In this document: piece after piece, positions 1 through 64,000 of the stretch
Layout of the letters: each line of letters opens with the position of its first letter
Position numbering within the stretch: the stretch's first letter is position 1
Source of the DNA: Helicobacter cetorum
GTDB taxonomy: Bacteria; Campylobacterota; Campylobacteria; Campylobacterales; DZAY01
Direction: 5' to 3'
Assembly (NCBI GenBank): GCA_022729735.1
Contig: DZAY01000002.1
Location: 1-64,000, forward strand
DNA length: 64,000 nt
Position numbers and translations under genes: made by a program
The notes under the pieces: generated by a model
Seen by the model: the letters and a program-made list of their open reading frames with translations, nothing else
The model's database searches: none
Told to the model about the DNA's origin: nothing

Positions 1-138
1 TAGACAAGTTCCACACTCACCATCTCTACATCCAAATGGAATTCCACTACCAGCTGCTTCTGCAATATCTTGAAGACTTGTTCCAACTTTAGCATTAACT
101 GCTAAAAAATCATTAACTATTTCAACTCTTGTTGTCAT
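1..138 (-). CDS. 2Fe-2S ferredoxin, partial (C-terminus cut by window edge)
   Basis: The visible 46 residues begin MTTRVEIVNDF and contain the plant-type 2Fe-2S cysteine pattern CRDGECGTC. The fourth cysteine ligand and the C-terminus lie beyond the left edge. The ATG at 138 follows a GGAGAG ribosome binding site and is one base from the stop of the next ferredoxin gene upstream, so the two are translated from the same message. It is the last visible gene of the minus-strand nif operon. Its likely role is as a low-potential electron carrier for nitrogenase or for Fe-S/FeMo-cofactor assembly; that role is inferred from position only. Confidence 0.85.
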   Translation of the reverse strand, partial: MTTRVEIVNDFLAVNAKVGTSLQDIAEAAGSGIPFGCRDGECGTCL

Positions 139-139
139 T

Positions 140-484
140 TTACTCTCCTTTTGGTTTTACTAAAATATCACCTTTTACAATGCACTGACAAGCTAATCTA
201 TATTTATATGCAACTGTTTTTTGTTGAACTTCTGCAATCTCTTCTTTTTTGATAAGCCCTAAAGTAAAAAGTGTCTCTAACTCTTTATCTTCCATATATT
301 GAGTAATTGGCTCTTTGCCAAGCTCTTCAACCTGCACTACACAACTACCACAATTTCCATCTTCGCACTCTGTATTGATTTTTACACCATTTGCTCTTGC
401 AACTCTTAGTAATAAATCTCCACTCTTTGCAAATACTCTCTTATCTTGCTCTTTTCCAAAGCCACAAAATATAACTTGAACCAC
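140..484 (-). CDS. 2Fe-2S ferredoxin in the nif cluster
   Basis: A 114-residue protein with the 2Fe-2S motif CEDGNCGSC near residues 40-48 and a further cysteine pair (ACQC) near residue 99 that can supply the fourth ligand. The fold is the beta-grasp ferredoxin type, longer than plant-type ferredoxins because of a helical insert around residues 55-90. It sits in the minus-strand nif operon between nifZ and a second 2Fe-2S ferredoxin, with one base between the last two. Members of this family donate electrons to nitrogenase or act in nitrogenase cofactor assembly; which applies here cannot be told from sequence. Confidence 0.85.
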   Translation of the reverse strand: MVQVIFCGFGKEQDKRVFAKSGDLLLRVARANGVKINTECEDGNCGSCVVQVEELGKEPITQYMEDKELETLFTLGLIKKEEIAEVQQKTVAYKYRLACQCIVKGDILVKPKGE

Positions 485-498
485 TAAACCCTCCTTTT

Positions 499-849
499 TT
501 AAGATAAATTTTTTTTCGCTCGATGTTCTCTAAGCCATTTTAGCTCTTCTTCAACCTCATCATACTCTTCTTCCATAGCTTCTAACTCAAACTCTCTGCA
601 ACCAAGTGCTATGTTATCTTTTATAAAAATAACCTCATAAATTCTAATTGTTTGCAAAAAATCTCCAATATGTCTAACATAACCTTCAGCTCCAGCTTTT
701 AGCAGAGTTGCACCAATTGGAACTAATGGATATGTTCCATCATTTTTAATATCTCGAATTAGCTTCACCTTTTGGTTTATTCTAAATGCTGGAAGTATCT
801 CATCTTTAGTTGAACTGGTTATGTATTTGTCCGCAATTACCGATGACAT
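499..849 (-). CDS. nifZ: NifZ family protein
   Basis: The conserved NifZ core is visible: a G-A-E-G-Y-V turn, the GDFLQTIRIYEV stretch and the GCREFEL motif. NifZ assists maturation of the P-cluster of the MoFe protein (family knowledge). The start is placed at the ATG at 849 (MSSVIADKY), which has a GGAGAG site at good spacing; an upstream in-frame start at 951 would add an implausible hydrophobic leader that lies inside nifW. The gene overlaps the 3' end of nifW by 44 bases. The C-terminal tail is acidic (EEEYDEVEEE) and then basic. About 116 residues, typical of the short NifZ form. Confidence 0.85.
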   Translation of the reverse strand: MSSVIADKYITSSTKDEILPAFRINQKVKLIRDIKNDGTYPLVPIGATLLKAGAEGYVRHIGDFLQTIRIYEVIFIKDNIALGCREFELEAMEEEYDEVEEELKWLREHRAKKNLS

Positions 850-1174
850 TTTTACTCTCCTCATTACAATTTCCAAAAGTATTACAAGATAGACAAGGTG
901 TATTTTTATCACCCATATTCCATACATCAAAAGCAGAGATAAAATCTCCATTTTCTTTGAAACTCATATAGACTTTGATTAGAGAAAATTTATAAAACTC
1001 TAAAATCATAGACTCTTCAACATTTAAAGTGTCAATTTTTGCCATCTCTTGAGCAAAAAGTTTGAGTATATGAAACCGTTTTGAATTCACAACTCTCTCA
1101 TCATACTCTAAATCAAAAAACTCAAAAAAGTCTTCTGTATCTGTAAGTCGTTTAAAATCTCTCAAAGTTTTCAT
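806..1174 (-). CDS. nifW: NifW, nitrogenase-stabilizing/protective protein
   Basis: The N-terminal two thirds matches NifW: EDFFEFFDLEYDERVVN followed by the RFHILKLFAQEM helix. NifW interacts with the MoFe protein and is linked to its maturation and oxygen protection (family knowledge). The 122-residue protein ends in a cysteine-rich tail (CLSC, then C, C and C over about 30 residues) that could bind metal. Part of this tail is encoded in the 44-base overlap with nifZ. It lies between fdxB and nifZ in the same operon. Confidence 0.85.
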   Translation of the reverse strand: MKTLRDFKRLTDTEDFFEFFDLEYDERVVNSKRFHILKLFAQEMAKIDTLNVEESMILEFYKFSLIKVYMSFKENGDFISAFDVWNMGDKNTPCLSCNTFGNCNEESKNVIGNCGQIHNQFN

Positions 1175-1198
1175 AATCTTCTCCTTTCTAAAATCTAT

Positions 1199-1444
1199 TT
1201 AAGCAGCATGACTAAAGCAACCTTTTGGGCATACTTTTGCACAAACTTTACAACCAATACACTCACCATCATTTACCAAAACCATAAAGTTATGCTCTTC
1301 ACCTTCATCATCTTCTTCACATTTCAGAGTCATAACATTAGTTGGACATGCTTTATAACATCTTCCACAAGCAATACAATCACCACTATTTAATGAAGAT
1401 ACAAACTCTTGAATCCACTCTGTTCCATTTTTTTTCATAGCCAT
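1199..1444 (-). CDS. fdxB: Nif-specific 2[4Fe-4S] ferredoxin (ferredoxin III)
   Basis: An 81-residue bacterial-type ferredoxin with two 4Fe-4S cysteine sets: [12 protein letters not shown] at about residues 23-34 and [15 protein letters not shown] near the C-terminus. The spacing between the clusters and the acidic linker (EEDDEGEEH) fit the ferredoxin III / FdxB group found in nif clusters. It lies between the DUF269 gene (3-base gap) and nifW. An alternative start is the second Met (MKKNG). Its expected role is electron transfer to nitrogenase or in FeMo-cofactor synthesis. Confidence 0.9.
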
Positions 1445-1447
1445 GGT

Positions 1448-1864
1448 TTATCCTTTTATCTCTTTGTAAATTTCTACACTTTTAGCAAGTAGCTTATCGC
1501 CTTCTTCAAAAAACTTTTCTAAATCTCTATATCCAAATCTATGAGCATCTTTAAAATATTTATCAGCTATCACAATCTTGTCAGCAATTACAACAGCTCT
1601 TCCAAACCCTTCGTGACTCATTTCCATAACCACAGTTGCCATAACTCCAGTTATCTTTTCAAATCCCAAAGCAATAGCTTGAAAAATCAATCGAATATCA
1701 TCTGTTGTCTCTTTTTTTATATCTGCAATTATTGGAATAGCTTTTAAATCTTCTTTTGTTTTCACATATTTTTTAGTTAGCAACTCTTCATCACTTAGCT
1801 TATCCCAAAAACCGTGATTATCTAATGCCCTAACTTGTGCAACTATTTCATCTCTAAAACTCAT
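1448..1864 (-). CDS. NifX-associated nitrogen fixation protein (DUF269)
   Basis: A 138-residue protein matching the DUF269 family that usually follows nifX in proteobacterial nif clusters. Recognisable parts are the FWDKLSDEELLTKKYV stretch near the N-terminus and the GFGRAVVIADKIVIADKYFKD segment near residues 85-105. Its biochemical role is not established. The ATG overlaps the nifX stop by 4 bases, so translational coupling is likely. Confidence 0.88.
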   Translation of the reverse strand: MSFRDEIVAQVRALDNHGFWDKLSDEELLTKKYVKTKEDLKAIPIIADIKKETTDDIRLIFQAIALGFEKITGVMATVVMEMSHEGFGRAVVIADKIVIADKYFKDAHRFGYRDLEKFFEEGDKLLAKSVEIYKEIKG

Positions 1865-2229
1865 AAAGCTTCCTTTGCAATAATTCGCTTAATCCACGGT
1901 GGAGGATTTCCATTTAACATTTTTACTAAACTTTCAAGTGCTTCTGTGATTTTCATCTCATTTTCAACTTTCATAGGATGAATTCTATTTTGCACAACTC
2001 TTGCAGCAGCAGTTGCTCCTATTGCTTGACAATATACAATTGAGCTATCTTTTAGAGCATCAATTTTAGATTTAATTTTATCTTCTTCGTTTTCGATTTC
2101 TAAATCTGTTTTTGTAACTTCTGAAAACTTGTAACCATCTTTGCTCACCTCATATATTGCAAACTGTTTTGCCCAACCAAAATGGTCATTTATAAGCTCT
2201 AAATCTTTTGTAGCAAATGCAACTTTCAT
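1861..2229 (-). CDS. nifX: NifX, FeMo-cofactor/NifB-co carrier protein
   Basis: The sequence MKVAFATKDLELINDHFGWAKQFAIYEV is the typical NifX N-terminus with the conserved HFGWA motif. The family binds NifB-co and FeMo-co precursors and passes them to the NifEN scaffold. The start at 2229 has a strong AAGGAAA site. A longer form from a GTG at 2283 that overlaps the nifN stop is possible but adds residues absent from the family. The end overlaps the DUF269 gene by 4 bases. About 122 residues. Confidence 0.9.
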   Translation of the reverse strand: MKVAFATKDLELINDHFGWAKQFAIYEVSKDGYKFSEVTKTDLEIENEEDKIKSKIDALKDSSIVYCQAIGATAAARVVQNRIHPMKVENEMKITEALESLVKMLNGNPPPWIKRIIAKEAL

Positions 2230-2279
2230 ACTATTTCCTTTTAATGAACTGTTATCTAAAACTTTGATATTAAAAAAAC

Positions 2280-3530
2280 TCACGACTTTATTAAACTATT
2301 TGCAACTTCAAACAAGAAGTTACAACTCCCTTCATACAAAATATCACTTTTTAGCAAAACTCCAATTTCTTCGTAATTTGGATAACCTCTTAAAATCAAA
2401 GTTTTATGATGTTTATGAGCTAATTTTTCAGCATGAGAGTTTCCAATTAATAAATTAAATTTATCAACTCTATTCTCAATATCTTCAAAATCTCCAACCA
2501 AAACTTCACAATTAAACTCTTTCAAAATTTCACTATCAGTGCTACTAACAGCCAAACTTATTTCAGCTCCAACTTCAGCTAATGCTTTTGCAACTCCATA
2601 AATATAATCAGCTTCACCAGCTAATGCAACTTTTGCTCTTCCTACAATAAAATGAGCATCAAGCATTGCATCTTGAAGTCTCGCTCTCCATCTCTTTATC
2701 TTAAATGGAACCTCAACTTTTTTAATTTTTAGTAACTCTTCTACAAATTCATCAACAGCAACAAGCCCATTTAATGAATTTGTGTGAATATGTTTTATAT
2801 TTGAATTTTTAGAAATAAGCGCTTTGGCTACATCTCTTACACTCTCTCCAACTGTAATTACAACAAAACTATTAGCTAAATTTTCAATCTCTTCAACACT
2901 AATTCCTCCACCACTAATAGTTCCTTGCTTTTCTCCCAAATATCCATCAAGCGAATTTGAAATATCTGGTAGGGCTAAAACTTTGTATCCAAACCCTTCC
3001 ACAAACTCTTTTAGCTTTTCAACTTCTAAAGCTGTAAAATTTACATTTGGAATAATTAAAGCCTTACTCTCATCTATACTGTTTTGTTCAAAAGTTAATT
3101 GCTCTATCATAGCTTTGACACTTAAAGCAAAACCATCTTGTAATCCACCCTCATAATCTGGGCTATTTACATATACAATTTTGTAATCTGTAAGATTTTT
3201 TGCAACACCTTTTAAATCATCACCTTTAGTTTCGGTTAATCCTGTGCTAAAAAGTCCTATTAATTTTGGTGTAACTTTTTTTGTGATATTAATAACTGCT
3301 TCGCTAATTTGTTTATCACCACCATCAAGCACAGCTGAAATATCTGTAACTGCCGTTGTTTGAATTGCAATTGGTTCATTAAAATGTCTTGTAAATAGAA
3401 CTTTTGTAAAAGATGCACACCCTTGCGCTCCGTGCATTAAAGGCATACACTCACTAACTCCCAAAAATGCTAATGTTGCTCCCATTGGAGATGAGAGTTT
3501 AAATGGATTTACTTGCAAAGGTTTTACCAC
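2280..3530 (-). CDS. nifN: NifN, FeMo-cofactor biosynthesis scaffold subunit
   Basis: A 416-residue NifK paralogue. It has the cluster-binding region MGATLAFLGVSECMPLMHG with a Cys, the following HGAQGCASFTKVLFTRHF stretch, and the NifN signature STGLTETKGDD, where the third P-cluster cysteine of NifK is lost, as is usual in NifN. It forms the alpha2beta2 NifEN scaffold on which FeMo-co is matured. It overlaps nifE by 7 bases, indicating coupled translation. Confidence 0.93.
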   Translation of the reverse strand: MVKPLQVNPFKLSSPMGATLAFLGVSECMPLMHGAQGCASFTKVLFTRHFNEPIAIQTTAVTDISAVLDGGDKQISEAVINITKKVTPKLIGLFSTGLTETKGDDLKGVAKNLTDYKIVYVNSPDYEGGLQDGFALSVKAMIEQLTFEQNSIDESKALIIPNVNFTALEVEKLKEFVEGFGYKVLALPDISNSLDGYLGEKQGTISGGGISVEEIENLANSFVVITVGESVRDVAKALISKNSNIKHIHTNSLNGLVAVDEFVEELLKIKKVEVPFKIKRWRARLQDAMLDAHFIVGRAKVALAGEADYIYGVAKALAEVGAEISLAVSSTDSEILKEFNCEVLVGDFEDIENRVDKFNLLIGNSHAEKLAHKHHKTLILRGYPNYEEIGVLLKSDILYEGSCNFLFEVANSLIKS

Positions 3531-4870
3531 GGCGACTCCTTTGCAACAATTTTAAATACAGGATTTTTAAGTGCAAATGAAACATCTTTTGCAAAATTTA
3601 AAAGTCCATTATATCCACCATAAGAGAGTTTCTTTTCTTGATTTACATCTACAAATGCTACCCGTTTTTTAATTGCTGTATATAAACTTCTACCACCAGC
3701 TAAAAGAATATCAACACCATAATCACTAATTAGTTTTGCTTGTTCAGCTGATGGCACTTTCATTAAAACTCCATCATCACCCAAATACTCTCTCGCTTTT
3801 GCTTTATCTTCTTCAGTTGCTTTATTTACCGAAGTTGCCACAACTTTTATTCCCAAATCTTGAAGAGCTGATATAAAGCTCCACGATTTATTTCCACCAG
3901 TATTTAAAATTGCTTTTTTACCAGCAAAAAGTTCTCTATAAGGTTTTAGTTGCTCTTCTAATTTTGCTTCTTCTTGCTCAATTATCTCTTTTGCTTTTTT
4001 GGTTAAATTTTCATCATTAAATGCCTTTACAATATCCATAATCGCATTTGAAGTATCTCTTTTACCATAAAATGAAACTGAAATATATGGAATAGAGTAT
4101 TTTTCTTCCATTTTTCTTGTTAAACTAATTAACGATTTTGCACAAACAATTACATTTAGTTTTGCACGATGAGCATATTTGATGTGTTCGACTCTTCCAT
4201 CACCACTTAGAGTTGATAAAATTCTAATTCCAATTTTTTCTAAAATATGTGAATATTGCCACATATCACCCGTTACATTATATTCACCAATTAAATTAAT
4301 ATCATAAGGAGTTCTGAATTCTGGCTCTTTTGTGCCAATTAGTTTTGCTAAAATATCTTCAGCTCCAACTCTTGAACCTAAATTTTTACTTCCTACAAAT
4401 CCTGGAGCATTTATTACAACAACAGGAATATTGTATAAATTTTGAGCATTTTTTGCTATGGCTTCTATATCATCACCAATTAAAGATGTCACACAAGTGA
4501 TATATATAAATATCGCTTCTGGTCTATAATTGGTCATAATATAGTCAATTGAGTCTTTTATTTTTCTTTCACCACCAAATATAACATCATTTAGTGAAAT
4601 ATCAGTAGTAAAACCCATTTGAGTAAAATCTTTGTGATAGCTTGTTTTTGTCGCTCTTGTTTCCCATGATGCACCAAGACATGTTATTGGTCCATGAACT
4701 AAATGGACAACATCAGCAAAAGGGAAGAGTGATATTTGAGCCCCTTCAAATGCACAACCACCAGTTGTAGCTCCTGGGAGAGGTCTATTACAAGAGCTTT
4801 TTTTATCTTTATTATGAGAACATGCAGACTCGTTTAAGAGTTCTTTTATAACTTTTCCACTTGGTAACAT
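3524..4870 (-). CDS. nifE: NifE, FeMo-cofactor biosynthesis scaffold subunit
   Basis: A 448-residue NifD paralogue. Cysteine motifs are visible in GGCAFEGAQ, HGPITCLGASWETR and YITCVTSLIGDD. It forms the NifEN scaffold with NifN. It is separated from nifK by 97 bases that hold a large palindrome and a TATAAT-like box, so nifEN and downstream genes may have their own promoter besides read-through from nifHDK. The ATG at 4870 follows AAAGGGG. Confidence 0.93.
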   Translation of the reverse strand: MLPSGKVIKELLNESACSHNKDKKSSCNRPLPGATTGGCAFEGAQISLFPFADVVHLVHGPITCLGASWETRATKTSYHKDFTQMGFTTDISLNDVIFGGERKIKDSIDYIMTNYRPEAIFIYITCVTSLIGDDIEAIAKNAQNLYNIPVVVINAPGFVGSKNLGSRVGAEDILAKLIGTKEPEFRTPYDINLIGEYNVTGDMWQYSHILEKIGIRILSTLSGDGRVEHIKYAHRAKLNVIVCAKSLISLTRKMEEKYSIPYISVSFYGKRDTSNAIMDIVKAFNDENLTKKAKEIIEQEEAKLEEQLKPYRELFAGKKAILNTGGNKSWSFISALQDLGIKVVATSVNKATEEDKAKAREYLGDDGVLMKVPSAEQAKLISDYGVDILLAGGRSLYTAIKKRVAFVDVNQEKKLSYGGYNGLLNFAKDVSFALKNPVFKIVAKESPW

Positions 4871-4925
4871 CTTAACCCCTTTGTCTAATACCTATACAAT
4901 TACAATAAGAAATTATATAGCTTAC

Positions 4926-4966
4926 TGATTAAAAATAGACAAGATTAATTGTCTATTTTTTAATCA
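4926..4966 (-). promoter_or_regulatory. Palindromic element upstream of nifE, shared with nifH
   Basis: Arms GATTAAAAATAGACA (4927-4941) and its complement (4950-4965, one extra T) form a 15-bp inverted repeat with an 8-base centre. The right half (4945-4966) is identical at 21 of 22 positions to 9454-9475 upstream of nifH. A TATAAT box lies just downstream in the minus direction (about 4913-4918), so the palindrome overlaps the -35 region of a possible nifE promoter. It may be an operator; alternatively it is an attenuating hairpin between nifK and nifE. Confidence 0.5.
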
Positions 4967-4967
4967 T

Positions 4968-6503
4968 CTATCTAACAACATCGAAGAAGTAGTCAGTTTT
5001 TGCTATAACTTTTGTATCTTCATCTAATTTATCAAGGATTTTATTAACAACCCAAGTTAAAAGATTTAAAGTACCTTTATAACCAACTATAGAGTATCTG
5101 TGTAAATGGTGTCTATCAAAAATTGGGAAACCAACATAAATCAGTGGTGTGCCTGTATCTCTCATAAGCTCTTTTCCATAACTATTACCAAGCATAAAAT
5201 CAACTGGTTCAGTAAATAGAAGGCTTCTTAAATGCCATAAATCTCTATTTGGGTAAGCTTTTAAGCTATCTTTTGCTGGTGAAGTTTCAAATATAGCTTT
5301 CATCTCTTCTTCCCACTCTGGAGTTCCATTATTACACAATACATGTGTTGGCTCTCCACCCATCTCAATTATAAATTTAGCAAGACCTATTGTTAAATCT
5401 GGGTCTCCAAAAATTGCAAACTTTTTACCATGAATATATGGATAACTATCTTGCATTGCATCTACAAGTTGTCCTCTTTGAAGTTTTAATATATCTGGAA
5501 CATCTTTTCCACTTATTTCAGAAAGAGCCATAACATACTCATCACTTCCTTTTAATCCGATTGGATTAATTACTCTTACATCTTGTTTATACTTTTTCTC
5601 AAACAGTTTTGCTGTTTTTGGTGTAGAGTATTTTTGGAAAAATATTGTTGCTTTTGAGTTTGCTACATCTTTAGCATCGCTTAATGATGTTCCACCTGCA
5701 AACATAGAGTAACCACCAGCTGGTGTATTCCATTGACCTGAATGGTCTGCTAAAGTGATAAAATCAATTCCGAATGCTTTTGCAATCTCTTTCTCTTCTT
5801 CAATACTTCCCAAATATGTTTCAAATCCTGGAACAATATTTACTCTATCTTTTTTCTCACTACTAACTGTAGTATTTAATTGACTAACAATATTATGAAG
5901 CATAATGTCATAACCTGTAATATGACTTCCCACAAAGCTTGGAGTGTGTGCATATGGAATTGGTGTCTCTTTTAGGTTATCTGCTTCTTCAATCGCACCT
6001 GCAACGAAAGCTTGTAAGTCATCACCAATAACTTCAGCCATACAAGTTGTAGATACTGCTATCATATCTGGATTATATAGAGCTTTACAGTTTCTTAGTC
6101 CATCTTTCATATTTGTCAAACCACCAAATACTGCTGCATCTTCAGTCATAGAGTCTGATACACAAGGAGTTGGCTCTTTGAAATGTCTTGTAAAATAACT
6201 TCTAAAGTATGCAACACATCCGTGGCTTCCATGAACATAAGGCATTGTATTTTCAAATCCAAGTGCTACCATTACAGCACCAAGTGGCTGACAAGCTTTT
6301 GCTGGATTTACAGTGATAGCTTCTCTTGCAAAGTTTTTCTCTCTATATTCCCAAGTTTTTGTCCAGTCTGCAATCTCTGTAACTTTTTCTGGATTACAAG
6401 CCATAGCAGAACCTTCAAACTGCTTTTTATTTTTCAATACTTCTTGATACTCTGGTTTTAAAAATAGCTCTTTACCATTTACAATTTTCTCTATATCTTG
6501 CAT
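4968..6503 (-). CDS. nifK: Nitrogenase MoFe protein beta chain
   Basis: A 511-residue NifK. P-cluster cysteines are visible in ACQPLGAVM, HGSHGCVAYFRSYFTRHFKEP and STTCMAEVIGDD. The N-terminal extension characteristic of NifK (about 60 residues before the first ligand) is present. With NifD it forms the alpha2beta2 dinitrogenase. It follows nifD with a 63-base gap and ends with TAG just before the shared palindrome. Confidence 0.96.
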   Translation of the reverse strand: MQDIEKIVNGKELFLKPEYQEVLKNKKQFEGSAMACNPEKVTEIADWTKTWEYREKNFAREAITVNPAKACQPLGAVMVALGFENTMPYVHGSHGCVAYFRSYFTRHFKEPTPCVSDSMTEDAAVFGGLTNMKDGLRNCKALYNPDMIAVSTTCMAEVIGDDLQAFVAGAIEEADNLKETPIPYAHTPSFVGSHITGYDIMLHNIVSQLNTTVSSEKKDRVNIVPGFETYLGSIEEEKEIAKAFGIDFITLADHSGQWNTPAGGYSMFAGGTSLSDAKDVANSKATIFFQKYSTPKTAKLFEKKYKQDVRVINPIGLKGSDEYVMALSEISGKDVPDILKLQRGQLVDAMQDSYPYIHGKKFAIFGDPDLTIGLAKFIIEMGGEPTHVLCNNGTPEWEEEMKAIFETSPAKDSLKAYPNRDLWHLRSLLFTEPVDFMLGNSYGKELMRDTGTPLIYVGFPIFDRHHLHRYSIVGYKGTLNLLTWVVNKILDKLDEDTKVIAKTDYFFDVVR

Positions 6504-6566
6504 TTTAAATCCTTTCTTCTTCTCTTCGTCTGTTAGTTAGATTAAAAATATTAAAAGCACAAAGGA

Positions 6567-8015
6567 CTATTTGTCCCAAGGTGCTTTGTTATAACTCCAT
6601 ACTGGAGAGTTCATAGCTAAATCCATATCTTGTGCAAATATTGCAAATCCATCATATCCGTGATATGGACCACTATAATCCCAAGAGTGCATTTGTCTAA
6701 ATGGTAATCCCATTTTTTGGAACACATACTTCTCTTTAACTCCTGATGCTACTAAATCTGGTTTGAGTTTTTTTACAAATGCTTCTAACTCATACTCATT
6801 TACATCATCATAAATTACAGTACTTCTTGAAATCTCTTCTGTTGTTCTTTGGTAATCATCATCATGAGCAAACTCATAACCTGTTCCAATAACTTCCATT
6901 CCTAAATCTTCATAAGCACCAATAACATGTCGAGGTCTAAGTCCTCCAACAAAAAGCATAACTTTTTTGCCTTCTAATCTTGGTCTAAATTTAGCAATTA
7001 CAGCATCCATAATTGGTTTATATTTAGCAATTACTTTTTCTGTATTTTCTTTGATTGTATCATCAAAGAAACTTGCAATTTTTCTTAAAGACTCGATAGT
7101 TTTAGTTGGACCAAAGAAGTTATACTCCATCCAAGGAATACCATACTCTTGCTCCATATGTCTTGAAATATAGTTCATACTTCTATAACAATGTAATAGA
7201 TTTAATTTAACTTTTGGAGTCATTTCCATCTCTTTTAAAGTAGCATCACCACTCCATTGAGCAACAACTCTAAGTCCCATCTCTTCTAAAAGAATTCTAC
7301 TACTCCAAGCATCTCCACCGATGTTGTAATCCCCAATAATTGCAACATCATAAGGTGTAGTTTCTAAATCTTTTGAAGCTGAAATATGGTTTGGAAATAC
7401 ATAATCTCTAATTGCATCGTTTGCAATATGGTGTCCTAAACTTTGAGAAACACCTCTAAAGCCTTCGCAACTTACAGGAACTACTGTTTTTCCAATCTCT
7501 TTTGTAACTTTTTTAGAAACTGCTCCAATATCATCACCAATTAAACCAATTGGGCATTCACTTTGAACTGAAACACCATTATTAAGAGGGAAAAGCTCAT
7601 TTAACTCTTCAATCGCTTTGTGAAGTTTTTTATCTCCACCAAATACAATATCTCTCTCTTGAAAATCTGTTGTAAAGTTCATAGTTACAAATGTATCAAC
7701 ACCAGTTGTTCCAATATAATAGTTTCTTCTACCAGCTCTACTATATTGACCACAACCAACTGGACCGTGACTGATATGTATCATATCTTTGATTGGTCCC
7801 CAAACAACACCTTTAGAACCAGCATAAGCACAACCTCGCTGACTCATAACACCAGGAATTGTTTTTTTGTTACTTCTAACACCACCACAAGTTTTACCCT
7901 CTGCATCTTCAGGAGTTCCAACTCCTAAATGTTTTGCTCTAAGCTTTTTAGCTTTTTCTGGATAAGCCTCTAAAACCTCTTTTACAGCTTCTTGTTGTAA
8001 AGTTTCTAAACTCAT
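6567..8015 (-). CDS. nifD: Nitrogenase MoFe protein alpha chain
   Basis: A 482-residue NifD. P-cluster ligands lie in [26 protein letters not shown] and [11 protein letters not shown]. The FeMo-co ligands are the Cys in [11 protein letters not shown] and the His in [15 protein letters not shown]. All key residues of an active molybdenum nitrogenase are present. It is preceded 10 bases upstream by the small gene at 8026-8376 and followed by nifK. Confidence 0.96.
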
Positions 8016-8025
8016 AGTAGCCTCC

Positions 8026-8376
8026 TTAAATTAGAGAAACTCTAACAGGTTCCATCCCATCAAAGAGTTTGCAAATTGATTGTGTCTCTTCATCTTTATC
8101 AAATTGTTTTGACAACTCACTCATTTGATATTTGTTTGTATAAATTAAATATTTATTGTTGCTATCACCATCTTTTTTAGCATAATGAATTAAAGCTTTT
8201 GCTAAAAGAGTATCTAATTTAGAATACTCTAACTCATTGTCAAATTTTTTACCATAGTTTATTTTGATTTTTGAAACTCCATCCATTTTTACTTCAGAGT
8301 CTAATTTCTCTACAACTTTGTCTAATGCTACTTTGTTACCCATTGATGCTGGGAAGTGAAATCCTAATACAAACAT
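8026..8376 (-). CDS. Unrecognised small protein encoded between nifH and nifD
   Basis: A 116-residue soluble protein starting [13 protein letters not shown]. It has one cysteine (near residue 102), no membrane segment and a mixed alpha/beta appearance. I do not recognise a family. It is not the AnfG/VnfG delta subunit (different sequence and position) and not a GlnB-like protein of the kind found between nifH and nifD in methanogens. It has a clear AGGAG site, lies 32 bases after nifH and 10 bases before nifD, and so must be co-transcribed with the nitrogenase genes. A role in nitrogenase regulation, protection or assembly is inferred from position only. Confidence 0.8.
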
Positions 8377-8408
8377 TTTATGCTCCTATGTTTTATTTTT
8401 ATAAATTA

Positions 8409-9344
<936 letters not shown>

Positions 9345-9360
9345 TTAACACCTCTATAAG

Positions 9361-9376
9361 TGCATTTAGAGTTCCA
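9361..9376 (-). promoter_or_regulatory. Sigma-54 (-24/-12) promoter of nifH
   Basis: On the minus strand 9376-9361 reads TGGAACTCTAAATGCA, which fits the RpoN consensus TGGCAC-N5-TTGC with the invariant GG and GC ten bases apart. The -12 GC lies about 42 bases before the nifH ATG, giving a leader of roughly 30 bases. No consensus NifA site (TGT-N10-ACA) was found upstream; a TGT-N12-ACA occurs at 9505-9522. Confidence 0.65.
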
Positions 9377-9435
9377 AAGAGATTATATTTATCATACCAA
9401 TTTGTAATAATTCTCAAACTCCCTAAAATAGGGAC

Positions 9436-9475
9436 TGATTAAAGTTTAAAACTTTAATTGCCTATTTTTTAATCA
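9436..9475 (-). promoter_or_regulatory. Palindromic element upstream of nifH, related to that before nifE
   Basis: Outer arms TGATTAA (9436-9442) and TTAATCA (9469-9475) enclose a perfect 21-base palindrome with 10-bp arms (9438-9458, ATTAAAGTTT/AAACTTTAAT). The half 9454-9475 matches 4945-4966 at 21 of 22 bases. It lies 60-100 bases upstream of the -24 box, where an enhancer-binding activator would be expected. A further small inverted repeat, CCCTA-AAA-TAGGG, is at 9421-9433. Confidence 0.5.
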
Positions 9476-9613
9476 ATTAAATTGTATAAAAAATACTTCA
9501 TAAATGTATTACATATACTACATTTTTGTAACAAGTCATAATTTGTTATCAAAAGAGGGAAAAATTAATAAAAAAATTTTATAATTGCGATATAGGATTA
9601 AAGGAGTTTGCCA

Positions 9614-11737
9614 ATGTTTAAACTACATAAAAAAATAAGACTTAGCAACAGCATACTTGATATTCAGATATTTAGCTCTGGAATTGGTATATTAGATAAC
9701 CGATATGATTTTTACTATTTAAATTCAGATTTTGAAGTTAAAACAAATCTTTGTCTTAAAAATGGAAAAGATGTTCATCAATACTCAAAAGCATTTAGTT
9801 TGGGAATTAGTGGCGAAATTGTGGTAGTAGTTGATACAGTTGCAATATTGCTAAAATACAAAGATAATAAAGTTGTAAAAATTGGAAAATTAGATTATCA
9901 CAGAAAAGATATAGAAGTTACATCATTTGCTCCAAATGGAGAACTATTTGCAACTGGTGGAGCTGATGGAAGAGTATTTTTATTTGATGGGTTAAATATG
10001 TTTGACTCATTTGCACCAAGAGCTGATTATATATCTGCTATTGTATTTTCTGATGATGGAGATTTGATAGCTTTTAGCTCATTTGATAAGACTACAACAG
10101 TTTATAGTATCAAACAAGGGCGACATATTGCTTCATTAGAAACAATTGATGTGGTTGAAGGTTTAAGGTTTTTTGAATCAAATAGCAAACTATATCTGAT
10201 TTGTAGAAATGGAGATGGTATCGTATATGATTTAGGTATGAGAATTATTACAAGCATTAGACATCTATTTATGGATTGGCCAAGTGCATTAAATATTAGT
10301 AGAGATAGCCGTTTTGCACTTGTTGGCACAAGAACAAATAGATTTTATATTGTAAATTTAGCAAAAAATATGGTTGTAGAAGAGCTGTTTTTTGAAAAAA
10401 GTGGAGTTACAAATATTCTATTTTATGAAGAAAATAAGCTAATTATCACATTTGTAGATGGAACTATATTTGTGATTAATTTAAATGAAAATGTTGTTGA
10501 ATTTGAAAACTTTTTGAAAGATAAGAAATATAAAGATGCTAAATTTTTAATCAGTAAAAACAATATCTTTCTTAAAATTCACTCATTGAGTAGAAAATTT
10601 GATGAAGATTGGGCAGAAGTATTAAAAGAAGCTGTATCTTTAATATCTGGAAATAATATTGCTGAAGCAAGTGAGTTAGTAGCTCCATTTTTAGATGATT
10701 TGGCTAAAAAAGAGGAGTATAACCAATATTTAGAAGGTAGAGAAGAGGTTGCAAAATTTATTGAAGCATATAGAGCAAAAGATTATCCACAAAGCTATGC
10801 TATGTCAAGAAGAGAAAAGTTTTTGCAAACTTTAAAAGAGTATCACGAATTAGAAGAGTTATGGCACAAACATTTTGCATTAGCAAGAAAAAGTTTGGAA
10901 ACAAACCATTTAGATAGAAAAACTCCAACAGATTTATTAGAGCCATTTAAGAATGTAGATGAGAAGAAAAAAATTATAAGTTTCTTACTTGCAAATCCAG
11001 ATATATTTGCTGATGCTGATAAGTTGATTAAAAACAGACATTTTGAAGACTATTTTACTCTTGCAAACAAAGCTCCAATTTTACAAGAGAGTGAGACTTA
11101 TAAAAAAGTTTTATTACTTGCAAACTCATTATATGAAAAACTATTAACTCATATTTCAAATAGTGAATATCGAGAAGCAACTCAAATGGCAGACTATTTG
11201 ATTAAATTTAGACCTCTTGAGAAAAAAGCAAAAGAGAAGGGTAAAGAGATAGAAAATATACAAAAGTTTTTGGAACTATTTAAGAGTAGAAGTCGAAGAG
11301 ATGCTTTTAAACTTGTAGAAAGTTATGAGTATATAAATTCACTTCCAGAATATAGAGAGTTATTAAAAGAGTTTGAAAAAACTATTGAAACAGCTAAAAA
11401 TTTTGCATATAATGGAAACTCAAAAGCTACTTTAGAAACAGTCAAAGAGTATTTAGAAATCGATTATTGCAAAGATAAAGTCAAATCTATTATTAGAATA
11501 TCTTATTTAAATGAGATGAGAGCAATTGTAGATATTGAGAGTGTAAAATGGATTGATACATTTACAAAATATATAGATATTTTTGGTAAAGATGAAGATT
11601 TAATCGAAATTGCAACTGCAAAAAATTTAGCAGATTTAGTAACTAAAATAGAAGTGAGTCAATCAAAAGTATCAAAAAATAGTGAATTTTATGAGACTGT
11701 TTTAGTTTTTGCAGAACCAAAAAGCGAAGAGAGTTAA
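9614..11737 (+). CDS. WD40 repeat protein
   Basis: A 707-residue protein. The first about 300 residues contain beta-propeller repeats, for example VTSFAPNGELFATGGADGRVFLFDG and ISAIVFSDDGDLIAFSSFDKTTTVYS. Residues about 330-690 are helical and rich in charged residues. Similar long WD40 proteins are common in Campylobacterota; their function is unknown, probably as an interaction scaffold. The ATG at 9614 has AAGGAG at 9601; a TTG at 9608 is rejected. It is divergent from nifH and separated by 293 bases that also contain the nif regulatory elements. Confidence 0.8.
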   Translation: MFKLHKKIRLSNSILDIQIFSSGIGILDNRYDFYYLNSDFEVKTNLCLKNGKDVHQYSKAFSLGISGEIVVVVDTVAILLKYKDNKVVKIGKLDYHRKDIEVTSFAPNGELFATGGADGRVFLFDGLNMFDSFAPRADYISAIVFSDDGDLIAFSSFDKTTTVYSIKQGRHIASLETIDVVEGLRFFESNSKLYLICRNGDGIVYDLGMRIITSIRHLFMDWPSALNISRDSRFALVGTRTNRFYIVNLAKNMVVEELFFEKSGVTNILFYEENKLIITFVDGTIFVINLNENVVEFENFLKDKKYKDAKFLISKNNIFLKIHSLSRKFDEDWAEVLKEAVSLISGNNIAEASELVAPFLDDLAKKEEYNQYLEGREEVAKFIEAYRAKDYPQSYAMSRREKFLQTLKEYHELEELWHKHFALARKSLETNHLDRKTPTDLLEPFKNVDEKKKIISFLLANPDIFADADKLIKNRHFEDYFTLANKAPILQESETYKKVLLLANSLYEKLLTHISNSEYREATQMADYLIKFRPLEKKAKEKGKEIENIQKFLELFKSRSRRDAFKLVESYEYINSLPEYRELLKEFEKTIETAKNFAYNGNSKATLETVKEYLEIDYCKDKVKSIIRISYLNEMRAIVDIESVKWIDTFTKYIDIFGKDEDLIEIATAKNLADLVTKIEVSQSKVSKNSEFYETVLVFAEPKSEES

Positions 11738-11757
11738 GCTCTTTGTGCTTTTTTTAT
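11719..11757 (+). terminator. Intrinsic terminator after the WD40 gene
   Basis: A stem of AAAAAGC-G-AGAG pairing with CTCT-T-GCTTTTT (one mismatch, two wobbles), with the stop codon TAA in the loop, is followed by a T-rich run. It may also serve the convergent dctQ gene. Confidence 0.6.
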
Positions 11758-11772
11758 TTTCAGATTAATAAA

Positions 11773-12273
11773 TCAAAAAACTTTGGTTTTGATAGTTAAA
11801 TAGTTTTTTATTATTTCTGAAATTGATTGTAAAAATAGCATAAAAAATCCAAAACTAATAGATAACTTTATAATATATCTACAACAAAGTCCTCCAAAAT
11901 CTGCTGAAACTTCATTTTGATTTAAACTCAAAATAGCAAAATCAAGTGAATATATCAAAACAAGCATTGCAAATGGTGCGATAAAAAAAGCATTTGAGAT
12001 AATATTAAAAATAGCTTTTCTTTTTTTTGAATAATTTGCATAAAATATATCAACTCGAACATGTTTATCATGTTTTAGAGTATATGATAATCCAAATAGA
12101 AATATAAGACTAAATAAATGCCACTCTAACTCTGTAAAAATTGCACTTGAATAGTTCAAAAAATATCTCATAAAAACATCTATTGTAACTATAAAAATTA
12201 GTAAAAGCAAAAAAATAGCTCCAAACTTTCCAACAATATTTGTAGTTTTATCTATAAAATATGAAAACTTCAT
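11773..12273 (-). CDS. TRAP transporter small permease subunit (DctQ family), orphan
   Basis: A 166-residue membrane protein with four hydrophobic segments (about residues 15-35, 50-65, 90-112 and 130-152) and the DctQ features VTIDVFMRYFLNYS, ELEWHLFSLIFLFGLSYTLKHDKHVRVD. TRAP transporters need a large permease (DctM) and a periplasmic binding protein (DctP). Neither is adjacent: the gene ends 36 bases from the convergent WD40 gene and the upstream neighbour is on the other strand. It is therefore either a leftover of a lost operon or works with a DctM encoded elsewhere. Confidence 0.8.
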   Translation of the reverse strand: MKFSYFIDKTTNIVGKFGAIFLLLLIFIVTIDVFMRYFLNYSSAIFTELEWHLFSLIFLFGLSYTLKHDKHVRVDIFYANYSKKRKAIFNIISNAFFIAPFAMLVLIYSLDFAILSLNQNEVSADFGGLCCRYIIKLSISFGFFMLFLQSISEIIKNYLTIKTKVF

Positions 12274-12374
12274 AATTCAACCTTTAAAATTTATGAAATT
12301 TTAACATAATAAATTATCCAATTAAGATATTAAATGTTAAAATCACAAGTTTTTATTTGAAAAATATAGGGATA

Positions 12375-13703
12375 ATGATGGAACAAACTATTAAAAAAGC
12401 TACAAATTTAGAAGAGTTATATCAAACTTTTGACAATCAAGAATCTTTAAAAAAAGAACAAAAAGAGTTTTATGTTGAAATATATTCTGATAGTATTAAT
12501 AAGCTAAAAAGTAGCATTAAATTTAATCAAAATCCATCAAAAAAGTTTTATGTCACAGGACAGAGTGGAAATGGAAAAACAACAGCATTAAACTTTTTAG
12601 TTGATGAAAAAATCGAAGCTAAATATAGTGTAAAGTATATTAGAGGAAGAGATTTATTTTTATTAAATGATGTTGATATTGTAGATATTTTACTTATGAC
12701 AGGGTATGAATTGATAAAAGAGGAAGAAGATTTAAGAGATACATTTTTTAACTATTTGGAAAAAATAAGAAAAACAAAATTAGATAGTTATCAAGAGATA
12801 AATGAAACAGAGGCTAAAAAAGGAAAAAGTGGCGAAATAAAAGCAAATAGTTCAATTAAAACCTCTTTACTTTCAATGATAAATTTTTCTATGGAAATGT
12901 TTGGTAAATATAAAATTGACAATACTTATAAACAAACAGTTAGAGAGATGTTTACTCTAAATAAAATGGAATTAGTTAATGAGATAAATAAAATAATAGA
13001 AAAATATAAAGAAAAATATAACAAAAATTTACTACTTATATTTGATGATTTAGAAAAAATGAAAAAACATGAACAAATAGAAGAGCTTTTTATTGATAAT
13101 AATGAATTTTTTGATAAATTAACTTGTGTCAAAATATTAACAATTCCTGTTTATTTGACTACAAAATATTCAATGTTTAATAGTGATGTTTTTAAATTTA
13201 GCATTAGAATTGATAAAAGTCCACTTGATAATATTGAAGATGAAAAACCTGAAAATAATAGAGAAAAGTTAAGAGAGTTAATTTTAAAAAGAGTTGATGA
13301 GTCTAAAAATTTAATAGAAAGTAGAGTAATAGAAGAGGTAATTAATAATAGTGGTGGAAATTTAAGACTTTTAATTCAAATTATTCAAAAAGCAACAATT
13401 AGTGCTTTGAGTTTAGATGAAGAAGCAACAATTGTTACAATGGAACATTTAAAAGATGGATTAACAGACATTAGAAACTCTTTTGCTACTGCTATTATGG
13501 ATAGAGTTGAAGTATTGGATTATATATCAAAAAAACATATAGTTATAGATAGTGAAATAAAAGATTTTTCACATTTGCGAGACTCTTTACTTGATAATAT
13601 GGTTTTTGTATATTTTAATGGTAATCCTTGGTATGGAGTAAATCCAATTATAAAAGATACTGTTAAAAAGTATATTTCACAGATAGATAAAAAAGATAAT
13701 TAA
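12375..13703 (+). CDS. P-loop ATPase, AAA/STAND-like, first gene of an ATPase-TPR pair
   Basis: A protein of about 442 residues. Walker A is GQSGNGKTT (about residues 56-64), Walker B is LLLIFDDLEK (about residues 219-228), and SGGNLRLLIQIIQKA near residue 330 resembles the sensor-2/lid helix of AAA+ and STAND ATPases. The C-terminus (ending before NPWYGVNPIIKDTVKKY) looks like a small winged-helix. No nuclease or membrane domain is seen. The stop overlaps the ATG of the TPR gene by one base (TAATG), so the two proteins are made together. Either ATG at 12375 or 12378 could be the start. A role in antiphage defence is a guess from the split STAND-like layout. Confidence 0.75.
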   Translation: MMEQTIKKATNLEELYQTFDNQESLKKEQKEFYVEIYSDSINKLKSSIKFNQNPSKKFYVTGQSGNGKTTALNFLVDEKIEAKYSVKYIRGRDLFLLNDVDIVDILLMTGYELIKEEEDLRDTFFNYLEKIRKTKLDSYQEINETEAKKGKSGEIKANSSIKTSLLSMINFSMEMFGKYKIDNTYKQTVREMFTLNKMELVNEINKIIEKYKEKYNKNLLLIFDDLEKMKKHEQIEELFIDNNEFFDKLTCVKILTIPVYLTTKYSMFNSDVFKFSIRIDKSPLDNIEDEKPENNREKLRELILKRVDESKNLIESRVIEEVINNSGGNLRLLIQIIQKATISALSLDEEATIVTMEHLKDGLTDIRNSFATAIMDRVEVLDYISKKHIVIDSEIKDFSHLRDSLLDNMVFVYFNGNPWYGVNPIIKDTVKKYISQIDKKDN

Positions 13704-15616
13704 TGAATATAAAAGAGTTTTTTAAACAATTTCTATCTCCAGAAGAGTTAATTAAAGTTCAAAAGTTAAATACAACAATCAAACTTAACAAAGATAAAAC
13801 AAATTTAATAATTATTGGAGTAAATAGTCAAAATTTAGGAGATTTGTTTAAAAATTTTTTTGAAAATACTATCACTAATTTAAATATTCAAAACTCTTTT
13901 ACTCCAAAAACTATTTTAACTGATATTTTAAAATCAGATGATTTTCACAACTATTTTTTGATTGATTTATATTCAAAAGAGTTTAACCAAATAGAGAAAG
14001 AAGAGATAACACAAGATTTGCTATTTAATCGTGATTATATTCCTGAAATGAAATTAAAACTAATTTTGATATTAAAAGAGTCGTTATTAAAATATTTAAA
14101 ACAAAATGCAAATGATTTAATCTCATTTAATAACTTTTTAGATAGTTTCAAAAGTTATGAAGTTAATTTAAAAGAGAGTTATGATATTTCAAAATTAGAT
14201 GAAGCGATAAAAGATTATGAGAATTTTCGTAAAAATAATCCAAATGCCAAAAATGAGATTTTAATAGAGAAGATTATAAATAATATTTTTCCTTTAGCTT
14301 ATCAGTATGGAGAGTACGATAAGGCACTTAAATATTTAAATATTGCATTAAATAAATCTAAAAATAATAGCTACTTAAAAAGTAATGTTTTAGGAAATAT
14401 TGGAATTGTTTATCAAACTAAAGGGAAGTTAGATAAAGCTTTAACATATTATGAAGAGTCTCTTAAAATAAACAAAGAGTTAAATAACAGAAGTGGATTA
14501 GCTTCATCTCTACATAATATTGGAACTATTTATAAAACTGAAGGGGAGTTGGATAAAGCTTTAACATATTATGAAGAGTCTCTTAAAATAAACAAAGAGT
14601 TAAATAATAAAAGTGGAATTGCTTCATCTCTAAATAATATAGGAACTATTTATCAAGCTAAAGGAGAGTTAGATAAAGCTTTAAAATATCAGTTAGAGTC
14701 TCTTAAATTAAATAAAGAGTTAAATGATAAAAGTGGAGTTGCTTCATCTCTCAATAATATAGGAAATATTTATCAAGATAAAGGAGAGTTAGATAAAGCT
14801 TTAACATATCAGTTAGAGTCTCTTAAATTAAATAAAGAGTTAAATGATAAAAGTGGAGTTGCTTCATCTCTCAATAATATAGGAAATATTTATCAAGATA
14901 AAGGAGAGTTAGATAAAGCTTTAACATATAATGAAGAATCACTTAAATTAAACAAAGAGTTAAATAACAGAAGTGGAGTTGCTATATCTCTAAATAATAT
15001 TAGTTCTATTTATCAAACCAAAGGTGAGTCGGATAAAGCTTTAATATATAATGAAGAATCACTTAAATTAAATAAAGAGTTAAATAACAAAAGTGAGGTT
15101 GCTTCATCTCTCAATAATATAGGAACTATTTATCAAGATAAAGGAGAGTTAGATATAGCTTTAAAATATTATTTAGAGTCTCTTGAATTAAAAAAAAAAT
15201 TAAATAATAGAAGAGGAATTGCTTCATCTCTCAATAATATTGGAAATATTTATCAATTAAAAGGAGAGTTAGATAAAGCACTAGAGTATCAATTAGAATC
15301 TCTTGAATTAAACAAAGAGTTAAATGATAAAAATGGTATTTCTTCATCTTTAGGAAATATTGGAAATATTTATCAAGTTAAAGGTGAGTTAGATAAAGCT
15401 TTGGAATATTATGAACAAGCATTAAACTTAGCAGAAGAGTATGGATATGTAGAGATTAAAATAAAATCTTTAATAAATATAGCAGAAGTTTATAAAATAA
15501 CAGATATAAGTAAATCAAAAATTTACTATCAAAAAGCTCTACAACTTTCAAAAATGACAAGTTATGACACTCTGACAAAATATATTGAAAAACAATTAAA
15601 TGAAATAGGAAGTTAA
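13703..15616 (+). CDS. TPR-repeat protein, second gene of an ATPase-TPR pair
   Basis: A 637-residue protein. Residues about 1-160 form an unrecognised N-terminal domain, helical towards its end. Residues 232-591 are nine tandem 40-residue TPR units of the kinesin-light-chain-like type, with the core NIGxIYQxKGELDKAL and ESLKLNKELN. A shorter repeat follows. Such arrays bind proteins or peptides and serve as sensors in NACHT/STAND-type immune proteins. It overlaps the ATPase gene by one base and ends in a terminator shared with the convergent dnaK. Confidence 0.8.
   Translation: MNIKEFFKQFLSPEELIKVQKLNTTIKLNKDKTNLIIIGVNSQNLGDLFKNFFENTITNLNIQNSFTPKTILTDILKSDDFHNYFLIDLYSKEFNQIEKEEITQDLLFNRDYIPEMKLKLILILKESLLKYLKQNANDLISFNNFLDSFKSYEVNLKESYDISKLDEAIKDYENFRKNNPNAKNEILIEKIINNIFPLAYQYGEYDKALKYLNIALNKSKNNSYLKSNVLGNIGIVYQTKGKLDKALTYYEESLKINKELNNRSGLASSLHNIGTIYKTEGELDKALTYYEESLKINKELNNKSGIASSLNNIGTIYQAKGELDKALKYQLESLKLNKELNDKSGVASSLNNIGNIYQDKGELDKALTYQLESLKLNKELNDKSGVASSLNNIGNIYQDKGELDKALTYNEESLKLNKELNNRSGVAISLNNISSIYQTKGESDKALIYNEESLKLNKELNNKSEVASSLNNIGTIYQDKGELDIALKYYLESLELKKKLNNRRGIASSLNNIGNIYQLKGELDKALEYQLESLELNKELNDKNGISSSLGNIGNIYQVKGELDKALEYYEQALNLAEEYGYVEIKIKSLINIAEVYKITDISKSKIYYQKALQLSKMTSYDTLTKYIEKQLNEIGS
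14396..15475 (+). repeat. Nine tandem 120-bp units encoding TPR repeats
   Basis: Units begin with the Asn codon of NIG at 14396 and every 120 bases after that. Most are highly similar at DNA level. Segment 14686-14809 is repeated exactly at 14806-14929 (124 bases), which points to very recent duplication or gene conversion of one unit. Confidence 0.95.
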
Positions 15617-15631
15617 AAACTTCCTATTTTT
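15605..15631. terminator. Bidirectional terminator between the TPR gene and dnaK
   Basis: A perfect 10-bp stem ATAGGAAGTT (15605-15614) and AACTTCCTAT (15618-15627), with loop AAA, is followed by a T run on the plus strand and preceded by A residues that give a U run on the minus strand. It can serve both convergent genes. Confidence 0.85.
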
Positions 15632-17509
15632 CTACTTCTCTTCTACTTCAGCATCAATTACATCATCATCTTTTTTCTTATTTTGTTCTGGTTGTTCTCC
15701 AGCATTTTTATACATAGCTTCTGATAACTTATGTGATGCTTCTGTTAAAGCTTTGATTTTTGCTTCAATTGCTTCTTTTGTTACATTTTCAGTTTTTAAA
15801 GTCTCTTTTAAATCATTGATAGCATTTTGAATTTTCTCTTTTTCACCTGCATCAATTTTATCACTATTCTCATTCAGAGTTTTTTCGCTTTGATAAACTA
15901 ATGAGTCTGCTTGATTTTTAATCTCAACAATCTCTTTTCGTTTTCTATCTTCTTCTTTATGAGACTCTGCTTCTTTTATCATTCTATCAATTTCATCATC
16001 TTTAAGCCCTGAACTTCCACTAATTTTTATCTCTTGAGCTTTGCCTGTTGCTTTATCTTTTGCTGAAACTGTCAAAATTCCATTCGCATCAATATCAAAT
16101 GTTACTTCAATTTGAGGCACACCTCTTGGAGCTGCTGGAATTCCACTAAGCTCAAACATACCCAAAGATTTATTATCTTTGCCAAACTCTCGCTCACCTT
16201 GTAAAACATGGATTGTTACTGCTGGTTGATTATCTTCTGCTGTTGAGAATACTTGTGATTTTTTAGCTGGAATTGTAGTTCCTCGCTCAATAATTTTTGT
16301 CATAACTCCACCAAGAGTTTCTATTCCAAGACTTAAAGGTGTAACATCAAGTAGTAATACATCTTTTACATCACCCTTTAAAACTCCACCTTGAATTGCT
16401 GCTCCAACTGCAACAACCTCATCTGGATTTACAGATTTATTTAACTCTTTTCCTACAAACTCTTTTACTCTTGTTTGAACTTTTGGAATTCTTGTGCTTC
16501 CTCCAACCATTACAACTTCTGCAATATCACTTTTACTAAGTCCTGCATCTTTGATTACACTATCAATTGTTCTAATAGTTTTCTCAATCAAATCATCAAT
16601 CAAACTCTCAAATTTTGCTCTTGTAAGTTTTTTAACTAAATGTTTAGGGCCTGTTGCTGGGTCCATTGTGATAAATGGTAAATTAATTTCTGTCTCATTT
16701 GTGCTTGATAACTCTTTTTTTGCACTTTCTGCTGCATCTTTTAATCTTTGAAGAGCCATCACATCTTTTTTAAGGTCAATTCCACTCTCATCTTTAAACT
16801 CATTTACCAACCAATCAATAATTCTATTATCAAAATCATCTCCACCTAAAAAGGCATCTCCACCTGTTGATAAAACTTCAACTACATTATCACCTGTTTC
16901 AAGCACAGTAACATCAAATGTTCCACCACCTAAATCATAAACTACGATTTTTTCAGCATGTTTTTTATCAAGTCCATAAGCAAGTGCTGCTGAAGTTGGC
17001 TCATTTATAATTCTTAAAACATTTAATCCTGCAATTGTTCCTGCTTCTTTTGTAGCTTTTCTTTGAGAGTCATTGAAATATGCTGGAACTGTAATAACTG
17101 CTTCTGTAATAGTTTCACCTAAATAACTTTCTGCATCTTCTTTCAGTTTCATTAAAACTTTTGCACTAATTTCTTGTGGTGTATAAATTTTGCCATCAAT
17201 CTCAATCGCACAAGCTCCATTTCTATCTACAACTGTATATGGTAATCTTTTTTGTGCTTCTCTTGCTTTATCTTCACTACTCATTAAACCCATAATTCTT
17301 TTAATTGAATAAATTGTTCTTTTTGGATTTGTAATAGCTTGTCTTTTTGCACTATCACCAACCAAAACCTCGCCCTTATCTGTAAAAGCTACAACTGATG
17401 GAGTTGTATTTTTGCCTTCTTTATTTGCAATAACTTTTGAGTCATTTCCCTCATAAATTGCCATACATGAGTTTGTTGTTCCTAAATCTATTCCTAATAC
17501 TTTTGCCAT
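15632..17509 (-). CDS. dnaK: Chaperone DnaK (Hsp70)
   Basis: A 625-residue Hsp70. It has the ATPase signatures [26 protein letters not shown] and [13 protein letters not shown], the linker [16 protein letters not shown], the substrate-binding domain and a C-terminal lid ending [10 protein letters not shown]. It is the third gene of hrcA-grpE-dnaK, 21 bases after grpE, and is expected to be controlled by HrcA at the CIRCE-like site upstream of hrcA. Confidence 0.98.
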
Positions 17510-17530
17510 TTTTTTCTCCTTAAATTTATT

Positions 17531-18058
17531 TTATTTACAAACACTAACTAAAGTTGGTCGTAAAATTCTATCTTTATATTTATAACCTTTTTGCAATACT
17601 GCTACAATTTGCCCACTTTCGTGATTTTCGCTATCAACTTGCATAATTGCTTCGTGCATATTTGGATTAAATTCGCAATTTGTATCTACAACTTCGATAC
17701 CATTTCTACTCAAAATTTTTCCAAACTGCTCAATTGTTAGCTCAATTCCTTCTTTTAATTTACTAATTGACTCATTTGCTTCGCTACTATTTATAGAATT
17801 CAATGCTAAATCTATACTATCAAGCACGGGTAGTAACTCTCTTGCAAACTTCTCATTTGCATACTCTAATGCTTGATATTTCTCTTTTTCTAATCGCTTT
17901 TTTGTATTTTCAAAATCTGCATAAACTCTTAAATATTTATCTTCCATCTCTTTTAGCTTTTGAGATACAATATCTGTTTCATCAAGCTCTACTTTTTCAA
18001 TATTTTCGCATTCACAAGAGTTACAACACTCTTCATTTTTTTTTATCTCATCACCCAT
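17531..18058 (-). CDS. grpE: Nucleotide exchange factor GrpE
   Basis: A 175-residue GrpE with a long N-terminal coiled coil (KLKEMEDKYLRVYADFENTKKRLEKE), the dimer region and the C-terminal beta domain ending PTLVSVCK. The ATG at 18058 overlaps the hrcA stop (ATGA). The N-terminal tail has an unusual cysteine cluster (EECCNSCECEN, residues about 9-19). GrpE drives ADP release from DnaK. Confidence 0.96.
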   Translation of the reverse strand: MGDEIKKNEECCNSCECENIEKVELDETDIVSQKLKEMEDKYLRVYADFENTKKRLEKEKYQALEYANEKFARELLPVLDSIDLALNSINSSEANESISKLKEGIELTIEQFGKILSRNGIEVVDTNCEFNPNMHEAIMQVDSENHESGQIVAVLQKGYKYKDRILRPTLVSVCK

Positions 18059-18852
18059 CAAAGCTCCTTTGCTAAATTATAAAAATTTTCAAAATCTCTC
18101 GAAATTTTTCCAAGACAGAATAGTTTTGCAACTCTATTTTCTATCAAAGCATTCTGTTTAATTGCCATATATCCGTTTGGAACAAATTTATCAAAATATA
18201 ATCCATCACCAATTTGCTCAACAATTCCACCATCTAAAACTTCTAAAATAGATTTTTCGCTCAAGTTTTGCTCTTTTATCATATTTAAAAATTCGTGAGC
18301 ATTCCCTTTTTCTATCTTTTCATCTCTCAAAAATAGCTCAATCCGACTATATAAAATTTCTAATGCGAACCTTTTTGCAACTTTTTGAATATCTCTAATA
18401 TCAAGCAGAAGTAACTCTTTTAACAAAATCCAACTCTCATTAGAGTAATCAATTACAATTTCACAAAATTCAAAAACAAGTAGAGTGTAACGACTGTTTA
18501 TATTCAAAATTTCAATTAACCTATTTGGTTTATAAAATTTCACAATACAAAAAATTCTATTCTCTCTTGCTGACTCTTTTAAGTTTTTAAGAGAGATATT
18601 TATTACATTTAAAGGAAGTAGTCTATCTTTCCAATAGTCGATTAATGCACTATCTGTTGGAACTCGACCACTACTAATATGTGGTTGAGAAAGCTTTCCT
18701 TCATCTACAAGTTTTTTTAGATAACTTCTAATCGTAGCTGAAGAGATTTCAATTCTTAGAGAAGCTTGTAGCTGTTTAGAACCAATTGGTTCTTTCTGTT
18801 TGATATACTCTTTAATGATGGATTCTAAAATTAATAATCTCTTCTCAACCAT
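18058..18852 (-). CDS. hrcA: Heat-inducible transcription repressor HrcA
   Basis: A 264-residue protein with an N-terminal winged helix (PIGSKQLQASLRIEISSATIRSYLKKLVDEGKLSQPHISSGRVPT) that is the HrcA hallmark, followed by the GAF-like domain. It is shorter than HrcA of Gram-positives (about 340), as is common in Campylobacterota. It is the first gene of hrcA-grpE-dnaK, and a CIRCE-like operator and sigma-70 promoter lie just upstream, so it probably autoregulates. Confidence 0.95.
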   Translation of the reverse strand: MVEKRLLILESIIKEYIKQKEPIGSKQLQASLRIEISSATIRSYLKKLVDEGKLSQPHISSGRVPTDSALIDYWKDRLLPLNVINISLKNLKESARENRIFCIVKFYKPNRLIEILNINSRYTLLVFEFCEIVIDYSNESWILLKELLLLDIRDIQKVAKRFALEILYSRIELFLRDEKIEKGNAHEFLNMIKEQNLSEKSILEVLDGGIVEQIGDGLYFDKFVPNGYMAIKQNALIENRVAKLFCLGKISRDFENFYNLAKEL

Positions 18853-18868
18853 TTAATGCAATCCTCAA

Positions 18869-18895
18869 TTAGCACTTCATAATTTCAATTGCTGA
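18869..18895 (-). promoter_or_regulatory. Degenerate CIRCE operator
   Basis: Left arm TTAGCACTT (8 of 9 to the CIRCE arm TTAGCACTC), a 9-base spacer, and right arm AATTGCTGA (6 of 9 to GAGTGCTAA). It sits at the expected transcription start between the promoter and hrcA, the usual HrcA binding position. Confidence 0.65.
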
Positions 18896-18899
18896 TAGA

Positions 18900-18929
18900 A
18901 TTATACAATATTGAGCCTATCTATGTCAA
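18900..18929 (-). promoter_or_regulatory. Sigma-70 promoter of hrcA-grpE-dnaK
   Basis: On the minus strand TTGACA (18929-18924) is followed after 18 bases by TATAAT (18905-18900), a perfect match to both consensus boxes, directly upstream of the CIRCE-like operator. Confidence 0.75.
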
Positions 18930-18985
18930 GTTGTTTTTGCTAAAAGTTTAGAAAAACTCAATCAACTAAGTTTAGTCTATTTCTA

Positions 18986-19372
18986 TCAACTCTTATTTCT
19001 ATCACTCATTCCTAAATTTTGAGTAAGCTCAATTTTACTTTTAAACTCTGGATTTGCCTTTTTTAGCACTTTATCCATATAAACTATCAGTTTTGCATCT
19101 GAAGATTTATTTCTTGAAATATTATATACAAATTCTAACTCAATATCTTTTCCACTAAATTTATAATGATTTGAAACAATCTCAACTGCATTTTTTAATT
19201 CTGAAATATTTGAGCTACTTTTGGATAGTTTAACTAACTCTTCAAAAGTTGGAATAGTTGGAAAGTTTTCAATTGGTTTTGGTCTTGATTTTTTGAACAG
19301 ATAAAATGCTAAAAAGAGTGCAACTAATGCTAAAATAGTTCCTGAAATTGCTAAAGTATATACACCACTCAT
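18986..19372 (-). CDS. Membrane-anchored protein of unknown function
   Basis: A 128-residue protein with one N-terminal transmembrane helix (residues about 5-27, LAISGTILALVALFLAFYLF) followed by a basic KKSRPKP and a soluble domain of about 95 residues. I do not recognise the family. It overlaps the upstream ABC-F gene by 4 bases (ATGA), so it is co-translated with it. Confidence 0.75.
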   Translation of the reverse strand: MSGVYTLAISGTILALVALFLAFYLFKKSRPKPIENFPTIPTFEELVKLSKSSSNISELKNAVEIVSNHYKFSGKDIELEFVYNISRNKSSDAKLIVYMDKVLKKANPEFKSKIELTQNLGMSDRNKS

Positions 19373-21303
19373 GCTTTTAAGCTCTCCACTTTTTCTTCTA
19401 ACTCCAAATATCGCATAACAAGCTCTTCACATTTCAACTCTTTTGCTTCAAGCTCACTTGCAACACTCACAACTCCTCTTATCTCATAACACTCTGGATT
19501 ACCTAAACAGTTTTTTAATTCATTTATTTCTAATTCAAGTTTTTCGATTTCGTTTGGAAGAGTTTCTAACTCTTTTTGCTCTTTATAACTTAATTTAGTC
19601 TGTTTAGATTTAGGTTTTTCAATTTTTGGCTCTTCTTCTTTTTCGTTTTCGATTTCATCAATCTCTCTCAACTCTTTTTCAATATCTAAATATTCACTAT
19701 AAGAGCTAAAACTTTCAAAAATTTCTCCATTACCTCTAAATATAAATAGCTTTTTTGCAACTTTATCTACAAAATATCTATCATGACTTACAAATATTAC
19801 ACAACCTTCAAAATTCAGAAGATACTCTTCTAATATATTAATTGTTGGAATATCCAAATCATTTGTAGGCTCATCTAAAATTAGACAATCTATATTTTTA
19901 GTAAATAAAAGTGCCAAAGCTACTCTATTTTTTTCTCCACCACTTAGCACTTCTATCTTTTTATCTAAATGCTCTTTTGGAAATAGAAAGTTTTTTAAAT
20001 ATCCAAAAACATGCATATTTTTCCCACCAACATTCACTCTATCGCCACCATTTGGACAAAAGATTTCCATTATATTTTTACTCTCATCAAGTGAAGTTCT
20101 ATGTTGGTCAAAATATCCAATATTAAATTCACCTCGCTTAATCATTCCTTTATCAATTGCAAGTTCATTTAATAAAATTTTGAGCAAAGTAGATTTTCCA
20201 GCTCCATTTTTTCCAACTACGGCAATTCTATCTTTTTGAAGAATTCTTGTAGAAAAGTTATCAATCAACTTTTTATCACCCAAAGATTTAAAAATATTTT
20301 CAAGCTCAAACAACATTTTTCGTCTATTTACACCATCTTCTTGATTAAAATTTTTCTGTTCTCGCTCTAACTCTAATCTTATTTTTCTAATCAGTGATGG
20401 ATTTTTTTTAGCTTTATCACGAAGTTCAAAAACTCTATTTTTTCGCCCTTCATTTCTTTTTAATCTTGCTTTTACTCCACCACTTAGCCACTCTTCTTCA
20501 GCTTTTAAAATTTTGAGTAGATTTTCATGCTCTTTTTGCATAACTCTTAAAAGTTCTTCTTTTTGAACTAAATATGAGCTATATCCACCAATAAAAGTTC
20601 GTAATTTACCATCATCAATTTCTACAATTTTAGTAGCCACATTATCAATAAAATATCTATCATGAGATATAAATAAAAGTGTAAATTTTTCACCCAAAAG
20701 TATCTCTTCCAAAAACTCAACCATATATACATCTAAATGGTTTGTTGGCTCATCAAGTAGCAATAAATCAGGTCTATTTAAAATAAGTCCAGCTAATGAT
20801 ACTCTCCTCTGCTCTCCTCCACTTAATAGATTTACAGCTCTATTTTCAAACTCTTTTAAATTAAATTTTTCTAATAACTGCTCCAATTTTGAATCCAAAT
20901 TCCAACCATTATGATGTTCTATAAATGAGATTAACTCCCCTTGTCGTCTGATTAATGAGTGATTTTGTGGATTTTTATTAAGCTCTCTATTTATAGTTTC
21001 AAACTCTGCTTTTGCTCCATTTATCTCTTTTAATTCCAACTCCAAAGCCTCTTTTACAGTTATATTTGGAGGGAAAATTGGATTTTGTGGAAGAGTTTTT
21101 ATAACCACACTATTTTGAATAATTCGCTCACCACTATCAAAATTTAGAGTTCCATCAACGATTTTTAAAAGAGTTGATTTACCAGAGCCATTTTTGCCAA
21201 CAACTCCAATTCGCTCACCTTCACTAATTGCAAAATTTATATCTATTAAAATCTTTACAATTTCATAATTTTTGTTAATATTTATTAAATCAATAATTGC
21301 CAT
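19369..21303 (-). CDS. ABC-F family ATPase (Uup-like)
   Basis: A 644-residue protein with two ABC domains and no membrane segment. Walker A motifs are GKNGSGKST (about residue 36) and GKNGAGKST (about residue 365); signatures are LSGGEQRR and LSGGEKNR; Walker B motifs are LLLLDEPTNHLD and CLILDEPTNDLD. The inter-domain linker is charged and a C-terminal coiled coil (residues about 560-644) follows, as in Uup. ABC-F proteins act on the ribosome, or in Uup's case also on DNA/replication intermediates. Confidence 0.92.
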   Translation of the reverse strand: MAIIDLININKNYEIVKILIDINFAISEGERIGVVGKNGSGKSTLLKIVDGTLNFDSGERIIQNSVVIKTLPQNPIFPPNITVKEALELELKEINGAKAEFETINRELNKNPQNHSLIRRQGELISFIEHHNGWNLDSKLEQLLEKFNLKEFENRAVNLLSGGEQRRVSLAGLILNRPDLLLLDEPTNHLDVYMVEFLEEILLGEKFTLLFISHDRYFIDNVATKIVEIDDGKLRTFIGGYSSYLVQKEELLRVMQKEHENLLKILKAEEEWLSGGVKARLKRNEGRKNRVFELRDKAKKNPSLIRKIRLELEREQKNFNQEDGVNRRKMLFELENIFKSLGDKKLIDNFSTRILQKDRIAVVGKNGAGKSTLLKILLNELAIDKGMIKRGEFNIGYFDQHRTSLDESKNIMEIFCPNGGDRVNVGGKNMHVFGYLKNFLFPKEHLDKKIEVLSGGEKNRVALALLFTKNIDCLILDEPTNDLDIPTINILEEYLLNFEGCVIFVSHDRYFVDKVAKKLFIFRGNGEIFESFSSYSEYLDIEKELREIDEIENEKEEEPKIEKPKSKQTKLSYKEQKELETLPNEIEKLELEINELKNCLGNPECYEIRGVVSVASELEAKELKCEELVMRYLELEEKVESLKA

Positions 21304-21314
21304 AAAATCTCTCT

Positions 21315-23849
21315 TTAATCTTCAAATAGTGCTGATATTGCATCGGAAAGTTCCATTGTTGCTTCATGTAACTCTTTTTTCTTATATATATTTTGATATT
21401 CACTAAATTTTATCTTTTTGATATTTTCAGATATAAAATCATTAAACATGTCAGAATCATTTGAATCCACATCAGTTGAATTTATGATAATTTTTATCTG
21501 TCTATCAATTGAAGTTAAAAATGTTTTATCAAGTGAAATAACTCTAATTACAATATTTTTTAAGATAATTTTTAGATTTTCAATATCTGAATTTATCTCT
21601 TTTACAATCTCTTCTCTTGTTTTTGACTGCTTAATACTATCAGCCAAACTCTCAGCATCAAACTCAAAATTTATATTTTCAGCCACAGCACTATTTATCT
21701 CTTCGCTTAAAACTATGCAGTTATCTTTTAATGTTTCAAGTGATAGCTCTCCATCGGCAATTAGATTTAAGCTTCCATTTTCTCGCTGTTTTTTTATCAA
21801 TTTTGATAAATTTTCACCATGTTTTATAATATTATAAAATATTGATGTAACTCGCTCAATATCTATATTTAAAGAACCATTTTTTAACCCTTCATGTTTT
21901 TGTGTAATAATCATATTAATAAGCGATAAATCACCTCTATAATATGTATCCATTAAGAAAAAATCACTCTTTTCTTCCATAAATTTATTAAATCTATCAT
22001 CAGTTCCAAGTGGATTTAAGATTAAAACATCAAATATATCTCTTGCAAATCGCTCAATCAGATACAAAAACTTTTCTTGAGAGTGAGCTACATTTCCTGT
22101 TGTAGTTTGGATAAAAGCTTTTGCACTTTCAAAAACTTCTAAAAAAAATGGATTATCATTTTCTAAGCCAACCGCATTTACAAAGCTTTCAACCAATCGA
22201 TTTTGCACCTCTTCAGATTTTACATCTGTAATATCAAGAATTAGTTGTGTAAATTTATCAAGAAATTGACTATGTAAATTATCTCTCAAATAGTAATTTA
22301 ATCGATTAACTCTAAGTTCAGAGCCAAGGCTATCATTTATATAAATTTCAGCTTCACTTAAAGTATCTTCATTAATTGGTTTAAACTCTTCATCTATTAA
22401 AGTTCTCATCTTTTTTGAAAAAAACTGTTCAGATTTAATTTCAAATTTGAGTTCGTTTTTGAGTTTTCTAAGCTCTTCTCTTAATCTTTTTCTAATTATT
22501 CCAGATGTGCTTTCTTGAATTTTTCTAATATCTTTCTCATCAACCATTTGACTCTCTTGCATAAAGTGCATATTTTTGTCTAAAAATGAGTTGAAAATCT
22601 TTTTTAAAATCTCTTCATTTTTCAATATTTTAGATTTAACTATAAAAAATCGCTCACTTTCAAAATATTTAACCAACTCATCACGAATTTGTGAAATTCC
22701 ACTATCTACATAACTTGTGCTATCTTTAATAATTGATTTTTGACTCAAAAAAGCTTTTGCCGAGCCAAAAAATAGTCTATTTGGTTTAGCAATACTATAC
22801 TTTTCACTCACCTCTTTTAAGAGAATATTTTTAAGTTTTTTAGTCGTAGCTTCTAAAGTTTTCTTATCTTCTTCTTGAATTTTATCAATCTGATTTCCAA
22901 ATACAAATAGTTTATCATTTAGCTTTATTCCATCATAATCACTCTCATTTCTCAAAGTTTTAAGTTGTGGAGAGTTTATATTTGGTTTATCTGCCAAATT
23001 TACAACCAAAATTATTGCATCAGCATTTTTCAATCGCTCAACAGTTTGTCGTTCGTGAATATGTGTTGGAGAATCAAATCCTGGGACATCAAAAATTGTT
23101 ACATTCTTAAAATTTATCAACTTTGTAGATTTTATACTTATATTTTTTACACTTCGTGGCTTTGATGTATCGGTATCTTCTTTGATATAACTATCAATTT
23201 CGCTATCATATTTTTTTATATCACGACCTTTAATATACTCTTTGAAATTTTCACTATTTAAATCTTCACCACTAAAAAGTTTTTCTTCACCAGTTAAAAT
23301 TAAATCATTTTTCCATCTCAAAATATCGATAATTTCTTCATCAGTTTTGCCGTGATGATTTTTAAACAGCTCAATATTACTATCTTCTAAAGCACCAAAA
23401 AATGCTCGAAATTTTTCAATATCAAGAGTTTCAAAACTCTCACTTGAATAGTTTGGATAGTTTATATCTTTTAGCATTGAAGTAAATATTGTATTAAACT
23501 CATCTTTTGTGTAAAAACTTACAATTGCCATGTCTTTGTCTGAATACTCAATTTTTGTAGATGTAAATGTGCATCTCTCTAGGGCTGATGGTAATACACT
23601 ATTTTCAATTAAAGCATTTGCAAATGTGCTTTTTCCAGCTTTTTCAAGTCCAACAATTGCTATTTCAAATCTGTTTTCTCTTAACCTATTCAAATATATT
23701 AAATTTTGATACTTTATCTGTTTTAATTTTTCACTATCTTCACTTCCTAAAAGCAGATAACTATCTTGCACATCTAATAACCTATTTATAACACCATCTA
23801 ACTTTTCTAATTTGGTTATAAACTCTTCCCTTTCTCTCTCAAAATCCAT
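21315..23849 (-). CDS. Dynamin-like GTPase
   Basis: An 844-residue protein. The GTPase domain has the P-loop GLEKAGKSTFANAL (about residue 66), G3 DVPGFDSPTH (about 254) and G4 GNQIDKI (about 317). A long helical stalk region follows (residues 400-844). Bacterial dynamin-like proteins act on membranes, in stress, fusion or fission. It lies 11 bases upstream of the ABC-F gene on the same strand. No strong membrane-spanning segment is visible. Confidence 0.88.
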   Translation of the reverse strand: MDFEREREEFITKLEKLDGVINRLLDVQDSYLLLGSEDSEKLKQIKYQNLIYLNRLRENRFEIAIVGLEKAGKSTFANALIENSVLPSALERCTFTSTKIEYSDKDMAIVSFYTKDEFNTIFTSMLKDINYPNYSSESFETLDIEKFRAFFGALEDSNIELFKNHHGKTDEEIIDILRWKNDLILTGEEKLFSGEDLNSENFKEYIKGRDIKKYDSEIDSYIKEDTDTSKPRSVKNISIKSTKLINFKNVTIFDVPGFDSPTHIHERQTVERLKNADAIILVVNLADKPNINSPQLKTLRNESDYDGIKLNDKLFVFGNQIDKIQEEDKKTLEATTKKLKNILLKEVSEKYSIAKPNRLFFGSAKAFLSQKSIIKDSTSYVDSGISQIRDELVKYFESERFFIVKSKILKNEEILKKIFNSFLDKNMHFMQESQMVDEKDIRKIQESTSGIIRKRLREELRKLKNELKFEIKSEQFFSKKMRTLIDEEFKPINEDTLSEAEIYINDSLGSELRVNRLNYYLRDNLHSQFLDKFTQLILDITDVKSEEVQNRLVESFVNAVGLENDNPFFLEVFESAKAFIQTTTGNVAHSQEKFLYLIERFARDIFDVLILNPLGTDDRFNKFMEEKSDFFLMDTYYRGDLSLINMIITQKHEGLKNGSLNIDIERVTSIFYNIIKHGENLSKLIKKQRENGSLNLIADGELSLETLKDNCIVLSEEINSAVAENINFEFDAESLADSIKQSKTREEIVKEINSDIENLKIILKNIVIRVISLDKTFLTSIDRQIKIIINSTDVDSNDSDMFNDFISENIKKIKFSEYQNIYKKKELHEATMELSDAISALFED

Positions 23850-23972
23850 TAAAATTCCTTATTAGCTTTTAAATAACTATAACAATAATTTCATAAGCAA
23901 GTAATTAAAATAGCTATTTTGATATAATAAATAATAGAAGTTCTCTTTTTGAAAAAATCATTAGGAAAAGCC

Positions 23973-26478
23973 ATGAGACATTTAAAAAATAGCAATGGAT
24001 TAAAAAGAAGTGAAGAGCTATTTAGAGGATTATACGAAAATATGAGTAGTGGTGTTGCTATTTATGAGCCATTAAATGGTGGTGAAGACTTTGTATTTAA
24101 AGATATAAATAGAGCTTCAGAAAGGATTGATGGTGTTAAAAAAGCAGATATTATTGGCAAAAAGGTGACTGATATATTTCCAGCTGTAATTGAAATGGGA
24201 CTTTTTGAAGTATTTAAACGAGTAAATAAAACATCTATTGCTGAATTTCATCCACTTAGTTTTTATAAAGATAATAGATTTATGTGCTTGGAGAGAAAAC
24301 TATGTATATAAGCTAAAAAGTGGTGAAATTATTGCTATTTATAATGATGTTACAGAACAAAAATTAGCAGAATTAGAATTAATAGATGCAAAAGTAAAAG
24401 CAGAAGAAGCAAATATTGAAAAAAGCCAATTTTTAGCAAATATGTCTCATGAAATTAGAACACCAATGAATGCAATTATAGGACTTAGTGAAATTTTACT
24501 TGATAGAGATTTAAAAGCTAAAGATAAAGAGTTTGTAAATAAGATTTATGTTTCATCTAAAATGTTACTTGGAATAATTAACGATATTTTGGACTACTCA
24601 AAAATTGAAGCAAAAAAGTTAGTTTTGGAGTATAAAGAGATTAGACTTGAAAAAATTTTGGGACATTTAAAAATTATATTTGCTCAAAATGTGGCATCTA
24701 AAAACTTAGAACTATATCTATATTTAAAAAATGATACTCCAGCAGTTATTATTAGTGATGAGTTGCGACTTACTCAAGTTTTAACAAATTTATTAAGTAA
24801 TGCTATAAAATTTACACATGTTGGAACAATTTTATTAAAAATATATTTAGTAAAAAAAATAGAAGATACTAAAGCAATTATACATTTTGAAATAGTTGAT
24901 AGTGGAATTGGTATGACAAACGAGCAGGTAAATAAACTTTTTAAACCATTTACACAAGCCGATAGCTCAACTACAAGAAAATATGGTGGAACGGGATTAG
25001 GTCTTGTAATATCTCAAAAAATAGTAGAAGAAATGGGCGGAACTATCAAAGTTCAAAGTCAAAAGAATGTCGGTTCTACATTTAGTTTTGATTTAGAGTT
25101 TGATGTAAAAAGTTGGCAATCAGAAATATATAATAATATAGATGTAAATTATAAAGTTTTGATAGTTGATGACCAAGAGTTATCAAGAGAAATTTTAAGA
25201 GAAATTTTGGAAGGTTTTGGATGTATTTGTCATGAAGCAGTTGGAGCAAAAGATGCGATAAATAAAATCAAAAATAGCGAGTATGATTTTATTTTGATGG
25301 ATTGGAATATGCCAGAGATAAATGGAAAAGATGCTATCAAAGAGATAAAAAGAGAGTTAAAATCTAAAACACCAACTATTATTATGGTTAGTGCATATTC
25401 AAAATTTGAAATAAATTTAAATGATATAGAAATTGATGGCTTTATCCAAAAACCTATAACCTCATCAACTCTGTTTGATACTATTGCAAATTTAAAAAAT
25501 GGTTTTGTAAAAAAAGTAAATAATAAAATTGAACATAATTTTCCAATATTAAAAGATGTAAATATTCTTTTGGTTGAAGATAATGAAATAAATCAAGAAG
25601 TTGTAATAGAGATGTTATCACAAATTGGAGTAGATGTAACAGTTGCAAATAATGGAAAAGAAGCTATTGATATATTTTTGGGTAATCAAGATAAGTTTGC
25701 AATAATCTTAATGGATTTGCAAATGCCAATTATGAGTGGATATGATGCAACAAAAATTATAAGAGCAAATAATATTGATATTCCAATAATTGCATTGAGT
25801 GCTGCTGTAATGGTTGAAGATAAGGAAAAAGTTATAAATGCTGGAATGAATGAACATTTAAGCAAACCAATTGATAGAGATAAGCTTTATAAAACTATTT
25901 ATAAATATTGCAAACCTAATGATAATAGTGTAATTGATATAAATTTTACAAAAGATATGGGAATTCGTGATGAGGTTTTGGACAAATTATTAATTAAATT
26001 TTTACATCAATTAAATAGTGATTTTGTGAATATTATCGAGATAGTAGAAAAAAATAGTGAATTAGCAAAATCTCAAATTCACACATTAAAAGGTTTGAGT
26101 GGAAATCTCGGAGCAAATGAGCTATTTGAAGTTTGTAAAAACATAGATACAAAATTTAAAAATCATGAGAGTATTTCAAAAACTGATATAAAAAATTTAA
26201 AAATAGCAATGGATAATTTAAAAGTTGAATTATCAAGTAGAGTTGTAAAGAGTAAAAATATAGAACATGTTAGCTTATCAAATGATGAGTTTAAAAAGAT
26301 TTTTGATAAAGTAAAAAAGGATTTAAAAGATTTTAATTTATTGGATTTAAATGAGAAGAAGTTGCTCCTTAGCCATTTACAAAACTTTTTAAATAGTGAA
26401 GAGTTAGAGACTCTTACAAATGCAATTGATGATTTCAATTATGAGTCAGCATTAAAAATTATGAATAAAATTAAGTGA
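23973..26478 (+). pseudogene. Hybrid sensor histidine kinase split by a frameshift
   Basis: The N-terminal part (23973-24311) encodes a PAS domain up to EFHPLSFYKDNRF and then runs into a stop. The rest of the same PAS domain (WRENYVYKLKSGEIIAIYNDVTEQ) continues from about 24286 in another frame, followed by the HisKA H-box MSHEIRTPMN, the ATPase (GTGLGLVIS), two receiver domains (phosphoacceptor Asp in ILMDWNMPE and ILMDLQMPI) and an HPt domain (HTLKG). Removing one T in TGCTTGG near 24283-24289 restores one frame. It is either a broken gene or a sequencing error. The start ATG at 23973 has a GGAAAAG site. Confidence 0.88.
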
Positions 26479-26523
26479 GCTTTAGGTATAATAAAGACCA
26501 AACATAAATAAAGGAGATATGTC

Positions 26524-26751
26524 ATGTTACATGAGTATAGAGATGTTATTAGCAAACTTAAAGTTGAGAATGCTCACTTTGTAAAAATATTTGATAGACA
26601 CAATGAGCTTGATGATAGAATAACAAATATTGAAGAAGGTAGAGAGCATTTAGACCATTTTGAGTTAGAAAAACTTAAAAAAGAGAAGCTAAAATTAAAA
26701 GATGAAGCATATGCTATGATTTTACAATACAAAAAAGAGCATAATCTATAA
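26524..26751 (+). CDS. YdcH/DUF465 family small protein
   Basis: A 75-residue highly charged alpha-helical protein (MLHEYRDVISKLK, HFVKIFDRHNELDDRI, EKLKKEKLKLKDEAYAMI), matching the DUF465/YdcH family. Its function is unknown. It has a good AAGGAG site and sits 62 bases upstream of gyrA on the same strand. Confidence 0.85.
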   Translation: MLHEYRDVISKLKVENAHFVKIFDRHNELDDRITNIEEGREHLDHFELEKLKKEKLKLKDEAYAMILQYKKEHNL

Positions 26752-26813
26752 TCTCTTTCACCAATAGAGAGTTCTTCTCTCTATCTGCAAATTTATAATC
26801 TAAGGTCTATTTT

Positions 26814-29303
26814 ATGAGCGACTTATTTGAGATAAACGAAGATATTCAAGAGGTAAATATTGAAGAATCTGTTAGGGAGAGTTACTTAGATTACTCTATG
26901 AGTGTAATTGTTGGTCGAGCTTTACCTGATGTTAGAGATGGTTTAAAACCTGTTCATCGAAGAATTTTGTATGCGATGCGAGAGTTGAATCTATTTAATA
27001 GTGCAAAATACAAAAAAAGTGCAAGAATAGTTGGAGATGTAATAGGTAAATATCATCCACACGGTGATAGTGCTGTTTATGAAGCACTTGTTAGAATGGC
27101 TCAAGATTTTTCAATGCGAATTCCACTCATAGATGGACAAGGTAACTTTGGTTCAATTGATGGTGATAGTGCTGCTGCTATGCGATATACAGAAGCAAAA
27201 ATGAGTGCTATGGCTGAAGAAATTTTGAAAGATATAGATAAAGATACAGTTGATTTTACTTCAAACTATGATGATACTATGCGAGAGCCAGATGTATTGC
27301 CAAGTAGAATACCAAATCTGCTTTTAAATGGTAGTTCTGGAATTGCTGTTGGTATGGCTACCAATATTCCAACTCATAATTTAAGAGAGCTAATAGATGG
27401 ATTAACTCTTTTAATTGATGATAAAGATGCTGATAATTCCAAACTTTTATCGCTAATCAAAGGACCAGATTTTCCAACTGGTGGAATAATATTTGGTAAA
27501 AAAGGGATTATTGAAGGTTATGAGAGTGGTAGAGGTAGAATTAGAGTTAGAGCAAAAACTCATATTGAAACCAAAGGCAATAGAGATGTAATTGTAATTG
27601 ATGAGCTACCATATCAAGTAAATAAAGCAAGATTAGTAGAGCAAATTGCAACTTTGGCAAAAGATAAACAGATTGAAGGAATTTCTGAAGTTCGAGATGA
27701 AAGCGATAGAGATGGAATTCGTGTTGTAATTGAGCTAAAAAAAGAGGCGATGAGTGAAATTGTGCTAAATCATCTATTTAAATCTACATCTTTAGAAACA
27801 ACTTTTGGAATAAATCTTTTAGCAATTCACAATAAAGAACCAAAACTATTTTCACTAAAAGAGATTTTGACAATCTTTTTAAATCATAGAAAAAGTGTAA
27901 TTATTAGAAGAACTATCTTTGAACTTGAAAAAGCAAGAGCAAGAGCTCATATTTTAGAAGGTTTAAAAATTGCTCTATCTAATATTGATAAAATCGTAGC
28001 ATTAATTAGAAATAGCTCCGATTCAGCAGTGGCAAAAGAGAGTTTAATAGTTGAGTTTAGTTTAAGTGAAATTCAAGCTAAATCAATTTTAGAAATGAGA
28101 TTATCAAGACTTACTTCACTTGAAGGAAATAAAATTGATGAAGAGTATAATGGACTTTTAATTGCAATTGATGGTTATGAATTGATTTTAAAAAGCGAAG
28201 TTCGACTAAATGAGATTATAAAAGAAGAGCTATTAGAAATTAGAGAGAGTTATAAATCAGAGCGAAAAACTGAAATAGTTGATGATTATGATGATATAGA
28301 TTATGAAGATTTAATCCCTAATGAGCCAAATGTAGTTACTATAACCCATCGAGGATATATCAAAAGAGTTCCACTAAAACAGTATGAAAAACAAAAAAGA
28401 GGTGGCAAAGGCAAAACTGCTTTAACTATTTATGATGATGATTTTATAGAAAGTTTCTTTGTAGCAGATACACACGATACTTTAATGTTTGTTAGTAATT
28501 TAGGACAACTTTATTGGTTAAAAGTTTATAAAATTCCAGAAGCAAGTCGAAGTGCAAAAGGTAAAGCTGTTGTAAATCTAATAGAATTAGAAGCAGAAGA
28601 GAAAATCCAATCAATTATAACTACAAAAGATTTTGCAGATGATAAGTCGCTAATATTCTTTACAAAAAATGGAGTAATTAAGCGAACAAATCTAAGCGAA
28701 TACTCAAATATTAGAAAAGGTGGAGTTCGAGCAATTGTATTAGATGAAGGCGATGAGCTAACAAATGCTGATATTGCAATAAATGATATGAAAGAAGTTA
28801 TGGTATTAAGCTCAAATGGAATGTCAATTAGATTTCCACTTGAAGATGTAAGACCAATTGGAAGAAGCACAAGAGGAGTTAGTGCAATAAAACTCAAAAG
28901 TGATGATTTTGTAGTTGGTGGAATTTTATTTAGCAATGGCACACAAGAGCTATTAATTGTTAGTCAAGGTGGCATTGGCAAACGAACTGAATTAGATGAG
29001 TATAGAGCGCAAAGCAGAGCAGGAAGTGGTGTAATATCTATGAAGATAAACAAAAAAACAGGCTCTGTTGTAGGTGGTGTGATTGTTGATGAAAGTAAAG
29101 ATTTGATGGCTCTAACAAGTAGTGGCAAAATGATTAGAGTAGATATGCAAACTATTAGAAAAGCTGGAAGAAACACAATGGGAGTTAAGATTATAACTGT
29201 TGATGATGAAAAAGTTATAAGCATTGCAGTTTGTCCAAAAAGTGAAGAGTTAGAAGATGATGAAGATGAGGGAGTTGAAGTTTCAGCTCTAATAAATGAG
29301 TGA
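26814..29303 (+). CDS. gyrA: DNA gyrase subunit A
   Basis: An 829-residue GyrA. It has the N-terminal [28 protein letters not shown] signature in pieces, the quinolone-resistance region [17 protein letters not shown] with Ser and Glu at the positions equivalent to E. coli 83 and 87 (wild type-like), the catalytic Tyr in [10 protein letters not shown], and the GyrA box KRGGKG at the start of the C-terminal DNA-wrapping propeller. It ends in an acidic tail ([10 protein letters not shown]). Confidence 0.97.
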
Positions 29304-29671
29304 AACTACTTCTTCTCTTCTTTCCACTTTTTCTAATTTCACAAGATTTTATTTTGAGTTATCGTGTAGCAGTTAAAGATTCTCTACTTTTAAATGAGCG
29401 ATTTACGATTAGCAAATCTATGACTAAAGAGAATTTTTATATCGATTTTGAATGCAGAATTTTAGAAATTGATGAGCTTAGTTTGATTGAGCTTATAAAT
29501 CTTTCTAAAGAAGAGGTTTTAGAGTGTCTATTTAAAAATGGTGTAAAGCTAAAAAGTTATGATAACTCATTTAATTTTTTAAATAGCTCCACATCAGTTT
29601 TAAGCATACCTCCAAAACGATTTAATATAGAAAATAGTGATGGTTTTATAATTATGAGATTTGCGAAGTAG
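29300..29671 (+). CDS. Small exported protein of unknown function downstream of gyrA
   Basis: A 123-residue protein starting at GTG (overlapping the gyrA stop, GTGA). The N-terminus [17 protein letters not shown] is a probable signal peptide or membrane anchor. No family is recognised. The coupling with gyrA suggests co-transcription rather than shared function. Confidence 0.7.
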
Positions 29672-29933
29672 ATTTCAACTTTATAAAGCTTATAAATACA
29701 ATCTACTAAAAATTATAGATTCTAAGATAATCAAAACTTCAACAAATATAAACTTAATATAAAAACTTTAACTTATAATAATATTCATATGCTATCATTA
29801 AAAATAATAAAATTTACAATATTAAATGAAGTTTTATTAAGTTTTATTTTCATGAGAAAGTTATTGATAATAATATTATATTAAGTGAATATAAAACCTA
29901 TATTCCTCATATATTTAAATAAAGGATTAGAAA

Positions 29934-30872
29934 ATGCAAGTTTCAACATCTACACAATATACTCAAATAAATCTACCAAAAGAGCTAAGTAGTCCAAAAG
30001 TTTCTAAAGATATAGACATCAATATAGATACTAATAGTACAAATGATACTTTTAAATATAATGAAACTTCAAAATTCTATTTTGAACTATCAGAAGATAT
30101 TAGTAAATATCAAATCTCACCAGAAGAGCAAGAGAAACAAAATAAAATAGATGAAGATGTATCAAATATAGTAAAAAAATATACTTCAAATGATAAGGGT
30201 TATTCAATGTTTAGGGCTGATTTAAACCTGGATTATACAACATTTAGAAAAGACTTTTACAATGATGAATTCGTTAAATATTGGAATGAGCAAACCAAAA
30301 TTTTACAAAATTTAAGAAAAAATGGTGCAGAAGTTACTCAAAAACTTTTAGATGATAATCCTATAATTCAAAGTTATAGAAAGAAACAAAAAGAGCTATT
30401 TAAAGATGGACTTTCAATAGATTTTAAATATTATTCTATCAAGGATATTGAAGAAAATGCTAAAAATTCTTTTAAAAACATATATCACTTATCAAATAAT
30501 ATAAGTAGTGAAGAATTTAATACAATATATACAGAATATAGAGAAATTATAAAAGAAAAAGAGTTGGAAGCTAAAAAAGCTGGAAAAGATCTAATGCACT
30601 ATTTGTATCAAAATGCAGATGCTGGAACATTAGAAAAAGATTTTATTATTCAAAATAGTAAATCAAAAACAGAGTGGTTAGACCACTTTGATAGATACAA
30701 AACAATTCTTGAAGGTTATTTAGAAGAGTATAATACAAATAAAAATATAGAACTTGGACCAGCTGGAATTCATATACCAAATGATTTAAAAGAGAATATT
30801 AAATATTTTGACAATATTATTAAAGATTTAAAAGATTTGTGGGGCTATGGCGATTTGGATTTAAAAGTTTAA
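29934..30872 (+). CDS. Hypothetical protein, charged and helical
   Basis: A 312-residue soluble protein. Residues 1-55 are low-complexity and rich in Ser, Thr, Asn and Asp; the rest is predicted helical and Lys/Glu rich. No motif or family is recognised. It is preceded by 262 bases without a gene and by AAAGGA before the ATG. A hairpin (30918-30951) follows. It may be the last host gene before the prophage or part of the accessory region. Confidence 0.65.
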   Translation: MQVSTSTQYTQINLPKELSSPKVSKDIDINIDTNSTNDTFKYNETSKFYFELSEDISKYQISPEEQEKQNKIDEDVSNIVKKYTSNDKGYSMFRADLNLDYTTFRKDFYNDEFVKYWNEQTKILQNLRKNGAEVTQKLLDDNPIIQSYRKKQKELFKDGLSIDFKYYSIKDIEENAKNSFKNIYHLSNNISSEEFNTIYTEYREIIKEKELEAKKAGKDLMHYLYQNADAGTLEKDFIIQNSKSKTEWLDHFDRYKTILEGYLEEYNTNKNIELGPAGIHIPNDLKENIKYFDNIIKDLKDLWGYGDLDLKV

Positions 30873-30917
30873 ATATTAATATAATATTAATACAATCTAA
30901 ATTCAAACATCAAAATA

Positions 30918-30951
30918 AGTTAAAAAGGGCTATCTATTCCACTTTTTAACT
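30918..30951 (+). terminator. Hairpin after the 29934 gene
   Basis: Arms AGTTAAAAAG (30918-30927) and CTTTTTAACT (30942-30951) form a 10-bp stem with a 14-base loop. It lacks a long U run, so terminator function is uncertain. Confidence 0.4.
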
Positions 30952-31042
30952 CTATTTCTACGAATATATTTAAATCTCTTTGCACAAATTTAACACACTC
31001 GATATAATACAATCAAAAAAATTCACACCAAAAAGGCACATC

Positions 31043-31966
31043 ATGGCAGATGAACCAAAAAACAAATATTTATCAAAAGTTACACATCAAGGTTTATGGG
31101 ATATAGGACATGACATAACTATTGAATGCTATGTAACATCTGATAAAAGACGATTACTATCACTAAGAGGAACGGCAAGAGCTATGGATTTAAAAGGTGG
31201 TGGTAGTGGAGCATTGCTTAGAAACTTAAAATCAAAATGGATACAACCTTATTTATCGGACCATTTAAAAAGCTGGATTTTAGAAGCAGAATGTGAAACT
31301 TTACATAAAATATCGAGTGTTTCGGGACCAGCTTTTATACCATTTGATGCAGAACTTTTTGTAGATGTTTGCAAGGCTTATATACAAGCAAAAAACGATA
31401 CTTGTTTCAATAATGCTTCTTTCATTGGTCAAAGTCAAATAGCAGATAGATTATTGTCAATTATGTCAGCTTTTGCAAAAGTTGGTATTATCGCATTAGT
31501 TGATGAGATAACAGGCTATCAAAAAGATAGAGAAAAAGACGAACTTCAAAAAATACTTTCAGCATATATAGCAGAAGAATATCTTGAATGGGCTAAACGG
31601 TTTCCAGATGAGTTTTACAAACAGATGTTTAGATTAAAAAGGTGGGGTGATTTTCAAAGAGCAGGGCAAAAAATGCCTCAAGTTGTTGGAAAATATACAA
31701 ATGAAATAATTTATAAACAATTACCAGATGGGGTTTTAGAAGAGCTAAGAAACAAAACACCAAAAAGCGAGAGTGGTAATAATTTAATAAAATATCATCA
31801 ATTTCTGACACCAGATACAGGCATAATACATTTAGATAAACATCTAATAGCAGTGATAACACTTATGAAAGCCTCAACAACTTGGGAAGAGTTTATATTT
31901 TTATTTAATAGGTCAATGTCAAAGCCAGTGCAAGGTATATTAGATTTTGAAAGGGGATTTAATTAA
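31043..31966 (+). CDS. P63C domain protein, prophage left end
   Basis: A 307-residue protein (MADEPKNKYLSKV...). Residues about 140-230 contain the P63C region (ALVDEITGYQKDREKDELQK followed by WAKRFPDEFYKQMFRLKRW), a domain found in many phage and mobile-element proteins of unknown function. The ATG at 31043 has AAAAGG before it. The stop overlaps the next gene by one base (TAATG). It is the first clearly phage-type gene here. Confidence 0.82.
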   Translation: MADEPKNKYLSKVTHQGLWDIGHDITIECYVTSDKRRLLSLRGTARAMDLKGGGSGALLRNLKSKWIQPYLSDHLKSWILEAECETLHKISSVSGPAFIPFDAELFVDVCKAYIQAKNDTCFNNASFIGQSQIADRLLSIMSAFAKVGIIALVDEITGYQKDREKDELQKILSAYIAEEYLEWAKRFPDEFYKQMFRLKRWGDFQRAGQKMPQVVGKYTNEIIYKQLPDGVLEELRNKTPKSESGNNLIKYHQFLTPDTGIIHLDKHLIAVITLMKASTTWEEFIFLFNRSMSKPVQGILDFERGFN

Positions 31967-32193
31967 TGTCTGAAAATGAAAACATAGTTAAAAAAGTTTG
32001 TAAAGAGTTGGGTATCACTCAAAAGGAGTTGGCAGAGATGTTAGATGTGCAACCATCAGCAGTTTCAAATTGGATAACAGGGCAAACTCCCAAAATGGTT
32101 CAAATGGCTTTAGAGTTATTGCTTGAGAATAAAGAGCTTAAAGCTAAACTAATAAAGATAAAAGAAATTAGGGATATTATAGGCAGTCTTTAG
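31966..32193 (+). CDS. XRE-family helix-turn-helix regulator
   Basis: A 75-residue protein with a Cro/C1-type HTH (ELGITQKELAEMLDVQPSAVSNWITG, residues about 13-38) and a short C-terminal helix. It is translated with the P63C gene (one-base overlap). Likely targets are inverted repeats around the strong promoter at 32267. Confidence 0.85.
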   Translation: MSENENIVKKVCKELGITQKELAEMLDVQPSAVSNWITGQTPKMVQMALELLLENKELKAKLIKIKEIRDIIGSL

Positions 32194-32214
32194 GTGTCGA
32201 TTTTTTCGACACCT
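32192..32214 (+). terminator. Perfect 9-bp hairpin after the XRE gene
   Basis: AGGTGTCGA and TCGACACCT flank a loop of five T. The stem begins within the stop codon of the XRE gene. A terminator is the likely role, though no U tract follows. Confidence 0.5.
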
Positions 32215-32266
32215 ACAAATATATGAATTTATTGGTATAAAATTATCATAAATATGATTTTATCTA

Positions 32267-32295
32267 TTGACATTATTCAATTTTATGTATATAAT
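32267..32295 (+). promoter_or_regulatory. Consensus sigma-70 promoter in the prophage
   Basis: TTGACA (32267-32272), 17 bases, then TATAAT (32290-32295): a perfect match in both boxes and spacing. Inverted repeats TCATA-AA-TATGA just upstream (near 32246-32257) and AATTCA-N6-TGAATT downstream (near 32306-32323) are possible repressor sites. It drives the small membrane-protein genes and perhaps the antirepressor. Confidence 0.8.
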
Positions 32296-32374
32296 TCTTT
32301 TAATAATTCAAATTTATGAATTATGTTCTATCACATCAAGAGATTGTTAAGTTTGAGAGTGTTAAAATAAACCT

Positions 32375-32527
32375 ATGAGTAAGTTTATAAAGACTTTACA
32401 TGATGTTTCGCTTGGATTATTTATAAATGCAAGTTATGGAGTAATTCAAGGTGATATAGATTTGGCAAATACATATGTAATTGCAATAACAATAATAGCC
32501 ATGTATATAACAAATAGGAGTGAATAA
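32375..32527 (+). CDS. Small membrane protein, 50 residues
   Basis: The reading frame encodes MSKFIKTLHDVSLGLFINAS and continues to a hydrophobic segment YVIAITIIAMYI near the C-terminus. The ribosome binding site is weak. It lies 80 bases downstream of the consensus promoter and shares one base with the next small gene (TAATG). Its function is unknown. Confidence 0.6.
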   Translation: MSKFIKTLHDVSLGLFINASYGVIQGDIDLANTYVIAITIIAMYITNRSE

Positions 32528-32631
32528 TGGAAACAGGAAAATTAATAATGGTAGTTGTTTCAACTGTTATTTTAGTGATAGCAATATACCTAAACTACAA
32601 AACGAAACCAAAAGGCAAACACTCGCACTAA
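32527..32631 (+). CDS. Small membrane protein, 34 residues
   Basis: The frame encodes METGKLIMVVVSTVILVIAI and a basic tail ending KGKHSH: a single transmembrane helix with a positively charged end. It overlaps the preceding 50-residue gene by one base, which suggests a co-translated pair. The function is unknown; a small lysis or superinfection-exclusion role is possible. Confidence 0.6.
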   Translation: METGKLIMVVVSTVILVIAIYLNYKTKPKGKHSH

Positions 32632-32679
32632 ACTAAAACAATCCTCTTGATGTAAGAAATTACATTAAAAGGATTAAAG

Positions 32680-33288
32680 ATGTCAGTAGTAAAATTTGAA
32701 GAGATAGAGTTAAATATAGTCGAAGACTCACGACATGAGTTTTTATTATCTACAAAAGAGGTCGCTTTAGGTTATGGTGTTGTTGAGCGAGTTATAAGAG
32801 ACCATAAAAGCAACAATCAAGACGAACTAATCGAAAACAAACACTTTATCATAGATTATTCGTATAAAAACACTCCAAAAACTCTTTGGACAAAACGAGG
32901 CATAGTCAGACTTGGCTTTTTTATCAAAAGTGAAAGAGCTAAAAAGTTTAGAGATTGGGCAGAAGATTTGATATTAAAAAAACTAGAACTACCAATTCAC
33001 ATAAAACAATTACAGCACGAATGTAGAAAACTCCAAAAAGAGAATATGAGGTTAAAAAGAGAACTTCAAGAAATTAAAAATGAAAATTATGATTTAACTT
33101 TGCAATTAACTTCACAAGAAGCAATTAAATATGTAGTAGATGTTGGACTTTGGGCAGAGCATTTAGCTCGTGTGAAATTAGAACAAGTGCAAAAAGAGTT
33201 ATCAGATGAAATAGTAAGAGTTACAAAAGATTATGTAGAAACTATTAAAAGAGTAACTACAAAAAGACCACGAAAAATTAGGATTTAA
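32680..33288 (+). CDS. Phage antirepressor-like protein (BRO-N type)
   Basis: A 202-residue protein. Residues about 20-100 match the phage antirepressor/BRO-N pattern (EVALGYGVVERVIRDHKSN, LWTKRGIVRLGFFIKSERAKKFRDWAEDLI). A coiled coil (residues 108-140) and a helical C-terminus ending in KRPRKIRI follow. Such proteins relieve repression by phage repressors or bind DNA. It ends directly against the convergent lysis cassette, with no gap. Confidence 0.78.
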   Translation: MSVVKFEEIELNIVEDSRHEFLLSTKEVALGYGVVERVIRDHKSNNQDELIENKHFIIDYSYKNTPKTLWTKRGIVRLGFFIKSERAKKFRDWAEDLILKKLELPIHIKQLQHECRKLQKENMRLKRELQEIKNENYDLTLQLTSQEAIKYVVDVGLWAEHLARVKLEQVQKELSDEIVRVTKDYVETIKRVTTKRPRKIRI

Positions 33289-33678
33289 CTACCTCAAATA
33301 TAAACTTGCATAAATCATATCAAGCTTGTTGTGTGAAATTTCTGTGGAGAATTTTGGCATAGTTGTATTTGTGATATGCCTTTTTTCTCCACTCACATAG
33401 CTAAAAAACTCATCTCTACTTAAATGCGATTTTGGTAGCCACATATCAGGCTCTATATGACACGAATAGCAAGGTGTATCTTTTAGAGCTGATACATTTA
33501 GATTATATTTTGTCATAGTCTGCATCACCACATTATGCTCTTTTTCCATTCGCTCCAAAGCTTTTTGTATCTCTTTTATTTCGGAGTTTGAGTTATTCAC
33601 ACTTGTTAGCCCATTATTGAAATCTTTGTAAATGCTAAATGTGAAAAATAGGATTAATAAGATAGCTATTAATTGCAT
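33289..33678 (-). CDS. Membrane-anchored c-type cytochrome in the lysis cassette
   Basis: A 129-residue protein. Residues 1-16 are a hydrophobic anchor, 30-50 a coiled coil (EIKEIQKALERMEKEH), and 68-129 a small cytochrome c domain. The haem-binding motif is CYSCH (Cys70, Cys73, His74), a possible axial Met107 lies in TTMPKF, and the C-terminal helix ending DMIYASLYLR is typical of class I cytochromes. It overlaps the holin-like gene by one base and is third in the order endolysin, holin-like, this gene, which is where an i-spanin (Rz) normally sits. The anchor and coiled coil fit a spanin; the haem motif does not. The function is not known. Confidence 0.75.
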   Translation of the reverse strand: MQLIAILLILFFTFSIYKDFNNGLTSVNNSNSEIKEIQKALERMEKEHNVVMQTMTKYNLNVSALKDTPCYSCHIEPDMWLPKSHLSRDEFFSYVSGEKRHITNTTMPKFSTEISHNKLDMIYASLYLR

Positions 33679-34052
33679 TAGTTACTTTTCTCTTTTTCAG
33701 GATATTCTCTTTTTGCTCTTCTCTTGTCCAGCACGAGTTGGAACTCTTCTATCAAAAATTCTAATCCAAGTGGTAAAATTTCTCTTGCAATCAATCCACC
33801 AATCACAGAGCCAATCACTTGATACTCTGCATACTCTTTTAGAGCTGATAAATTAAAGCTGATATAGAAAAGCCAAGCTCCAAATAGTGCAACTCCAATA
33901 TGCACCCAAAAGTTGATAAAAAATTTCCACCAAAGAATTTTGCCATCATCTGATTTGTAAATATTCACCTCTTCATTTCTAAGCACTCTTCCCCAATATA
34001 GCAGAGTTGCACCAACTCCACTACCCAAAATCACTTTATCCAAATTATCCAT
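33678..34052 (-). CDS. Holin-like membrane protein
   Basis: A 124-residue protein with hydrophobic segments at about residues 8-22, 42-66 and 80-98 and a highly charged C-terminal tail (DKRRAKREYPEKEKSN). Size, membrane segments, charged tail and position 2 bases after the endolysin gene fit a holin. Sequence family is not recognised. Confidence 0.6.
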   Translation of the reverse strand: MDNLDKVILGSGVGATLLYWGRVLRNEEVNIYKSDDGKILWWKFFINFWVHIGVALFGAWLFYISFNLSALKEYAEYQVIGSVIGGLIAREILPLGLEFLIEEFQLVLDKRRAKREYPEKEKSN

Positions 34053-34054
34053 CT

Positions 34055-34597
34055 TTAAACTCTCTCTAATCTATGTAGCCAACCATTCAAAAAAACAGCT
34101 TGTGAGTTATCATTTGAAACTATCTCTTCATATAGCTTTTTTCTACTCTTTTTTATCTCTTTTATAAATTTATTACTATCAAACTCATTCAAGGCTTTTA
34201 AAGTTCCACTTCCAAATATCCCATCAGCTTTTACTTTGATAACTTTTTGAGTAGCAATTACAGCAGTTTTTAATCCACTATTTACACTATAATCAAATAT
34301 ATTATCAGCAACTAATTGTTGATTAATCAAATCACCTTTTATTTTATCCCAAAATTCTAACTTATAAAACTCTCTAACACCTTCTTGAACTACTAAATTA
34401 TCTTCTAATAACTCATTTATTTTAGCTACTCCGACATCAAGAGCTTTCACTTTATCTATTTCACTCCAAAATCCTAAAATAGGAAACCATCTACGACTTA
34501 TACCTTTATAAGTCTCACCTCCTCTATCAGCTTTATTATTTGCATATCCACCTTCACACTCTATTAGCTTAATATAAGCAATTCTAAAATCAGCCAT
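34055..34597 (-). CDS. Phage endolysin, GH108 family N-acetylmuramidase
   Basis: A 180-residue protein. The N-terminus has the GH108 catalytic signature ECEGGYANNKADRGGETYKGI, where the Glu of ECEGGY is the catalytic residue. The C-terminal half (IFDYSVNSG, KADGIFGSGTLKALN) matches the associated peptidoglycan-binding domain. No signal peptide is seen, so release through the holin is expected. It is the first gene of the minus-strand lysis operon. Confidence 0.9.
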   Translation of the reverse strand: MADFRIAYIKLIECEGGYANNKADRGGETYKGISRRWFPILGFWSEIDKVKALDVGVAKINELLEDNLVVQEGVREFYKLEFWDKIKGDLINQQLVADNIFDYSVNSGLKTAVIATQKVIKVKADGIFGSGTLKALNEFDSNKFIKEIKKSRKKLYEEIVSNDNSQAVFLNGWLHRLERV

Positions 34598-34615
34598 AAT
34601 TACTCCTTTTTTGCA

Positions 34616-34651
34616 AGTTTAGACAAAAAACTTGGACGAATTAACCTTAAC
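34616..34651 (-). promoter_or_regulatory. Phage late promoter for the lysis operon
   Basis: On the minus strand the box AGTTA-N3-TTAATTCGTCCA is followed, with the same spacing as in the two other copies, by the -10 TAAACT (34621-34616). The TCGTCC starts 42 bases before the endolysin ATG. It shares a palindrome (GGACGA/TCGTCC) with the divergent capsid promoter. Confidence 0.65.
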
Positions 34652-34675
34652 TCGTCCATCTATTTTTTATATACT
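34634..34675 (+). promoter_or_regulatory. Phage late promoter for the capsid operon
   Basis: TTAACCTTAACTCGTCCATC is followed by the -10 TATACT (34670-34675). The -10 starts exactly 18 bases after the first base of TCGTCC, as in the copies at 34616 (minus strand) and 47094. TCGTCC begins 45 bases before the capsid gene ATG. Confidence 0.7.
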
Positions 34676-34696
34676 TCAACAAAAAAAGGAAAACAG

Positions 34697-35602
34697 ATGA
34701 TTTTAGAAAGTGGGCTTAGGAATATTTCAGCTAAACCATCTATCGTTGATGCCATTGTTTTACAAGGAGTTGCAAATGCTCCAATCTTAGAATTAGTCGG
34801 CTCTAAAAAAATAGGTGGTGCATTGCATAGCTGGATTACAGATAGATATAGACAACCAACAGATAATGCAAATAGCGAAGTAAGTGGATTGACTGAAGCG
34901 ACAACTTCAACTAAACAAAAAAACTCAAATGCTTGTCAAATTATAAAAAATGAGTTTGGAGTATCAATTCGAGGACAAGAAGTAGCCCAATATGGAGATA
35001 AAGAGTTACCTTATCAAACTCAAAAAGTTGCAAAAGAGCATATAAGAGATATTGAGTATGCAATGTTAGGACTTCATAACACTACGGTTTTTGATGTTTA
35101 TAATACAGGTGCAACTCCAAAAATGGCAGGAGTTTTTTATTATATTCCAACAGCTCACAAAAAAGATTTTGGAAACACTGCACTTGATTATGATAAATTG
35201 GCTCAAATCATTCAACCAATTTGGGAACTTGGAGGAGTTGATGATGAAGAGTTTGTATGTTTGCTTGGCACAACTCTAAAATCAAAAGTAAATGCGATGC
35301 TTGATAGCTCACCTTTTATGAGAGTAAATGTTACAGACAAAACTTATGACCCACGAGTTACAAGAGTTGCAACAGATTTTGGAATTATAAAATTAGTAAC
35401 TCATAGACTATTTAATAATCCAAAGCTAAATAACAAAGTTTTAGTTGGCAATTTCAATTATGCAAAATTATGTAATTTCACAGAAACAAAGCTAACAGAT
35501 GTGCCAACAGATAAAACAGCCACCTACAAGAGATATTACACAGATTGCACATTAGAAGTTAGTAATAATGACTATTTTGCTTGTGGAGATAATCTAATAT
35601 GA
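34697..35602 (+). CDS. Major capsid protein (SU10/DUF5309-like)
   Basis: A 301-residue protein whose size, position at the start of the structural operon and features (GGALHSWITDRY, FGVSIRGQEVAQYGDKELPYQ, TFG-like RVATDFGIIKLVTHR, late DYFACGDN) match the DUF5309/SU10-type HK97-fold major capsid proteins. It forms the head shell. It overlaps the next gene by 4 bases. It is separated by 20 kb from the portal and terminase, which are on the opposite strand. Confidence 0.72.
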   Translation: MILESGLRNISAKPSIVDAIVLQGVANAPILELVGSKKIGGALHSWITDRYRQPTDNANSEVSGLTEATTSTKQKNSNACQIIKNEFGVSIRGQEVAQYGDKELPYQTQKVAKEHIRDIEYAMLGLHNTTVFDVYNTGATPKMAGVFYYIPTAHKKDFGNTALDYDKLAQIIQPIWELGGVDDEEFVCLLGTTLKSKVNAMLDSSPFMRVNVTDKTYDPRVTRVATDFGIIKLVTHRLFNNPKLNNKVLVGNFNYAKLCNFTETKLTDVPTDKTATYKRYYTDCTLEVSNNDYFACGDNLI

Positions 35603-35982
35603 AATTAGCTGAAGCAAAGGAGTTTATCAAGCTCCACTTGCAAGGCGACAATAGTAGTGCCGAGATTTCTCAATTACACATCAAACAAGCCCTAATTGAG
35701 ATATGTCAGCACTGTGAGCCAAGCAAATTAATTGATAGTTACAGTGCTGATAAAACAGATGTTTTGAGAAAACTTTATAACGGTTTGTATATCAAATATC
35801 CACAAACTCCTATTGATGATGAAGAGCTACCTATTGATGAAGATTTAAGTTTTGCTTTTATCTATTTTGTATGTAGTTATCTTTCAAAAAAAGAGACAAA
35901 ATCAGGAAGTTACAAAGATATTTATGCACAAAAAGCGATAAATGTTTGCTCAATGCACAACACAAACAAAATTGAGGAGTAA
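35599..35982 (+). CDS. Probable head-tail connector or adaptor protein
   Basis: A 127-residue helical protein (MKLAEAKEFIKLHLQGDN). Position immediately after the capsid gene (4-base overlap), size and helical content fit an adaptor that joins portal and tail, but no family is recognised with certainty. Confidence 0.5.
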   Translation: MKLAEAKEFIKLHLQGDNSSAEISQLHIKQALIEICQHCEPSKLIDSYSADKTDVLRKLYNGLYIKYPQTPIDDEELPIDEDLSFAFIYFVCSYLSKKETKSGSYKDIYAQKAINVCSMHNTNKIEE

Positions 35983-35984
35983 AG

Positions 35985-36425
35985 ATGTCAGTAAGTATGG
36001 TAGATAGCACAAATATATTAGATGTATTAAACAATGCACTAAATGAACAACAAGAGGTAGTAACTCTACAAGAGATAGCAAATAAGCTATCAGGGTCTAA
36101 GAAGATTGAACCAGTTTGGAATACAGATAAAACAGATTTAGTTGGCTCTAAACACACTTTAATGGATGATACAGTTATCAACTTTAGTGCAACTGTAACT
36201 GAAGATGATACGACAAAAGAATATCTATTCACATCAACTGATATTGCAGGTTATAGTGCAACTTATACAGTTTCATTTAGCAAAGTAGTTAGAGTGATTA
36301 CACTGATGGGACAGCCAGTAAATCATATCGAATATGTGCCAATGGGAACAACAAATATTTTATTAACAGCAGTTGCACCAGCTAATGGTGGAGATGGTGG
36401 AGATGGTGATGGAATGGTTATCTAA
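35985..36425 (+). CDS. Phage structural protein with Gly/Asp-rich tail
   Basis: A 146-residue protein with a helical N-terminus and beta-rich middle (INFSATVTEDD, YSATYTVSFSKVVRVI). The C-terminus is GGDGGDGDGMVI; the ending GDGMVI is shared with the protein at 36505-36903. It follows the adaptor gene by 2 bases. Possibly a head decoration or tail-associated protein. Confidence 0.5.
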   Translation: MSVSMVDSTNILDVLNNALNEQQEVVTLQEIANKLSGSKKIEPVWNTDKTDLVGSKHTLMDDTVINFSATVTEDDTTKEYLFTSTDIAGYSATYTVSFSKVVRVITLMGQPVNHIEYVPMGTTNILLTAVAPANGGDGGDGDGMVI

Positions 36426-36504
36426 CCATTTTTCTCTCTCAAATATAACTATTCTACTATCCAAAATAATCACAACATAATACACATCAAAAGGAGTAAC
36501 AACA

Positions 36505-36903
36505 ATGGCAGGACTTTTTAAAAAAGAGGTAGTTATCAAACCAAACTCAAGCTCAACTCTTGCACAAGCAAAAACATCAACTAAAAATTGGTTAGATAAT
36601 AATTTTCAAAATGCAACTACAAATAAAGATGCAAATAATAACTATATAGATTACTTTTTTGCTGATATTTTTGATAGTAGAACAGGTAATATAATTAGAC
36701 TTTTTAGCTCGGCTTGTGAAAGCTACTATGGCATGACAAAAAATGCAGATGGTTTTATCGAATTTGAGCTATTGAATTTATCAAAATTAGCTAAAACTTC
36801 AGATATTCAAACAGTTGATTTAACACAAATCAATGGAACATTAGCAAATCACGAAGAGAGATTAGTAGCTCTTGAAGATAATGGCGATGGAATGGTTATC
36901 TAA
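36505..36903 (+). CDS. Phage structural protein, paralogue 1
   Basis: A 132-residue protein (MAGLFKKEVVIKPNSSS). It is a paralogue of the next gene: both share K[DE]-[IV]-x-[VI]KP near the start, DYF-x2-D-[IL]-FD near residue 50 and NHEERL near the end. Preceded by AAGGAG and a 79-base gap without other features. It ends NGDGMVI and overlaps the next gene by one base. Confidence 0.55.
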   Translation: MAGLFKKEVVIKPNSSSTLAQAKTSTKNWLDNNFQNATTNKDANNNYIDYFFADIFDSRTGNIIRLFSSACESYYGMTKNADGFIEFELLNLSKLAKTSDIQTVDLTQINGTLANHEERLVALEDNGDGMVI

Positions 36904-37247
36904 TGGGACTAATTAGAAAAGACATTATGGTAAAGCCATCTTCAACCACAGAAGAAGAAGTAGCAATTGCAACTACACTCACTTGGTTAAATAATTTACA
37001 AAATAACCAAACAAATAAAAATCCAGATAATAGCTTTAAAGATTACTTTTATGGTGATTTATTTGATTGTAGAAGCAAAAGATTAATTAGAGTATTTAGC
37101 ACAGAAGCACAAACTAAATACACCGTGCCAGAAACAATAGTAATTGTAGATATGCCAAAACTTGAAACAGTTACAGACAATCACGAAGAGAGATTAGATA
37201 ATTTAGAAACTATATCATCAGATGATATGGTCTTAGTCATTGAATAA
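36903..37247 (+). CDS. Phage structural protein, paralogue 2
   Basis: A 114-residue protein (MGLIRKDIMVKPSSTT), diverged tandem duplicate of the gene at 36505. Shared blocks are the N-terminus, DYFYGDLFDCRSKRLIRVFS and NHEERLDNLE. No family is recognised. Confidence 0.55.
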   Translation: MGLIRKDIMVKPSSTTEEEVAIATTLTWLNNLQNNQTNKNPDNSFKDYFYGDLFDCRSKRLIRVFSTEAQTKYTVPETIVIVDMPKLETVTDNHEERLDNLETISSDDMVLVIE

Positions 37248-37253
37248 GGAGAA

Positions 37254-38654
37254 ATGATGCAAGGATATGTAGTTGATAACTATTTTACAATTTATGATGC
37301 AAAAGTAGTAATAACACAAAATGGAGTAGCAAATGCCAAATATTATACAGGATATGAAAATCTTGATGGACTTAGCGAAAATGAACCCATAGAATTTCCA
37401 GTAGAAAATTTAGGCTATATCTTTAATTTAGGTGGAACAACTCACTTTTATAAAAGTGAAATAAAATTAGATGATAGAGGATATTATGTAGATGTTGGGC
37501 TTTATGGAGATATATATAGCTACAAAATGGCTGATTATGAGCATATAAAGGTAGCTCCTTATTATGCTCTAAATAGTGAAACATCAACATTAAACACAGA
37601 AGCTATTGAGACTGAAGGTAGTTTATATTTAAATGTAGTAGCAGAGAATGGCTTTACAATCAGAACAAATGGCACAAATTGGTTAGATGTTTATAAATTT
37701 GATGGTGAGAGTTATCAATTGGTTGAATATTTGCCAACAGAAGAAGCAGAGCTTGATAGTTGGTTAGAAGAAAATAACTACCAATTAGATGCAGGTGATT
37801 ATGTATTTGAATATGCTGGTGGAGTAGTTAATTTAGAACTTCAAACAGAAATTAGTGGAGTTTCTAAAAAGTTTAAATTCTTTATTCATGACAACACTGC
37901 AAAAAGTCTAACAAGCTTTTTAAATCATATCAAAGATAATTTACTATCAGAAAATGAAGTTGGTATAGTGTTTAGCCAAAGTGGCAAAATCTATTATGTT
38001 ACAAATGAAAGCTTTAAAAGTGTATTTTTAGTAGATGAGATAAAAAATCCTATATTGTATCAAATTGAACAAATGAGCGAAACTTTAAATACATTTACAA
38101 ATAAAGCAAATAGTGCAGAAGAAAAAGCAAATAGTGCAAACAGTAGTTTAAGTAGTTTGACAAATGAGATTAATAATCTTAAAACAATTACAAATAACCA
38201 AAATCAAAGTTATACAAGCTTATCAAATAAAATCCCAGCAAATCTAAGCACTACAATTTCAACACTCGAGCAAAACATCACAGAGCTAAAAGAGCGTCCA
38301 ACTATTCCACAAGATTTACAACAAACAATTTCATCTCACGAGCAAACAATTTCATCTCACGAGCAAACAATTTCATCGCTTGAACAAACAATTTCAGATT
38401 TACAACAAGCATTCCAAGCATTCCAACAAAATGCAATCCAAACTATAAAAGAGCAACTTCTACAAGAAGCACAAACAGGAACGATAAACTACAACACAAT
38501 CTACACAATAGAAGAGCCAACTATCAAAATATTAGCTCCAAATGGTGTTCCAGTATTTAGTGGAGAGTTTGTCAAAGTTGCAGATGGTGAATACAAAATC
38601 GATTTTGATACATCTACTTATGGAGATGGAAACTATACAGTGGAGATTGTATGA
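37254..38654 (+). CDS. Coiled-coil phage tail/fibre protein
   Basis: A 466-residue protein. Residues 1-260 are beta-rich. Residues about 275-405 form a coiled coil with short repeats (TISSHEQ occurs twice, then TISSLEQ, TISDLQQ). The C-terminus is a small beta domain (IKILAPNGVPVFSGEF). This layout fits a trimeric fibre or adhesin. AAGGAG precedes the start; ATG at 37257 is better spaced than 37254. It overlaps the next gene by 4 bases. Confidence 0.6.
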   Translation: MMQGYVVDNYFTIYDAKVVITQNGVANAKYYTGYENLDGLSENEPIEFPVENLGYIFNLGGTTHFYKSEIKLDDRGYYVDVGLYGDIYSYKMADYEHIKVAPYYALNSETSTLNTEAIETEGSLYLNVVAENGFTIRTNGTNWLDVYKFDGESYQLVEYLPTEEAELDSWLEENNYQLDAGDYVFEYAGGVVNLELQTEISGVSKKFKFFIHDNTAKSLTSFLNHIKDNLLSENEVGIVFSQSGKIYYVTNESFKSVFLVDEIKNPILYQIEQMSETLNTFTNKANSAEEKANSANSSLSSLTNEINNLKTITNNQNQSYTSLSNKIPANLSTTISTLEQNITELKERPTIPQDLQQTISSHEQTISSHEQTISSLEQTISDLQQAFQAFQQNAIQTIKEQLLQEAQTGTINYNTIYTIEEPTIKILAPNGVPVFSGEFVKVADGEYKIDFDTSTYGDGNYTVEIV

Positions 38655-40915
38655 GAAAATTCAAATTTGAAAAAGATGGAGTAGCTAAAGAGTTAAATAC
38701 TCCATTAGCTAATAACCAATTCAAAATTAGCTGTGCAGAAGTTGGCGAAAGAGTTGAGCCATTAAAAGCTATATTTAAAGTTGATGGAATTACAGTTGGA
38801 GAACTTGAGCAACCTATTAGTTGTGAAGTTGTAAATGCAGACAATATACAACCTCCATATCTTTTTAAAGATTGGCAAATTGTTGTTGAGAAATATTATA
38901 ACTTAACTTTTATAGAGACTTATCAAGCTATTTTATTAAAATTTTATATTGATGAAAGTTATGAAGAGCCTTTCACAGTGATAATTAATAAAAAGCAAGT
39001 AATAAAACTAATAGTTCCAAATCTAAAAATGGCATACGAAATTATTAGCACATATGGATATTTTAATTTTGAAGTAGATAAAAATTATCTTCATGATAAA
39101 GATTATTTAAAATTCAGTATTAGTGAAATGCCAATAACAACACCATCTTGTGATATGTATAGCCCTACTTTATTTTATATTGTTGAAGAAGATACAGAAG
39201 ATTTTGAAACTATATTTTTATTATCAAAGTTAATCCTTGACAATGAAAAGAAGTTAGCCATTAATTATCCACATACACACTATTATGCCATAAAAAATAA
39301 AATATTAATAATAGATGTTGGTTTGGAAGCTAATATCAGTAAAAGTCAAGATATTAGAATTAAAAGACTTATTGAGTTAGGATATGTAGATGTAATTGAA
39401 TTAAGTTTAAACGGCACACCTCCTAATTCGCCATACTATGCCACACTTAGAAAAGATTATATAAAGTGTGATATGAGAAATTTAGATGTGATTTTGAGTT
39501 ATTACAACTTCTATTTTGGAACTATAGACCAAATAAAAGAGTTTTATTTTTATTATAAAGGTCAAATAATAGAACTTGAAAATGGTATTTTAAATTATAA
39601 GTTTGCTAAGCATATTGAAAACTTTATCAATAATGTTGGCTTTACACAAACTCAAATAGATGAAATTCCTCGCTTAGATGTAATTCAATATCTACTAATT
39701 GGTGCTTTGAAGAGAATAAACAGTGGTGAATACAACATCACAGAAGCTAATATTATCTCTCATAAAGTATATTTTGGAGAAGAGATACGAATTATTAGTG
39801 ATGATGGTTATGTATATCATATTCCATATCTATTTCCAAAGATAAATAGTGCAAATAAAATCAACATAGAAAATGTCTATCATCCAGAGCTTGGAGTAAT
39901 TGCCACAATAGAAAATGGTATTTTAAAATCAAACGATAATGGTGCAAGTATTGCACGAAATTTAAATCTACCATTTCACACAATCGATACACAAAACAGT
40001 AGTGCAATGCCAACTAATTTAGGCTTTATCCCAACTATCATAAATCCAAATCTATATGGTGAAAAAACAAAAGAAGAGTATGAATACGATAAGAGAGAAG
40101 AAGAAAACAACACCCCTTTTGTATCAAAAACTTCAACTAATATTAGCTTTAACAGTGGCAGTTTAACTGCGATAAATCCAAATAGCTCAAGCTTTACATT
40201 AGCAGAAGATGATATAACTCTACTAAATGAAATTGAAACCAAAGCAGACCAAACAACATATATTGCACCAGCAGTTTGGAGCATAAAGCTATATAAAATA
40301 TTAGCTACATTTAGCAATAAATCAATCTTCACAAACCATTTTGAAGATATTGGAGATTGTCAATTCATAGTAGATGGATTGATAGAATTCAAAGATAGTG
40401 GAATTGTAAAGCAAACATTTTTAGCACTACATCAAATGTTAGTAGATTTTGTTTCGCAAATAGTTGGCAAATTAGAGCTAATGGAGCTTGTTCGTTCTTA
40501 TCAAAACGAAGATGACGAAATTGTAAATGAATATAATGCCAAAGTTTATGATATTACAGAAGTTAAATCAATAATCAAAGCTCGATTAGATAGTTTAACA
40601 GTTTTGGAATTTAGATACAATGTTTTCAAAAACTACATATTTGTTCCAGCTAATCACCCATTTTTTCAAGATTTAACAGATGAAAAAATCTATGAACCTA
40701 TAACTTCAACAGAGCTTTTAATATTTAATAGAATAGCAAAAGCTCCAATAGAGTTTCAAGCTACGGGAGTAGAAAAAAAACCAACGATAAAAGCCACATT
40801 TACTGAAAATGAAAATGATATTGAAATCAGTCTTGAGGGCATAAGTGGAGAAGATAGCGATGGCAATGAACTCACATCAACAATCCCAAATACAATATCT
40901 TTTGGAGGTTTATAA
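38651..40915 (+). CDS. Large phage structural protein (tail-associated)
   Basis: A 754-residue protein of unknown family. It has no membrane segment, and mixed beta-rich and helical regions. Position inside the plus-strand structural operon, overlapping both neighbours, supports a virion role such as a tail or baseplate-like protein. Confidence 0.5.
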   Translation: MRKFKFEKDGVAKELNTPLANNQFKISCAEVGERVEPLKAIFKVDGITVGELEQPISCEVVNADNIQPPYLFKDWQIVVEKYYNLTFIETYQAILLKFYIDESYEEPFTVIINKKQVIKLIVPNLKMAYEIISTYGYFNFEVDKNYLHDKDYLKFSISEMPITTPSCDMYSPTLFYIVEEDTEDFETIFLLSKLILDNEKKLAINYPHTHYYAIKNKILIIDVGLEANISKSQDIRIKRLIELGYVDVIELSLNGTPPNSPYYATLRKDYIKCDMRNLDVILSYYNFYFGTIDQIKEFYFYYKGQIIELENGILNYKFAKHIENFINNVGFTQTQIDEIPRLDVIQYLLIGALKRINSGEYNITEANIISHKVYFGEEIRIISDDGYVYHIPYLFPKINSANKINIENVYHPELGVIATIENGILKSNDNGASIARNLNLPFHTIDTQNSSAMPTNLGFIPTIINPNLYGEKTKEEYEYDKREEENNTPFVSKTSTNISFNSGSLTAINPNSSSFTLAEDDITLLNEIETKADQTTYIAPAVWSIKLYKILATFSNKSIFTNHFEDIGDCQFIVDGLIEFKDSGIVKQTFLALHQMLVDFVSQIVGKLELMELVRSYQNEDDEIVNEYNAKVYDITEVKSIIKARLDSLTVLEFRYNVFKNYIFVPANHPFFQDLTDEKIYEPITSTELLIFNRIAKAPIEFQATGVEKKPTIKATFTENENDIEISLEGISGEDSDGNELTSTIPNTISFGGL

Positions 40916-41844
40916 TGGCTATTGGAACAACAGGTAAAGTTTATGATGTTGGCAAGGCTTTAGTAGCTTATAATGCAGATACCAAAAAGTTAAAAGTAGT
41001 TGCAAAAAAGCGAGGTGATAACTCAACCATATATATTGGAATAAATGGACAAAACATTAGAGTGAAATTAAGTGGTGGCAATCAAGATATATCAGTTGCA
41101 AATCAAACAAACCCAACTCCACAATCACCAGACCAAGCACCAATAACTTACAGACAAGGCAAACTTATTAAGCTAAATGGTGAGTTTTTAGAAATGCAAG
41201 GTTGTAGCTACTCTACACAGCAAATGAGATTAGGAGCTACACAATTTAGCGATTATGCAAGACAAGTAATTCCAAGCTTTGATTATAGAGAAATGATTTT
41301 AGATAGCGATGGTAAATTATATTTAGGCAAACGGATTGGATTTACTGGAGAGTGTGGAGGTTTATCAAATAAAGAAAAAGAAGAGCTTGATATGAGCCGT
41401 TTCCCAACAGATTTGCTCACTCTAAATCCAAGCACAATGCAATCAGAACCAGCAAAGATTGTTGAAATTGCAGTAAGTAGAATTGGTTATTACTTTAGAT
41501 ACAACAATGGTTATGCTTATCAAATGCCAAAATTTTCTCAATTGCTTTTAATTGGCACAAATATAGCAGGATTTAAACGAAATGATTGCATTAGTTATAA
41601 TAAAAATGATGGAAAAGTTGAAACAATAACTTTTAATCCATCAGATTTAGAATATAACTTTTTAGAAATTAGCGAAACAGATTATCAAGAATGGTATAAA
41701 AAAGCAAATATCTATGATTTAAATAATGGATATGCAAATAATAGAATTAAGAAAAAGCTTTGTTGGGGAGGAACTGGAAACTTAGGCGAAGTAGTTGGAG
41801 TTGGTTTAGAAGCGATAAAGCCTTGCTTGAGATTAAATTGGTAG
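40915..41844 (+). CDS. Phage tail or receptor-binding-like protein
   Basis: A 309-residue protein beginning MAIGTTGKVYDVGKALVAYN. The C-terminal end (CWGGTGNLGEVVGVG followed by KPCLRLNW) resembles the end of DUF6273/formylglycine-fold domains found in phage tail and adhesin proteins. It overlaps the preceding gene by one base. Confidence 0.5.
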   Translation: MAIGTTGKVYDVGKALVAYNADTKKLKVVAKKRGDNSTIYIGINGQNIRVKLSGGNQDISVANQTNPTPQSPDQAPITYRQGKLIKLNGEFLEMQGCSYSTQQMRLGATQFSDYARQVIPSFDYREMILDSDGKLYLGKRIGFTGECGGLSNKEKEELDMSRFPTDLLTLNPSTMQSEPAKIVEIAVSRIGYYFRYNNGYAYQMPKFSQLLLIGTNIAGFKRNDCISYNKNDGKVETITFNPSDLEYNFLEISETDYQEWYKKANIYDLNNGYANNRIKKKLCWGGTGNLGEVVGVGLEAIKPCLRLNW

Positions 41845-41853
41845 GAGAAAATT

Positions 41854-42204
41854 ATGAATTTAGAAATTGAGCAAAACGAATGTTATGACAATATAACAAT
41901 AAAAACAGCAAATATGGGAACTTTAGAAATAACAGATGTTGGAATAACATTTGATGGAAGTGTAGATTTAGTCAAAACTCCATTTAATAGCACAAATAGT
42001 TGGTATGAAGTAGCTCCAGTTAAATTTTATCCATTTTTACAACAGTTTGGAGAATATCACAAACATACAGAAAGCAACACTATATTTTTTAATGGAGTTA
42101 CACCAACTTTATCAGATAATATTATGTTTAACGACTTCTCTTATCATATCATTTGGGGTAGCTTTTTTACACCAGTTGATAAAGATACAATAGGCACAAT
42201 CTGA
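41854..42204 (+). CDS. Hypothetical phage structural protein
   Basis: A 116-residue beta-rich protein (MNLEIEQNECYDNITIKTANMG). No family is recognised. It has a GGAG site and shares one base with the next gene, inside the structural operon. Confidence 0.5.
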   Translation: MNLEIEQNECYDNITIKTANMGTLEITDVGITFDGSVDLVKTPFNSTNSWYEVAPVKFYPFLQQFGEYHKHTESNTIFFNGVTPTLSDNIMFNDFSYHIIWGSFFTPVDKDTIGTI

Positions 42205-42752
42205 TGTTTAGAGTGGATACAAGAGGGATTGAGGTAGATAAAAATATCTCAATTCACACAAATAAAAATATAGAGTTTGTGAAGTTTTATGAAATGCAAA
42301 CAAAAGCAATACATGAGCTAAACTACAATCAAATATCAGAAAATAGATTTGAAATAGAGCTAATTGGCAAATATGGTTATTTAATCGCTAAAGTTGGAAA
42401 TGTTGGAGTTGTTAGAAAAACTGTTGGGATATTAAATAGCTTTGTAATTTATGCAAAAAAAAGAGTTAAATATAAAGAGCATGACATAAATTTAAATCTA
42501 TTAAATGAAACAGAAGCTACTGAAATATTCCCAAATTTTTATCTCATTCAGTACTCATCAAGTGCTTATCTTGTTAGCTTTTTAAATAAAAAAGTGATGG
42601 TAAAAGATAGAGAGCTATTTCAATTTGGAGTAGATTTAAAAGATGTGGTAATTCCACAAATGAGTTTAGAAACTATAAACTTTGATAATCTTGAAATACC
42701 AACAGTTTCTATTCCACAAATCACAATAGATTATCCAAACATTAGGAGATAA
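42204..42752 (+). CDS. Hypothetical phage structural protein
   Basis: A 182-residue protein (MFRVDTRGIEVDKNISIHTN) with beta-rich composition and a C-terminal low-complexity stretch of short beta repeats (VIPQMSLETI, VSIPQITIDY). The family is unknown. Confidence 0.5.
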   Translation: MFRVDTRGIEVDKNISIHTNKNIEFVKFYEMQTKAIHELNYNQISENRFEIELIGKYGYLIAKVGNVGVVRKTVGILNSFVIYAKKRVKYKEHDINLNLLNETEATEIFPNFYLIQYSSSAYLVSFLNKKVMVKDRELFQFGVDLKDVVIPQMSLETINFDNLEIPTVSIPQITIDYPNIRR

Positions 42753-42757
42753 AAAAA

Positions 42758-43051
42758 ATGGCAGATGAAAACTTAGAAGAAAAGATAAAAGAAGCTGTAA
42801 AAACCAAAAAAGAAGAGATTGATAAAAACTTTAGCTTATTAGATAAAGAGATTGAAACTTCAATTAGTAGAGGTTATGCAAATATCCAAAGGCTTAATTC
42901 AAGTTGGTTAGGATTTATTGCCAACTCATCAACTACAAATCTAAATGAAGCTCTATCAATTTTAAACTCAACTCACATAGAAAATCCCAACTTAGAATTT
43001 AAAAAAGGTAACTCAAATGCAAGAGTTATCACAAACATTACAGGAGTATAA
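42758..43051 (+). CDS. Small helical phage protein
   Basis: A 97-residue protein with a charged helical N-terminus (LEEKIKEAVKTKKEEIDKNF). No family is recognised. It stands 5 bases after the preceding gene and one base before the next. Confidence 0.5.
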   Translation: MADENLEEKIKEAVKTKKEEIDKNFSLLDKEIETSISRGYANIQRLNSSWLGFIANSSTTNLNEALSILNSTHIENPNLEFKKGNSNARVITNITGV

Positions 43052-43052
43052 A

Positions 43053-43967
43053 ATGGCATATAATCAAGAATTTGTAAAAACAATTATTCGAGATATTTCA
43101 GCAGAAGTTGTAAATGGCGATGAAAGTCTATTTAATTTAGCAAACAACTCTATGAAAACATTTTTAGAAGAGAGTAGCTTGACAGATACAGAAAAAGCAA
43201 AAAACTACACAATGTTCTTAACAAATTTATCTACAACAGCAGTTCAGCAAATCGTGCAAATGGGAGGACAAATCGCACTTGATTATCAGCTAAAAGAAGC
43301 AGAAACAGCAAAAATATTAGCCGAAACTAAATATAATGTAGAGCATCTATTCCCAGCACAAAAAGATAAATTAGTTGCTGAAAAAGATTTGATAAATATT
43401 GAAAAAGATTTCAAAGATTATCAAACAAAAAGCATTTTACCAAATGAAAAAGATAAATTAATCGCAGAAAAAGAGTTATTAAGTTCTCAAAAAGATAAAT
43501 TAGTTGCTGAAAAAGATTTGATAAATATTGAAAAAGATTTCAAAGATTATCAAACAAAAAGCATTTTACCAAATGAAAAAGATAAATTAATCGCAGAAAA
43601 AGAGTTATTAAGTTCTCAAAAGAGTTTCATAAGCACTCAAATAGAATATTATGAAGACAAAATAGAAGCTGAAATTTCAGTTTTAAATGCTGAATTTTGG
43701 TCAAAAAAGGCTCAAATTCAAGGAGCAATTGCTGAAATATCAATCAAAAAAGCTCAAATTGATGAAATAGGAGCAAATATATTTAAGCTAAATAAAGAAG
43801 CTGAAAAACTTGTAGCAGAAAAAGTTAGCCTTGGTCAAGATGGAGAGTTTAAACTAAGACAAGCTGATGGAGTTGAGCGAGGAATAAAAGCAAATTTAGA
43901 AATAGAAAAATTAAAAGCACAAAATCAGCTTGAAATAGCAGGTATTCAAGCAATGGCAAGTGTCTAA
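43053..43967 (+). CDS. Long coiled-coil phage protein with internal duplication
   Basis: A 304-residue, almost wholly helical protein rich in Lys and Glu. Residues about 104-189 are two identical 43-residue copies (KDKLVAEKDLINIEKDF...). The start at ATG 43053 has GGAG at 43043. It is probably an elongated internal or tail component whose length is set by the repeat. Confidence 0.6.
   Translation: MAYNQEFVKTIIRDISAEVVNGDESLFNLANNSMKTFLEESSLTDTEKAKNYTMFLTNLSTTAVQQIVQMGGQIALDYQLKEAETAKILAETKYNVEHLFPAQKDKLVAEKDLINIEKDFKDYQTKSILPNEKDKLIAEKELLSSQKDKLVAEKDLINIEKDFKDYQTKSILPNEKDKLIAEKELLSSQKSFISTQIEYYEDKIEAEISVLNAEFWSKKAQIQGAIAEISIKKAQIDEIGANIFKLNKEAEKLVAEKVSLGQDGEFKLRQADGVERGIKANLEIEKLKAQNQLEIAGIQAMASV
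43362..43619 (+). repeat. Perfect 129-bp tandem duplication
   Basis: Copies 43362-43490 and 43491-43619 are identical base for base and in frame, each encoding 43 residues. Confidence 0.97.
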
Positions 43968-44881
43968 TGCAAACAGCAGAAGTATTAACTCTTTGGAATA
44001 GATTTAAAGATTTCTTTTTAGCAGATTACAAAAACTCTTATCCAAATGCAACACATCAAATAGAAGTTGCAACACAAAGCAATATTCTATTTTCACTTTA
44101 TAAATCCATAATGAGTGTAGCAAGAATAACTAATGCTACAAAGCTACAAGAAGATTTACCAAGTGCAAAAATACCTTTAAAAAAAATAGCTCAAAATAGA
44201 ATTCTAAGATTTCCAAATGAGCCAACAGCTGATAATAATTTTGATATAGATGATGATTTGGTTTTGGCTTGTATATATTTATCACTTAGCGATTTTGGGA
44301 TTACAATTTATATGGGTGAATACAATCAAATTATTGCAGATTATATCAAGTTAGAAACAGTGATAAATAGTAGCAATAGTGAAGTGATAGAAGAGACTAT
44401 TTATTTTAAATATAGTAGTGATGGTGAAAGTTGGCATAGTGAATTCCAAGCTGATGATATATATTTATCAATTTATCAAAACGATAGCTGGAGCAGTGCA
44501 ATAAGATTTGTAGGTAGAGATGGAGTAAATACAAATAGTGAGCCAAATCAATCAAATGAGCCAACTAATACAGGATTTAATATTGATAACTTTGATGAGT
44601 TTGGAAATGTAATGGGTGAAGTTAATTACTCTTTTTTTCAAACTCAAACATCAGCAGGTTTCGCATTTAGTGGTGATACTACATTTAATTTTGATTTTAC
44701 AAATGCACTAATTGGACATATTTATACAGTTCTATTTTATACTGATGGAGTAAATACAGTTACAATTAATGGTGTTTTGGGTGATGTGAGTGTAGATATT
44801 TCATCTTATACAGTTATTCATCAATACATTTATGATGGACTTGAAGCATTTGCAATAAATAATAAATCTATTCCAAACTAA
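43967..44881 (+). CDS. Phage tail-fibre-like protein
   Basis: A 304-residue protein. The N-terminal half is helical; residues about 145-185 carry a motif seen in phage fibre/host-recognition proteins (FKYSSDGESWHSEF followed by IYQNDSWSSAIRFVGRDG). A Ser/Asn-rich linker and a beta-rich C-terminus follow. It overlaps both neighbours by one base. Confidence 0.55.
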   Translation: MQTAEVLTLWNRFKDFFLADYKNSYPNATHQIEVATQSNILFSLYKSIMSVARITNATKLQEDLPSAKIPLKKIAQNRILRFPNEPTADNNFDIDDDLVLACIYLSLSDFGITIYMGEYNQIIADYIKLETVINSSNSEVIEETIYFKYSSDGESWHSEFQADDIYLSIYQNDSWSSAIRFVGRDGVNTNSEPNQSNEPTNTGFNIDNFDEFGNVMGEVNYSFFQTQTSAGFAFSGDTTFNFDFTNALIGHIYTVLFYTDGVNTVTINGVLGDVSVDISSYTVIHQYIYDGLEAFAINNKSIPN

Positions 44882-46257
44882 TGCAAATAAAAGTCCCATA
44901 TTCAAATCCAAATAGCAAAAATTTATTAACCAAAGAGTTAATGCACGGAGTATTTCATCAAGCTTTGATAAATGATTTAAATAGAGGTGTTAGCTCTTTT
45001 CTTAGTAGATATAGAGATAATATATTTGATGTAGATAGATTTAATCATAAAAGTGCGATGGAACAAACAATGCTTGATGCAGATATTCCAACAGTTGAAA
45101 AAATTAGAGAAAACTCATATTTACCAAACTATATTGAAGTAGATAATAGAGTTCCAACTATCATATCAAAAACGAAGCCAATCAAAAATCCAACATATCT
45201 ATGGGAAAAAGAGCTTATATTTACAAAAGATAACAAAATCGGAGTTTTTATTCCAATAGGTTATCCACCAATAGTTGGATATAGCTATAAAGATGATAAA
45301 GAAGATGAGCATATATATCGAGTTACTTCAAGCTCAACTTTGGCTAAATATGAAAATGGTGTAATGATAGAAAATTATAAACAGCAAATTAAAATATTTA
45401 AACTTGCTCTTGCAGATATAGAAAATGGAGATTTTCAAGAAGCTAAAACATTAGAGTTTGAATTTAGCAATACAAATCTCTACTTTTCAAAATTTATGTT
45501 TGTAAATAGCTATATCGATGGCAAAAGCTATCTAATTCTTAAATGTTATAAATTTATAAAAATATATGATATTGAAGATTTTAGTATCAAATATGAATAT
45601 GAATTTAAAGATGATAGTGATAGATTAGCTTTTGATAAAGCCGATAGAGCAAGAGTTCATTACACAACCAAAAACGATAAAGATACAGCAACTATTTTAA
45701 TATATAATAGTAGTGGCACTAAATTTGATTGTTATATTATAAATAGTGATGAAACAAAAAGAGTTAGTTTTGATTTAGAAACTACATATATTGAGTGTGA
45801 TATATCGCAAATAACAAATAATATTTACTTCATCAAATCAAACATTCCAAAATCAAAAGCAAAATATTTTAAAGTAATAAATGGCAAAACTTTTGAGCAA
45901 CAAATTGCTAAGAAATCCGATTTGATGGGATTTAAATCAAGATATGACTACTGTAATAATATGCGATTTACAGATACCCAAAGTTCTTATGATGGATATT
46001 TTTATAACTACAACTTTATCCATAATGGAATATTCACGACAAAACCCAAAATACCAGACGGATTTAATATCATAGACAACAGCACAAAAGATAGCGACCT
46101 AATCCAAAGTAGTAATGCAATATTTTATAGCTCAAATTACATTAAATTTAAACCAATGGGAATTCAAGTTAGCAACTCCAAATCTTTCGCAATCAAAACA
46201 AAAAAATCAATCATAATAATAAATGGAAACAAGGTTTATGGAGTGAAAACCAACTAA
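44881..46257 (+). CDS. Hypothetical phage structural protein
   Basis: A 458-residue protein (MQIKVPYSNPNSKNLLTKEL), beta-rich with many aromatic residues. No family is recognised. It is the last gene before a 149-base gap that holds the promoter region of the next two-gene cassette. Confidence 0.5.
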   Translation: MQIKVPYSNPNSKNLLTKELMHGVFHQALINDLNRGVSSFLSRYRDNIFDVDRFNHKSAMEQTMLDADIPTVEKIRENSYLPNYIEVDNRVPTIISKTKPIKNPTYLWEKELIFTKDNKIGVFIPIGYPPIVGYSYKDDKEDEHIYRVTSSSTLAKYENGVMIENYKQQIKIFKLALADIENGDFQEAKTLEFEFSNTNLYFSKFMFVNSYIDGKSYLILKCYKFIKIYDIEDFSIKYEYEFKDDSDRLAFDKADRARVHYTTKNDKDTATILIYNSSGTKFDCYIINSDETKRVSFDLETTYIECDISQITNNIYFIKSNIPKSKAKYFKVINGKTFEQQIAKKSDLMGFKSRYDYCNNMRFTDTQSSYDGYFYNYNFIHNGIFTTKPKIPDGFNIIDNSTKDSDLIQSSNAIFYSSNYIKFKPMGIQVSNSKSFAIKTKKSIIIINGNKVYGVKTN

Positions 46258-46406
46258 TCTAAAATATTTTGTTTTATTTTTTGAAAAATTAACTCTATTT
46301 CACTTTTATTTAATGAAATCTCTTCTTTTGTGAAATGGAGTAAGAATTAATTAACTCTTTTTAATAGCGATATTGTTAAAATAATTTAATAAATTAAAAA
46401 AAGGGA

Positions 46407-46652
46407 ATGGAAATGCAAAAAAATGAGAAAATTTTTAATCTATTTGATGAAAAAGAGTCTATTGAAATAACAAATAGTGGAATAAGTAAGGGAATAGAGT
46501 TATTAGCAGATAATAATATAGTTTTAAATAAACTTTTTGAGCAAAAAAATGGAGATAATGAAAATATAAACTCATTTTTAAAGAGATATTCAAAAAGTGA
46601 GCTAAATAGTAATGATAAATTAATTATAAATAAATATAAAGCTGTAAAATGA
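46407..46652 (+). CDS. Small protein, first gene of a two-gene insert in the structural region
   Basis: An 81-residue charged helical protein (the start may be the ATG at 46407 or at 46413; AAAGGGA lies upstream). No family is recognised. The last 4 bases overlap the next gene (ATGA). The preceding 149 bases are very AT-rich and include GTTAAAAT-like -10 candidates and an inverted repeat TTTCAC/GTGAAA. Independent expression is likely. Confidence 0.55.
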   Translation: MEMQKNEKIFNLFDEKESIEITNSGISKGIELLADNNIVLNKLFEQKNGDNENINSFLKRYSKSELNSNDKLIINKYKAVK

Positions 46653-47080
46653 ATACAGTAGCAATTAGATTTAGATTAATAGATGCTATGAAAATCATAT
46701 CAATATTTTTAGAAAATGAGTATGAAGAGAGAGAAAAAGATATAGTAAGAGTTCAATTAGAAGGAGCTATACAAAAAGCTATATTGAAAATAGGCATATA
46801 TCAAAGAAATTTTGGAATAGATATGCAAAATCCAGAATTATTAAGAGATGTGTGTTTTTTGGGTAGTTGTTTTTTAGAGCAAAGCACAAATAATTTTAGA
46901 TTTTATAAAGCTGTTGTAAAAGCTTGTTTTGCAATAGTAGAAATAGGCACTGGTAAAAGTGTTGATGAAAATTTTGTAAAAAAAATAATGAAAGCAATGA
47001 GTAGCTATCAATGCAATAGTGGTGTATTATTTCAAACAGAAGCTTTTTATTTCACATTTAAAGCTCATTTTAGAACTTAA
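46649..47080 (+). CDS. Hypothetical protein, second gene of a two-gene insert
   Basis: A 143-residue, mostly helical protein (MNTVAIRFRLIDAMKIISIF) with five scattered cysteines. No family is recognised. It is translationally coupled to the 81-residue protein. It could be a toxin-antitoxin or exclusion pair, but nothing in the sequence proves it. Confidence 0.55.
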   Translation: MNTVAIRFRLIDAMKIISIFLENEYEEREKDIVRVQLEGAIQKAILKIGIYQRNFGIDMQNPELLRDVCFLGSCFLEQSTNNFRFYKAVVKACFAIVEIGTGKSVDENFVKKIMKAMSSYQCNSGVLFQTEAFYFTFKAHFRT

Positions 47081-47093
47081 AGCAATTTAGCCC

Positions 47094-47131
47094 AAGTTAC
47101 CCTTAATTCGTCCATCTTTTTATCTTAAAAT
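47094..47131 (+). promoter_or_regulatory. Phage late promoter for the internal-protein operon
   Basis: AGTTA-CCC-TTAATTCGTCCA is followed by the -10 TAAAAT (47126-47131), starting 18 bases after the first T of TCGTCC. TCGTCC begins 46 bases before the ATG at 47154. Composition and spacing match the two promoters at 34616-34675. Confidence 0.7.
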
Positions 47132-47153
47132 ATAAGAAAAAAAGGATAAAAAG

Positions 47154-47921
47154 ATGGGTTTCATATCTTCATACGAACAAGGCAATCCAAATAGTGCGAA
47201 AAAATTTGCAGAGTGGGAAACTCCAAAGCAAGTTGTATATCCCAAACAAGGCACTCACACATTTCAAACTCCAGAGCTAAGAGCTTTATTTAATCAACCA
47301 AAAATTGATGTTAAACCTATTCAAGGTTTTAGCACTCAAGCAAATCAACTAATCTCAAATATAGCAAACATCAAACAGCAGAGATTAAATTTAGACCACC
47401 AAAAAACATTATCGAATATGTATAACCAAACAACACACAATCAAACTCAACTCCAAGCAACAAAACTCAATGAAGCTGGTGCTACAAATAGAATTGCTAT
47501 GCAAAATCAAAACAATTTAGACATAGCAAAACTTAGAACAAATACAACAACTCAAATGACACCTTATGAGCAATCTATGAGTGAATTAAAAGAGCAACAA
47601 CAAAGAGATTTTAGAGCAAAAAATGTTGATAATCTATTTGTAGAGTATAAAAATCTAAATGATAATGAAAAGAATATTGCAAAAAATATGTATATTCAAT
47701 ATGGAGCGATGCCACAATTTAAAAAAGGTGCGAAAGATGGTTGGTTTGGAGAATATGAAGATGATGTGCTTGATATGGACTACTACAATCAGTTTTTGCA
47801 ACCCAAACAGCCACAGCCACAACAACAAATAGGAGTGCCTCAACAATCACAACAACCTCAAACCAAACAACAGCCAACACAAAACTATGATTTAAATAGT
47901 TCAATTTGGTTAAAATATTAA
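47154..47921 (+). CDS. Gln-rich internal virion-like protein
   Basis: A 255-residue protein with a helical, Gln/Asn-rich middle and a C-terminal low-complexity stretch of PQQ repeats (residues about 220-245). No family is recognised. It lies directly before the 1576-residue protein under the third late promoter, so an internal or ejection role is likely. Confidence 0.5.
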   Translation: MGFISSYEQGNPNSAKKFAEWETPKQVVYPKQGTHTFQTPELRALFNQPKIDVKPIQGFSTQANQLISNIANIKQQRLNLDHQKTLSNMYNQTTHNQTQLQATKLNEAGATNRIAMQNQNNLDIAKLRTNTTTQMTPYEQSMSELKEQQQRDFRAKNVDNLFVEYKNLNDNEKNIAKNMYIQYGAMPQFKKGAKDGWFGEYEDDVLDMDYYNQFLQPKQPQPQQQIGVPQQSQQPQTKQQPTQNYDLNSSIWLKY

Positions 47922-47930
47922 GGACAAGAG

Positions 47931-50900
47931 ATGAATAATTCAGAAATATTAAACTCTAAAGAGATTAATGGAGTTAGATACGAAAAGATAAATGTTAGTG
48001 ATTTAGAAAAACTAAGAATATTAAAAGATAAAGGTTATAGACCTGTAACGGATTTAGAAACTCTAAAAGAGTTAGAAGGTTTTAAAGATAGTAGCAGTAT
48101 GTCCGAAGGGCTTAAATCCTTTGGTTATGGAATGTTAAAACCAATTAGTGCTGATTATCCTGCATCTATTGGAAAACTAATTGGTAGCAAAAGTCTTGAA
48201 AATTTTGGAAACGAAGCAAGACGAAATATTGAAGATAACTACTCAAATAGTTATAGTGGAATGCTTGGTGAAATAGCTGGAGACCCAATGACATATACAC
48301 CAATGGGACTTTATAACAAAGGCAAAAGAGCTGTTGATTTTATAAAATCACTTGCAACTGGTGGAGCAATTGGTGCAAGTAGTCAATTCGCAAGAGATTA
48401 TGGAAATCAAGATTTAACAAATAGTGAAAAGTTACAAAATAGCTTAATCGCTGGTGGAATTACTGGTGGTTTAGCTGGAGGATTAAGTCAAGTTTTTAGA
48501 AAAGTTCCAACTCCTCAATCTACATTATCACCCCAAAATCTTCAAAATGGATTGGCACAAAATGGAGAAGAATTTGGATTAAATAGCTCTAATTTCAAAC
48601 AAACTACATCACAAAATCCACAACCTCAAGCAATTCAGCAACCACAAGGAGTTATAAATGATAATAGACTTAATGATACTACTAATATCACTAATCGCGA
48701 TAGTGTTATTTATGGAGATAACAATGAAATAAATAAAGTTGAATTCAAACAAATTCCAAAACCACTTGAAACACCACAAGAAGCACTTGACTATATTCTT
48801 TATGGTAAAAAACCTATGCAAACTATTCAAGTGGTGAATGATAATGTGAAAAATCATAGATTAGAAAATCAGCTTTTTGCTTCACCTCATATTGGTAGTG
48901 GTGTTGTTGGTGGAACTGCAAATGCGACTGAAATTGATGAAAATGGTAATATGAATATTGACCCTGAAAAGTTTGTAACTGGATTTTTAGCTGGAATGGG
49001 TGCAAGTAAAGTAGGAGCTATGACATTAAGACAAACTAATCCAAATCTATATAACAATCTTTTAGGAATTGGTAAAAAACATCCAAATATGGCAAAATCA
49101 AATCCTACTCTTTTAGCAAAAATTTATAATAGCTCAAAAGATAGCTCAACTAATATGTTTGCTGGAGAAAAGGCTTTGAGTGCAAATATATCAAATTTAC
49201 AAATGGCTAAAGAGCTTGAAAAAAGTGGAGCTAATGAGGTTGATATTTGGAAAAATACAAGTTGGTTTAAAGGTGATGATGGAGAGTGGAGATTTGAAAT
49301 TAATGATAGTGATGTAACTTTTAATGATAATTTGAAAGTTGGAAAATATAAATTAAGTGAAATATTTAATCATGATAAGCTTTTTGAAAACTACCCAGAA
49401 TTAAAAGATTTTGAAGTTAAAGTCGAAAACAACAAAGGGGCTTATTATAGAGGATATTACACAAATAAATCAATCACTCTAAACAAAGCTACTGAAGGAG
49501 TGAATAAATCTACACTACTTCACGAAATTCAACATGGCATTCAAGGATTTGAAAATTTTGGACAAGGAGCAGACCCAAGACTCATATTTGATTTAAAAAT
49601 CGACCCTATTTTAAAAACTCCAGCAGCTAAAAAGTTGGCAAATATAATTAATCCGAAAGTTATGGGATTAGAAGATAAAAGTAAGATTAAAAAAATTGTT
49701 GATAATGTTTTGCAAAAACCAAAATATTATGGATTAAAAGAGATGCCAACAGAAGATGATATAAGATTAATTTATGAAATGGTAGATAAAGGCTGGAGTA
49801 GTGTATTTAAAGATTATGTGAATGGCACAAAAAGGTCGCCTCTTTGGCAAAGTGAGCGAGTGCATGGTGAAGCAGAAGCAAGACTTACACAAAATAGAGC
49901 TAACAAAGGCTATGATAATTTTCCATATGATGATTTAGATGTGCCACGAAATGAGATAAAAGACGATGCTATTGATTTTATGATGGATAATATGCAAATG
50001 TCTCCTGTTAAATCTAAAAAGCAAAAAGAACAGAGAGCAACTTTTAATGTTCAGTTTAATGGTAAAAAATCTGCAAATATTTATAGAGATAAAGATTTTA
50101 GAGATGTTGAAAATGCTATCAAGTTTGAGAGAGGTAAAGAAAATATTCATACTGGCAAAGGTTTTGGAGCTTTGCATATTGAAAAACATATCGGTGATGA
50201 CAAGGATGGGTGGATAACTGTTAAAGAGTTTTTGAATATGGGGAATGCTATTAGAAATGTTGAGCCGTATCTAAAAAATGGTAAAAGAGTCTATGAATAT
50301 AGAAATAATTTTGGAGATAGATTTAGAATTATTATTGGAGATGATAATAAGAGAGAAAGAGTTATAACATTTTACTCAAATAGAAAGGCTGGGTTCGGCA
50401 ACGATAGCCAAAATTACATTTACAACCAGCCTTCTAACGAAACTCTATCACCACAAAACTTAGAAGATAATAAACTCAATCCAAATATGCGAGGTGGTTT
50501 TGTTGATAATCAGTTAATATCAGATGGTGCAGAAACTATAAAAGATAGTTGGGATAAGCTAAAAATTCTATTTTCAAATACTTTGCCACGAGATTATATG
50601 GGATTGCGAGAAGAGACTATCACAAATATGAGTAAAGCATCTCACCAAATGGAAACTCTACATAAAGCATTAAAAAGACTTGATGAAAATGATAGAGTTG
50701 CACTTCATGAATATATGGTTGGAGACAAAGTTGATATAAAATCTGAACTGAAAACTATTGGTGATAGCTTTAGAGCAGAAGTCAAAGACTTAGAAAAAGA
50801 GTTGGTAACAAATGGTGTTTTAAGTCAAGAAGCTTTTGATGAGTGGAGTGAAAAATATCTACATAGGATTTATAAAGGTAGCTTTAAAAACTCTATGAAT

Positions 50901-52661
50901 AACCTATTTAGTCGAGGTTTTACAGTTGATAAAATCAGACAAAGAGGATTGAAACTCAAAACAAGAGACAATAAAAGAGTTATCGAATTTGTAAATGATT
51001 TTCTAAAATCCAAAAATTTAGAACCTCTAAATATTAGCTCAAACTCAATTCCACTCACTATAAAACATTTAGAAAATATGGGATTAATTGGCAAAGTTGG
51101 AGATGGCAAGATTAATTATAGCTTTGGGAAAAATGGAAAAATAACTCTAAATAGAGATTATACATACAATGAGCGAACAGAAATGGGTGAAATTAGAGAT
51201 ATAGCAGTAACTCTACCAGAGACAATTCTAAGATTAAAAAAGTTAAAAGAGCATAGCAATTTATTAAAAGAGGTGCAACAAAAGAGTGATATTATAAGCG
51301 ATGCAGAAACTGATGGCTTTAAACAGTTAAAAGTTTCATCTATGTATGGAGTTTTGAGTGGAAAATATGTGAGAGAAGATGTATATTATGATTTAGTCAA
51401 AATGGGTGATGATATACACGGAACTATATTTGGAAATAATAGCCTAATTGCTAAATTATGGCTTGGCTATTTAAGAATTTGGAAAAAAGCCAAAACTGTT
51501 TGGCATGCACCAGCCCACTTAAACAATCTAATATCAAATATCTTTCTTATGAATGTAGCAGGTGTTCCAGCTAAAAATATAGTTAGTGGTTATGGAAAAG
51601 CTATCCAAATGATGAAAAATGCTAAAAAACTTGATGAGTTAGAGCAGTTAAAACTCTTAAATATAGCAACAAAAGAGCAGTTAGATGAGTTAGATGATTT
51701 AATTAAAAATCAAAATATGGGCTTATACAAAGAAGCAAAAGAGCTTGGCATTCTTGGTAGAAGTCAAATAAATGAGATGTTGCGAAGTGATAGCGAAATA
51801 TTTGGAAATAAAAATATATTTAGCAAAGCAGATGATTTTATGAGTAAGCTTTATCAAAATGAAGATGCAGTTAATCGACTAATCGCTTATAAGTTTTTCA
51901 GAGAAAAGAACTTTAGCAAAGAAAAAGCCAAAGAAATTGTTACAGATATTATGCCAGATTATACCAAACCACTACCACAAGGTTATCGACTGCTAAAAGA
52001 TAGTGGAGTAAGTCCATTTATTAGTTGGAGCTATTATGTTTTGCCAAAGCTAATTCGGCGAATAGCTACAACCAAAGCAGGAGCTACAAGTGTCATTACT
52101 GTATTAAGCACTTTAGGAGCATTAGAATATATCTTATCAGATATATCACCTTTAGACCATATGCCTTTTATGGATACAGATTTACCAGACGATTTCAAAG
52201 GTAGAAAAGTTGCAATTGGCAAAAGTGGAGACACTATTCACACTTTAAATGCTGACAAAATGGTACCTTATTTAGGGCTTTTAAATCCTCAAAACTTTGC
52301 ATCAGGATTGCTTAGTGGAGTTTCAACAAGTATGGCATTTAATGCAATTGAAGGCTTAAACCCAAATATGGATTTGAGGAGAATTTATGATGGTAGAGCA
52401 ATAAGCTCCAAAACAAAAAGCACAAGTGATAGAGCAATAGACTACATAAAATATTTAGCACAACAATATGTGCCACTTCCTCAACAAGCTTATAGCACTT
52501 ATAATTATGTAGAAGCTATGAATAAACCAGAACATAGACGAAAAGTTAGTGATGTTGTATTACCAAAAACCACAGCTCAAGGACTTTTGCAACTACTTGG
52601 TATAAATCTTAGAGACTATTCAGCAAATGGATTAAAAAGAGAGCAGTATAAAAAAGAATAA
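47931..52661 (+). CDS. Giant phage internal/polyvalent protein with HExxH motif
   Basis: A 1576-residue protein. Residues about 60-185 include Gly-rich hydrophobic stretches (GGAIGASSQFA, GGITGGLAGGL). Residues 531-535 form HEIQH, the zinc-peptidase HExxH pattern. Residues about 740-825 (GFGALHIEKHIGDD ... ERVITFYSNRK) resemble the PBECR-type nuclease fold of phage polyvalent proteins. The C-terminal third has hydrophobic helices and the segment AKTVWHAPAHLNNLISNIFL, similar to LPD38-like regions of phage internal proteins. Such proteins are carried in the head and ejected with DNA. It is the last gene of the plus-strand structural region. Confidence 0.65.
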   Translation: MNNSEILNSKEINGVRYEKINVSDLEKLRILKDKGYRPVTDLETLKELEGFKDSSSMSEGLKSFGYGMLKPISADYPASIGKLIGSKSLENFGNEARRNIEDNYSNSYSGMLGEIAGDPMTYTPMGLYNKGKRAVDFIKSLATGGAIGASSQFARDYGNQDLTNSEKLQNSLIAGGITGGLAGGLSQVFRKVPTPQSTLSPQNLQNGLAQNGEEFGLNSSNFKQTTSQNPQPQAIQQPQGVINDNRLNDTTNITNRDSVIYGDNNEINKVEFKQIPKPLETPQEALDYILYGKKPMQTIQVVNDNVKNHRLENQLFASPHIGSGVVGGTANATEIDENGNMNIDPEKFVTGFLAGMGASKVGAMTLRQTNPNLYNNLLGIGKKHPNMAKSNPTLLAKIYNSSKDSSTNMFAGEKALSANISNLQMAKELEKSGANEVDIWKNTSWFKGDDGEWRFEINDSDVTFNDNLKVGKYKLSEIFNHDKLFENYPELKDFEVKVENNKGAYYRGYYTNKSITLNKATEGVNKSTLLHEIQHGIQGFENFGQGADPRLIFDLKIDPILKTPAAKKLANIINPKVMGLEDKSKIKKIVDNVLQKPKYYGLKEMPTEDDIRLIYEMVDKGWSSVFKDYVNGTKRSPLWQSERVHGEAEARLTQNRANKGYDNFPYDDLDVPRNEIKDDAIDFMMDNMQMSPVKSKKQKEQRATFNVQFNGKKSANIYRDKDFRDVENAIKFERGKENIHTGKGFGALHIEKHIGDDKDGWITVKEFLNMGNAIRNVEPYLKNGKRVYEYRNNFGDRFRIIIGDDNKRERVITFYSNRKAGFGNDSQNYIYNQPSNETLSPQNLEDNKLNPNMRGGFVDNQLISDGAETIKDSWDKLKILFSNTLPRDYMGLREETITNMSKASHQMETLHKALKRLDENDRVALHEYMVGDKVDIKSELKTIGDSFRAEVKDLEKELVTNGVLSQEAFDEWSEKYLHRIYKGSFKNSMNNLFSRGFTVDKIRQRGLKLKTRDNKRVIEFVNDFLKSKNLEPLNISSNSIPLTIKHLENMGLIGKVGDGKINYSFGKNGKITLNRDYTYNERTEMGEIRDIAVTLPETILRLKKLKEHSNLLKEVQQKSDIISDAETDGFKQLKVSSMYGVLSGKYVREDVYYDLVKMGDDIHGTIFGNNSLIAKLWLGYLRIWKKAKTVWHAPAHLNNLISNIFLMNVAGVPAKNIVSGYGKAIQMMKNAKKLDELEQLKLLNIATKEQLDELDDLIKNQNMGLYKEAKELGILGRSQINEMLRSDSEIFGNKNIFSKADDFMSKLYQNEDAVNRLIAYKFFREKNFSKEKAKEIVTDIMPDYTKPLPQGYRLLKDSGVSPFISWSYYVLPKLIRRIATTKAGATSVITVLSTLGALEYILSDISPLDHMPFMDTDLPDDFKGRKVAIGKSGDTIHTLNADKMVPYLGLLNPQNFASGLLSGVSTSMAFNAIEGLNPNMDLRRIYDGRAISSKTKSTSDRAIDYIKYLAQQYVPLPQQAYSTYNYVEAMNKPEHRRKVSDVVLPKTTAQGLLQLLGINLRDYSANGLKREQYKKE

Positions 52662-52664
52662 GAA

Positions 52665-54059
52665 TTAAGTTGAGATAGAAGAAAATGCCTTTAAAGCATT
52701 TTTTTTGAAGTCTTTAATATACTCTTTTTCATCTATCTGCTCTATATCATTTTTTAAAAGCCATTTTATATCTTGATATTTATTTTGATTAATCTCTTCT
52801 TTTTTTGTGCATCCAATCAATATAATACCAGGGATAACATTATTAGTATCACTAGCTTTAAATGAATACACTGCTATTGGCTGACTATCATTTAATATTT
52901 CTATATCAATTCCAAAATCTTCTTTATATGTTCTTTTCGCAGTATCTTCAAAAGTTTCATTAAATTTAATTTGACCACAACCAAATTCCCATATATTTGG
53001 AAATCTTTTTTTATTACTTGGTCTTAAAGCTGTTAAAATTTTTGTTTTGTCGCTATTAAAGCATATTAAAGCAACATGAACTTCTGATATTTTATCAAGT
53101 TGAACTTCATTATCTTGTTCTGGTTTAGATTCAGTGATTTTTTTAATAATTGCATCAATATCATCAATTTGATTTATATCTTCAAATATTTTTTCAAGTT
53201 TTTCAATATTATCTAATTTGTTTTTTTTAATTTTATACTTCAATGTTTCTATCAACTCATTATCAAAATGTTCATCATAAAAAAACATAGTTTCACTATT
53301 CCAATTCTCACTATACCAAATGATTGGATATTTATGAGTTCTCCAAATTCCTTTTAGTTTTTCATAAGAAACTATTTTTAAATTTTTATCAATATTTCCA
53401 GTTTGCCCATTGAGTTTATGTTTATCTTTTAATATTTGTCTATTTTTAAATAACAAATATGCTAACTTAGCTCCAACTGCTATTACTCCATGATGTGAAT
53501 ATTTAGATATTCTAAAGCCCAAATCAATCTCAAAACCTAAAAAATCAGGTTTTAACATTGTTTGAATATTATTATTTTCAAAAGGTGGAGAAAAAATTAT
53601 ATTAGTTGCTTTTTCAGAATTATCTTTAGTATCTATTGCTTTTACTTGTTCATCTACAACATCTGCTATCCAAGCCGTAGTTTTGATATATAATTTATCA
53701 AAAAAATGTGATTTTTTATTAAGTTCTTTTTCAACATCTTTTATAACCTTATAAATATAAGGTAATGATTTAAATAGCTCCTCTTCTTTTGTAACTTTCA
53801 AATAAAATAGGACTTCGTCACCAATAAATTTCCAAATTTTTAAATTTTGAAGAGGACTATTCTCTTTTTTTATCAATTCTTTACTGATACGATAATAAAA
53901 ATCATTAAATGTAATATACCACTCTTGATTTCTAATTTTATATTCAGTAGCATTAGCTAAATCAAAAGATAAAAGAAGATATATCCCATCTCGATTATTT
54001 TTTGCTTCTTGATAGATACTATTATCTACTTGATTAGTTATTTTATCTTTTAAACTCAT
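52665..54059 (-). CDS. Class III nucleotide cyclase-like domain fused to a Nudix domain
   Basis: A 464-residue protein. The N-terminal domain (about residues 22-240) has the class III cyclase layout: first metal Asp33 in SFDLANAT, the hairpin IWKFIGDEVLFY with Gly80-Asp81-Glu82, the strand LYIKTTAWIADV, and DFLGFEIDLGFRISKYS (residues 172-188), which corresponds to the conserved G-x-x-[VI]-N/D-x-[AG]-x-R segment. The C-terminal domain (about 325-455) is Nudix, with box G362-x5-E368-x7-R376-T-Y-K-E-D-F-G. The second Glu of the usual RE is Thr and EE is ED, so hydrolysis may be altered. It follows the immA-like gene by 3 bases. The Pycsar-type cyclase link is an inference from fold and location. 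Confidence 0.75.
   Translation of the reverse strand: MSLKDKITNQVDNSIYQEAKNNRDGIYLLLSFDLANATEYKIRNQEWYITFNDFYYRISKELIKKENSPLQNLKIWKFIGDEVLFYLKVTKEEELFKSLPYIYKVIKDVEKELNKKSHFFDKLYIKTTAWIADVVDEQVKAIDTKDNSEKATNIIFSPPFENNNIQTMLKPDFLGFEIDLGFRISKYSHHGVIAVGAKLAYLLFKNRQILKDKHKLNGQTGNIDKNLKIVSYEKLKGIWRTHKYPIIWYSENWNSETMFFYDEHFDNELIETLKYKIKKNKLDNIEKLEKIFEDINQIDDIDAIIKKITESKPEQDNEVQLDKISEVHVALICFNSDKTKILTALRPSNKKRFPNIWEFGCGQIKFNETFEDTAKRTYKEDFGIDIEILNDSQPIAVYSFKASDTNNVIPGIILIGCTKKEEINQNKYQDIKWLLKNDIEQIDEKEYIKDFKKNALKAFSSIST
52682..52706 (+). terminator. Terminator of the plus-strand structural operon
   Basis: Stem AAAATGC/GCATTTT with loop CTTTAAA is followed by a run of T on the plus strand. It lies inside the 3' end of the convergent cyclase-Nudix gene. 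Confidence 0.7.
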
Positions 54060-54062
54060 TTA

Positions 54063-54599
54063 TTACCACTTAAATATTCCTAACCATTTTCCACGATTTT
54101 TAGCAGCCTCAACAGATACTGCAAAATGATTAGCTACTTCCTGAATATTGCAAATTCCATTATTAGTGTTATTAATTACAACTTTTTTATATTCATCTTC
54201 TGGCATAAGTAAAGCAGCTGAAAATTCATGTGCATCATACTCTTCTTCAGAATATCCTCTTCTTGCATAAACAGTATCTTCATAATCAACTGATTTTTCC
54301 CACTCATCTTTGTTTAAATATTTCATATGCAAAAATAGATGTCCTATTTCATGACATAATGTAAATTTTTTTCTCTCATCACTTGAGTAGTTTGCACTAT
54401 TTAATATAATTTTAAAACTATTTACATTTCTTTTAATAATTCCATCTATATCTATATCCAATATGGCAGTTTCAACTTTACCTTCGAGTTCTTCTACGAA
54501 GCTTACTAAATCTTTAAATGTTAAAGGAGTTTTCAAATTAGCTTCTTTTCTAATAATTTCAGCCAATTCATTTATTTGTCTTCGTCTTATTGTTGTCAT
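54063..54599 (-). CDS. ImmA/IrrE family metallopeptidase
   Basis: A 178-residue protein. The zinc motif is HEIGH (His83, Glu84, His87) in LCHEIGHLFLHM; the downstream family signature is EYDAHEFSAALLMPEDEY, and a C-terminal helix-turn (VANHFAVSVEAAKNRGKWLG) is also typical. In mobile elements such peptidases cleave cognate XRE repressors; IrrE/DdrO is the Deinococcus example. Here no XRE gene is adjacent; the partner is the cyclase-Nudix gene 3 bases downstream. The upstream region has its own promoter-like sequences and an 18-base inverted repeat. Confidence 0.88.
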   Translation of the reverse strand: MTTIRRRQINELAEIIRKEANLKTPLTFKDLVSFVEELEGKVETAILDIDIDGIIKRNVNSFKIILNSANYSSDERKKFTLCHEIGHLFLHMKYLNKDEWEKSVDYEDTVYARRGYSEEEYDAHEFSAALLMPEDEYKKVVINNTNNGICNIQEVANHFAVSVEAAKNRGKWLGIFKW

Positions 54600-54636
54600 T
54601 TTATTTCCTAATAAAATAAAATATATTATGTGTCAA

Positions 54637-54654
54637 TATAACATATAAGTTATA
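54637..54654 (-). promoter_or_regulatory. Inverted repeat upstream of the immA-like gene
   Basis: TATAAC-ATATAA-GTTATA, two perfect 6-bp arms, 38 bases before the ATG. A TTGACA (minus strand, near 54634) and TATATT-like boxes overlap it. It is a plausible operator for a repressor of the cassette. Confidence 0.45.
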
Positions 54655-54661
54655 AATAAGC

Positions 54662-54688
54662 TATAAAATTAGGTAGCCTTAGCTACCT
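54662..54688 (-). terminator. Terminator of the packaging operon
   Basis: On the minus strand AGGTAGC and GCTACCT (7-bp stem, loop of four) are followed by TAATTTTAT. The 13-bp unit TAGCTACCTTTAT is also tandemly repeated at 54680-54692 and 54693-54705, ending on the stop codon of the scaffold-like gene. The hairpin separates the packaging genes from the immA/cyclase cassette. Confidence 0.55.
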
Positions 54689-54701
54689 TTATTAGCTACC
54701 T

Positions 54702-55190
54702 TTATTTATTCATATCCAAAATATATTGACCTAATTCAAACTTATTGGCTTTACCACCTTTGACTTTTGATGTTAAATCTTCATCACCTTTTGAGCCATT
54801 TACACCACTATCAAGAATTGGGTCAGGTTTAGTTTTTGGCGACATTTCAGCTTTTACAGCCTTATAAATCATATCAAGTCCAGCAGGGTCAAGTCTTGCT
54901 TGTTTAGCTAAATCAGGACTTAGTTTTGCTAACTCTTTTTCTATGAACTCTTTTGGCACATCAGGATACCGTTTAGAAACTTCAGCTTCAACCTCCTTTG
55001 CTTTTAGATTGTTCTCTAAGACATCTAAACCTAAAATCGCTTTAGCTTTTGCTAACTCTTCCATATCTATATCATTTTGCTGAATTGGTTGCTGAATTTG
55101 TGTTGGCTGTTGTTGAATTGGTGGTTGCATTGGTTGAGGTTGTGGCTCTTGAATTGGCTCTTGAATGATTGGTGGTTGAATTGGTTGCAT
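54702..55190 (-). CDS. Probable capsid scaffolding protein
   Basis: A 162-residue protein with a Pro/Gln-rich N-terminus (residues 1-40), helical acidic middle and a basic C-terminal end (SKVKGGKANKFELGQYILDM). Position after the portal gene, low complexity start and helical content are typical of phage scaffold/head-assembly proteins, but homology is not certain. Confidence 0.5.
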   Translation of the reverse strand: MQPIQPPIIQEPIQEPQPQPMQPPIQQQPTQIQQPIQQNDIDMEELAKAKAILGLDVLENNLKAKEVEAEVSKRYPDVPKEFIEKELAKLSPDLAKQARLDPAGLDMIYKAVKAEMSPKTKPDPILDSGVNGSKGDEDLTSKVKGGKANKFELGQYILDMNK

Positions 55191-55213
55191 ATTATTCTCC
55201 TAAATTTTTATTT

Positions 55214-55450
55214 TTATTTTTTTTCATTTAACTCTTCTTCTAACTCTTTTATTAAACTCTCTCTTAATCCTATGGCATATCCTACTCCTTTCATCTGTTC
55301 TAATTTATGAGTTCGCACACTATCGCTTAAATCACTTCTCATAGCCTCACTAAATAAGCTGTTGTATCGCTCCATCATCTGCTCTTGTAGAGCTTTGTAT
55401 ATTTTGTTCTCCCCCAACTCCTTCAACTCCGTTATCGTCTCTATTATCAT
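55214..55450 (-). CDS. Small helical phage protein overlapping the portal gene
   Basis: A 78-residue charged helical protein. The ATG at 55450 is 6 bases after GGAG and is preferred over the ATG at 55456, which directly abuts GGAG. About 100 bases overlap the end of the portal gene in another frame, a larger overlap than others here. No family is recognised. Confidence 0.55.
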   Translation of the reverse strand: MIIETITELKELGENKIYKALQEQMMERYNSLFSEAMRSDLSDSVRTHKLEQMKGVGYAIGLRESLIKELEEELNEKK

Positions 55451-56969
55451 CTGCATCTCCTATTATTTTTTTTATATCTCTAAATCCCAAAAGTGTCATT
55501 TTTTGTTTCACCATCATATCAAGAGCTTTACCATATCTTGCAACTCTATCCATATCACCAAGACTTCCCAAAGTCGCCATTGTTTGTGTTAGAGTTAGCA
55601 TTCCACTATCAATATTTCTAATTTGCATATCTTTATTTACTGCACCAACTCCAGCATTTATGACAACTCTCAAAGGCATATAATTTTCTCTATTCACTCC
55701 ATAAAATCTATAACTCTGACTATATTTAAATAGCAACTTCACCATTCTTGCAATCAAAGGTTCAAAAAAGCTTTCATTCAATGCTCTAATAATATCTTCT
55801 ATCACTTCGTTTCCACTTTGAGTTAATAAACTCATACCTGTTGCTGTTTGATTTAGTGAGCCTTTATCTGTTAAGCCTTGATTATATTTGGTAATTCCAC
55901 TCATCTCTTGCATCTCACTATCTAATCTATCTGTATTAAAAATTGATTGATTGATATTTGGAGCTGGTAGCTGTTGCACTCCATCGATACTATTTACAAC
56001 TATCTTTTTGATATTCCCATTTAAATCTTCATCTTTCAGCCCACTACCTCTTGTAGTTAGCCATCGTGGATTTAGCTGTAAATCTATTGCATCAAGCTGT
56101 TGGTTTCTTGTGATGATATATTCTTGTTGGATTGATAACATAGGCTTTATAAAGCTATCTCCATAAGCTCTCACTGCAAAGTTTTCAGAAAACGGAATAA
56201 ATTGAGGATAAACAAAGCCTATTATAAATGGTAATCCATCGTTTAATTCGGTATCTATTCGCAAAAACTCATCACCAATTAGTGTGGATACAAACCAAAC
56301 ACCATTTTGTTTGCGATAAACCTCAACAACTTCAACCCTTGCATAATCTCCAATCTCTTTTGAAGTATCACTCTTGACATCACCAAAAGCACTTGAGCCA
56401 ATATATTTAGTAAAATCTATCTTCTTTCCAAAAGCTTTGGTTAAATCTTCAATAGTCATATCTGTTTTATGAACTAAATATCTCACATCATAACTATTGG
56501 AGCAATCAGGGTCAAAATATACATCTTTAGGTGATACTCTTTGCAGTTTGATAGTTTCATTCCAATAAATTTTTAAAACCGTGATGCCATAAACAAGCAC
56601 ATCAACTAAATTTGGTGAAATAAGAGTGTAGAGATTTGCTTTTGTATTTACATATTCATCCAACTCATCTTGCAAAATCTTCGCAACTCTTATATCTTCT
56701 TCATAATCTGTAAGTGGATAAAGTTTGGCAAACTCATCATTTGCAAAATATGTCTTTTTTATATCTTGCACAACTTTTCTAACTTTATTTTGAATGAGAT
56801 AATAGGTAATTAAAGATTTTCTTCGCTTCATCAGTGATAATTTTTGCTCACTTGAAATAGTGCTTAAATATCCATTTTCTAAAGCTTGAAACTGCTCTTT
56901 ATATTTATCAAATCCTCTTCTTGCTTCATCTCTTAGAGTTATTATTTTTTGCTTAACATCATCTTGCAT
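55350..56969 (-). CDS. Phage portal protein
   Basis: A 539-residue protein. Features of P22-type/SU10-like portals are visible: an N-terminal helical domain, VSPKDVYFDPDCSNSYDVRYLVHK (the clip/wing region), PFIIGFVYPQFIPFSENFAVRAYGDSFIKP and the crown helices QMSGITKYNQG. The portal forms the dodecameric ring for DNA packaging. The start ATG at 56969 has GGAG at good spacing. Confidence 0.85.
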   Translation of the reverse strand: MQDDVKQKIITLRDEARRGFDKYKEQFQALENGYLSTISSEQKLSLMKRRKSLITYYLIQNKVRKVVQDIKKTYFANDEFAKLYPLTDYEEDIRVAKILQDELDEYVNTKANLYTLISPNLVDVLVYGITVLKIYWNETIKLQRVSPKDVYFDPDCSNSYDVRYLVHKTDMTIEDLTKAFGKKIDFTKYIGSSAFGDVKSDTSKEIGDYARVEVVEVYRKQNGVWFVSTLIGDEFLRIDTELNDGLPFIIGFVYPQFIPFSENFAVRAYGDSFIKPMLSIQQEYIITRNQQLDAIDLQLNPRWLTTRGSGLKDEDLNGNIKKIVVNSIDGVQQLPAPNINQSIFNTDRLDSEMQEMSGITKYNQGLTDKGSLNQTATGMSLLTQSGNEVIEDIIRALNESFFEPLIARMVKLLFKYSQSYRFYGVNRENYMPLRVVINAGVGAVNKDMQIRNIDSGMLTLTQTMATLGSLGDMDRVARYGKALDMMVKQKMTLLGFRDIKKIIGDADDNRDDNGVEGVGGEQNIQSSTRADDGAIQQLI

Positions 56970-57213
56970 TTCTGTTTCTCCTTTTTGCTCTTTCAAACCG
57001 TTTTCTATGAATTCGCAAAGCATTTTGTATAGATTTTTGGCTCATTCCAGCACTCACAAAGTTATCAATTATCAAGTTTTCAACATATCTAAGTGAAATA
57101 TATAAATGGATTTTGTCATATTTTGTCGCCATTCGATAAAGCTTAAATATATTTCCATCGCATATATCCATAAGTATTGCAATATTTAAATCAACTCCAT
57201 CTTTTTTAAACAT
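56959..57213 (-). CDS. Small HTH-like phage protein
   Basis: An 84-residue protein (MFKKDGVDLNIAILMD). Its C-terminal half (NLIIDNFVSAGMSQKSIQNALRIHRKRFERAKRR, in pieces) looks like a helix-turn-helix with a basic tail. It is squeezed between terL and the portal gene: one-base overlap (TAATG) with terL and 11-base overlap with the portal gene. Confidence 0.6.
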   Translation of the reverse strand: MFKKDGVDLNIAILMDICDGNIFKLYRMATKYDKIHLYISLRYVENLIIDNFVSAGMSQKSIQNALRIHRKRFERAKRRNRNAR

Positions 57214-59225
57214 TACCAAACACCACCATAAGTTGAATACAAATGATGCTCACTTTCTCTAAGTCTCTCTTCTTCCATTTCAAACTCTTTATCAACCACA
57301 ATATCAAAAAATGTTAATGCAACTGCTTCAGCTCTATCTGGACTTCTACCAAGCTCTTTTTTTATATCAGCTTTTGGAATTATCATAAGCTTTCCTTTTT
57401 CACTATACATAAACCTCGTCGCATTCAAATCACCAAGCAACATATCATCATTTGGAAGTTTCATAGATTTAAGGTTATTGCTAAATTCATAATATATTTC
57501 AGCCCTCTTATTTACATAAATATCTTTTGAAGGTCGATTTGATACATTCGCACTTATTACAGGAAGTCCGAGCTGAATACATCTATCATACACACCAGCA
57601 CCAATTCCAATACTATCTATAAATATCGCTTTTGGCTTTTCTTTTGCACTTTGATACTCATAAGCAACAAAACTTGCCAACTCCATCGTGGATAAATTTT
57701 CTTTTGTGATTAGTTGGCTCAAATAATAACCTTTTCGCTTAGCCAAAACAGAGCTATCATCTCCAAACCTTGCTACATCTAATCCCCAAACCATAGCACC
57801 ACTCTTATCAACTGCTTCTCTTGCAACTGCATCTTCTAAATCTGCAACAGCAAATAAACTATCGCTACTACTTCGTGGAAACTCACCCAATACTCGAACT
57901 CTATATACATCACTATCAGTTCCATACTCTTTTTGTCGTCGCTCAATTACTGCTTTTGATACATTTGGGCTATCTTCTGCATTGAATGTAAATAGCTTAA
58001 ATAAATCTCTATTTTTATGAAATGAGTTATAAAAATATCCACTTGTTCTCGTTGGATTTCCCGTCATAATCAAGATATTATGCACACCAGTTAATGCACC
58101 ATCTATAACTTCAAATATATTTTCAGGCACACCACTCGCTTCATCAACAATGAATAGAAGATTTGTAGCATGAAAACCTTGCATAGCTTCTGGATTTTCT
58201 TTCCTTGCTGTTCTTGCAACTGCGAAGTTGTTATTAGAAAAGCTCACCTTATCCACTTTTACATCTACACTTGTTTGCATAAATTCAGGTAGCTTTGATT
58301 TCCATTTTCTAATTTCAGGTATCATTATGTTTAATAATTGTGGAGCTGATGGAGCTGTCATTGGAATTTTGCAATCATATTTTGCCAATCCAGCCCATAA
58401 AGTTATCCAAGATAAGAGACCAGTTTTACCAGTATTATGAAGAACTATAAAATCTGCTCCTAAAAATTTATGATTTCCATCTAACTCAAATCCATAATAA
58501 TCTCCTTCACCTAAAAATTCAACGGATTTAATACCAAAATGCAAATTATTTCTTTGCCTTTTAACTTCTATCCTATTAAATCTTTTTGTTGGTATTTCGT
58601 CTATATCTAAAGCTTTTGATACTATATTTTTTTTATCACCTAAATATATTTTATCACCCCTACTTGCACCATCACCTAACCAAGCTCCTAACTTATAAGG
58701 TTCTACTTCTAAATTAACTTCATCTTTGACTAAAGACTTTCTATAAAAAGCATGAGTTCGTTTTTTTCTATTGCTCCACTTTAGCCAATCTCTAATTGTA
58801 ACTGTAATTTTATCTCCAGCTATTTGACTACCATGAGTTTGTGTTGAAACTAAACATAATATATGGCTTTCATTAAATTCATACACTGTTCCATCATTTA
58901 AAGTAAATCGATACATATTTTCTCTACCGCGATATAGCTCTAATACATTTCTTGGAGTGCTATCATCACCCATTAGAATATCTCCAACTTTTACATCTTC
59001 AACTACCTTTGTATCGCAATTATGGAGCATAACTTTTGTCCCTTTTGCAAAACATCCATGACCTGATTTAATGCTAATTCTCTTTTCGCCATTATCTATT
59101 GCTTTTATCACTTCTAACTGTTGAGTTGTTGGGTTTGCTTTTAAAGCATACAGCACAAAATATTCAAGCTTTTGACACATTTTCACAAAATCCAAAAGTT
59201 TATTAGTGGTTGCCACTTGAGCCAT
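57213..59225 (-). CDS. terL: Terminase large subunit, interrupted by an intein
   Basis: A 670-residue translation product. Without the intein (residues 58-264) it is 463 residues, a normal TerL. The spliced Walker A reads SGHG-TGKTGLLSW. Walker B is LLFIVDEASGV. The nuclease domain has WGLDVARFGDDSS, FIDSIGIGAGVYDR and DRAEAVALTFFD with the metal-binding aspartates. It powers DNA packaging and cuts concatemers. It overlaps terS by 23 bases. Confidence 0.93.
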   Translation of the reverse strand: MAQVATTNKLLDFVKMCQKLEYFVLYALKANPTTQQLEVIKAIDNGEKRISIKSGHGCFAKGTKVMLHNCDTKVVEDVKVGDILMGDDSTPRNVLELYRGRENMYRFTLNDGTVYEFNESHILCLVSTQTHGSQIAGDKITVTIRDWLKWSNRKKRTHAFYRKSLVKDEVNLEVEPYKLGAWLGDGASRGDKIYLGDKKNIVSKALDIDEIPTKRFNRIEVKRQRNNLHFGIKSVEFLGEGDYYGFELDGNHKFLGADFIVLHNTGKTGLLSWITLWAGLAKYDCKIPMTAPSAPQLLNIMIPEIRKWKSKLPEFMQTSVDVKVDKVSFSNNNFAVARTARKENPEAMQGFHATNLLFIVDEASGVPENIFEVIDGALTGVHNILIMTGNPTRTSGYFYNSFHKNRDLFKLFTFNAEDSPNVSKAVIERRQKEYGTDSDVYRVRVLGEFPRSSSDSLFAVADLEDAVAREAVDKSGAMVWGLDVARFGDDSSVLAKRKGYYLSQLITKENLSTMELASFVAYEYQSAKEKPKAIFIDSIGIGAGVYDRCIQLGLPVISANVSNRPSKDIYVNKRAEIYYEFSNNLKSMKLPNDDMLLGDLNATRFMYSEKGKLMIIPKADIKKELGRSPDRAEAVALTFFDIVVDKEFEMEEERLRESEHHLYSTYGGVW
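58434..59054 (-). other. Mini-intein in the terminase Walker A motif
   Basis: A 207-residue intein. It starts with Cys58 (CFAKGTKVML, block A), has a block B-like VYEFNESHILCLVS, a LAGLIDADG-like relic KLGAWLGDGAS, block F YYGFELDGNHKFLGADF, and ends LHN (His263, Asn264) before extein Thr265. Splicing joins GHG to TGKT. Only one weak endonuclease motif remains and there is no room for a full homing endonuclease, so it is probably immobile but splicing-competent. Confidence 0.92.
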
Positions 59226-59706
59226 CTTTTACTCCATTATTTATGATAGTTTGATTGAAATTTGCCATAATTACAGCTATATCATTATGATTTTCTCCAA
59301 TAGTTACGGTCGTTCTTAACTCTCTTAAATATTTATAAGCTTGCACTAATGCTATCAAATTTCCACTTGTTGGCTTTTTGAAATAAACCTCTTCAAGTGC
59401 TTCTATAAGCTCTGTAATCTTTTCATAATCTCTATCATCAAGCTTATCTTTCATCTCTTTTAAATTGATACTCTTTTTTTTTACTTCATCACTTTTTAGC
59501 TTTTCAATCTTTTTCATTTTCCACTTATAAGTGCTTTCCCAACCTTGCAAAGTGTGAAGTGGAATATCTTTTTTTAGTTTTGATTTTAGAAGTGTTTGAA
59601 TTTCTTGAAGTTGAAAATCATCAAGATACAATTGAAGTGCATAATCCAAAACCACATCGTGAGTTAGCTTTTTTTTCTTAGCTTCTTTTTTTTCTGCTAT
59701 ATTCAA
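59203..59706 (-). CDS. terS: Terminase small subunit-like protein
   Basis: A 167-residue protein with an N-terminal DNA-binding region (THDVVLDYALQLYLDDFQLQEIQTLLKSKL, HTLQGWESTYKWK) and a helical C-terminal oligomerisation region. The position just upstream of terL with a 23-base overlap supports TerS, although the family match is by pattern rather than strong signature. Confidence 0.68.
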   Translation of the reverse strand: MNIAEKKEAKKKKLTHDVVLDYALQLYLDDFQLQEIQTLLKSKLKKDIPLHTLQGWESTYKWKMKKIEKLKSDEVKKKSINLKEMKDKLDDRDYEKITELIEALEEVYFKKPTSGNLIALVQAYKYLRELRTTVTIGENHNDIAVIMANFNQTIINNGVKDGSSGNH

Positions 59707-60254
59707 ATTTGCACCCTCTTGACTAATTTTGAAAGCTCATTATTTACAGCAACTGGTAAATTTGTTTTTTGCTTAGATTTAATGACTATATAGCTATTAA
59801 AATCTTCATAGAGTTTGTGATATTGATAAGCTCGATACATTGCCAATTTATCACCAAAAGCTTGATTTATAATATTTAACTCAACATCATTCAAAAGTGG
59901 CTCATTTTGGCTTTTAAACTCTTTTAAATCTATATTTTGCAGTAGCTCTTCGATATTTATATTTTTTGATACGACTATCTTTTCTAAATATTCACAAAGC
60001 TTAATAACTTTTGGAACTAAAGTGAAATATTTAGATTTAAACTCTACTCTTATTTGCGCTTCTTTTTCTATTTTATATTTTTTTGCTAATTTGCTAAGCA
60101 GTGAAATAGATTTAAACTCTTCACTTCTCACAAAATCCACATACAGAGCCTTATAATCTCGCTCACTAATTTCGCTCAAAATCTCTTCTACAACAAAGCT
60201 ATCTTCATAATCAAAGCCGACAATATGTCTTGCGATTTTATTAATTAACTCCAA
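59703..60254 (-). CDS. Hypothetical phage protein
   Basis: A 183-residue helical protein (MELINKIARHIVGFDYEDSF). No family is recognised. It overlaps terS by 4 bases and the upstream replication-like gene by 14 bases, so it belongs to the same operon. Confidence 0.55.
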   Translation of the reverse strand: MELINKIARHIVGFDYEDSFVVEEILSEISERDYKALYVDFVRSEEFKSISLLSKLAKKYKIEKEAQIRVEFKSKYFTLVPKVIKLCEYLEKIVVSKNINIEELLQNIDLKEFKSQNEPLLNDVELNIINQAFGDKLAMYRAYQYHKLYEDFNSYIVIKSKQKTNLPVAVNNELSKLVKRVQI

Positions 60255-61302
60255 GTTTTGTTACCTCACTTTCATCAATTTTGCTTGTGTAGAAGAAAAC
60301 ATACTCATATCCACCTCCATATCTTCGTGGCATCTTTTTCCAAGCTACTCCATCAACTACTACTGACCCACTTACAACTTCCATATAGTCAATCCCTTTT
60401 TGTTTCAACTTGTCTTTAATTTCCATATCCATCACTCTTAGCATATACATTCGCTCTTTCACATCCCCATAGTTGCTATTATTGGCTTTTTGTTTAGTAT
60501 TTCCTTTTTGCCAAGTTACCAGAGCCATTTTCCAATTCTGCATCGGATTTCTTCCAACTCTCCATCCATTCGCTTCATAATATGCAAAAAATCGCTCTGC
60601 ATCTACTTGATAGCTTTTTTCTTCAATTACACTTGCAATCTCTTCCATCGTAGGCTTTACAAATTTAGCTTTAGAGACACTTTTTTTACTTTTTTGATTA
60701 GTTGGTAGGGTTTCTATTATTTCAGCTTCTACAAGCTCTGTGGTAATCTCTTGTTCTTTTGATGTGGTAGTCTCTTTTGGTTTTTCTTCTTCTTTGGTTG
60801 TAGGACAAGTTAGCTTGTCCGAATTGTCTGTTGCACCATAATAACTGTCTGTTAATTGACTGTTATATATATATTCTCTTCTATTTATATCTTGGTATCG
60901 CTCGTTTATCGGTTGGTTATCAGTTTGGATATTTTCTGTTATCGGTGTTTGTTTTTGAGTGTCGTTATTTGCAGAGTTTGAAAGCTCTTTTTCATATCGG
61001 TTATCGTTTTCTTTTTTATCTGTTTCGTATCGGTCTTTTATCGGTGCATTTTTGGGCATAGCTATATTATGTAGCTCCAAAGCACTTTTAAAAAGTGTGA
61101 TTTTTTCTTTAAATTCTTTTATCCAATCACCTGCTGTATTTTTTCTAACCTCCCAACCTATTGCATAAAAAGAGTTTGTATTGACTTCACCAATCTCTAC
61201 ATCTCTGAAATACTCCATAAATGCTCTCATCTTTTTTCTATTCATACAATAATCAATAAGAGGTTGAGTTGGAAATTTCATATAAACTGCATTCCTTGTC
61301 AT
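60241..61302 (-). CDS. Replication-associated phage protein
   Basis: A 353-residue protein (MTRNAVYMKFPTQPL, start at ATG 61302 after AGGAAA). The middle (residues about 95-200) is a low-complexity hydrophilic linker. Residues about 215-255 contain AERFFAYYEANGWRVGRNPMQNWKMALVTW, a motif of phage replication/HTH proteins near DnaD- or O-like genes. A role in replication initiation or primosome loading is likely but not proven. Its 5' leader has several inverted repeats. Confidence 0.6.
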   Translation of the reverse strand: MTRNAVYMKFPTQPLIDYCMNRKKMRAFMEYFRDVEIGEVNTNSFYAIGWEVRKNTAGDWIKEFKEKITLFKSALELHNIAMPKNAPIKDRYETDKKENDNRYEKELSNSANNDTQKQTPITENIQTDNQPINERYQDINRREYIYNSQLTDSYYGATDNSDKLTCPTTKEEEKPKETTTSKEQEITTELVEAEIIETLPTNQKSKKSVSKAKFVKPTMEEIASVIEEKSYQVDAERFFAYYEANGWRVGRNPMQNWKMALVTWQKGNTKQKANNSNYGDVKERMYMLRVMDMEIKDKLKQKGIDYMEVVSGSVVVDGVAWKKMPRRYGGGYEYVFFYTSKIDESEVTKLGVN

Positions 61303-61334
61303 TTTATTTCCTAAAATCAAATTTAGGAGTAGTG

Positions 61335-61418
61335 TTCAGTCCCTAACCAAACACTAAAAAACTCCTATATTCAATCCCCTAAAAGGGGAAATGTTCAGTT
61401 AGGGACTGAATATAAGAG
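61335..61418 (-). promoter_or_regulatory. Leader with overlapping inverted repeats
   Basis: Arms TTCAGTCCCTAAC (61335-61347) and GTTAGGGACTGAA (61398-61410) are perfect complements. Inside are CCCCT-AAA-AGGGG (61376-61388), TTCAGT/ACTGAA (61394-61410) and CTCCTATATTCA/TGAATATAAGAG (61362-61373/61407-61418, one mismatch). Several of these cannot form together. It lies in the leader of the 60241-61302 gene. Confidence 0.55.
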
Positions 61419-61446
61419 TAAAGCCCATTTAGAGCTTTATCGTTTT

Positions 61447-61698
61447 TTATACTCCTTTTAATATTTGAGGTTCTAAAGAGTTAGCTTCCTCCTGCTCTAA
61501 CTTTTGAAATATCTTTTTCGCCTCATCAGTTTGTAGCCACGACTTTATGTCCAGCCAAGCCTCAACGGGAATGCCAAAATTCTCTTTTAGTTTCAATAAA
61601 TCAGCAACTTTAAAATACTTTACTTTAGAAGAAAGCCAATGAGAAGCCAATCTATTACTAATATTCAATGCTTTAGAAATATCTTTTGGTTTAATCAT
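61447..61698 (-). CDS. Cro-like DNA-binding protein
   Basis: An 83-residue protein with an N-terminal HTH (KPKDISKALNISNRLASHWLSSK). It is divergent from the cI-like gene, the usual place for a Cro/early regulator. It precedes the replication and packaging operon on the same strand. Confidence 0.7.
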   Translation of the reverse strand: MIKPKDISKALNISNRLASHWLSSKVKYFKVADLLKLKENFGIPVEAWLDIKSWLQTDEAKKIFQKLEQEEANSLEPQILKGV

Positions 61699-61742
61699 AG
61701 TAAAATAGTAATTAAATTGCCTTTAAAATCAACTTAAATTTA

Positions 61743-61785
61743 GTAATATTTTTTCTTGACGATATGGTAATATAATTTCCGATAT
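61743..61785. promoter_or_regulatory. cI/cro operator-promoter region
   Basis: GGTAATATAATTTCC (61766-61780) is a near palindrome containing a TATAAT -10 for the plus-strand repressor gene; another GTAATAT lies at 61743-61749 and CGATAT is repeated on both sides. The region between the divergent regulators (61699-61801) is the expected site for lysogeny control. Confidence 0.5.
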
Positions 61786-61801
61786 TAATTGAAGGATTGT
61801 T

Positions 61802-62323
61802 ATGTTTGGAGAAAATCTAAAAAAAATAAGAGAAAATAGAAAGTTATCGCAAACAGAATTGGTTGATAGAGTGAATAATATTCTTGGAACAAATTACACA
61901 TATGAAAACATAAAGTCGTGGGAAAAAGGCACAAATCCAAAAGTTGAAGTAATATCAGCATTAGCCGAAGCTTTGGGAGTTTTAGAACAAGATTTTTTTA
62001 ATGGAAATGAAAAACAGAGGATTAATTCAATTAAAAATTTATTGTCTAATTTAAATGAACATGAACTTAACTATGTTAAAAATATTCTTGGAATTTCTGG
62101 TGATATACAAGTTCATCATTCACCAAATACATATATAGCTAATGGTAATATTAGTATAAATACACAAAATTTAGCTGAAGATAAAGAAGAAATAAAAGAA
62201 ATATTAGAACTAATGGAATATGCTCCAAAAATATTTTTTAGAAAGCTCAAAGCTGATTTAGTAAAGTTAAAAAAATCTACTTATGAAGTAATTGGTGCAT
62301 CTACTATGGAAGCTGTGCGATAG
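61802..62323 (+). CDS. CI-like phage repressor
   Basis: A 173-residue protein with an N-terminal XRE HTH (NLKKIRENRKLSQTELVDRVNN, SWEKGTNPKVEVISALAEALGV). The C-terminal part is helical and has no LexA-type peptidase motif, so SOS autocleavage is not expected. It may instead be controlled by the antirepressor at 32680 or by the ImmA-like peptidase at 54063. Confidence 0.82.
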   Translation: MFGENLKKIRENRKLSQTELVDRVNNILGTNYTYENIKSWEKGTNPKVEVISALAEALGVLEQDFFNGNEKQRINSIKNLLSNLNEHELNYVKNILGISGDIQVHHSPNTYIANGNISINTQNLAEDKEEIKEILELMEYAPKIFFRKLKADLVKLKKSTYEVIGASTMEAVR

Positions 62324-62338
62324 GGAGTGGAATAAAAT

Positions 62339-62554
62339 ATGGGCGAAACTGTTGTTATATTTATTGTTATTTTATGTGTGCTATATTTGATAATTAGTTA
62401 TTTTAGTGATAAAAAAAATTTACAGGAAGTTGAAAAAAAACTCATAAAAGAGGTAGAAGAACTTACAATAAAAGAAAATGAGCTAAAAATAAAATTTGAA
62501 AATTTCAAAAAAAATCATCCTGATATTTTAAAGTTTAGAAATATACGACCATGA
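62339..62554 (+). CDS. Small membrane protein with coiled coil
   Basis: A 71-residue protein with a transmembrane helix (residues 4-22, VVIFIVILCVLYLIISYF) and a charged coiled coil. It overlaps the Mrr-like nuclease gene by 4 bases, and the two may act together. Confidence 0.65.
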   Translation: MGETVVIFIVILCVLYLIISYFSDKKNLQEVEKKLIKEVEELTIKENELKIKFENFKKNHPDILKFRNIRP

Positions 62555-63492
62555 ATTTATATAGTTTAAGAAAATTAGTAGTTAGTTTAAATGATAGGGT
62601 TCAAGTTTTAAAAACATCAATTGAAAATTTAAAATCAAAAACTGATTTAGCTCAAAAGTGTGAGCATAATGTGGCTGGTGCCTATTTATATCCTTTGCTA
62701 TGCACTAAATGCACAGAAGCTTTTTATGAATTTTGTAAGTTAAATAATGTGTCATTTTATCATTATAAAGAGTTGGTAGATTTTGAAGAACAAAAATTAA
62801 AAAAAGAAGCAATTAAAAGAAAATTAGAAGAAGAACAAAAAAGAATAGAAGAAGAACAAAAAATATTAAGAGATAAAAAAGAAGCTGAATATATTAAAGG
62901 TATAAAAAAATATGGAAAAGATTTATATGACTATATGACTAAAAGTCATTTATCAAATGAGGAATTAGGGCTTAGATATGAGAGATATATAGGCTATTTA
63001 TTTGAAAAAATTGGATATAAAGTTGAATACCATGGTGCTATAAATAAAAAACAAGATAGAGGTATTGATTTAATTGTTCATTATAATAAAGCTATTATGC
63101 TGATACAATGTAAAAGATATGGCAAAGATAATGTAATTCGTGAGAATACTATCACTCAATTAGTAGGAACTCTTTCTGTTTATAAAAATAAATATAATAA
63201 AAATTTTCTTGTAGGAGCATATCTATATACTCAAAATGATAATTTAGATAATAATGCAAAAGAAGCTCTAAAATATTTAAAAAAAGATTATCAAATAGAA
63301 CATGTAGTTGAAAAATATGACCCTAATTATCCAATGATAAAATGTAATATTGGACAAAAAGGCGATAAAATATATCATTTGCCAATAGATGCTTTATATG
63401 ATAAAATCAAAATAGAGGTTAATAAGGGTGAGTGTTATGTTCATACTGAAACAGAGGCTCAAAAATTGGGTTTTAGAAGGACAAAGATATAA
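62551..63492 (+). CDS. Mrr-like restriction endonuclease
   Basis: A 313-residue protein. Residues about 20-70 contain several Cys (CTKC near residue 51), followed by a long coiled coil (residues 78-120). Residues 135-235 form the Mrr-type PD-(D/E)xK nuclease: RYERYIGYLFEKIGY, Asp173 in DRGIDLIV, and Gln186-Cys-Lys188 in LIQCKRYG. The C-terminus (about 268-313, CNIGQKGDKIYHLP ... EAQKLGFRRTK) resembles the 'sunset' domain. It lies in the lysogeny region, where phage-exclusion genes are common; Mrr enzymes cut modified DNA. Confidence 0.82.
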   Translation: MNLYSLRKLVVSLNDRVQVLKTSIENLKSKTDLAQKCEHNVAGAYLYPLLCTKCTEAFYEFCKLNNVSFYHYKELVDFEEQKLKKEAIKRKLEEEQKRIEEEQKILRDKKEAEYIKGIKKYGKDLYDYMTKSHLSNEELGLRYERYIGYLFEKIGYKVEYHGAINKKQDRGIDLIVHYNKAIMLIQCKRYGKDNVIRENTITQLVGTLSVYKNKYNKNFLVGAYLYTQNDNLDNNAKEALKYLKKDYQIEHVVEKYDPNYPMIKCNIGQKGDKIYHLPIDALYDKIKIEVNKGECYVHTETEAQKLGFRRTKI

Positions 63493-63723
63493 TTATTTAA
63501 TAGCTCTTTTTTTCGCTCTCTTCCTGCTGTAATACTCAACTATCATTTGTAACTTGAATGGGGTGATATTATACTCCAATTCCAAATCTACCAAAGCCTT
63601 GAAATTCGCACTTCTACTTCCGTTTAAAATCTTATACACATATGTTTTTATGTAGTGCTTTTCAAGGACTATTTTAGCTTGTTTTCTAAGTAACCTTATC
63701 TCTTGTATATTTATGTTTCTCAT
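63493..63723 (-). CDS. Small HTH-like protein
   Basis: A 76-residue basic protein (MRNINIQEIRLLRKQAKIVL) with a helix-turn-helix-like middle (YVYKILNGSRSANFKALVDLE) and a basic tail (YYSRKRAKKRAIK). It is convergent with and adjoins the Mrr-like gene. No family is assigned. Confidence 0.6.
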   Translation of the reverse strand: MRNINIQEIRLLRKQAKIVLEKHYIKTYVYKILNGSRSANFKALVDLELEYNITPFKLQMIVEYYSRKRAKKRAIK

Positions 63724-64000
63724 ATGCTATTTTATTAAAAATCTCTTAAAAATTCAATGTTTAGCTTTGAAATAGCTTAATCAGCCAAAATTGATATATT
63801 TTTTGGGAATGGGGGTCATGATAATCTCGGCTCGTATTTTAGGGACTACGGTGGGGTTTTAGAAATGAATTTCACTCGCTCGAAAATACACAAAAAACAA
63901 GCGAATTTATGCACAAATTTAGCACAATTTTGACACAAAAACAACTCAAAAGCCCTTGCCATCGGAGTTTGAATTTAATGATTATTTAATGCAAATATGC
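63724..64000. other. Non-coding right edge with GCACA repeats
   Basis: No convincing gene is seen in these 277 bases. They contain TTAGGGACT (63839-63847), also present in the leader at 61399-61407 and inverted at 61338-61346. Three GCACA/GACACA elements about 10 bases apart occur at 63911-63937. The 17-mer at 63910-63926 matches 30981-30997 with one mismatch. It may be a regulatory or att-proximal region. Confidence 0.4.

Follow-up and report, generated by a model that had tools for sequence, protein, structure and literature searches.

A probable c-type cytochrome encoded beside a presumed holin in the lysis cassettes of Campylobacterota prophages

A prophage of Helicobacter cetorum encodes, in one operon with its endolysin and a probable holin, a small membrane-anchored protein with a CxxCH motif, and homologous genes were found next to holin-like genes in prophages of other Campylobacterota. 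The reading that we consider most likely, at a probability of roughly 45%, is that the product is a phage-encoded, membrane-anchored mono-haem c-type cytochrome, which would act in the periplasm as a partner of the holin that responds to redox state or respiration. No description of a cytochrome as part of a phage lysis cassette was found in the open-access literature on phage lysis and on Helicobacter prophages; the individual parts are of known kinds, while their combination and the protein family appear to be undescribed.

Results

The CxxCH gene and its operon

The analysis started from a DNA stretch of 64,000 nucleotides (the window), in which the cassette comprises the following features, all encoded on the minus strand:

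33289..33678 (-): membrane-anchored CxxCH protein, 129 aa (ORF with ATG start, homologues, Pfam match in relatives)
33619..33675 (-): N-terminal transmembrane anchor, residues 2-20 (hydropathy)
33457..33471 (-): CYSCH haem c attachment motif, residues 70-74 (sequence; Cys/Cys/His invariant in 17 members)
33358..33360 (-): Met107, candidate sixth haem ligand, 33 residues past His74 (Met invariant in 17/17 members)
33678..34052 (-): membrane protein of 124 aa with two predicted transmembrane segments, probable holin (ORF, hydropathy, position like that of family A6, see below)
34055..34597 (-): GH108/PG_binding_3 endolysin, 180 aa (Pfam above cut-offs; PHROG endolysin)

A preliminary description, made from the sequence, had given the 129-aa ORF an anchor, a coiled coil, CYSCH at residues 70-74 and a candidate ligand at Met107; the anchor, a long predicted helix, CYSCH and Met107 were borne out by sequence, hydropathy and AlphaFold2. 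Hydropathy gave a single hydrophobic segment (residues 2-20), and the protein has two cysteines, both inside CYSCH. AlphaFold2 modelled residues 2-65 as one continuous helix (block pLDDT mostly 71-87), with low confidence around CxxCH, where this full-length model was too poor for a fold test. The window protein itself gave no Pfam cytochrome match. Of 41 prophage ORFs that do not overlap and are 50 aa or longer, only the one in the lysis cassette encodes CxxCH.

The proposal that the gene shares an operon with the endolysin and holin-like genes also held. It overlaps the upstream gene for the 124-aa membrane protein by 1 bp, the middle A of TAATG being common to stop codon and ATG, and that gene in turn starts 2 bp after the GH108 endolysin gene ends. 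The endolysin was matched by Pfam GH108 (Glyco_hydro_108; 2.4e-17) and PG_binding_3 (3.7e-11), both above the curated cut-offs, and by a PHROG endolysin family (2.2e-34). For the 124-aa protein there was no convincing family match, so that the label holin-like is based on position and on the two-segment topology; the protein is probably the holin.

The cassette is surrounded by genes for a P63C protein, an antirepressor-like protein, an SU10-type major capsid protein and others, and an integrase gene lies past the window end, at contig position about 67.3-68.4 kb. The prophage therefore lies between gyrA and host genes and extends from about 30 kb to 68 kb, with boundaries set by reading of the ORFs.

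Further features of the region were recorded as separate observations. The Walker A region (SGHG...TGKTG) of a terminase-like protein (57213-59225, minus strand) is split by an intein-like insert, and Pfam Hom_end_hint matched residues 58-130 of this protein at 8.2e-19. An LPD23 polyvalent-protein domain is present in a phage protein of 1576 aa (47931-52661, plus strand), probably a multi-domain protein that is injected or associated with the virion. The prophage also encodes a protein with a C-terminal NUDIX domain (52665-54059, minus strand; 3.5e-7), which adjoins an ImmA-like peptidase ORF (54063-54599), and a protein with an Mrr-type restriction endonuclease domain (62551-63492, plus strand), a candidate defence gene. 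One N-terminal stretch, MHKFNTLDIIQSKKF-PKRHIM, opens two different ORFs, at window position 30980 and at contig position about 65838 (L107:2839); these sit near both prophage ends, which may point to a duplicated leader or a recombination site. A host nitrogen-fixation cluster with nif-like ORFs was recognised by reading of the ORFs at 140-9320 (minus strand).

Homologues and their distribution

Profile searches identified 16 homologues of the window protein in prophages of other Campylobacterota. A protein search of 397 Campylobacterota genomes, the first step, gave distant relatives, and a five-sequence profile, the second step, gave further ones. With a 13-sequence profile, 14 of the 121 genomes of the Helicobacter-like family f2 were positive; the gene was found in 1 of 153 genomes of family f3 and in none of the 104 genomes of family f7. 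A contig scan with a Helicobacter-type profile matched Helicobacter only (H. magdeburgensis MIT 96-1001, H. canis CCUG 32756T and Helicobacter sp. MIT 00-7814). The gene is also present in phage-collection prophages of H. cinaedi and H. canis, and three IMG/VR contigs carry a homologue. As sole query, the window protein gave no matches in IMG/VR or the phage collection, and two of its homologues (L019 and L020) brought no further members from IMG/VR. The four prophage records that were examined label the gene 'hypothetical protein'. Weak matches with E values of about 0.001-0.01 in the protein and five-sequence-profile searches were treated as chance; one weak match (G169/L054) lies in an ATP synthase operon.

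No CxxCH gene was seen in L105/L108 and L106, which are closest to the window phage by capsid protein, indicating that the gene is dispensable for such phages. The sole relative of the endolysin found in IMG/VR (L104) belongs to a different kind of phage contig, one without a CxxCH gene. Two side observations were also made. One complete genome (G406) carries the same prophage region twice, on opposite strands and with an identical CxxCH protein (L081, L082). At a contig end, an anchorless CxxCH gene stands directly behind a TnpB-like transposase fragment (L017:13166-13992, minus strand), and is probably an insertion-damaged copy.

Gene neighbourhood in relatives

Wherever a locus is intact and does not run off the end of a contig, the CxxCH gene adjoins a gene for a holin-like membrane protein or lies one short ORF away from it (loci so counted: the window, L018, L019, L020, L044, L046, L048, L049, L051, L052, L078, L081 and L082). 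In the relatives this neighbour is one conserved holin-like family with three transmembrane segments, A6, and the two genes occur in either order; start and stop codons of the pair overlap in the window, L048, L049 and L052. L043 resembles L052 but has a broken three-segment gene. Homology between the two-segment window protein and A6 was tested and not shown. A6 had no match to a known holin family, and for this reason its designation as a holin is again based on position and topology. When the same 121 f2 genomes were searched for A6, 14 places were found, and a CxxCH neighbour was missing only from three truncated prophage remnants (L100-L102) and from L103, a locus in whose genome the CxxCH gene is located on another short contig. 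The companion lysis enzymes differ, being GH108 in the window, L052 and L078 (the latter two assigned by reading of the sequence), M15 in L051 and a DUF5675 protein in the L049 cassette; in our own reading the L049 phage has contractile-tail genes, unlike the window phage. The layout of anchor, coil and CxxCH beside lysis genes, which the preliminary description had suggested looking for in prophages of related bacteria, was thus found repeatedly, and these neighbourhoods argue with good confidence that the protein is a standing component of the lysis cassette.

Conservation and the cytochrome signature

The window protein and its 16 homologues were aligned (17 members, median pairwise identity 26%). 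Because some of them are close to each other (L043/L052 and L044/L046), the 17 sequences do not amount to 17 independent lines. C70, C73, H74, L81-P82, Val95, M107 and Ile114 are invariant in all 17, and N61, R96, P108, L119 and L126 are conserved in 16. The spacing from His to Met is 31-33 residues throughout, the Met107 column is followed by Pro in 16/17 members, and the two motif cysteines are the sole cysteines in 15/17. An invariant CxxCH among homologues of such low identity is not a product of chance. The family is under purifying selection: dN/dS was 0.09 and 0.11 in two close pairs, the second of which has only ten differences, and 0.17-0.31 in pairs with high but finite dS.

Pfam Cytochrome_CBB3 (PF13442) matched 9 of the 13 members scanned, with a best value of 1e-5. 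A domain-only model from six sequences (pTM 0.67, a moderate model confidence) was all helical and contained no strands. Foldseek gave no significant match to this predicted domain in PDB or BFVD; in a second look by the aligner, nearly all of the 31 matches listed were class I cytochromes c, at Z of at most 3.9. The model is consistent with a likely cytochrome c fold, and the conserved residues leave us with little doubt that the protein carries a cytochrome c domain. The host genome encodes ResB within a 1027-aa frame, which we take to be the fused CcsBA type of System II haem attachment. Together with the anchor, this ResB protein would fit a prediction of periplasmic export and haem attachment by the host, and we infer from the motif that the protein may be occupied by haem.

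The central claim of the preliminary description, that a phage lysis cassette includes a protein with a c-type cytochrome domain, is supported by the retention of the haem motif and Met, by the Pfam matches in relatives and by the linkage to lysis genes. It would have been undermined by homologues that were host respiratory proteins or by variable Cys and His residues; these residues proved invariant, and the homologues lie in prophages beside lysis genes.

Discussion

Proposed function

Whether holins are triggered depends on how far the membrane is energised, which raises the question of how a phage senses the physiology of its host to choose the time of lysis. In the mechanism that we propose, the System II machinery of the host would attach haem to the CxxCH protein in the periplasm, where the anchor and a helical stalk would carry a small class-I-like mono-haem domain (CxxCH plus Met). 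This domain would sit beside the holin, presumably in contact with it, and could modulate holin firing according to the redox state of the pool of cytochromes in the periplasm, in which case lysis timing would follow host respiration, much as T4 RI controls holin T. We regard redox- or respiration-responsive control of the holin by the CxxCH protein as a serious possibility, though a tentative one; a lysis clock with a haem sensor, in which a holin-bound phage cytochrome c reads the respiratory redox state of the host and sets the lysis time, is put forward more tentatively still.

A precedent for control of a holin from the periplasm is T4 RI, a membrane-anchored periplasmic antiholin that holds holin T in check (PMC11413866), and by this precedent a cytochrome in the same place could couple lysis to the respiratory redox state. 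The CxxCH protein resembles RI in its N-terminal anchor and periplasmic domain, the neighbouring gene being a presumed holin, and differs from it in its haem motif, none having been described for RI. With class I mono-haem cytochromes c (PF13442; PgcA domains, cytochrome c6) it shares a CxxCH that follows a helix, a Met-Pro about 30 residues further on and a C-terminal helix, and the predicted domain is weakly similar in structure to cytochromes c and c6. Unlike these cytochromes, it is phage-encoded and linked to lysis genes, has an anchor and a long helical stalk, and belongs to a family with a short His-Met spacing (31-33 residues).

Campylobacterota hosts live by cytochrome-based respiration, and prophages of this group may tie the moment of lysis to it. 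If this is true, a conserved cytochrome beside a presumed holin would offer a directly testable link from respiratory electron flow to lysis, and a lysis clock with a haem sensor would be lysis control of a kind not described before. Should the proposed sensor role prove mistaken, what remains is a family of c-type cytochromes encoded by phages that appears to be undescribed.

Alternative explanations

The main rival to a holin partner is an auxiliary metabolic gene, that is, an electron carrier of the phage that feeds or drains the host chain with no direct contact to the holin, for example by passing electrons to cbb3 oxidase or cytochrome c peroxidase and so keeping up the proton motive force or removing peroxide late in infection. 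The class-I-like cytochrome signature would suit such a carrier, and respiratory and sulfur genes are known from phages, including soxD, which encodes a c-type cytochrome (PMC8190135), and genes for cbb3 oxidase subunits in marine viral fractions (PMC3474794). The CxxCH gene is like these in being a c-type cytochrome or respiratory gene on a virus; the known examples, however, serve host metabolic pathways and have no described tie to lysis genes (PMC8190135, PMC3474794). A constant place beside the holin-like gene, in either order and in phages of differing gene content, points instead to a role in lysis, and members were found in prophage lysis regions or remnants, none among metabolic genes, so that we consider an auxiliary carrier unlikely. 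Still less probable is a protein for lysogenic conversion or superinfection exclusion that stands beside the lysis genes by chance and whose site of action is the lysogen's envelope. A membrane anchor with a periplasmic domain would serve this purpose, and two loci (L050, L080) keep the CxxCH gene as a relic outside a full prophage, whereas the overlapping start and stop codons shared with the holin-like gene in the window, L048, L049 and L052 imply co-translation with the lysis genes, and lysogens do not normally express these. The motif could also be a DsbC-like thiol-disulfide or metal site instead of a haem site, and a profile search did match DsbC around CxxCH (E 0.013-0.09). We judge this very improbable in view of the invariant Met at a fixed spacing, the conserved pattern of the C-terminal helix, the absence of thioredoxin strands from the predicted domain (at moderate model confidence) and the Cytochrome_CBB3 matches of the relatives.

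The preliminary description had placed the protein in the spanin position of the cassette, and it does resemble Rz/Rz1 proteins in its N-terminal anchor, periplasmic helix and place among the lysis genes. This part of the description was not supported, because relatives (L049/L057, L052, L043 and L078) encode a separate pair of an Rz-like protein and an Rz1-like lipoprotein. The Rz-like proteins beside the CxxCH gene matched PHROG 739 (2e-5 in L078, 1e-4 in L052), the Rz1-like lipoprotein of L078 matched PF23793 LysC (3e-4) and PHROG 1275 (1.8e-6), with weaker values for the others, and L051 also has an Rz-like gene. An alternative explanation is a modified i-spanin, in which the anchor and helical stalk do the work of a spanin and the cytochrome domain forms a periplasmic head. 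Its layout would agree with this, single members matched Rz-like PHROGs weakly (0.014-0.021), and the window prophage shows neither an Rz1-like lipoprotein (o-spanin) candidate nor any other Rz-like gene. The same absence also counts against it, since a two-component spanin requires an outer-membrane lipoprotein; cassettes of relatives (L049, L052, L043, L078), moreover, contain Rz/Rz1-type pairs in addition to the CxxCH protein, and the partner of the lipoprotein there is a separate Rz-like protein and not the CxxCH protein. A modified i-spanin is thus a poor prospect, and a cytochrome acting as partner of the holin remains the preferred reading.

The comparison of spanin-like ORFs yielded a minor observation on families that are listed as of unknown function. 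Judged by match, position and layout, PHROGs 1955 and 8566 look like i-spanins of Campylobacterota phages, and PHROG 2291 looks like an o-spanin lipoprotein of the same phages. The spanin-like ORFs lie at L049:5476-5787, L078:5374-5706 and L052:7182-7487; at L049:5774-6004, L078:5086-5301 and L052:7686-7934; and at L051:4593-4994.

Follow-up and report, generated by a model that had tools for sequence, protein, structure and literature searches.

The window analysed here, a 64,000-nucleotide stretch of a Helicobacter cetorum contig, carries a prophage in which three closely similar sequence boxes stand ahead of lysis, capsid and probable internal-protein genes, and the question raised by this arrangement is what the boxes do and which protein reads them. 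The reading favoured in the present work, to which we assign a probability of roughly two in three, is that they are the operators of a phage-specific class of late promoters, at which a dimer of the HTH protein encoded at 56959-57213 would bind the dyad and recruit the host sigma-70 polymerase.

A search of the window with the pattern AGTTANNNTTAAYTCGTCCA, allowing up to three mismatches, returns three matches, at 34633-34652 on the minus strand (no mismatches), 34639-34658 on the plus strand (one mismatch) and 47095-47114 on the plus strand (no mismatches). An earlier note on this DNA had described the same three boxes with fixed geometry, which is confirmed, with the first two placed one base off. 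These two are alternative readings of a single 24-bp palindrome, GGACGAaTTAAccTTAAcTCGTCC (34634-34657), held within a putative 28-bp dyad operator (34632..34659) that is common to two back-to-back promoters, as the note had also proposed. The third box (47088..47115, plus strand) is not palindromic; its proximal half-site is intact (TTCGTCC) and its distal arm is degenerate (GCCCAA). In all three promoters the box is followed, after 12 nt, by a -10: TATACT at 34670..34675 (plus strand) for the capsid promoter, TAAACT at 34616..34621 (minus strand) for the lysis promoter and TAAAAT, read from the sequence, at 47126..47131 (plus strand) for the internal-protein promoter. Counted on the sequence from the T that opens TCGTCC, the -10s begin 18 bases further on, with identical spacing on the minus strand, and the start codons 42, 45 and 46 bases further on, in agreement with the previous counts. 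Measured from the first base of the -10, the centre of the dyad is 24.5 bp upstream, at about -37. The shorter string TTAAYTCGTCCA occurs five times in the whole assembly, comprising the three boxes and two occurrences within open reading frames, which look like uvrB and lysA by their protein sequences. No fourth box was found near the minus-strand terminase-regulator-portal unit of the window.

The pattern count by itself is modest, since shuffled sequence gives a mean of 0.50 matches and at least three matches in 2 of 100 shuffles, and the promoters might be taken for ordinary host sigma-70 promoters of an A/T-rich genome in which the box recurs by chance or by inheritance. When the window promoters are read, neither a -35 box nor a TGn before the -10 is present at any of the three, so that little activity would be expected of them unaided. 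In Campylobacter, a -35 box is generally absent from promoters (PMC3656092), which fits the host reading, and the missing -35, from which a phage activator had been deduced, is on its own weak evidence; the sigma-70 class described in that paper has TGn before the -10, however, unlike the window -10s. The host reading is extremely improbable in view of the fixed -10 offset in 27 of 27 sites and the own-phage matching at gene-anchored sites that are described below. The box can be regarded as real beyond chance because the geometry recurs in related phages.

The gene to the left of the dyad encodes an endolysin (34055..34597, minus strand; phrog_315, E 2.2e-34) and is the first of a leftward lysis unit, in which the endolysin is followed by two small open reading frames (33678-34052 and 33289-33678, spanning 33289..34052, minus strand) that look holin- or spanin-like by position and appearance only and had no family match at the curated cut-off. 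The gene to the right encodes the major capsid protein (34697..35602, plus strand; phrog_1328, E 6.2e-50) and is the first of a rightward structural operon. Behind the third box, a gene for which no family match was found (47154..47921, plus strand) is followed by one for a very large protein (47931..52661, plus strand; phrog_13543, no known function), which has relatives in 14 of the searched loci and which, by size and position, is probably an internal or ejection-type protein. The earlier note had called these genes a late regulon; the set of capsid, lysis and internal-protein genes is supported by the comparative data, while its transcription from the boxes, its activation and its late timing are what the arrangement would imply.

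Alternatively, the palindrome could be an RNA hairpin element or an intrinsic terminator that works in both directions. The folding energies of its two strands are -10.3 and -14.2 kcal/mol (z -5.3), stable stems form in two of the three relatives' dyads that were folded, and a terminator scan reports 34658-34633 on the minus strand, although the six terminator-like sites it gives compare with 6.1 expected in shuffles. The flanking genes diverge, however, so that neither reads into the palindrome; no fold is obtained for the third copy (0 kcal/mol), which keeps its letters and spacing all the same; and the predicted starts lie downstream of the dyad, whose distance from the -10 is fixed. A terminator or hairpin role is very improbable on these grounds, and was rejected.

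A search of related prophages for the box, which the earlier note had suggested, gives a divided answer. The letters do not recur, TTAA.TCGTCC being present in none of the 195 loci scanned outside its own genome, while the architecture does, with arm letters specific to each phage; the relation to the sites of other phages emerged only from an inspection of upstream regions for symmetry. All 27 sites that were compiled by hand have a -10-like hexamer 9-12 nt beyond the 28-bp frame, at offset 11 in 19 sites and at offset 10 in seven, with at most six at any other offset, and because the sites were compiled for looking like boxes, this shows fixed spacing and not box frequency. L133, L139, L140, L168, L144, L049, L068, L070, L048, L125, L165 and others were left out of the 27 as near-duplicate or unclear. 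In an automated search of 50 representatives, hand-picked from 62 distinct upstream regions, the centre of the best palindrome falls 58-63 bp ahead of the capsid ATG in 19 and elsewhere in the rest; among the 19, several are no better than shuffles and several come from near relatives. In L138-L140 a lysozyme gene diverges from the capsid gene across the dyad with the spacing seen in the window. Several relatives' sites have TGn before the -10, the sites of the Helicobacter pullorum phage L165 are asymmetric, and the closest capsid relatives mostly have no such dyad. These comparisons, which in most phages cover about 10-20 kb around the capsid gene, support the view that related phages keep the promoter architecture. 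The capsid relatives were found with alignments A1 and A2 (one search kept 80 of 100); the window capsid alone gave no matches as the query of a viral-contig search. The CJIE4 prophage of C. jejuni was ruled out as a family member, its capsid being given as HK97 (PMC3995785). An earlier and looser box scan of 22 loci had given scattered matches.

The sites of any one phage resemble each other more than they resemble those of other phages. The arms within one site agree at 5.4 of 6 positions, compared to 2.73 between phages, and two sites of one phage agree at 10.3 of 12, compared to 5.8 between phages (0 of 20,000 permutations in both tests), but both tests are partly circular because the sites were chosen for symmetry or likeness. 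The between-site test was therefore repeated with second sites that had been placed by reference to the HTH reading frame and not by letters. These match the capsid arms of their own phage at 10.44 of 12 positions and the arms of other phages at 7.14, a difference that is reached by 3 of 20,000 permutations for nine phages and by 83 of 20,000 for six less similar ones. There are exceptions: L052 matches its own arms and those of L167 equally well, and for both L169 and L045 another phage's arms match one position better than their own. Own-phage arm matching points to a phage-specific trans-acting protein. The evidence as a whole supports a phage promoter class of fixed geometry that would be served by such a factor and would cover the capsid, lysis and internal-protein set.

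The best candidate for the factor is the small HTH protein at 56959..57213 (minus strand; model pLDDT 81.6), which had been proposed from the sequence alone and is favoured here by gene order and by a comparison of sister phages; that it binds the box we infer. Its ATG overlaps the stop codon of the terminase large subunit gene just upstream (57213..59225, minus strand; phrog_2, E 8.4e-43) in the string TAATG, and the portal gene lies just downstream (55350..57023, minus strand; phrog_332, E 2.2e-41; phrog_1216, also portal, E 1.5e-17). The terminase-HTH-portal order is common to the relatives examined, with the cassette unresolved in 7 of the 11 stretches examined for it; these seven include L172 and L175, in which the portal is distant and has no such gene just upstream. 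The phage L050, which has a perfect dyad, is without a paired regulator because no cassette was resolved there. Two further candidates of the earlier note, at 61447 and 63493, were covered by family searches only. The window protein has no family above cut-off in Pfam, PHROG or NCBIfam, and the phrog_6425 profile gives no match to it. That profile is matched by 21 of 28 aligned regulators (A3) at E <=0.1 (best 2.2e-49), and a profile comparison of the window-type alignment A8 with A4 (probability 92.4, E 5.1e-7) links the window protein to the phrog_6425 group, for which no function is given and whose gene likewise lies between terminase and portal. In 60 genomes the regulator profile has matches at E <=0.001 in ten, the matches in G010 and G000 being strong, that in G033 moderate and those in seven others weak, and none in G046, G049 and G058, in which capsid matches are weak or fragmentary.

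The missing family match, together with the fact that the closest capsid relatives carry a longer form of the HTH protein and mostly no dyad, would be compatible with the box being read by a different phage protein, as would the limited span compared around the capsid gene. Partial Mantel correlations between arm distance and HTH distance, controlling for the remainder of the protein, are 0.16 (p 0.08) for 18 phages and 0.21 (p 0.08) for 13, one box being shifted by one base from its frame in both of these tests, and 0.10 (p 0.30) for 10, so that the arm-HTH correlation across phages is not separable from phylogeny. Another reader is nevertheless quite unlikely. Over the 93 residues compared, the regulators of the sister Campylobacter concisus phages L051 and L052 differ at nine of the last 31 and at one of the first 62, almost only in the HTH, while all four half-sites have changed together from TGCC to T[GC]TC and both cores are identical. 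The more divergent stretches of the compared 20 kb encode small membrane proteins, tail-fibre-like proteins and, beyond the end of the phage, a transporter, and no other DNA-binding protein was seen in them by eye. The box is also often found at the HTH gene, and helix and site agree in the two-HTH group described below.

A dyad at this position might instead be a repressor operator, with the HTH protein or another phage repressor blocking polymerase from the -35 region. A centre near -37 fits repression equally, the HTH gene itself has the box at its start in several phages, as an autorepressed gene would, and the prophage encodes other DNA-binding proteins (31966, 61802). The location of the HTH gene in the packaging unit, and not beside the repressor, speaks against this possibility, as does the lack of both -35 and TGn at the window promoters, and while neither point is decisive, we consider repression unlikely.

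If the HTH protein is an activator, as we favour, its dimer would sit on the dyad over the place of the -35 box and recruit the host polymerase to a bare -10. One symmetric site would then work both ways, leftward for lysis and rightward for the capsid operon, and the half-site version would switch on the internal-protein genes. In the prophage, the leftward terminase-portal unit would be the first source of the regulator, giving a probable temporal order that runs from derepression to the regulator to the late genes. With an arm sequence of its own and a matching HTH in each phage lineage, the circuit would be insulated from those of related phages. Such a role would give phrog_6425 and its divergent relatives, which form a phage family with no assigned function, a function that can be tested, and would allow late operons to be predicted in the prophages of Campylobacter and its relatives. 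Should the pairs prove orthogonal, they may yield compact activator-promoter sets, some of them bidirectional, and the near-matched natural pairs L051/L052 and L160/L162 could show how an HTH changes its DNA target.

In one group of phages the regulator appears to have two HTH units, which were read by eye, with a profile match for the C-terminal unit only. The sequence CGACA is present upstream of the capsid in 11 of 11 phages of this group with a QR[IV] helix and in none of the four others. With helix-base registers assumed for the group, the residue that precedes the conserved R in the recognition helix is aromatic where one arm position is T, Q where it is C, and K or E where it is G, a pattern that L165 breaks (Q with A) and that may serve as a lead only. 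A more tentative proposal, possible rather than probable, is that these proteins form a late-activator family in which DNA specificity diversifies fast while the geometry stays frozen, producing many insulated pairs; that it includes a tandem version, probably with two HTHs in one chain, with a mostly non-palindromic (C/T)GACA site; and that a residue-to-base code may be readable.

The mode of action proposed for the regulator would resemble that of Mor and C of phage Mu (PF08765; Pm and late promoters), small phage proteins with a C-terminal HTH. According to PMC4390567, Mor and C use a dyad-symmetric site in place of a -35, before a recognisable -10, and the Mor element is 16 bp long, with 5-bp arms, and centred at -43.5. 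The dyad replaces the -35 here too, the third window site being only half a dyad. The differences are that the window protein has 86 residues and not 129, that the frame is 28 bp and centred near -37, that the arms vary from phage to phage, that the gene lies between terminase and portal, and that a single palindrome faces two divergent units. Family membership is not established by the comparisons. The PF08765 profile gives no line for 10 regulator members at E <=10 (HMMER filters on) and no match in a family search of the window's own genome. Profile comparison aligns a GG-x-[YF]IP segment and the HTH, hhalign giving 16.7 and 17.2% with two Mor/C rows and, with seven rows (A7), 72.8 for A5 (E 3.2e-5) and 59.6 for A4; the window-type A8 reaches a probability of only 0.7 against A7, and 1 of 60 column shuffles of A5 exceeded the real score, through a 3-column alignment. 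The Mor structure 1rr7 aligns over 77 residues of the window model at Z 6.1 (rmsd 5.3), a score shared by many HTH rows, and with the L132 model at Z 3.3, and Foldseek with the regulator models gives nothing at E <=0.001. In the literature searched, which leaves most subscription journals out of reach, no paper was found that describes either a late promoter or a late activator for these phages.

PaP3-like Pseudomonas phages have a capsid protein distantly related to that of the window, but in PaP3 the terminase and portal genes abut (4315/4316) with no gene between them. Weak similarity in sequence and fold also connects the regulator HTH with those of serine recombinases (gamma-delta, Tn3, Tn552), from which the regulator differs in having no recombinase domain and in its gene context. 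The A-tract half-sites may resemble those of Hin.

The earlier note's account of three promoter boxes (AGTTA-N3-TTAA[TC]TCGTCCA) is accurate apart from a shift of one base, which places them at 34633-34652 on the minus strand and at 34639-34658 and 47095-47114 on the plus strand: the -10 hexamers start 18 bases past the first base of TCGTCC, with start codons 42, 45 and 46 bases past that base. The first two boxes do stand back to back, being two readings of a single 24-bp palindrome, while the third has the proximal arm only. The best palindrome upstream of the window's capsid gene is centred 51.5 bp before its start, and the remaining two matches to the short box pattern in the whole assembly fall within open reading frames. 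The window covers bases 1-64000 of a 147-kb contig in a 2.5 Mb assembly, and the prophage extends from ~30 kb to a gene past the window end (3327-4370 of L006, a stretch beyond the window) that is judged integrase-like from its sequence. Its units are a minus-strand lysozyme unit, a plus-strand capsid operon, the gene for a very large protein, and a leftward group of terminase, small helix-turn-helix (HTH) protein and portal.

The genomes searched for relatives all come from the window genome's own order. The capsid protein has matches in 22 of 298 genomes, and capsid relatives occupy 21 loci in genome contigs and, in viral contigs, at least 80 loci in one search and 18 in another; the named relatives are Campylobacter, Helicobacter, Sulfurimonas and other epsilonproteobacterial records, together with a single short contig binned as Deferribacteraceae. 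The expectation that the box is conserved in related phages fails for its letters, since TTAA.TCGTCC occurs in none of 195 loci outside the own genome, and stands for its form in that many relatives have dyads of their own. In Campylobacter-group capsid upstream regions these include TGTTTCAAAA/TTTTGAAACA, AGTCCAAAAA/TTTTTGGACT, ACTGCAAAAA/TTTTTGCAGT, TGCCAAA/TTTGGCA, CTGACA/TGTCAG, GTGCG/CGCAC and others, with cores of the type GGTAG or CCTA. In 19 of 50 representatives the best palindrome has its centre 58-63 bp ahead of the capsid start. A dyad is mostly absent upstream of the capsid gene in the closest capsid relatives, and the sites of the related phage L165 are asymmetric. A lysozyme gene and the capsid gene point away from each other on either side of the dyad in L138-L140, and the spacing to TATAAT equals that in the window. 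Two similar phages carry the capsid operator inverted in place (L132:9927 and L133:9927, reverse complements), which a symmetric site would allow. Separately, in the capsid leaders of L049, L050, L065, L068, L138 and L142 the ribosome-binding site is held or touched by the 3' arm of a stem. Of 39 capsid leaders, 7 have stems of 8 or more (shuffle mean 0.56, maximum 3), the one in L021 being without a ribosome-binding site.

The candidate regulator is the small HTH protein encoded at 56959-57213 (minus strand). A small open reading frame with an HTH-like C-terminus lies between terminase and portal in the examined loci that show both, a check that leaves out L065, L159 and loci duplicating others; no such gene lies directly upstream of the portal in the distant relatives L172 and L175, and phage PaP3 likewise lacks one there. 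The protein has 78-110 residues and one HTH in the window, in Campylobacter and Helicobacter phages and in several metagenome contigs, and ~150-170 residues with two apparent HTH units in 15 other contigs. Profile comparison links the window-type alignment (A8) with the group linked to phrog_6425 (A4; E 5.1e-7) and with the alignment that includes the two-HTH proteins (A9; 8.6e-15), and A4 with A9 (1.7e-7). The family phrog_6425, which has no function given, is matched by 21 of 28 members, and the window protein has no family match above the cut-off. In the predicted models (mean pLDDT 79.3 and 81.6) the protein is helical and the HTH lies at its C-terminus.

The regulators of two C. concisus phages, L051 and L052, were compared over 93 residues: the last 31 contain 9 differences and the first 62 a single one, which falls in codons of the box. 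TGCC is replaced by TGTC or TCTC at all four half-sites of two loci ~9.3 kb apart, with both cores identical. The more divergent stretches of the pair hold tail-fibre-like and small membrane genes and, past ~18.6 kb, sequence from outside the phage. Inspection by eye showed no other DNA-binding protein in them, the comparison leaving out the phage left of the terminase. The two-HTH proteins (~150-170 residues with two apparent beta-HTH units, in L149:6603-7067, L155:3975-4442 and 13 other contigs) mostly accompany a (C/T)GACA box near -72 upstream of the capsid gene instead of a dyad. CGACA occurs there in 11 of the 15 (at -85 in L154, at -70 to -76 in the others), and these are exactly the phages with QR[IV] in their last recognition helix; L161 and L162, with an FRI helix, have TGACA, and L150 and L153 have neither upstream of the capsid gene. 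Between L160 (KAQRI, CGACA) and L162 (KAFRI, TGACA) the aligned helix segment differs by one residue and the site by one base. When distances were tested across all phages, the effect of the HTH could not be told apart from that of the remaining protein (partial 0.16 and 0.21, both with p 0.08 and with one box out of frame; in a later test, partial 0.10, p 0.30).

Second sites carrying a phage's own arms are found at the HTH gene start in L051, L052, L131, L132, L133, L144, L045, L167 and L169; in L138, L139, L140 and L168 they precede a unit leading into terminase, HTH gene and portal, and in L142, as in the window, structural genes. In nine phages the second site can be located from the HTH-gene reading frame alone, and the arms of such gene-anchored sites agree with the capsid box of their own phage at 10.44 of 12 positions, against 7.14 for the boxes of other phages. 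This own-arm matching is reached by 3 of 20,000 permutations for the nine phages and by 83 of 20,000 for six less similar ones. The site of L052 fits the arms of L167 as well as its own, and for L169 and L045 the fit to another phage's arms is better by one position. Sites picked by symmetry or likeness give stronger contrasts (0 of 20,000 permutations), which are partly circular.

In a 28-bp frame of two 10-nt arms around an 8-nt core, a -10-like hexamer lies 9-12 nt beyond the frame in all 27 compiled sites, which were picked by box and not by -10; it occurs at offset 11 in 19 sites, at 10 in 7 and at every other offset in at most 6. The dyad is centred 24.5 bp before the -10 begins; with the first -10 base taken as -12, the centre would be at about -37. 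The main rival explanation of a dyad so placed is that it serves repression. The most likely mechanism is that the regulator recruits polymerase over a missing -35 box, given that the dyad would lie where sigma contacts this box and that Mu Mor offers a precedent, standing in for the -35 at a dyad whose centre is at -43.5 (PMC4390567). The regulator would first be expressed from the leftward unit, and in many relatives a box at the terminase-HTH-portal unit would add positive feedback; no box was found at that unit in the window. The system would work like Mor/C, but the regulator is not assigned to that family: the Pfam profile has no match and the site differs in size and position. Profile comparison with Mor/C gives probabilities of 72.8 and 59.6 for two regulator alignments (A5 and A4) and of 0.7 for the window type (A8), and in fold the window model aligns with Mor (1rr7) over 77 residues (Z 6.1, rmsd 5.3), level with many other HTH entries.

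Some further features of the prophage may be recorded. A near-identical stretch of ~150 bp near its two ends (window ~30890-31045 and L006 ~1750-1905) holds TTTGCA-N18-TATAAT and precedes two different genes. The predicted protein of 43017-43967 contains a 43-residue stretch in tandem duplicate. A cargo-like pair at 52665-54599 (minus strand) is possibly a defence module; one gene encodes a NUDIX-domain protein (PADLOC PDC-S07, E 1.9e-12), the other an IrrE-like peptidase with similarity to CapP (E 2.5e-25). An Mrr-type restriction endonuclease domain lies at 62551-63492, near the repressor-like gene at 61802. The terminase large subunit (57213-59225, minus strand) has an intein-like insert at its Walker A motif (GHG|C...HN|TGKT), which matches Pfam Hom_end_hint (PF05203, E 8.2e-19); the other top hits listed align outside the insert only, and a similar insert sits at this position in the terminase of L061.

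What the first reader, a model, noticed from the sequence alone, without database searches (positions are those of the whole stretch)
52665..54599. Accessory cassette: ImmA/IrrE peptidase plus nucleotide cyclase-Nudix fusion
The sequence shows a two-gene unit with a 3-base gap, its own upstream inverted repeat and a terminator before it, placed where the two late phage operons converge. One protein is an ImmA/IrrE peptidase (HEIGH). The other fuses a class III cyclase-like domain (Asp33, Gly80-Asp81-Glu82, DFLGFEIDLGFRIS) to a Nudix domain with an altered box (R-T-x-K-E-D). Class III cyclases are the signal makers of Pycsar antiphage defence, and Nudix enzymes act on nucleotides. I know of no described system joining a peptidase and a cyclase-Nudix in this way. 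The inference is that it is a defence or inter-phage exclusion system in which a nucleotide signal, made or degraded by the fusion, is tied to a protease.
Basis: partly seen in the sequence, partly recalled or inferred. Interest (0 to 1): 0.86.

Follow-up and report, generated by a model that had tools for sequence, protein, structure and literature searches.

The report
Phage-borne protease–cyclase signalling pair
This prophage carries a two-gene unit, a protein-cutting enzyme and a signal-nucleotide maker, that recurs across many bacterial phyla and in some relatives sits beside the membrane-acting protein of a known anti-phage alarm (Pycsar), so it is probably an undescribed branch of that kind of defence.

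Summary
The two genes are real and exactly as described: ImmA/IrrE peptidase (54063-54599, -) followed after 3 nt by a class III cyclase–Nudix fusion (52665-54059, -). An AlphaFold model (pLDDT 87.5) matches solved class III cyclases plus a Nudix fold, and the cyclase catalytic positions are kept in nearly all of 88 relatives. The pair is not unique to this phage: 60 of 90 non-redundant relatives from phages, plasmids and chromosomes of many phyla have ImmA directly upstream, and the two proteins co-vary (r=0.86). A Pycsar-type membrane effector (PycTM, Pfam PF18967) lies beside the pair in 13 of the 60, about a thousandfold above its background, and is the commonest Pfam family among immediate neighbours. 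The window copy has no PycTM next to it or elsewhere in its genome. I rate it a new variant of a known kind (Pycsar-like signalling with an obligate protease). Function, product and protease target remain untested.

The parts
54063..54599 (-). ImmA/IrrE-family zinc peptidase, 178 aa, first gene of the pair
   Evidence: Pfam M78 1.3e-13; PADLOC capP 2.5e-25; zinc ligands and catalytic Glu kept in 59-60 of 60 partners; the model that contains it matches CapP 7t5t
54339..54353 (-). HEIGH zinc-binding motif (residues 83-87)
   Evidence: sequence; H83 59/60, E84 59/60, H87 60/60 in the family
52665..54059 (-). class III cyclase-Nudix fusion, 464 aa, second gene of the pair
   Evidence: AF2 pLDDT 87.5, pTM 0.79; full-length homologues phiC2p41 and PHROG 6174
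53310..53990 (-). class III nucleotide cyclase domain (about residues 24-250): D33, K77, D81, D172, D179, R183, K236
   Evidence: fold matches CyaC, CyaB and mammalian adenylyl cyclase; residues kept in 84-88 of 88
53130..53273 (-). helical linker between cyclase and Nudix domains (about residues 263-310)
   Evidence: secondary structure of the model
52728..53093 (-). Nudix-fold domain (about residues 323-444)
   Evidence: Pfam NUDIX 3.5e-7; PADLOC PDC-S07 1.9e-12; Foldseek MutT-type structures
52908..52976 (-). degenerate Nudix box GQIKFNETFEDTAKRTYKEDFGI (residues 362-384)
   Evidence: catalytic Glu positions not conserved in 17 relatives
54637..54654 (.). perfect palindrome upstream of the pair, possible operator
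   Evidence: unique exact match in the window; 0.5 matches expected at up to 1 mismatch
54671..54688 (-). terminator-like hairpin between the portal operon and the cassette

Best explanation
The cassette is an accessory 'moron' of a Campylobacterota prophage that encodes the core of a Pycsar-like nucleotide-signalling module: an ImmA/IrrE protease and its dedicated class III cyclase. Most likely the two proteins are one sensing unit. The protease, like its relatives CapP and PprI, responds to a sign of infection such as single-stranded DNA and controls the cyclase by cutting it or a bound partner; the cyclase then makes a cyclic nucleotide that triggers a lethal or growth-stopping effector. 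Where a PycTM gene is adjacent, that effector is a membrane-disrupting protein. The degenerate Nudix domain probably reads out a nucleotide ligand. Shown here: both folds, intact catalytic residues, conserved gene order, co-variation, enrichment of PycTM, loss of the Nudix catalytic box. Inferred: enzymatic activity, the signal, the order protease-then-cyclase, the trigger, and defence as the outcome. For the window copy the effector is unknown.
For: Pair confirmed. Cyclase fold with catalytic residues kept in 84-88 of 88. ImmA directly upstream in 60 of 90 non-redundant loci, gaps mostly -30 to +15 nt; ImmA and cyclase distances correlate at r=0.86 over 60 pairs against at most 0.14 in 2000 permutations. 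PycTM next to 13 of 60 pairs and 0 of 30 ImmA-free loci; Pfam E 3e-12 for phiC2p40, 1.2e-11 for L008, 7.2e-11 for L009; PADLOC PycTM up to 2.9e-31. Commonest Pfam family among 146 neighbours and commonest PADLOC family. In 36 carrier genomes (156 Mb) 7 of 12 PycTM genes lie in the module against about 0.006 expected. PycTM recurs in three separate parts of the tree. ssDNA activation of ImmA/IrrE-type proteases is published for CapP (PMC13373217) and PprI (PMC10904395).
Against: The window copy has no PycTM beside it and its genome has none; 47 of 60 pairs have none either. No experiment shows defence. PADLOC found no cyclase model match. The model of ImmA and cyclase as one chain gave no confident joint arrangement (pTM 0.63 against 0.79 for the cyclase alone). 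ImmA-free versions exist in a Sphingomonadales/Phenylobacterium clade beside SpoIIE/STAS genes and in Mycoplasmataceae, so the cyclase can work without the protease. Co-variation of the pair would also follow from joint transfer alone.
Confidence: 0.5

Rival explanations
1. The protease is the effector: the cyclase senses infection, its cyclic nucleotide activates ImmA, and ImmA cuts a host or phage protein; PycTM is an optional second effector.
For: ImmA is the constant partner while PycTM is optional (13 of 60); phage-borne members in the window, Treponema and actinobacterial loci have no other recognised adjacent effector.
Against: The 178-aa ImmA has no recognisable nucleotide-binding domain; where PycTM is adjacent it is the more natural receptor.
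Confidence: 0.2
2. A lysogeny switch rather than defence: cyclase and ImmA sense host state and ImmA cleaves the phage repressor, as in ImmR-ImmA of ICEBs1.
For: XRE/HTH (7-8) and S24-type repressor genes (6) are the next commonest neighbours after PycTM; Treponema phage copies lie directly behind a CI-like repressor; LE1 and phiC2 copies lie near immunity genes.
Against: The window repressor (61802-62323) is 7 kb away; repressors are common in prophages anyway; the PycTM enrichment is unexplained by this model.
Confidence: 0.15
3. A toxin-antitoxin-like pair in which ImmA is a safety catch that degrades or silences the cyclase until infection.
For: Regulator-first gene order with overlapping or near-overlapping ends; ImmA matches RmrA and spr1629-type antitoxin models.
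Against: Those models also contain an N-terminal part (about 130 positions) that is missing here; no toxicity data.
Confidence: 0.15

Closest known systems
Pycsar (PycC cyclase + PycTM or PycTIR)
   Same: class III cyclase fold; PycTM effector gene beside 13 of 60 relatives, including Clostridioides phage phiC2
   Different: obligate ImmA protease; cyclase family unrecognised by PADLOC; base-selecting positions differ from published PycCs (PMC11224242); no PycTM at the window locus
CapH-CapP regulators of CBASS and other immune operons
   Same: ImmA/IrrE protease at the head of a nucleotide-signalling operon; PADLOC capP hit 2.5e-25; Foldseek hit to CapP 7t5t; the two families of DNA-damage regulators CapW/BrxR and CapH+CapP are reported next to BREX, Pycsar, CBASS and DISARM operons (PMC13373217)
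   Different: no CapH repressor in the window pair; ImmA is shorter, covering positions 3-148 of the 242-position profile, and goes with the cyclase, not with a repressor
Leptospira phage LE1 ORF1/ORF2 and Clostridioides phage phiC2p41/p42
   Same: direct homologues of both genes in the same order; the likeness between these two phages is noted in the phiC2 record
   Different: annotated as hypothetical/DUF955; the LE1 protein lacks the Nudix domain
SpoIIE/STAS-linked chromosomal cyclases of Sphingomonadales and Phenylobacterium
   Same: same cyclase family
   Different: no ImmA; beside SpoIIE phosphatases and STAS proteins
Panoptes (mCpol + membrane effector)
   Same: antiphage nucleotide signalling in a small gene set (PMC12657218)
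   Different: different cyclase family; resemblance by analogy only, details from general knowledge

Membership tests
Pycsar | class III cyclase with two metal-binding Asp | tested here: met
   fold; D33 86/86 and D81 87/87 of sequences with a letter there
Pycsar | member of the known PycC sequence families | tested here: not met
   no PADLOC cyclase model matched the window protein (E up to 1) or relatives (E up to 10); the Tal et al. 2021 clades could not be compared directly, and that PADLOC holds PycC models is from memory
Pycsar | published pyrimidine-selecting residues (Phe two before the first metal Asp in clades D and E; R/Q or K near the second) | tested here: not met
   S31 in 86/86; K77 (R in 3) and D172 (E in 1), an adenylate-type pair (PMC11224242)
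Pycsar | adjacent PycTM or PycTIR effector | tested here: not met
   none beside the window pair and no PycTM in its genome; met in 13 of 60 relatives
Pycsar | makes cUMP or cCMP and protects against phage | not testable with these tools
   needs biochemistry and plaque assays
CapH-CapP | ImmA/IrrE peptidase with HExxH and distal Glu | tested here: met
CapH-CapP | adjacent HTH repressor CapH as substrate | tested here: not met
   no HTH gene beside the window pair; phage repressor 7 kb away
Nudix hydrolase | Nudix fold | tested here: met
Nudix hydrolase | catalytic box GX5EX7REUXEEXGU | tested here: not met
   second Glu is T and last Glu is D in the window; in 17 members Glu at 5, 4, 5 and 0 of the four Glu positions
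Class III adenylate/guanylate cyclase | metal Asp pair, base-contacting Lys/Asp, transition-state Asn and Arg, phosphate Lys | tested here: inconclusive
   all kept except Asn, which is Asp (D179) in 88 of 88; position matching by motif, from general knowledge of mammalian adenylyl cyclase; activity untested

The most novel reading that the evidence does not exclude
A widespread, undescribed branch of Pycsar-like anti-phage signalling in which an ImmA/IrrE protease is the obligate partner of the cyclase; in phage-borne copies without a membrane effector the protease itself would carry out, or trigger, the response to a cyclic-nucleotide alarm.
Probability: 0.4. Interest if true: 0.8.

Novelty: new variant of a known kind. 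Interest (0 to 1): 0.62.

Why it matters
If right, a cyclase family that current family models miss would extend Pycsar-like signalling to phages and plasmids of many phyla, including C. difficile prophages and Leptospira plasmids, and would tie a protease directly to a cyclic-nucleotide alarm. phiC2p40-42 is a ready three-gene test case.

Tried and rejected
Single-sequence scan of genome contigs found nothing, solved with an alignment. Nudix as a signal-degrading enzyme: rejected on the box. PycTM in trans in the host genome: none found. ImmA-cyclase complex by one-chain AF2: inconclusive. Shared operator with the phage repressor: the palindrome is not repeated near 61.5 kb. Guessing PADLOC accessions for PycC gave AbiU, PrrC and PifA instead, and four PycTM genes outside the module were not next to a relative of this cyclase, so no direct PycC comparison was made. 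Literature searches for an ImmA-cyclase pair found no description; Tal et al. 2021 and Burroughs et al. 2015 are not held. No Rfam RNA at 50000-60000 and no tRNA in the window.

Full report
Observation. Pfam finds Peptidase_M78 (1.3e-13) and NUDIX (3.5e-7), nothing for the N-terminal domain. The cassette sits between the convergent + strand late gene and the - strand terminase/portal operon, behind a terminator-like hairpin. The portal's best-matching relatives are in Campylobacter and Helicobacter prophages, and the two inspected (one of each genus) lack the cassette near the portal, so it is an accessory insert in a Campylobacterota-type prophage. None of 199 other genomes drawn from the phylum holds a detectable relative of the fusion at E 1e-3, though one distant family member was found in Thiovulum (L122).

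Cyclase. An AlphaFold2 model with 53 relatives is confident (pLDDT 87.5, pTM 0.79). Foldseek matches Nudix structures and class III cyclases (CyaC, CyaB, mammalian adenylyl cyclase). Sequence profiles do not reach any solved cyclase, so the family is remote. In 88 aligned relatives the residues expected for catalysis are almost invariant: D33, D81 (metals), K77 and D172 (base contact), R183, K236; the usual transition-state Asn is Asp (D179) in all. The genome scan used a pattern over the D[FY][LI]GxxID stretch and the viral scan also W[KR]xxGDE, so those positions are partly selected, but D33 and K236 are not. The residue two before D33 is Ser throughout, where characterised PycCs of clades D and E have Phe (PMC11224242). 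The nucleotide made is therefore open; the K/D pair hints at a purine (inference from general knowledge of adenylyl cyclases).

Nudix. In 17 members the box has lost its catalytic residues; of its canonical positions only the hydrophobic one at 17 (Tyr) is invariant. A ligand-binding role is inferred; the NrtR Nudix domain with ADP-ribose is among the fold matches.

The pair. Across 90 non-redundant loci from phages, plasmids, viral contigs and genomes, 60 have ImmA immediately upstream on the same strand. Zinc and catalytic residues of ImmA are kept in 59-60 of 60. ImmA and cyclase distances correlate at r=0.86. Of the 30 without ImmA, most form one supported clade (100/99) of mainly Sphingomonadales and Phenylobacterium members beside SpoIIE and STAS genes; others are cut by contig ends or an integrase. 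Mycoplasmataceae copies, read with code 4, also lack ImmA.

Link to Pycsar. PycTM-like genes flank 13 of the 60 pairs, among them phiC2p40 (Pfam 3e-12; PADLOC 2.9e-31). A Pfam and PADLOC scan of 146 immediate neighbours puts PycTM first. In 36 carrier genomes 7 of 12 PycTM genes lie in the module, against about 0.006 expected. PycTM is concentrated among the Nudix-bearing pairs (10 of 16 against 3 of 44), to which the window belongs, and recurs in two other parts of the tree.

Limits. The window copy lacks PycTM, as do 47 of 60 pairs, and its genome has none. Fusing ImmA to the cyclase in one AF2 chain lowered pTM to 0.63, so no interface is claimed. Gene calls in neighbours were crude, which if anything loses matches. 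Absence of a description is limited to an open-licence library; the original Pycsar paper could not be read.

Mechanism. Because PycTM, where present, is the natural effector, and because the ImmA/IrrE-type proteases CapP and PprI respond to ssDNA (PMC13373217; PMC10904395), I favour the protease as sensor or licensing factor of the cyclase. Protease-as-effector, lysogeny switch and safety catch remain live rivals.

Noticed in passing
window 57213-59225 (-), about residues 58-263: The terminase large subunit appears split by an intein placed in its Walker A motif (GHG|C...HN|TGKTG); Hint domain PF05203 E 8.2e-19.
   Followed up: partly
window 62551-63492 (+): Mrr-type restriction endonuclease gene (PF04471, 8.2e-10) next to the phage-type HTH repressor at 61802-62323: a second possible defence gene.
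   Followed up: no
window 47931-52661 (+): 1576-aa polyvalent-type phage protein with an LPD23 domain (7.9e-20).
   Followed up: no
L080, L086, L090, L097, L113, L114: ImmA-free chromosomal members of the same cyclase family lie beside HAMP-SpoIIE phosphatases or STAS proteins, suggesting a host-signalling offshoot.
   Followed up: partly
L076 10040-10864, L077 10064-10864: Mycoplasmataceae chromosomes (code 4) encode ImmA-free copies of the cyclase with intact motifs.
   Followed up: partly
L152 2249-2788 (-): A PycTM-domain protein outside the module lies beside a large divergent gene whose start looks FecR-like (by eye), not a relative of this cyclase.
   Followed up: no
G000: The window's genome is listed with 7.4% contamination; gyrA at 26814-29303 lies on the same contig as the prophage.
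   Followed up: no
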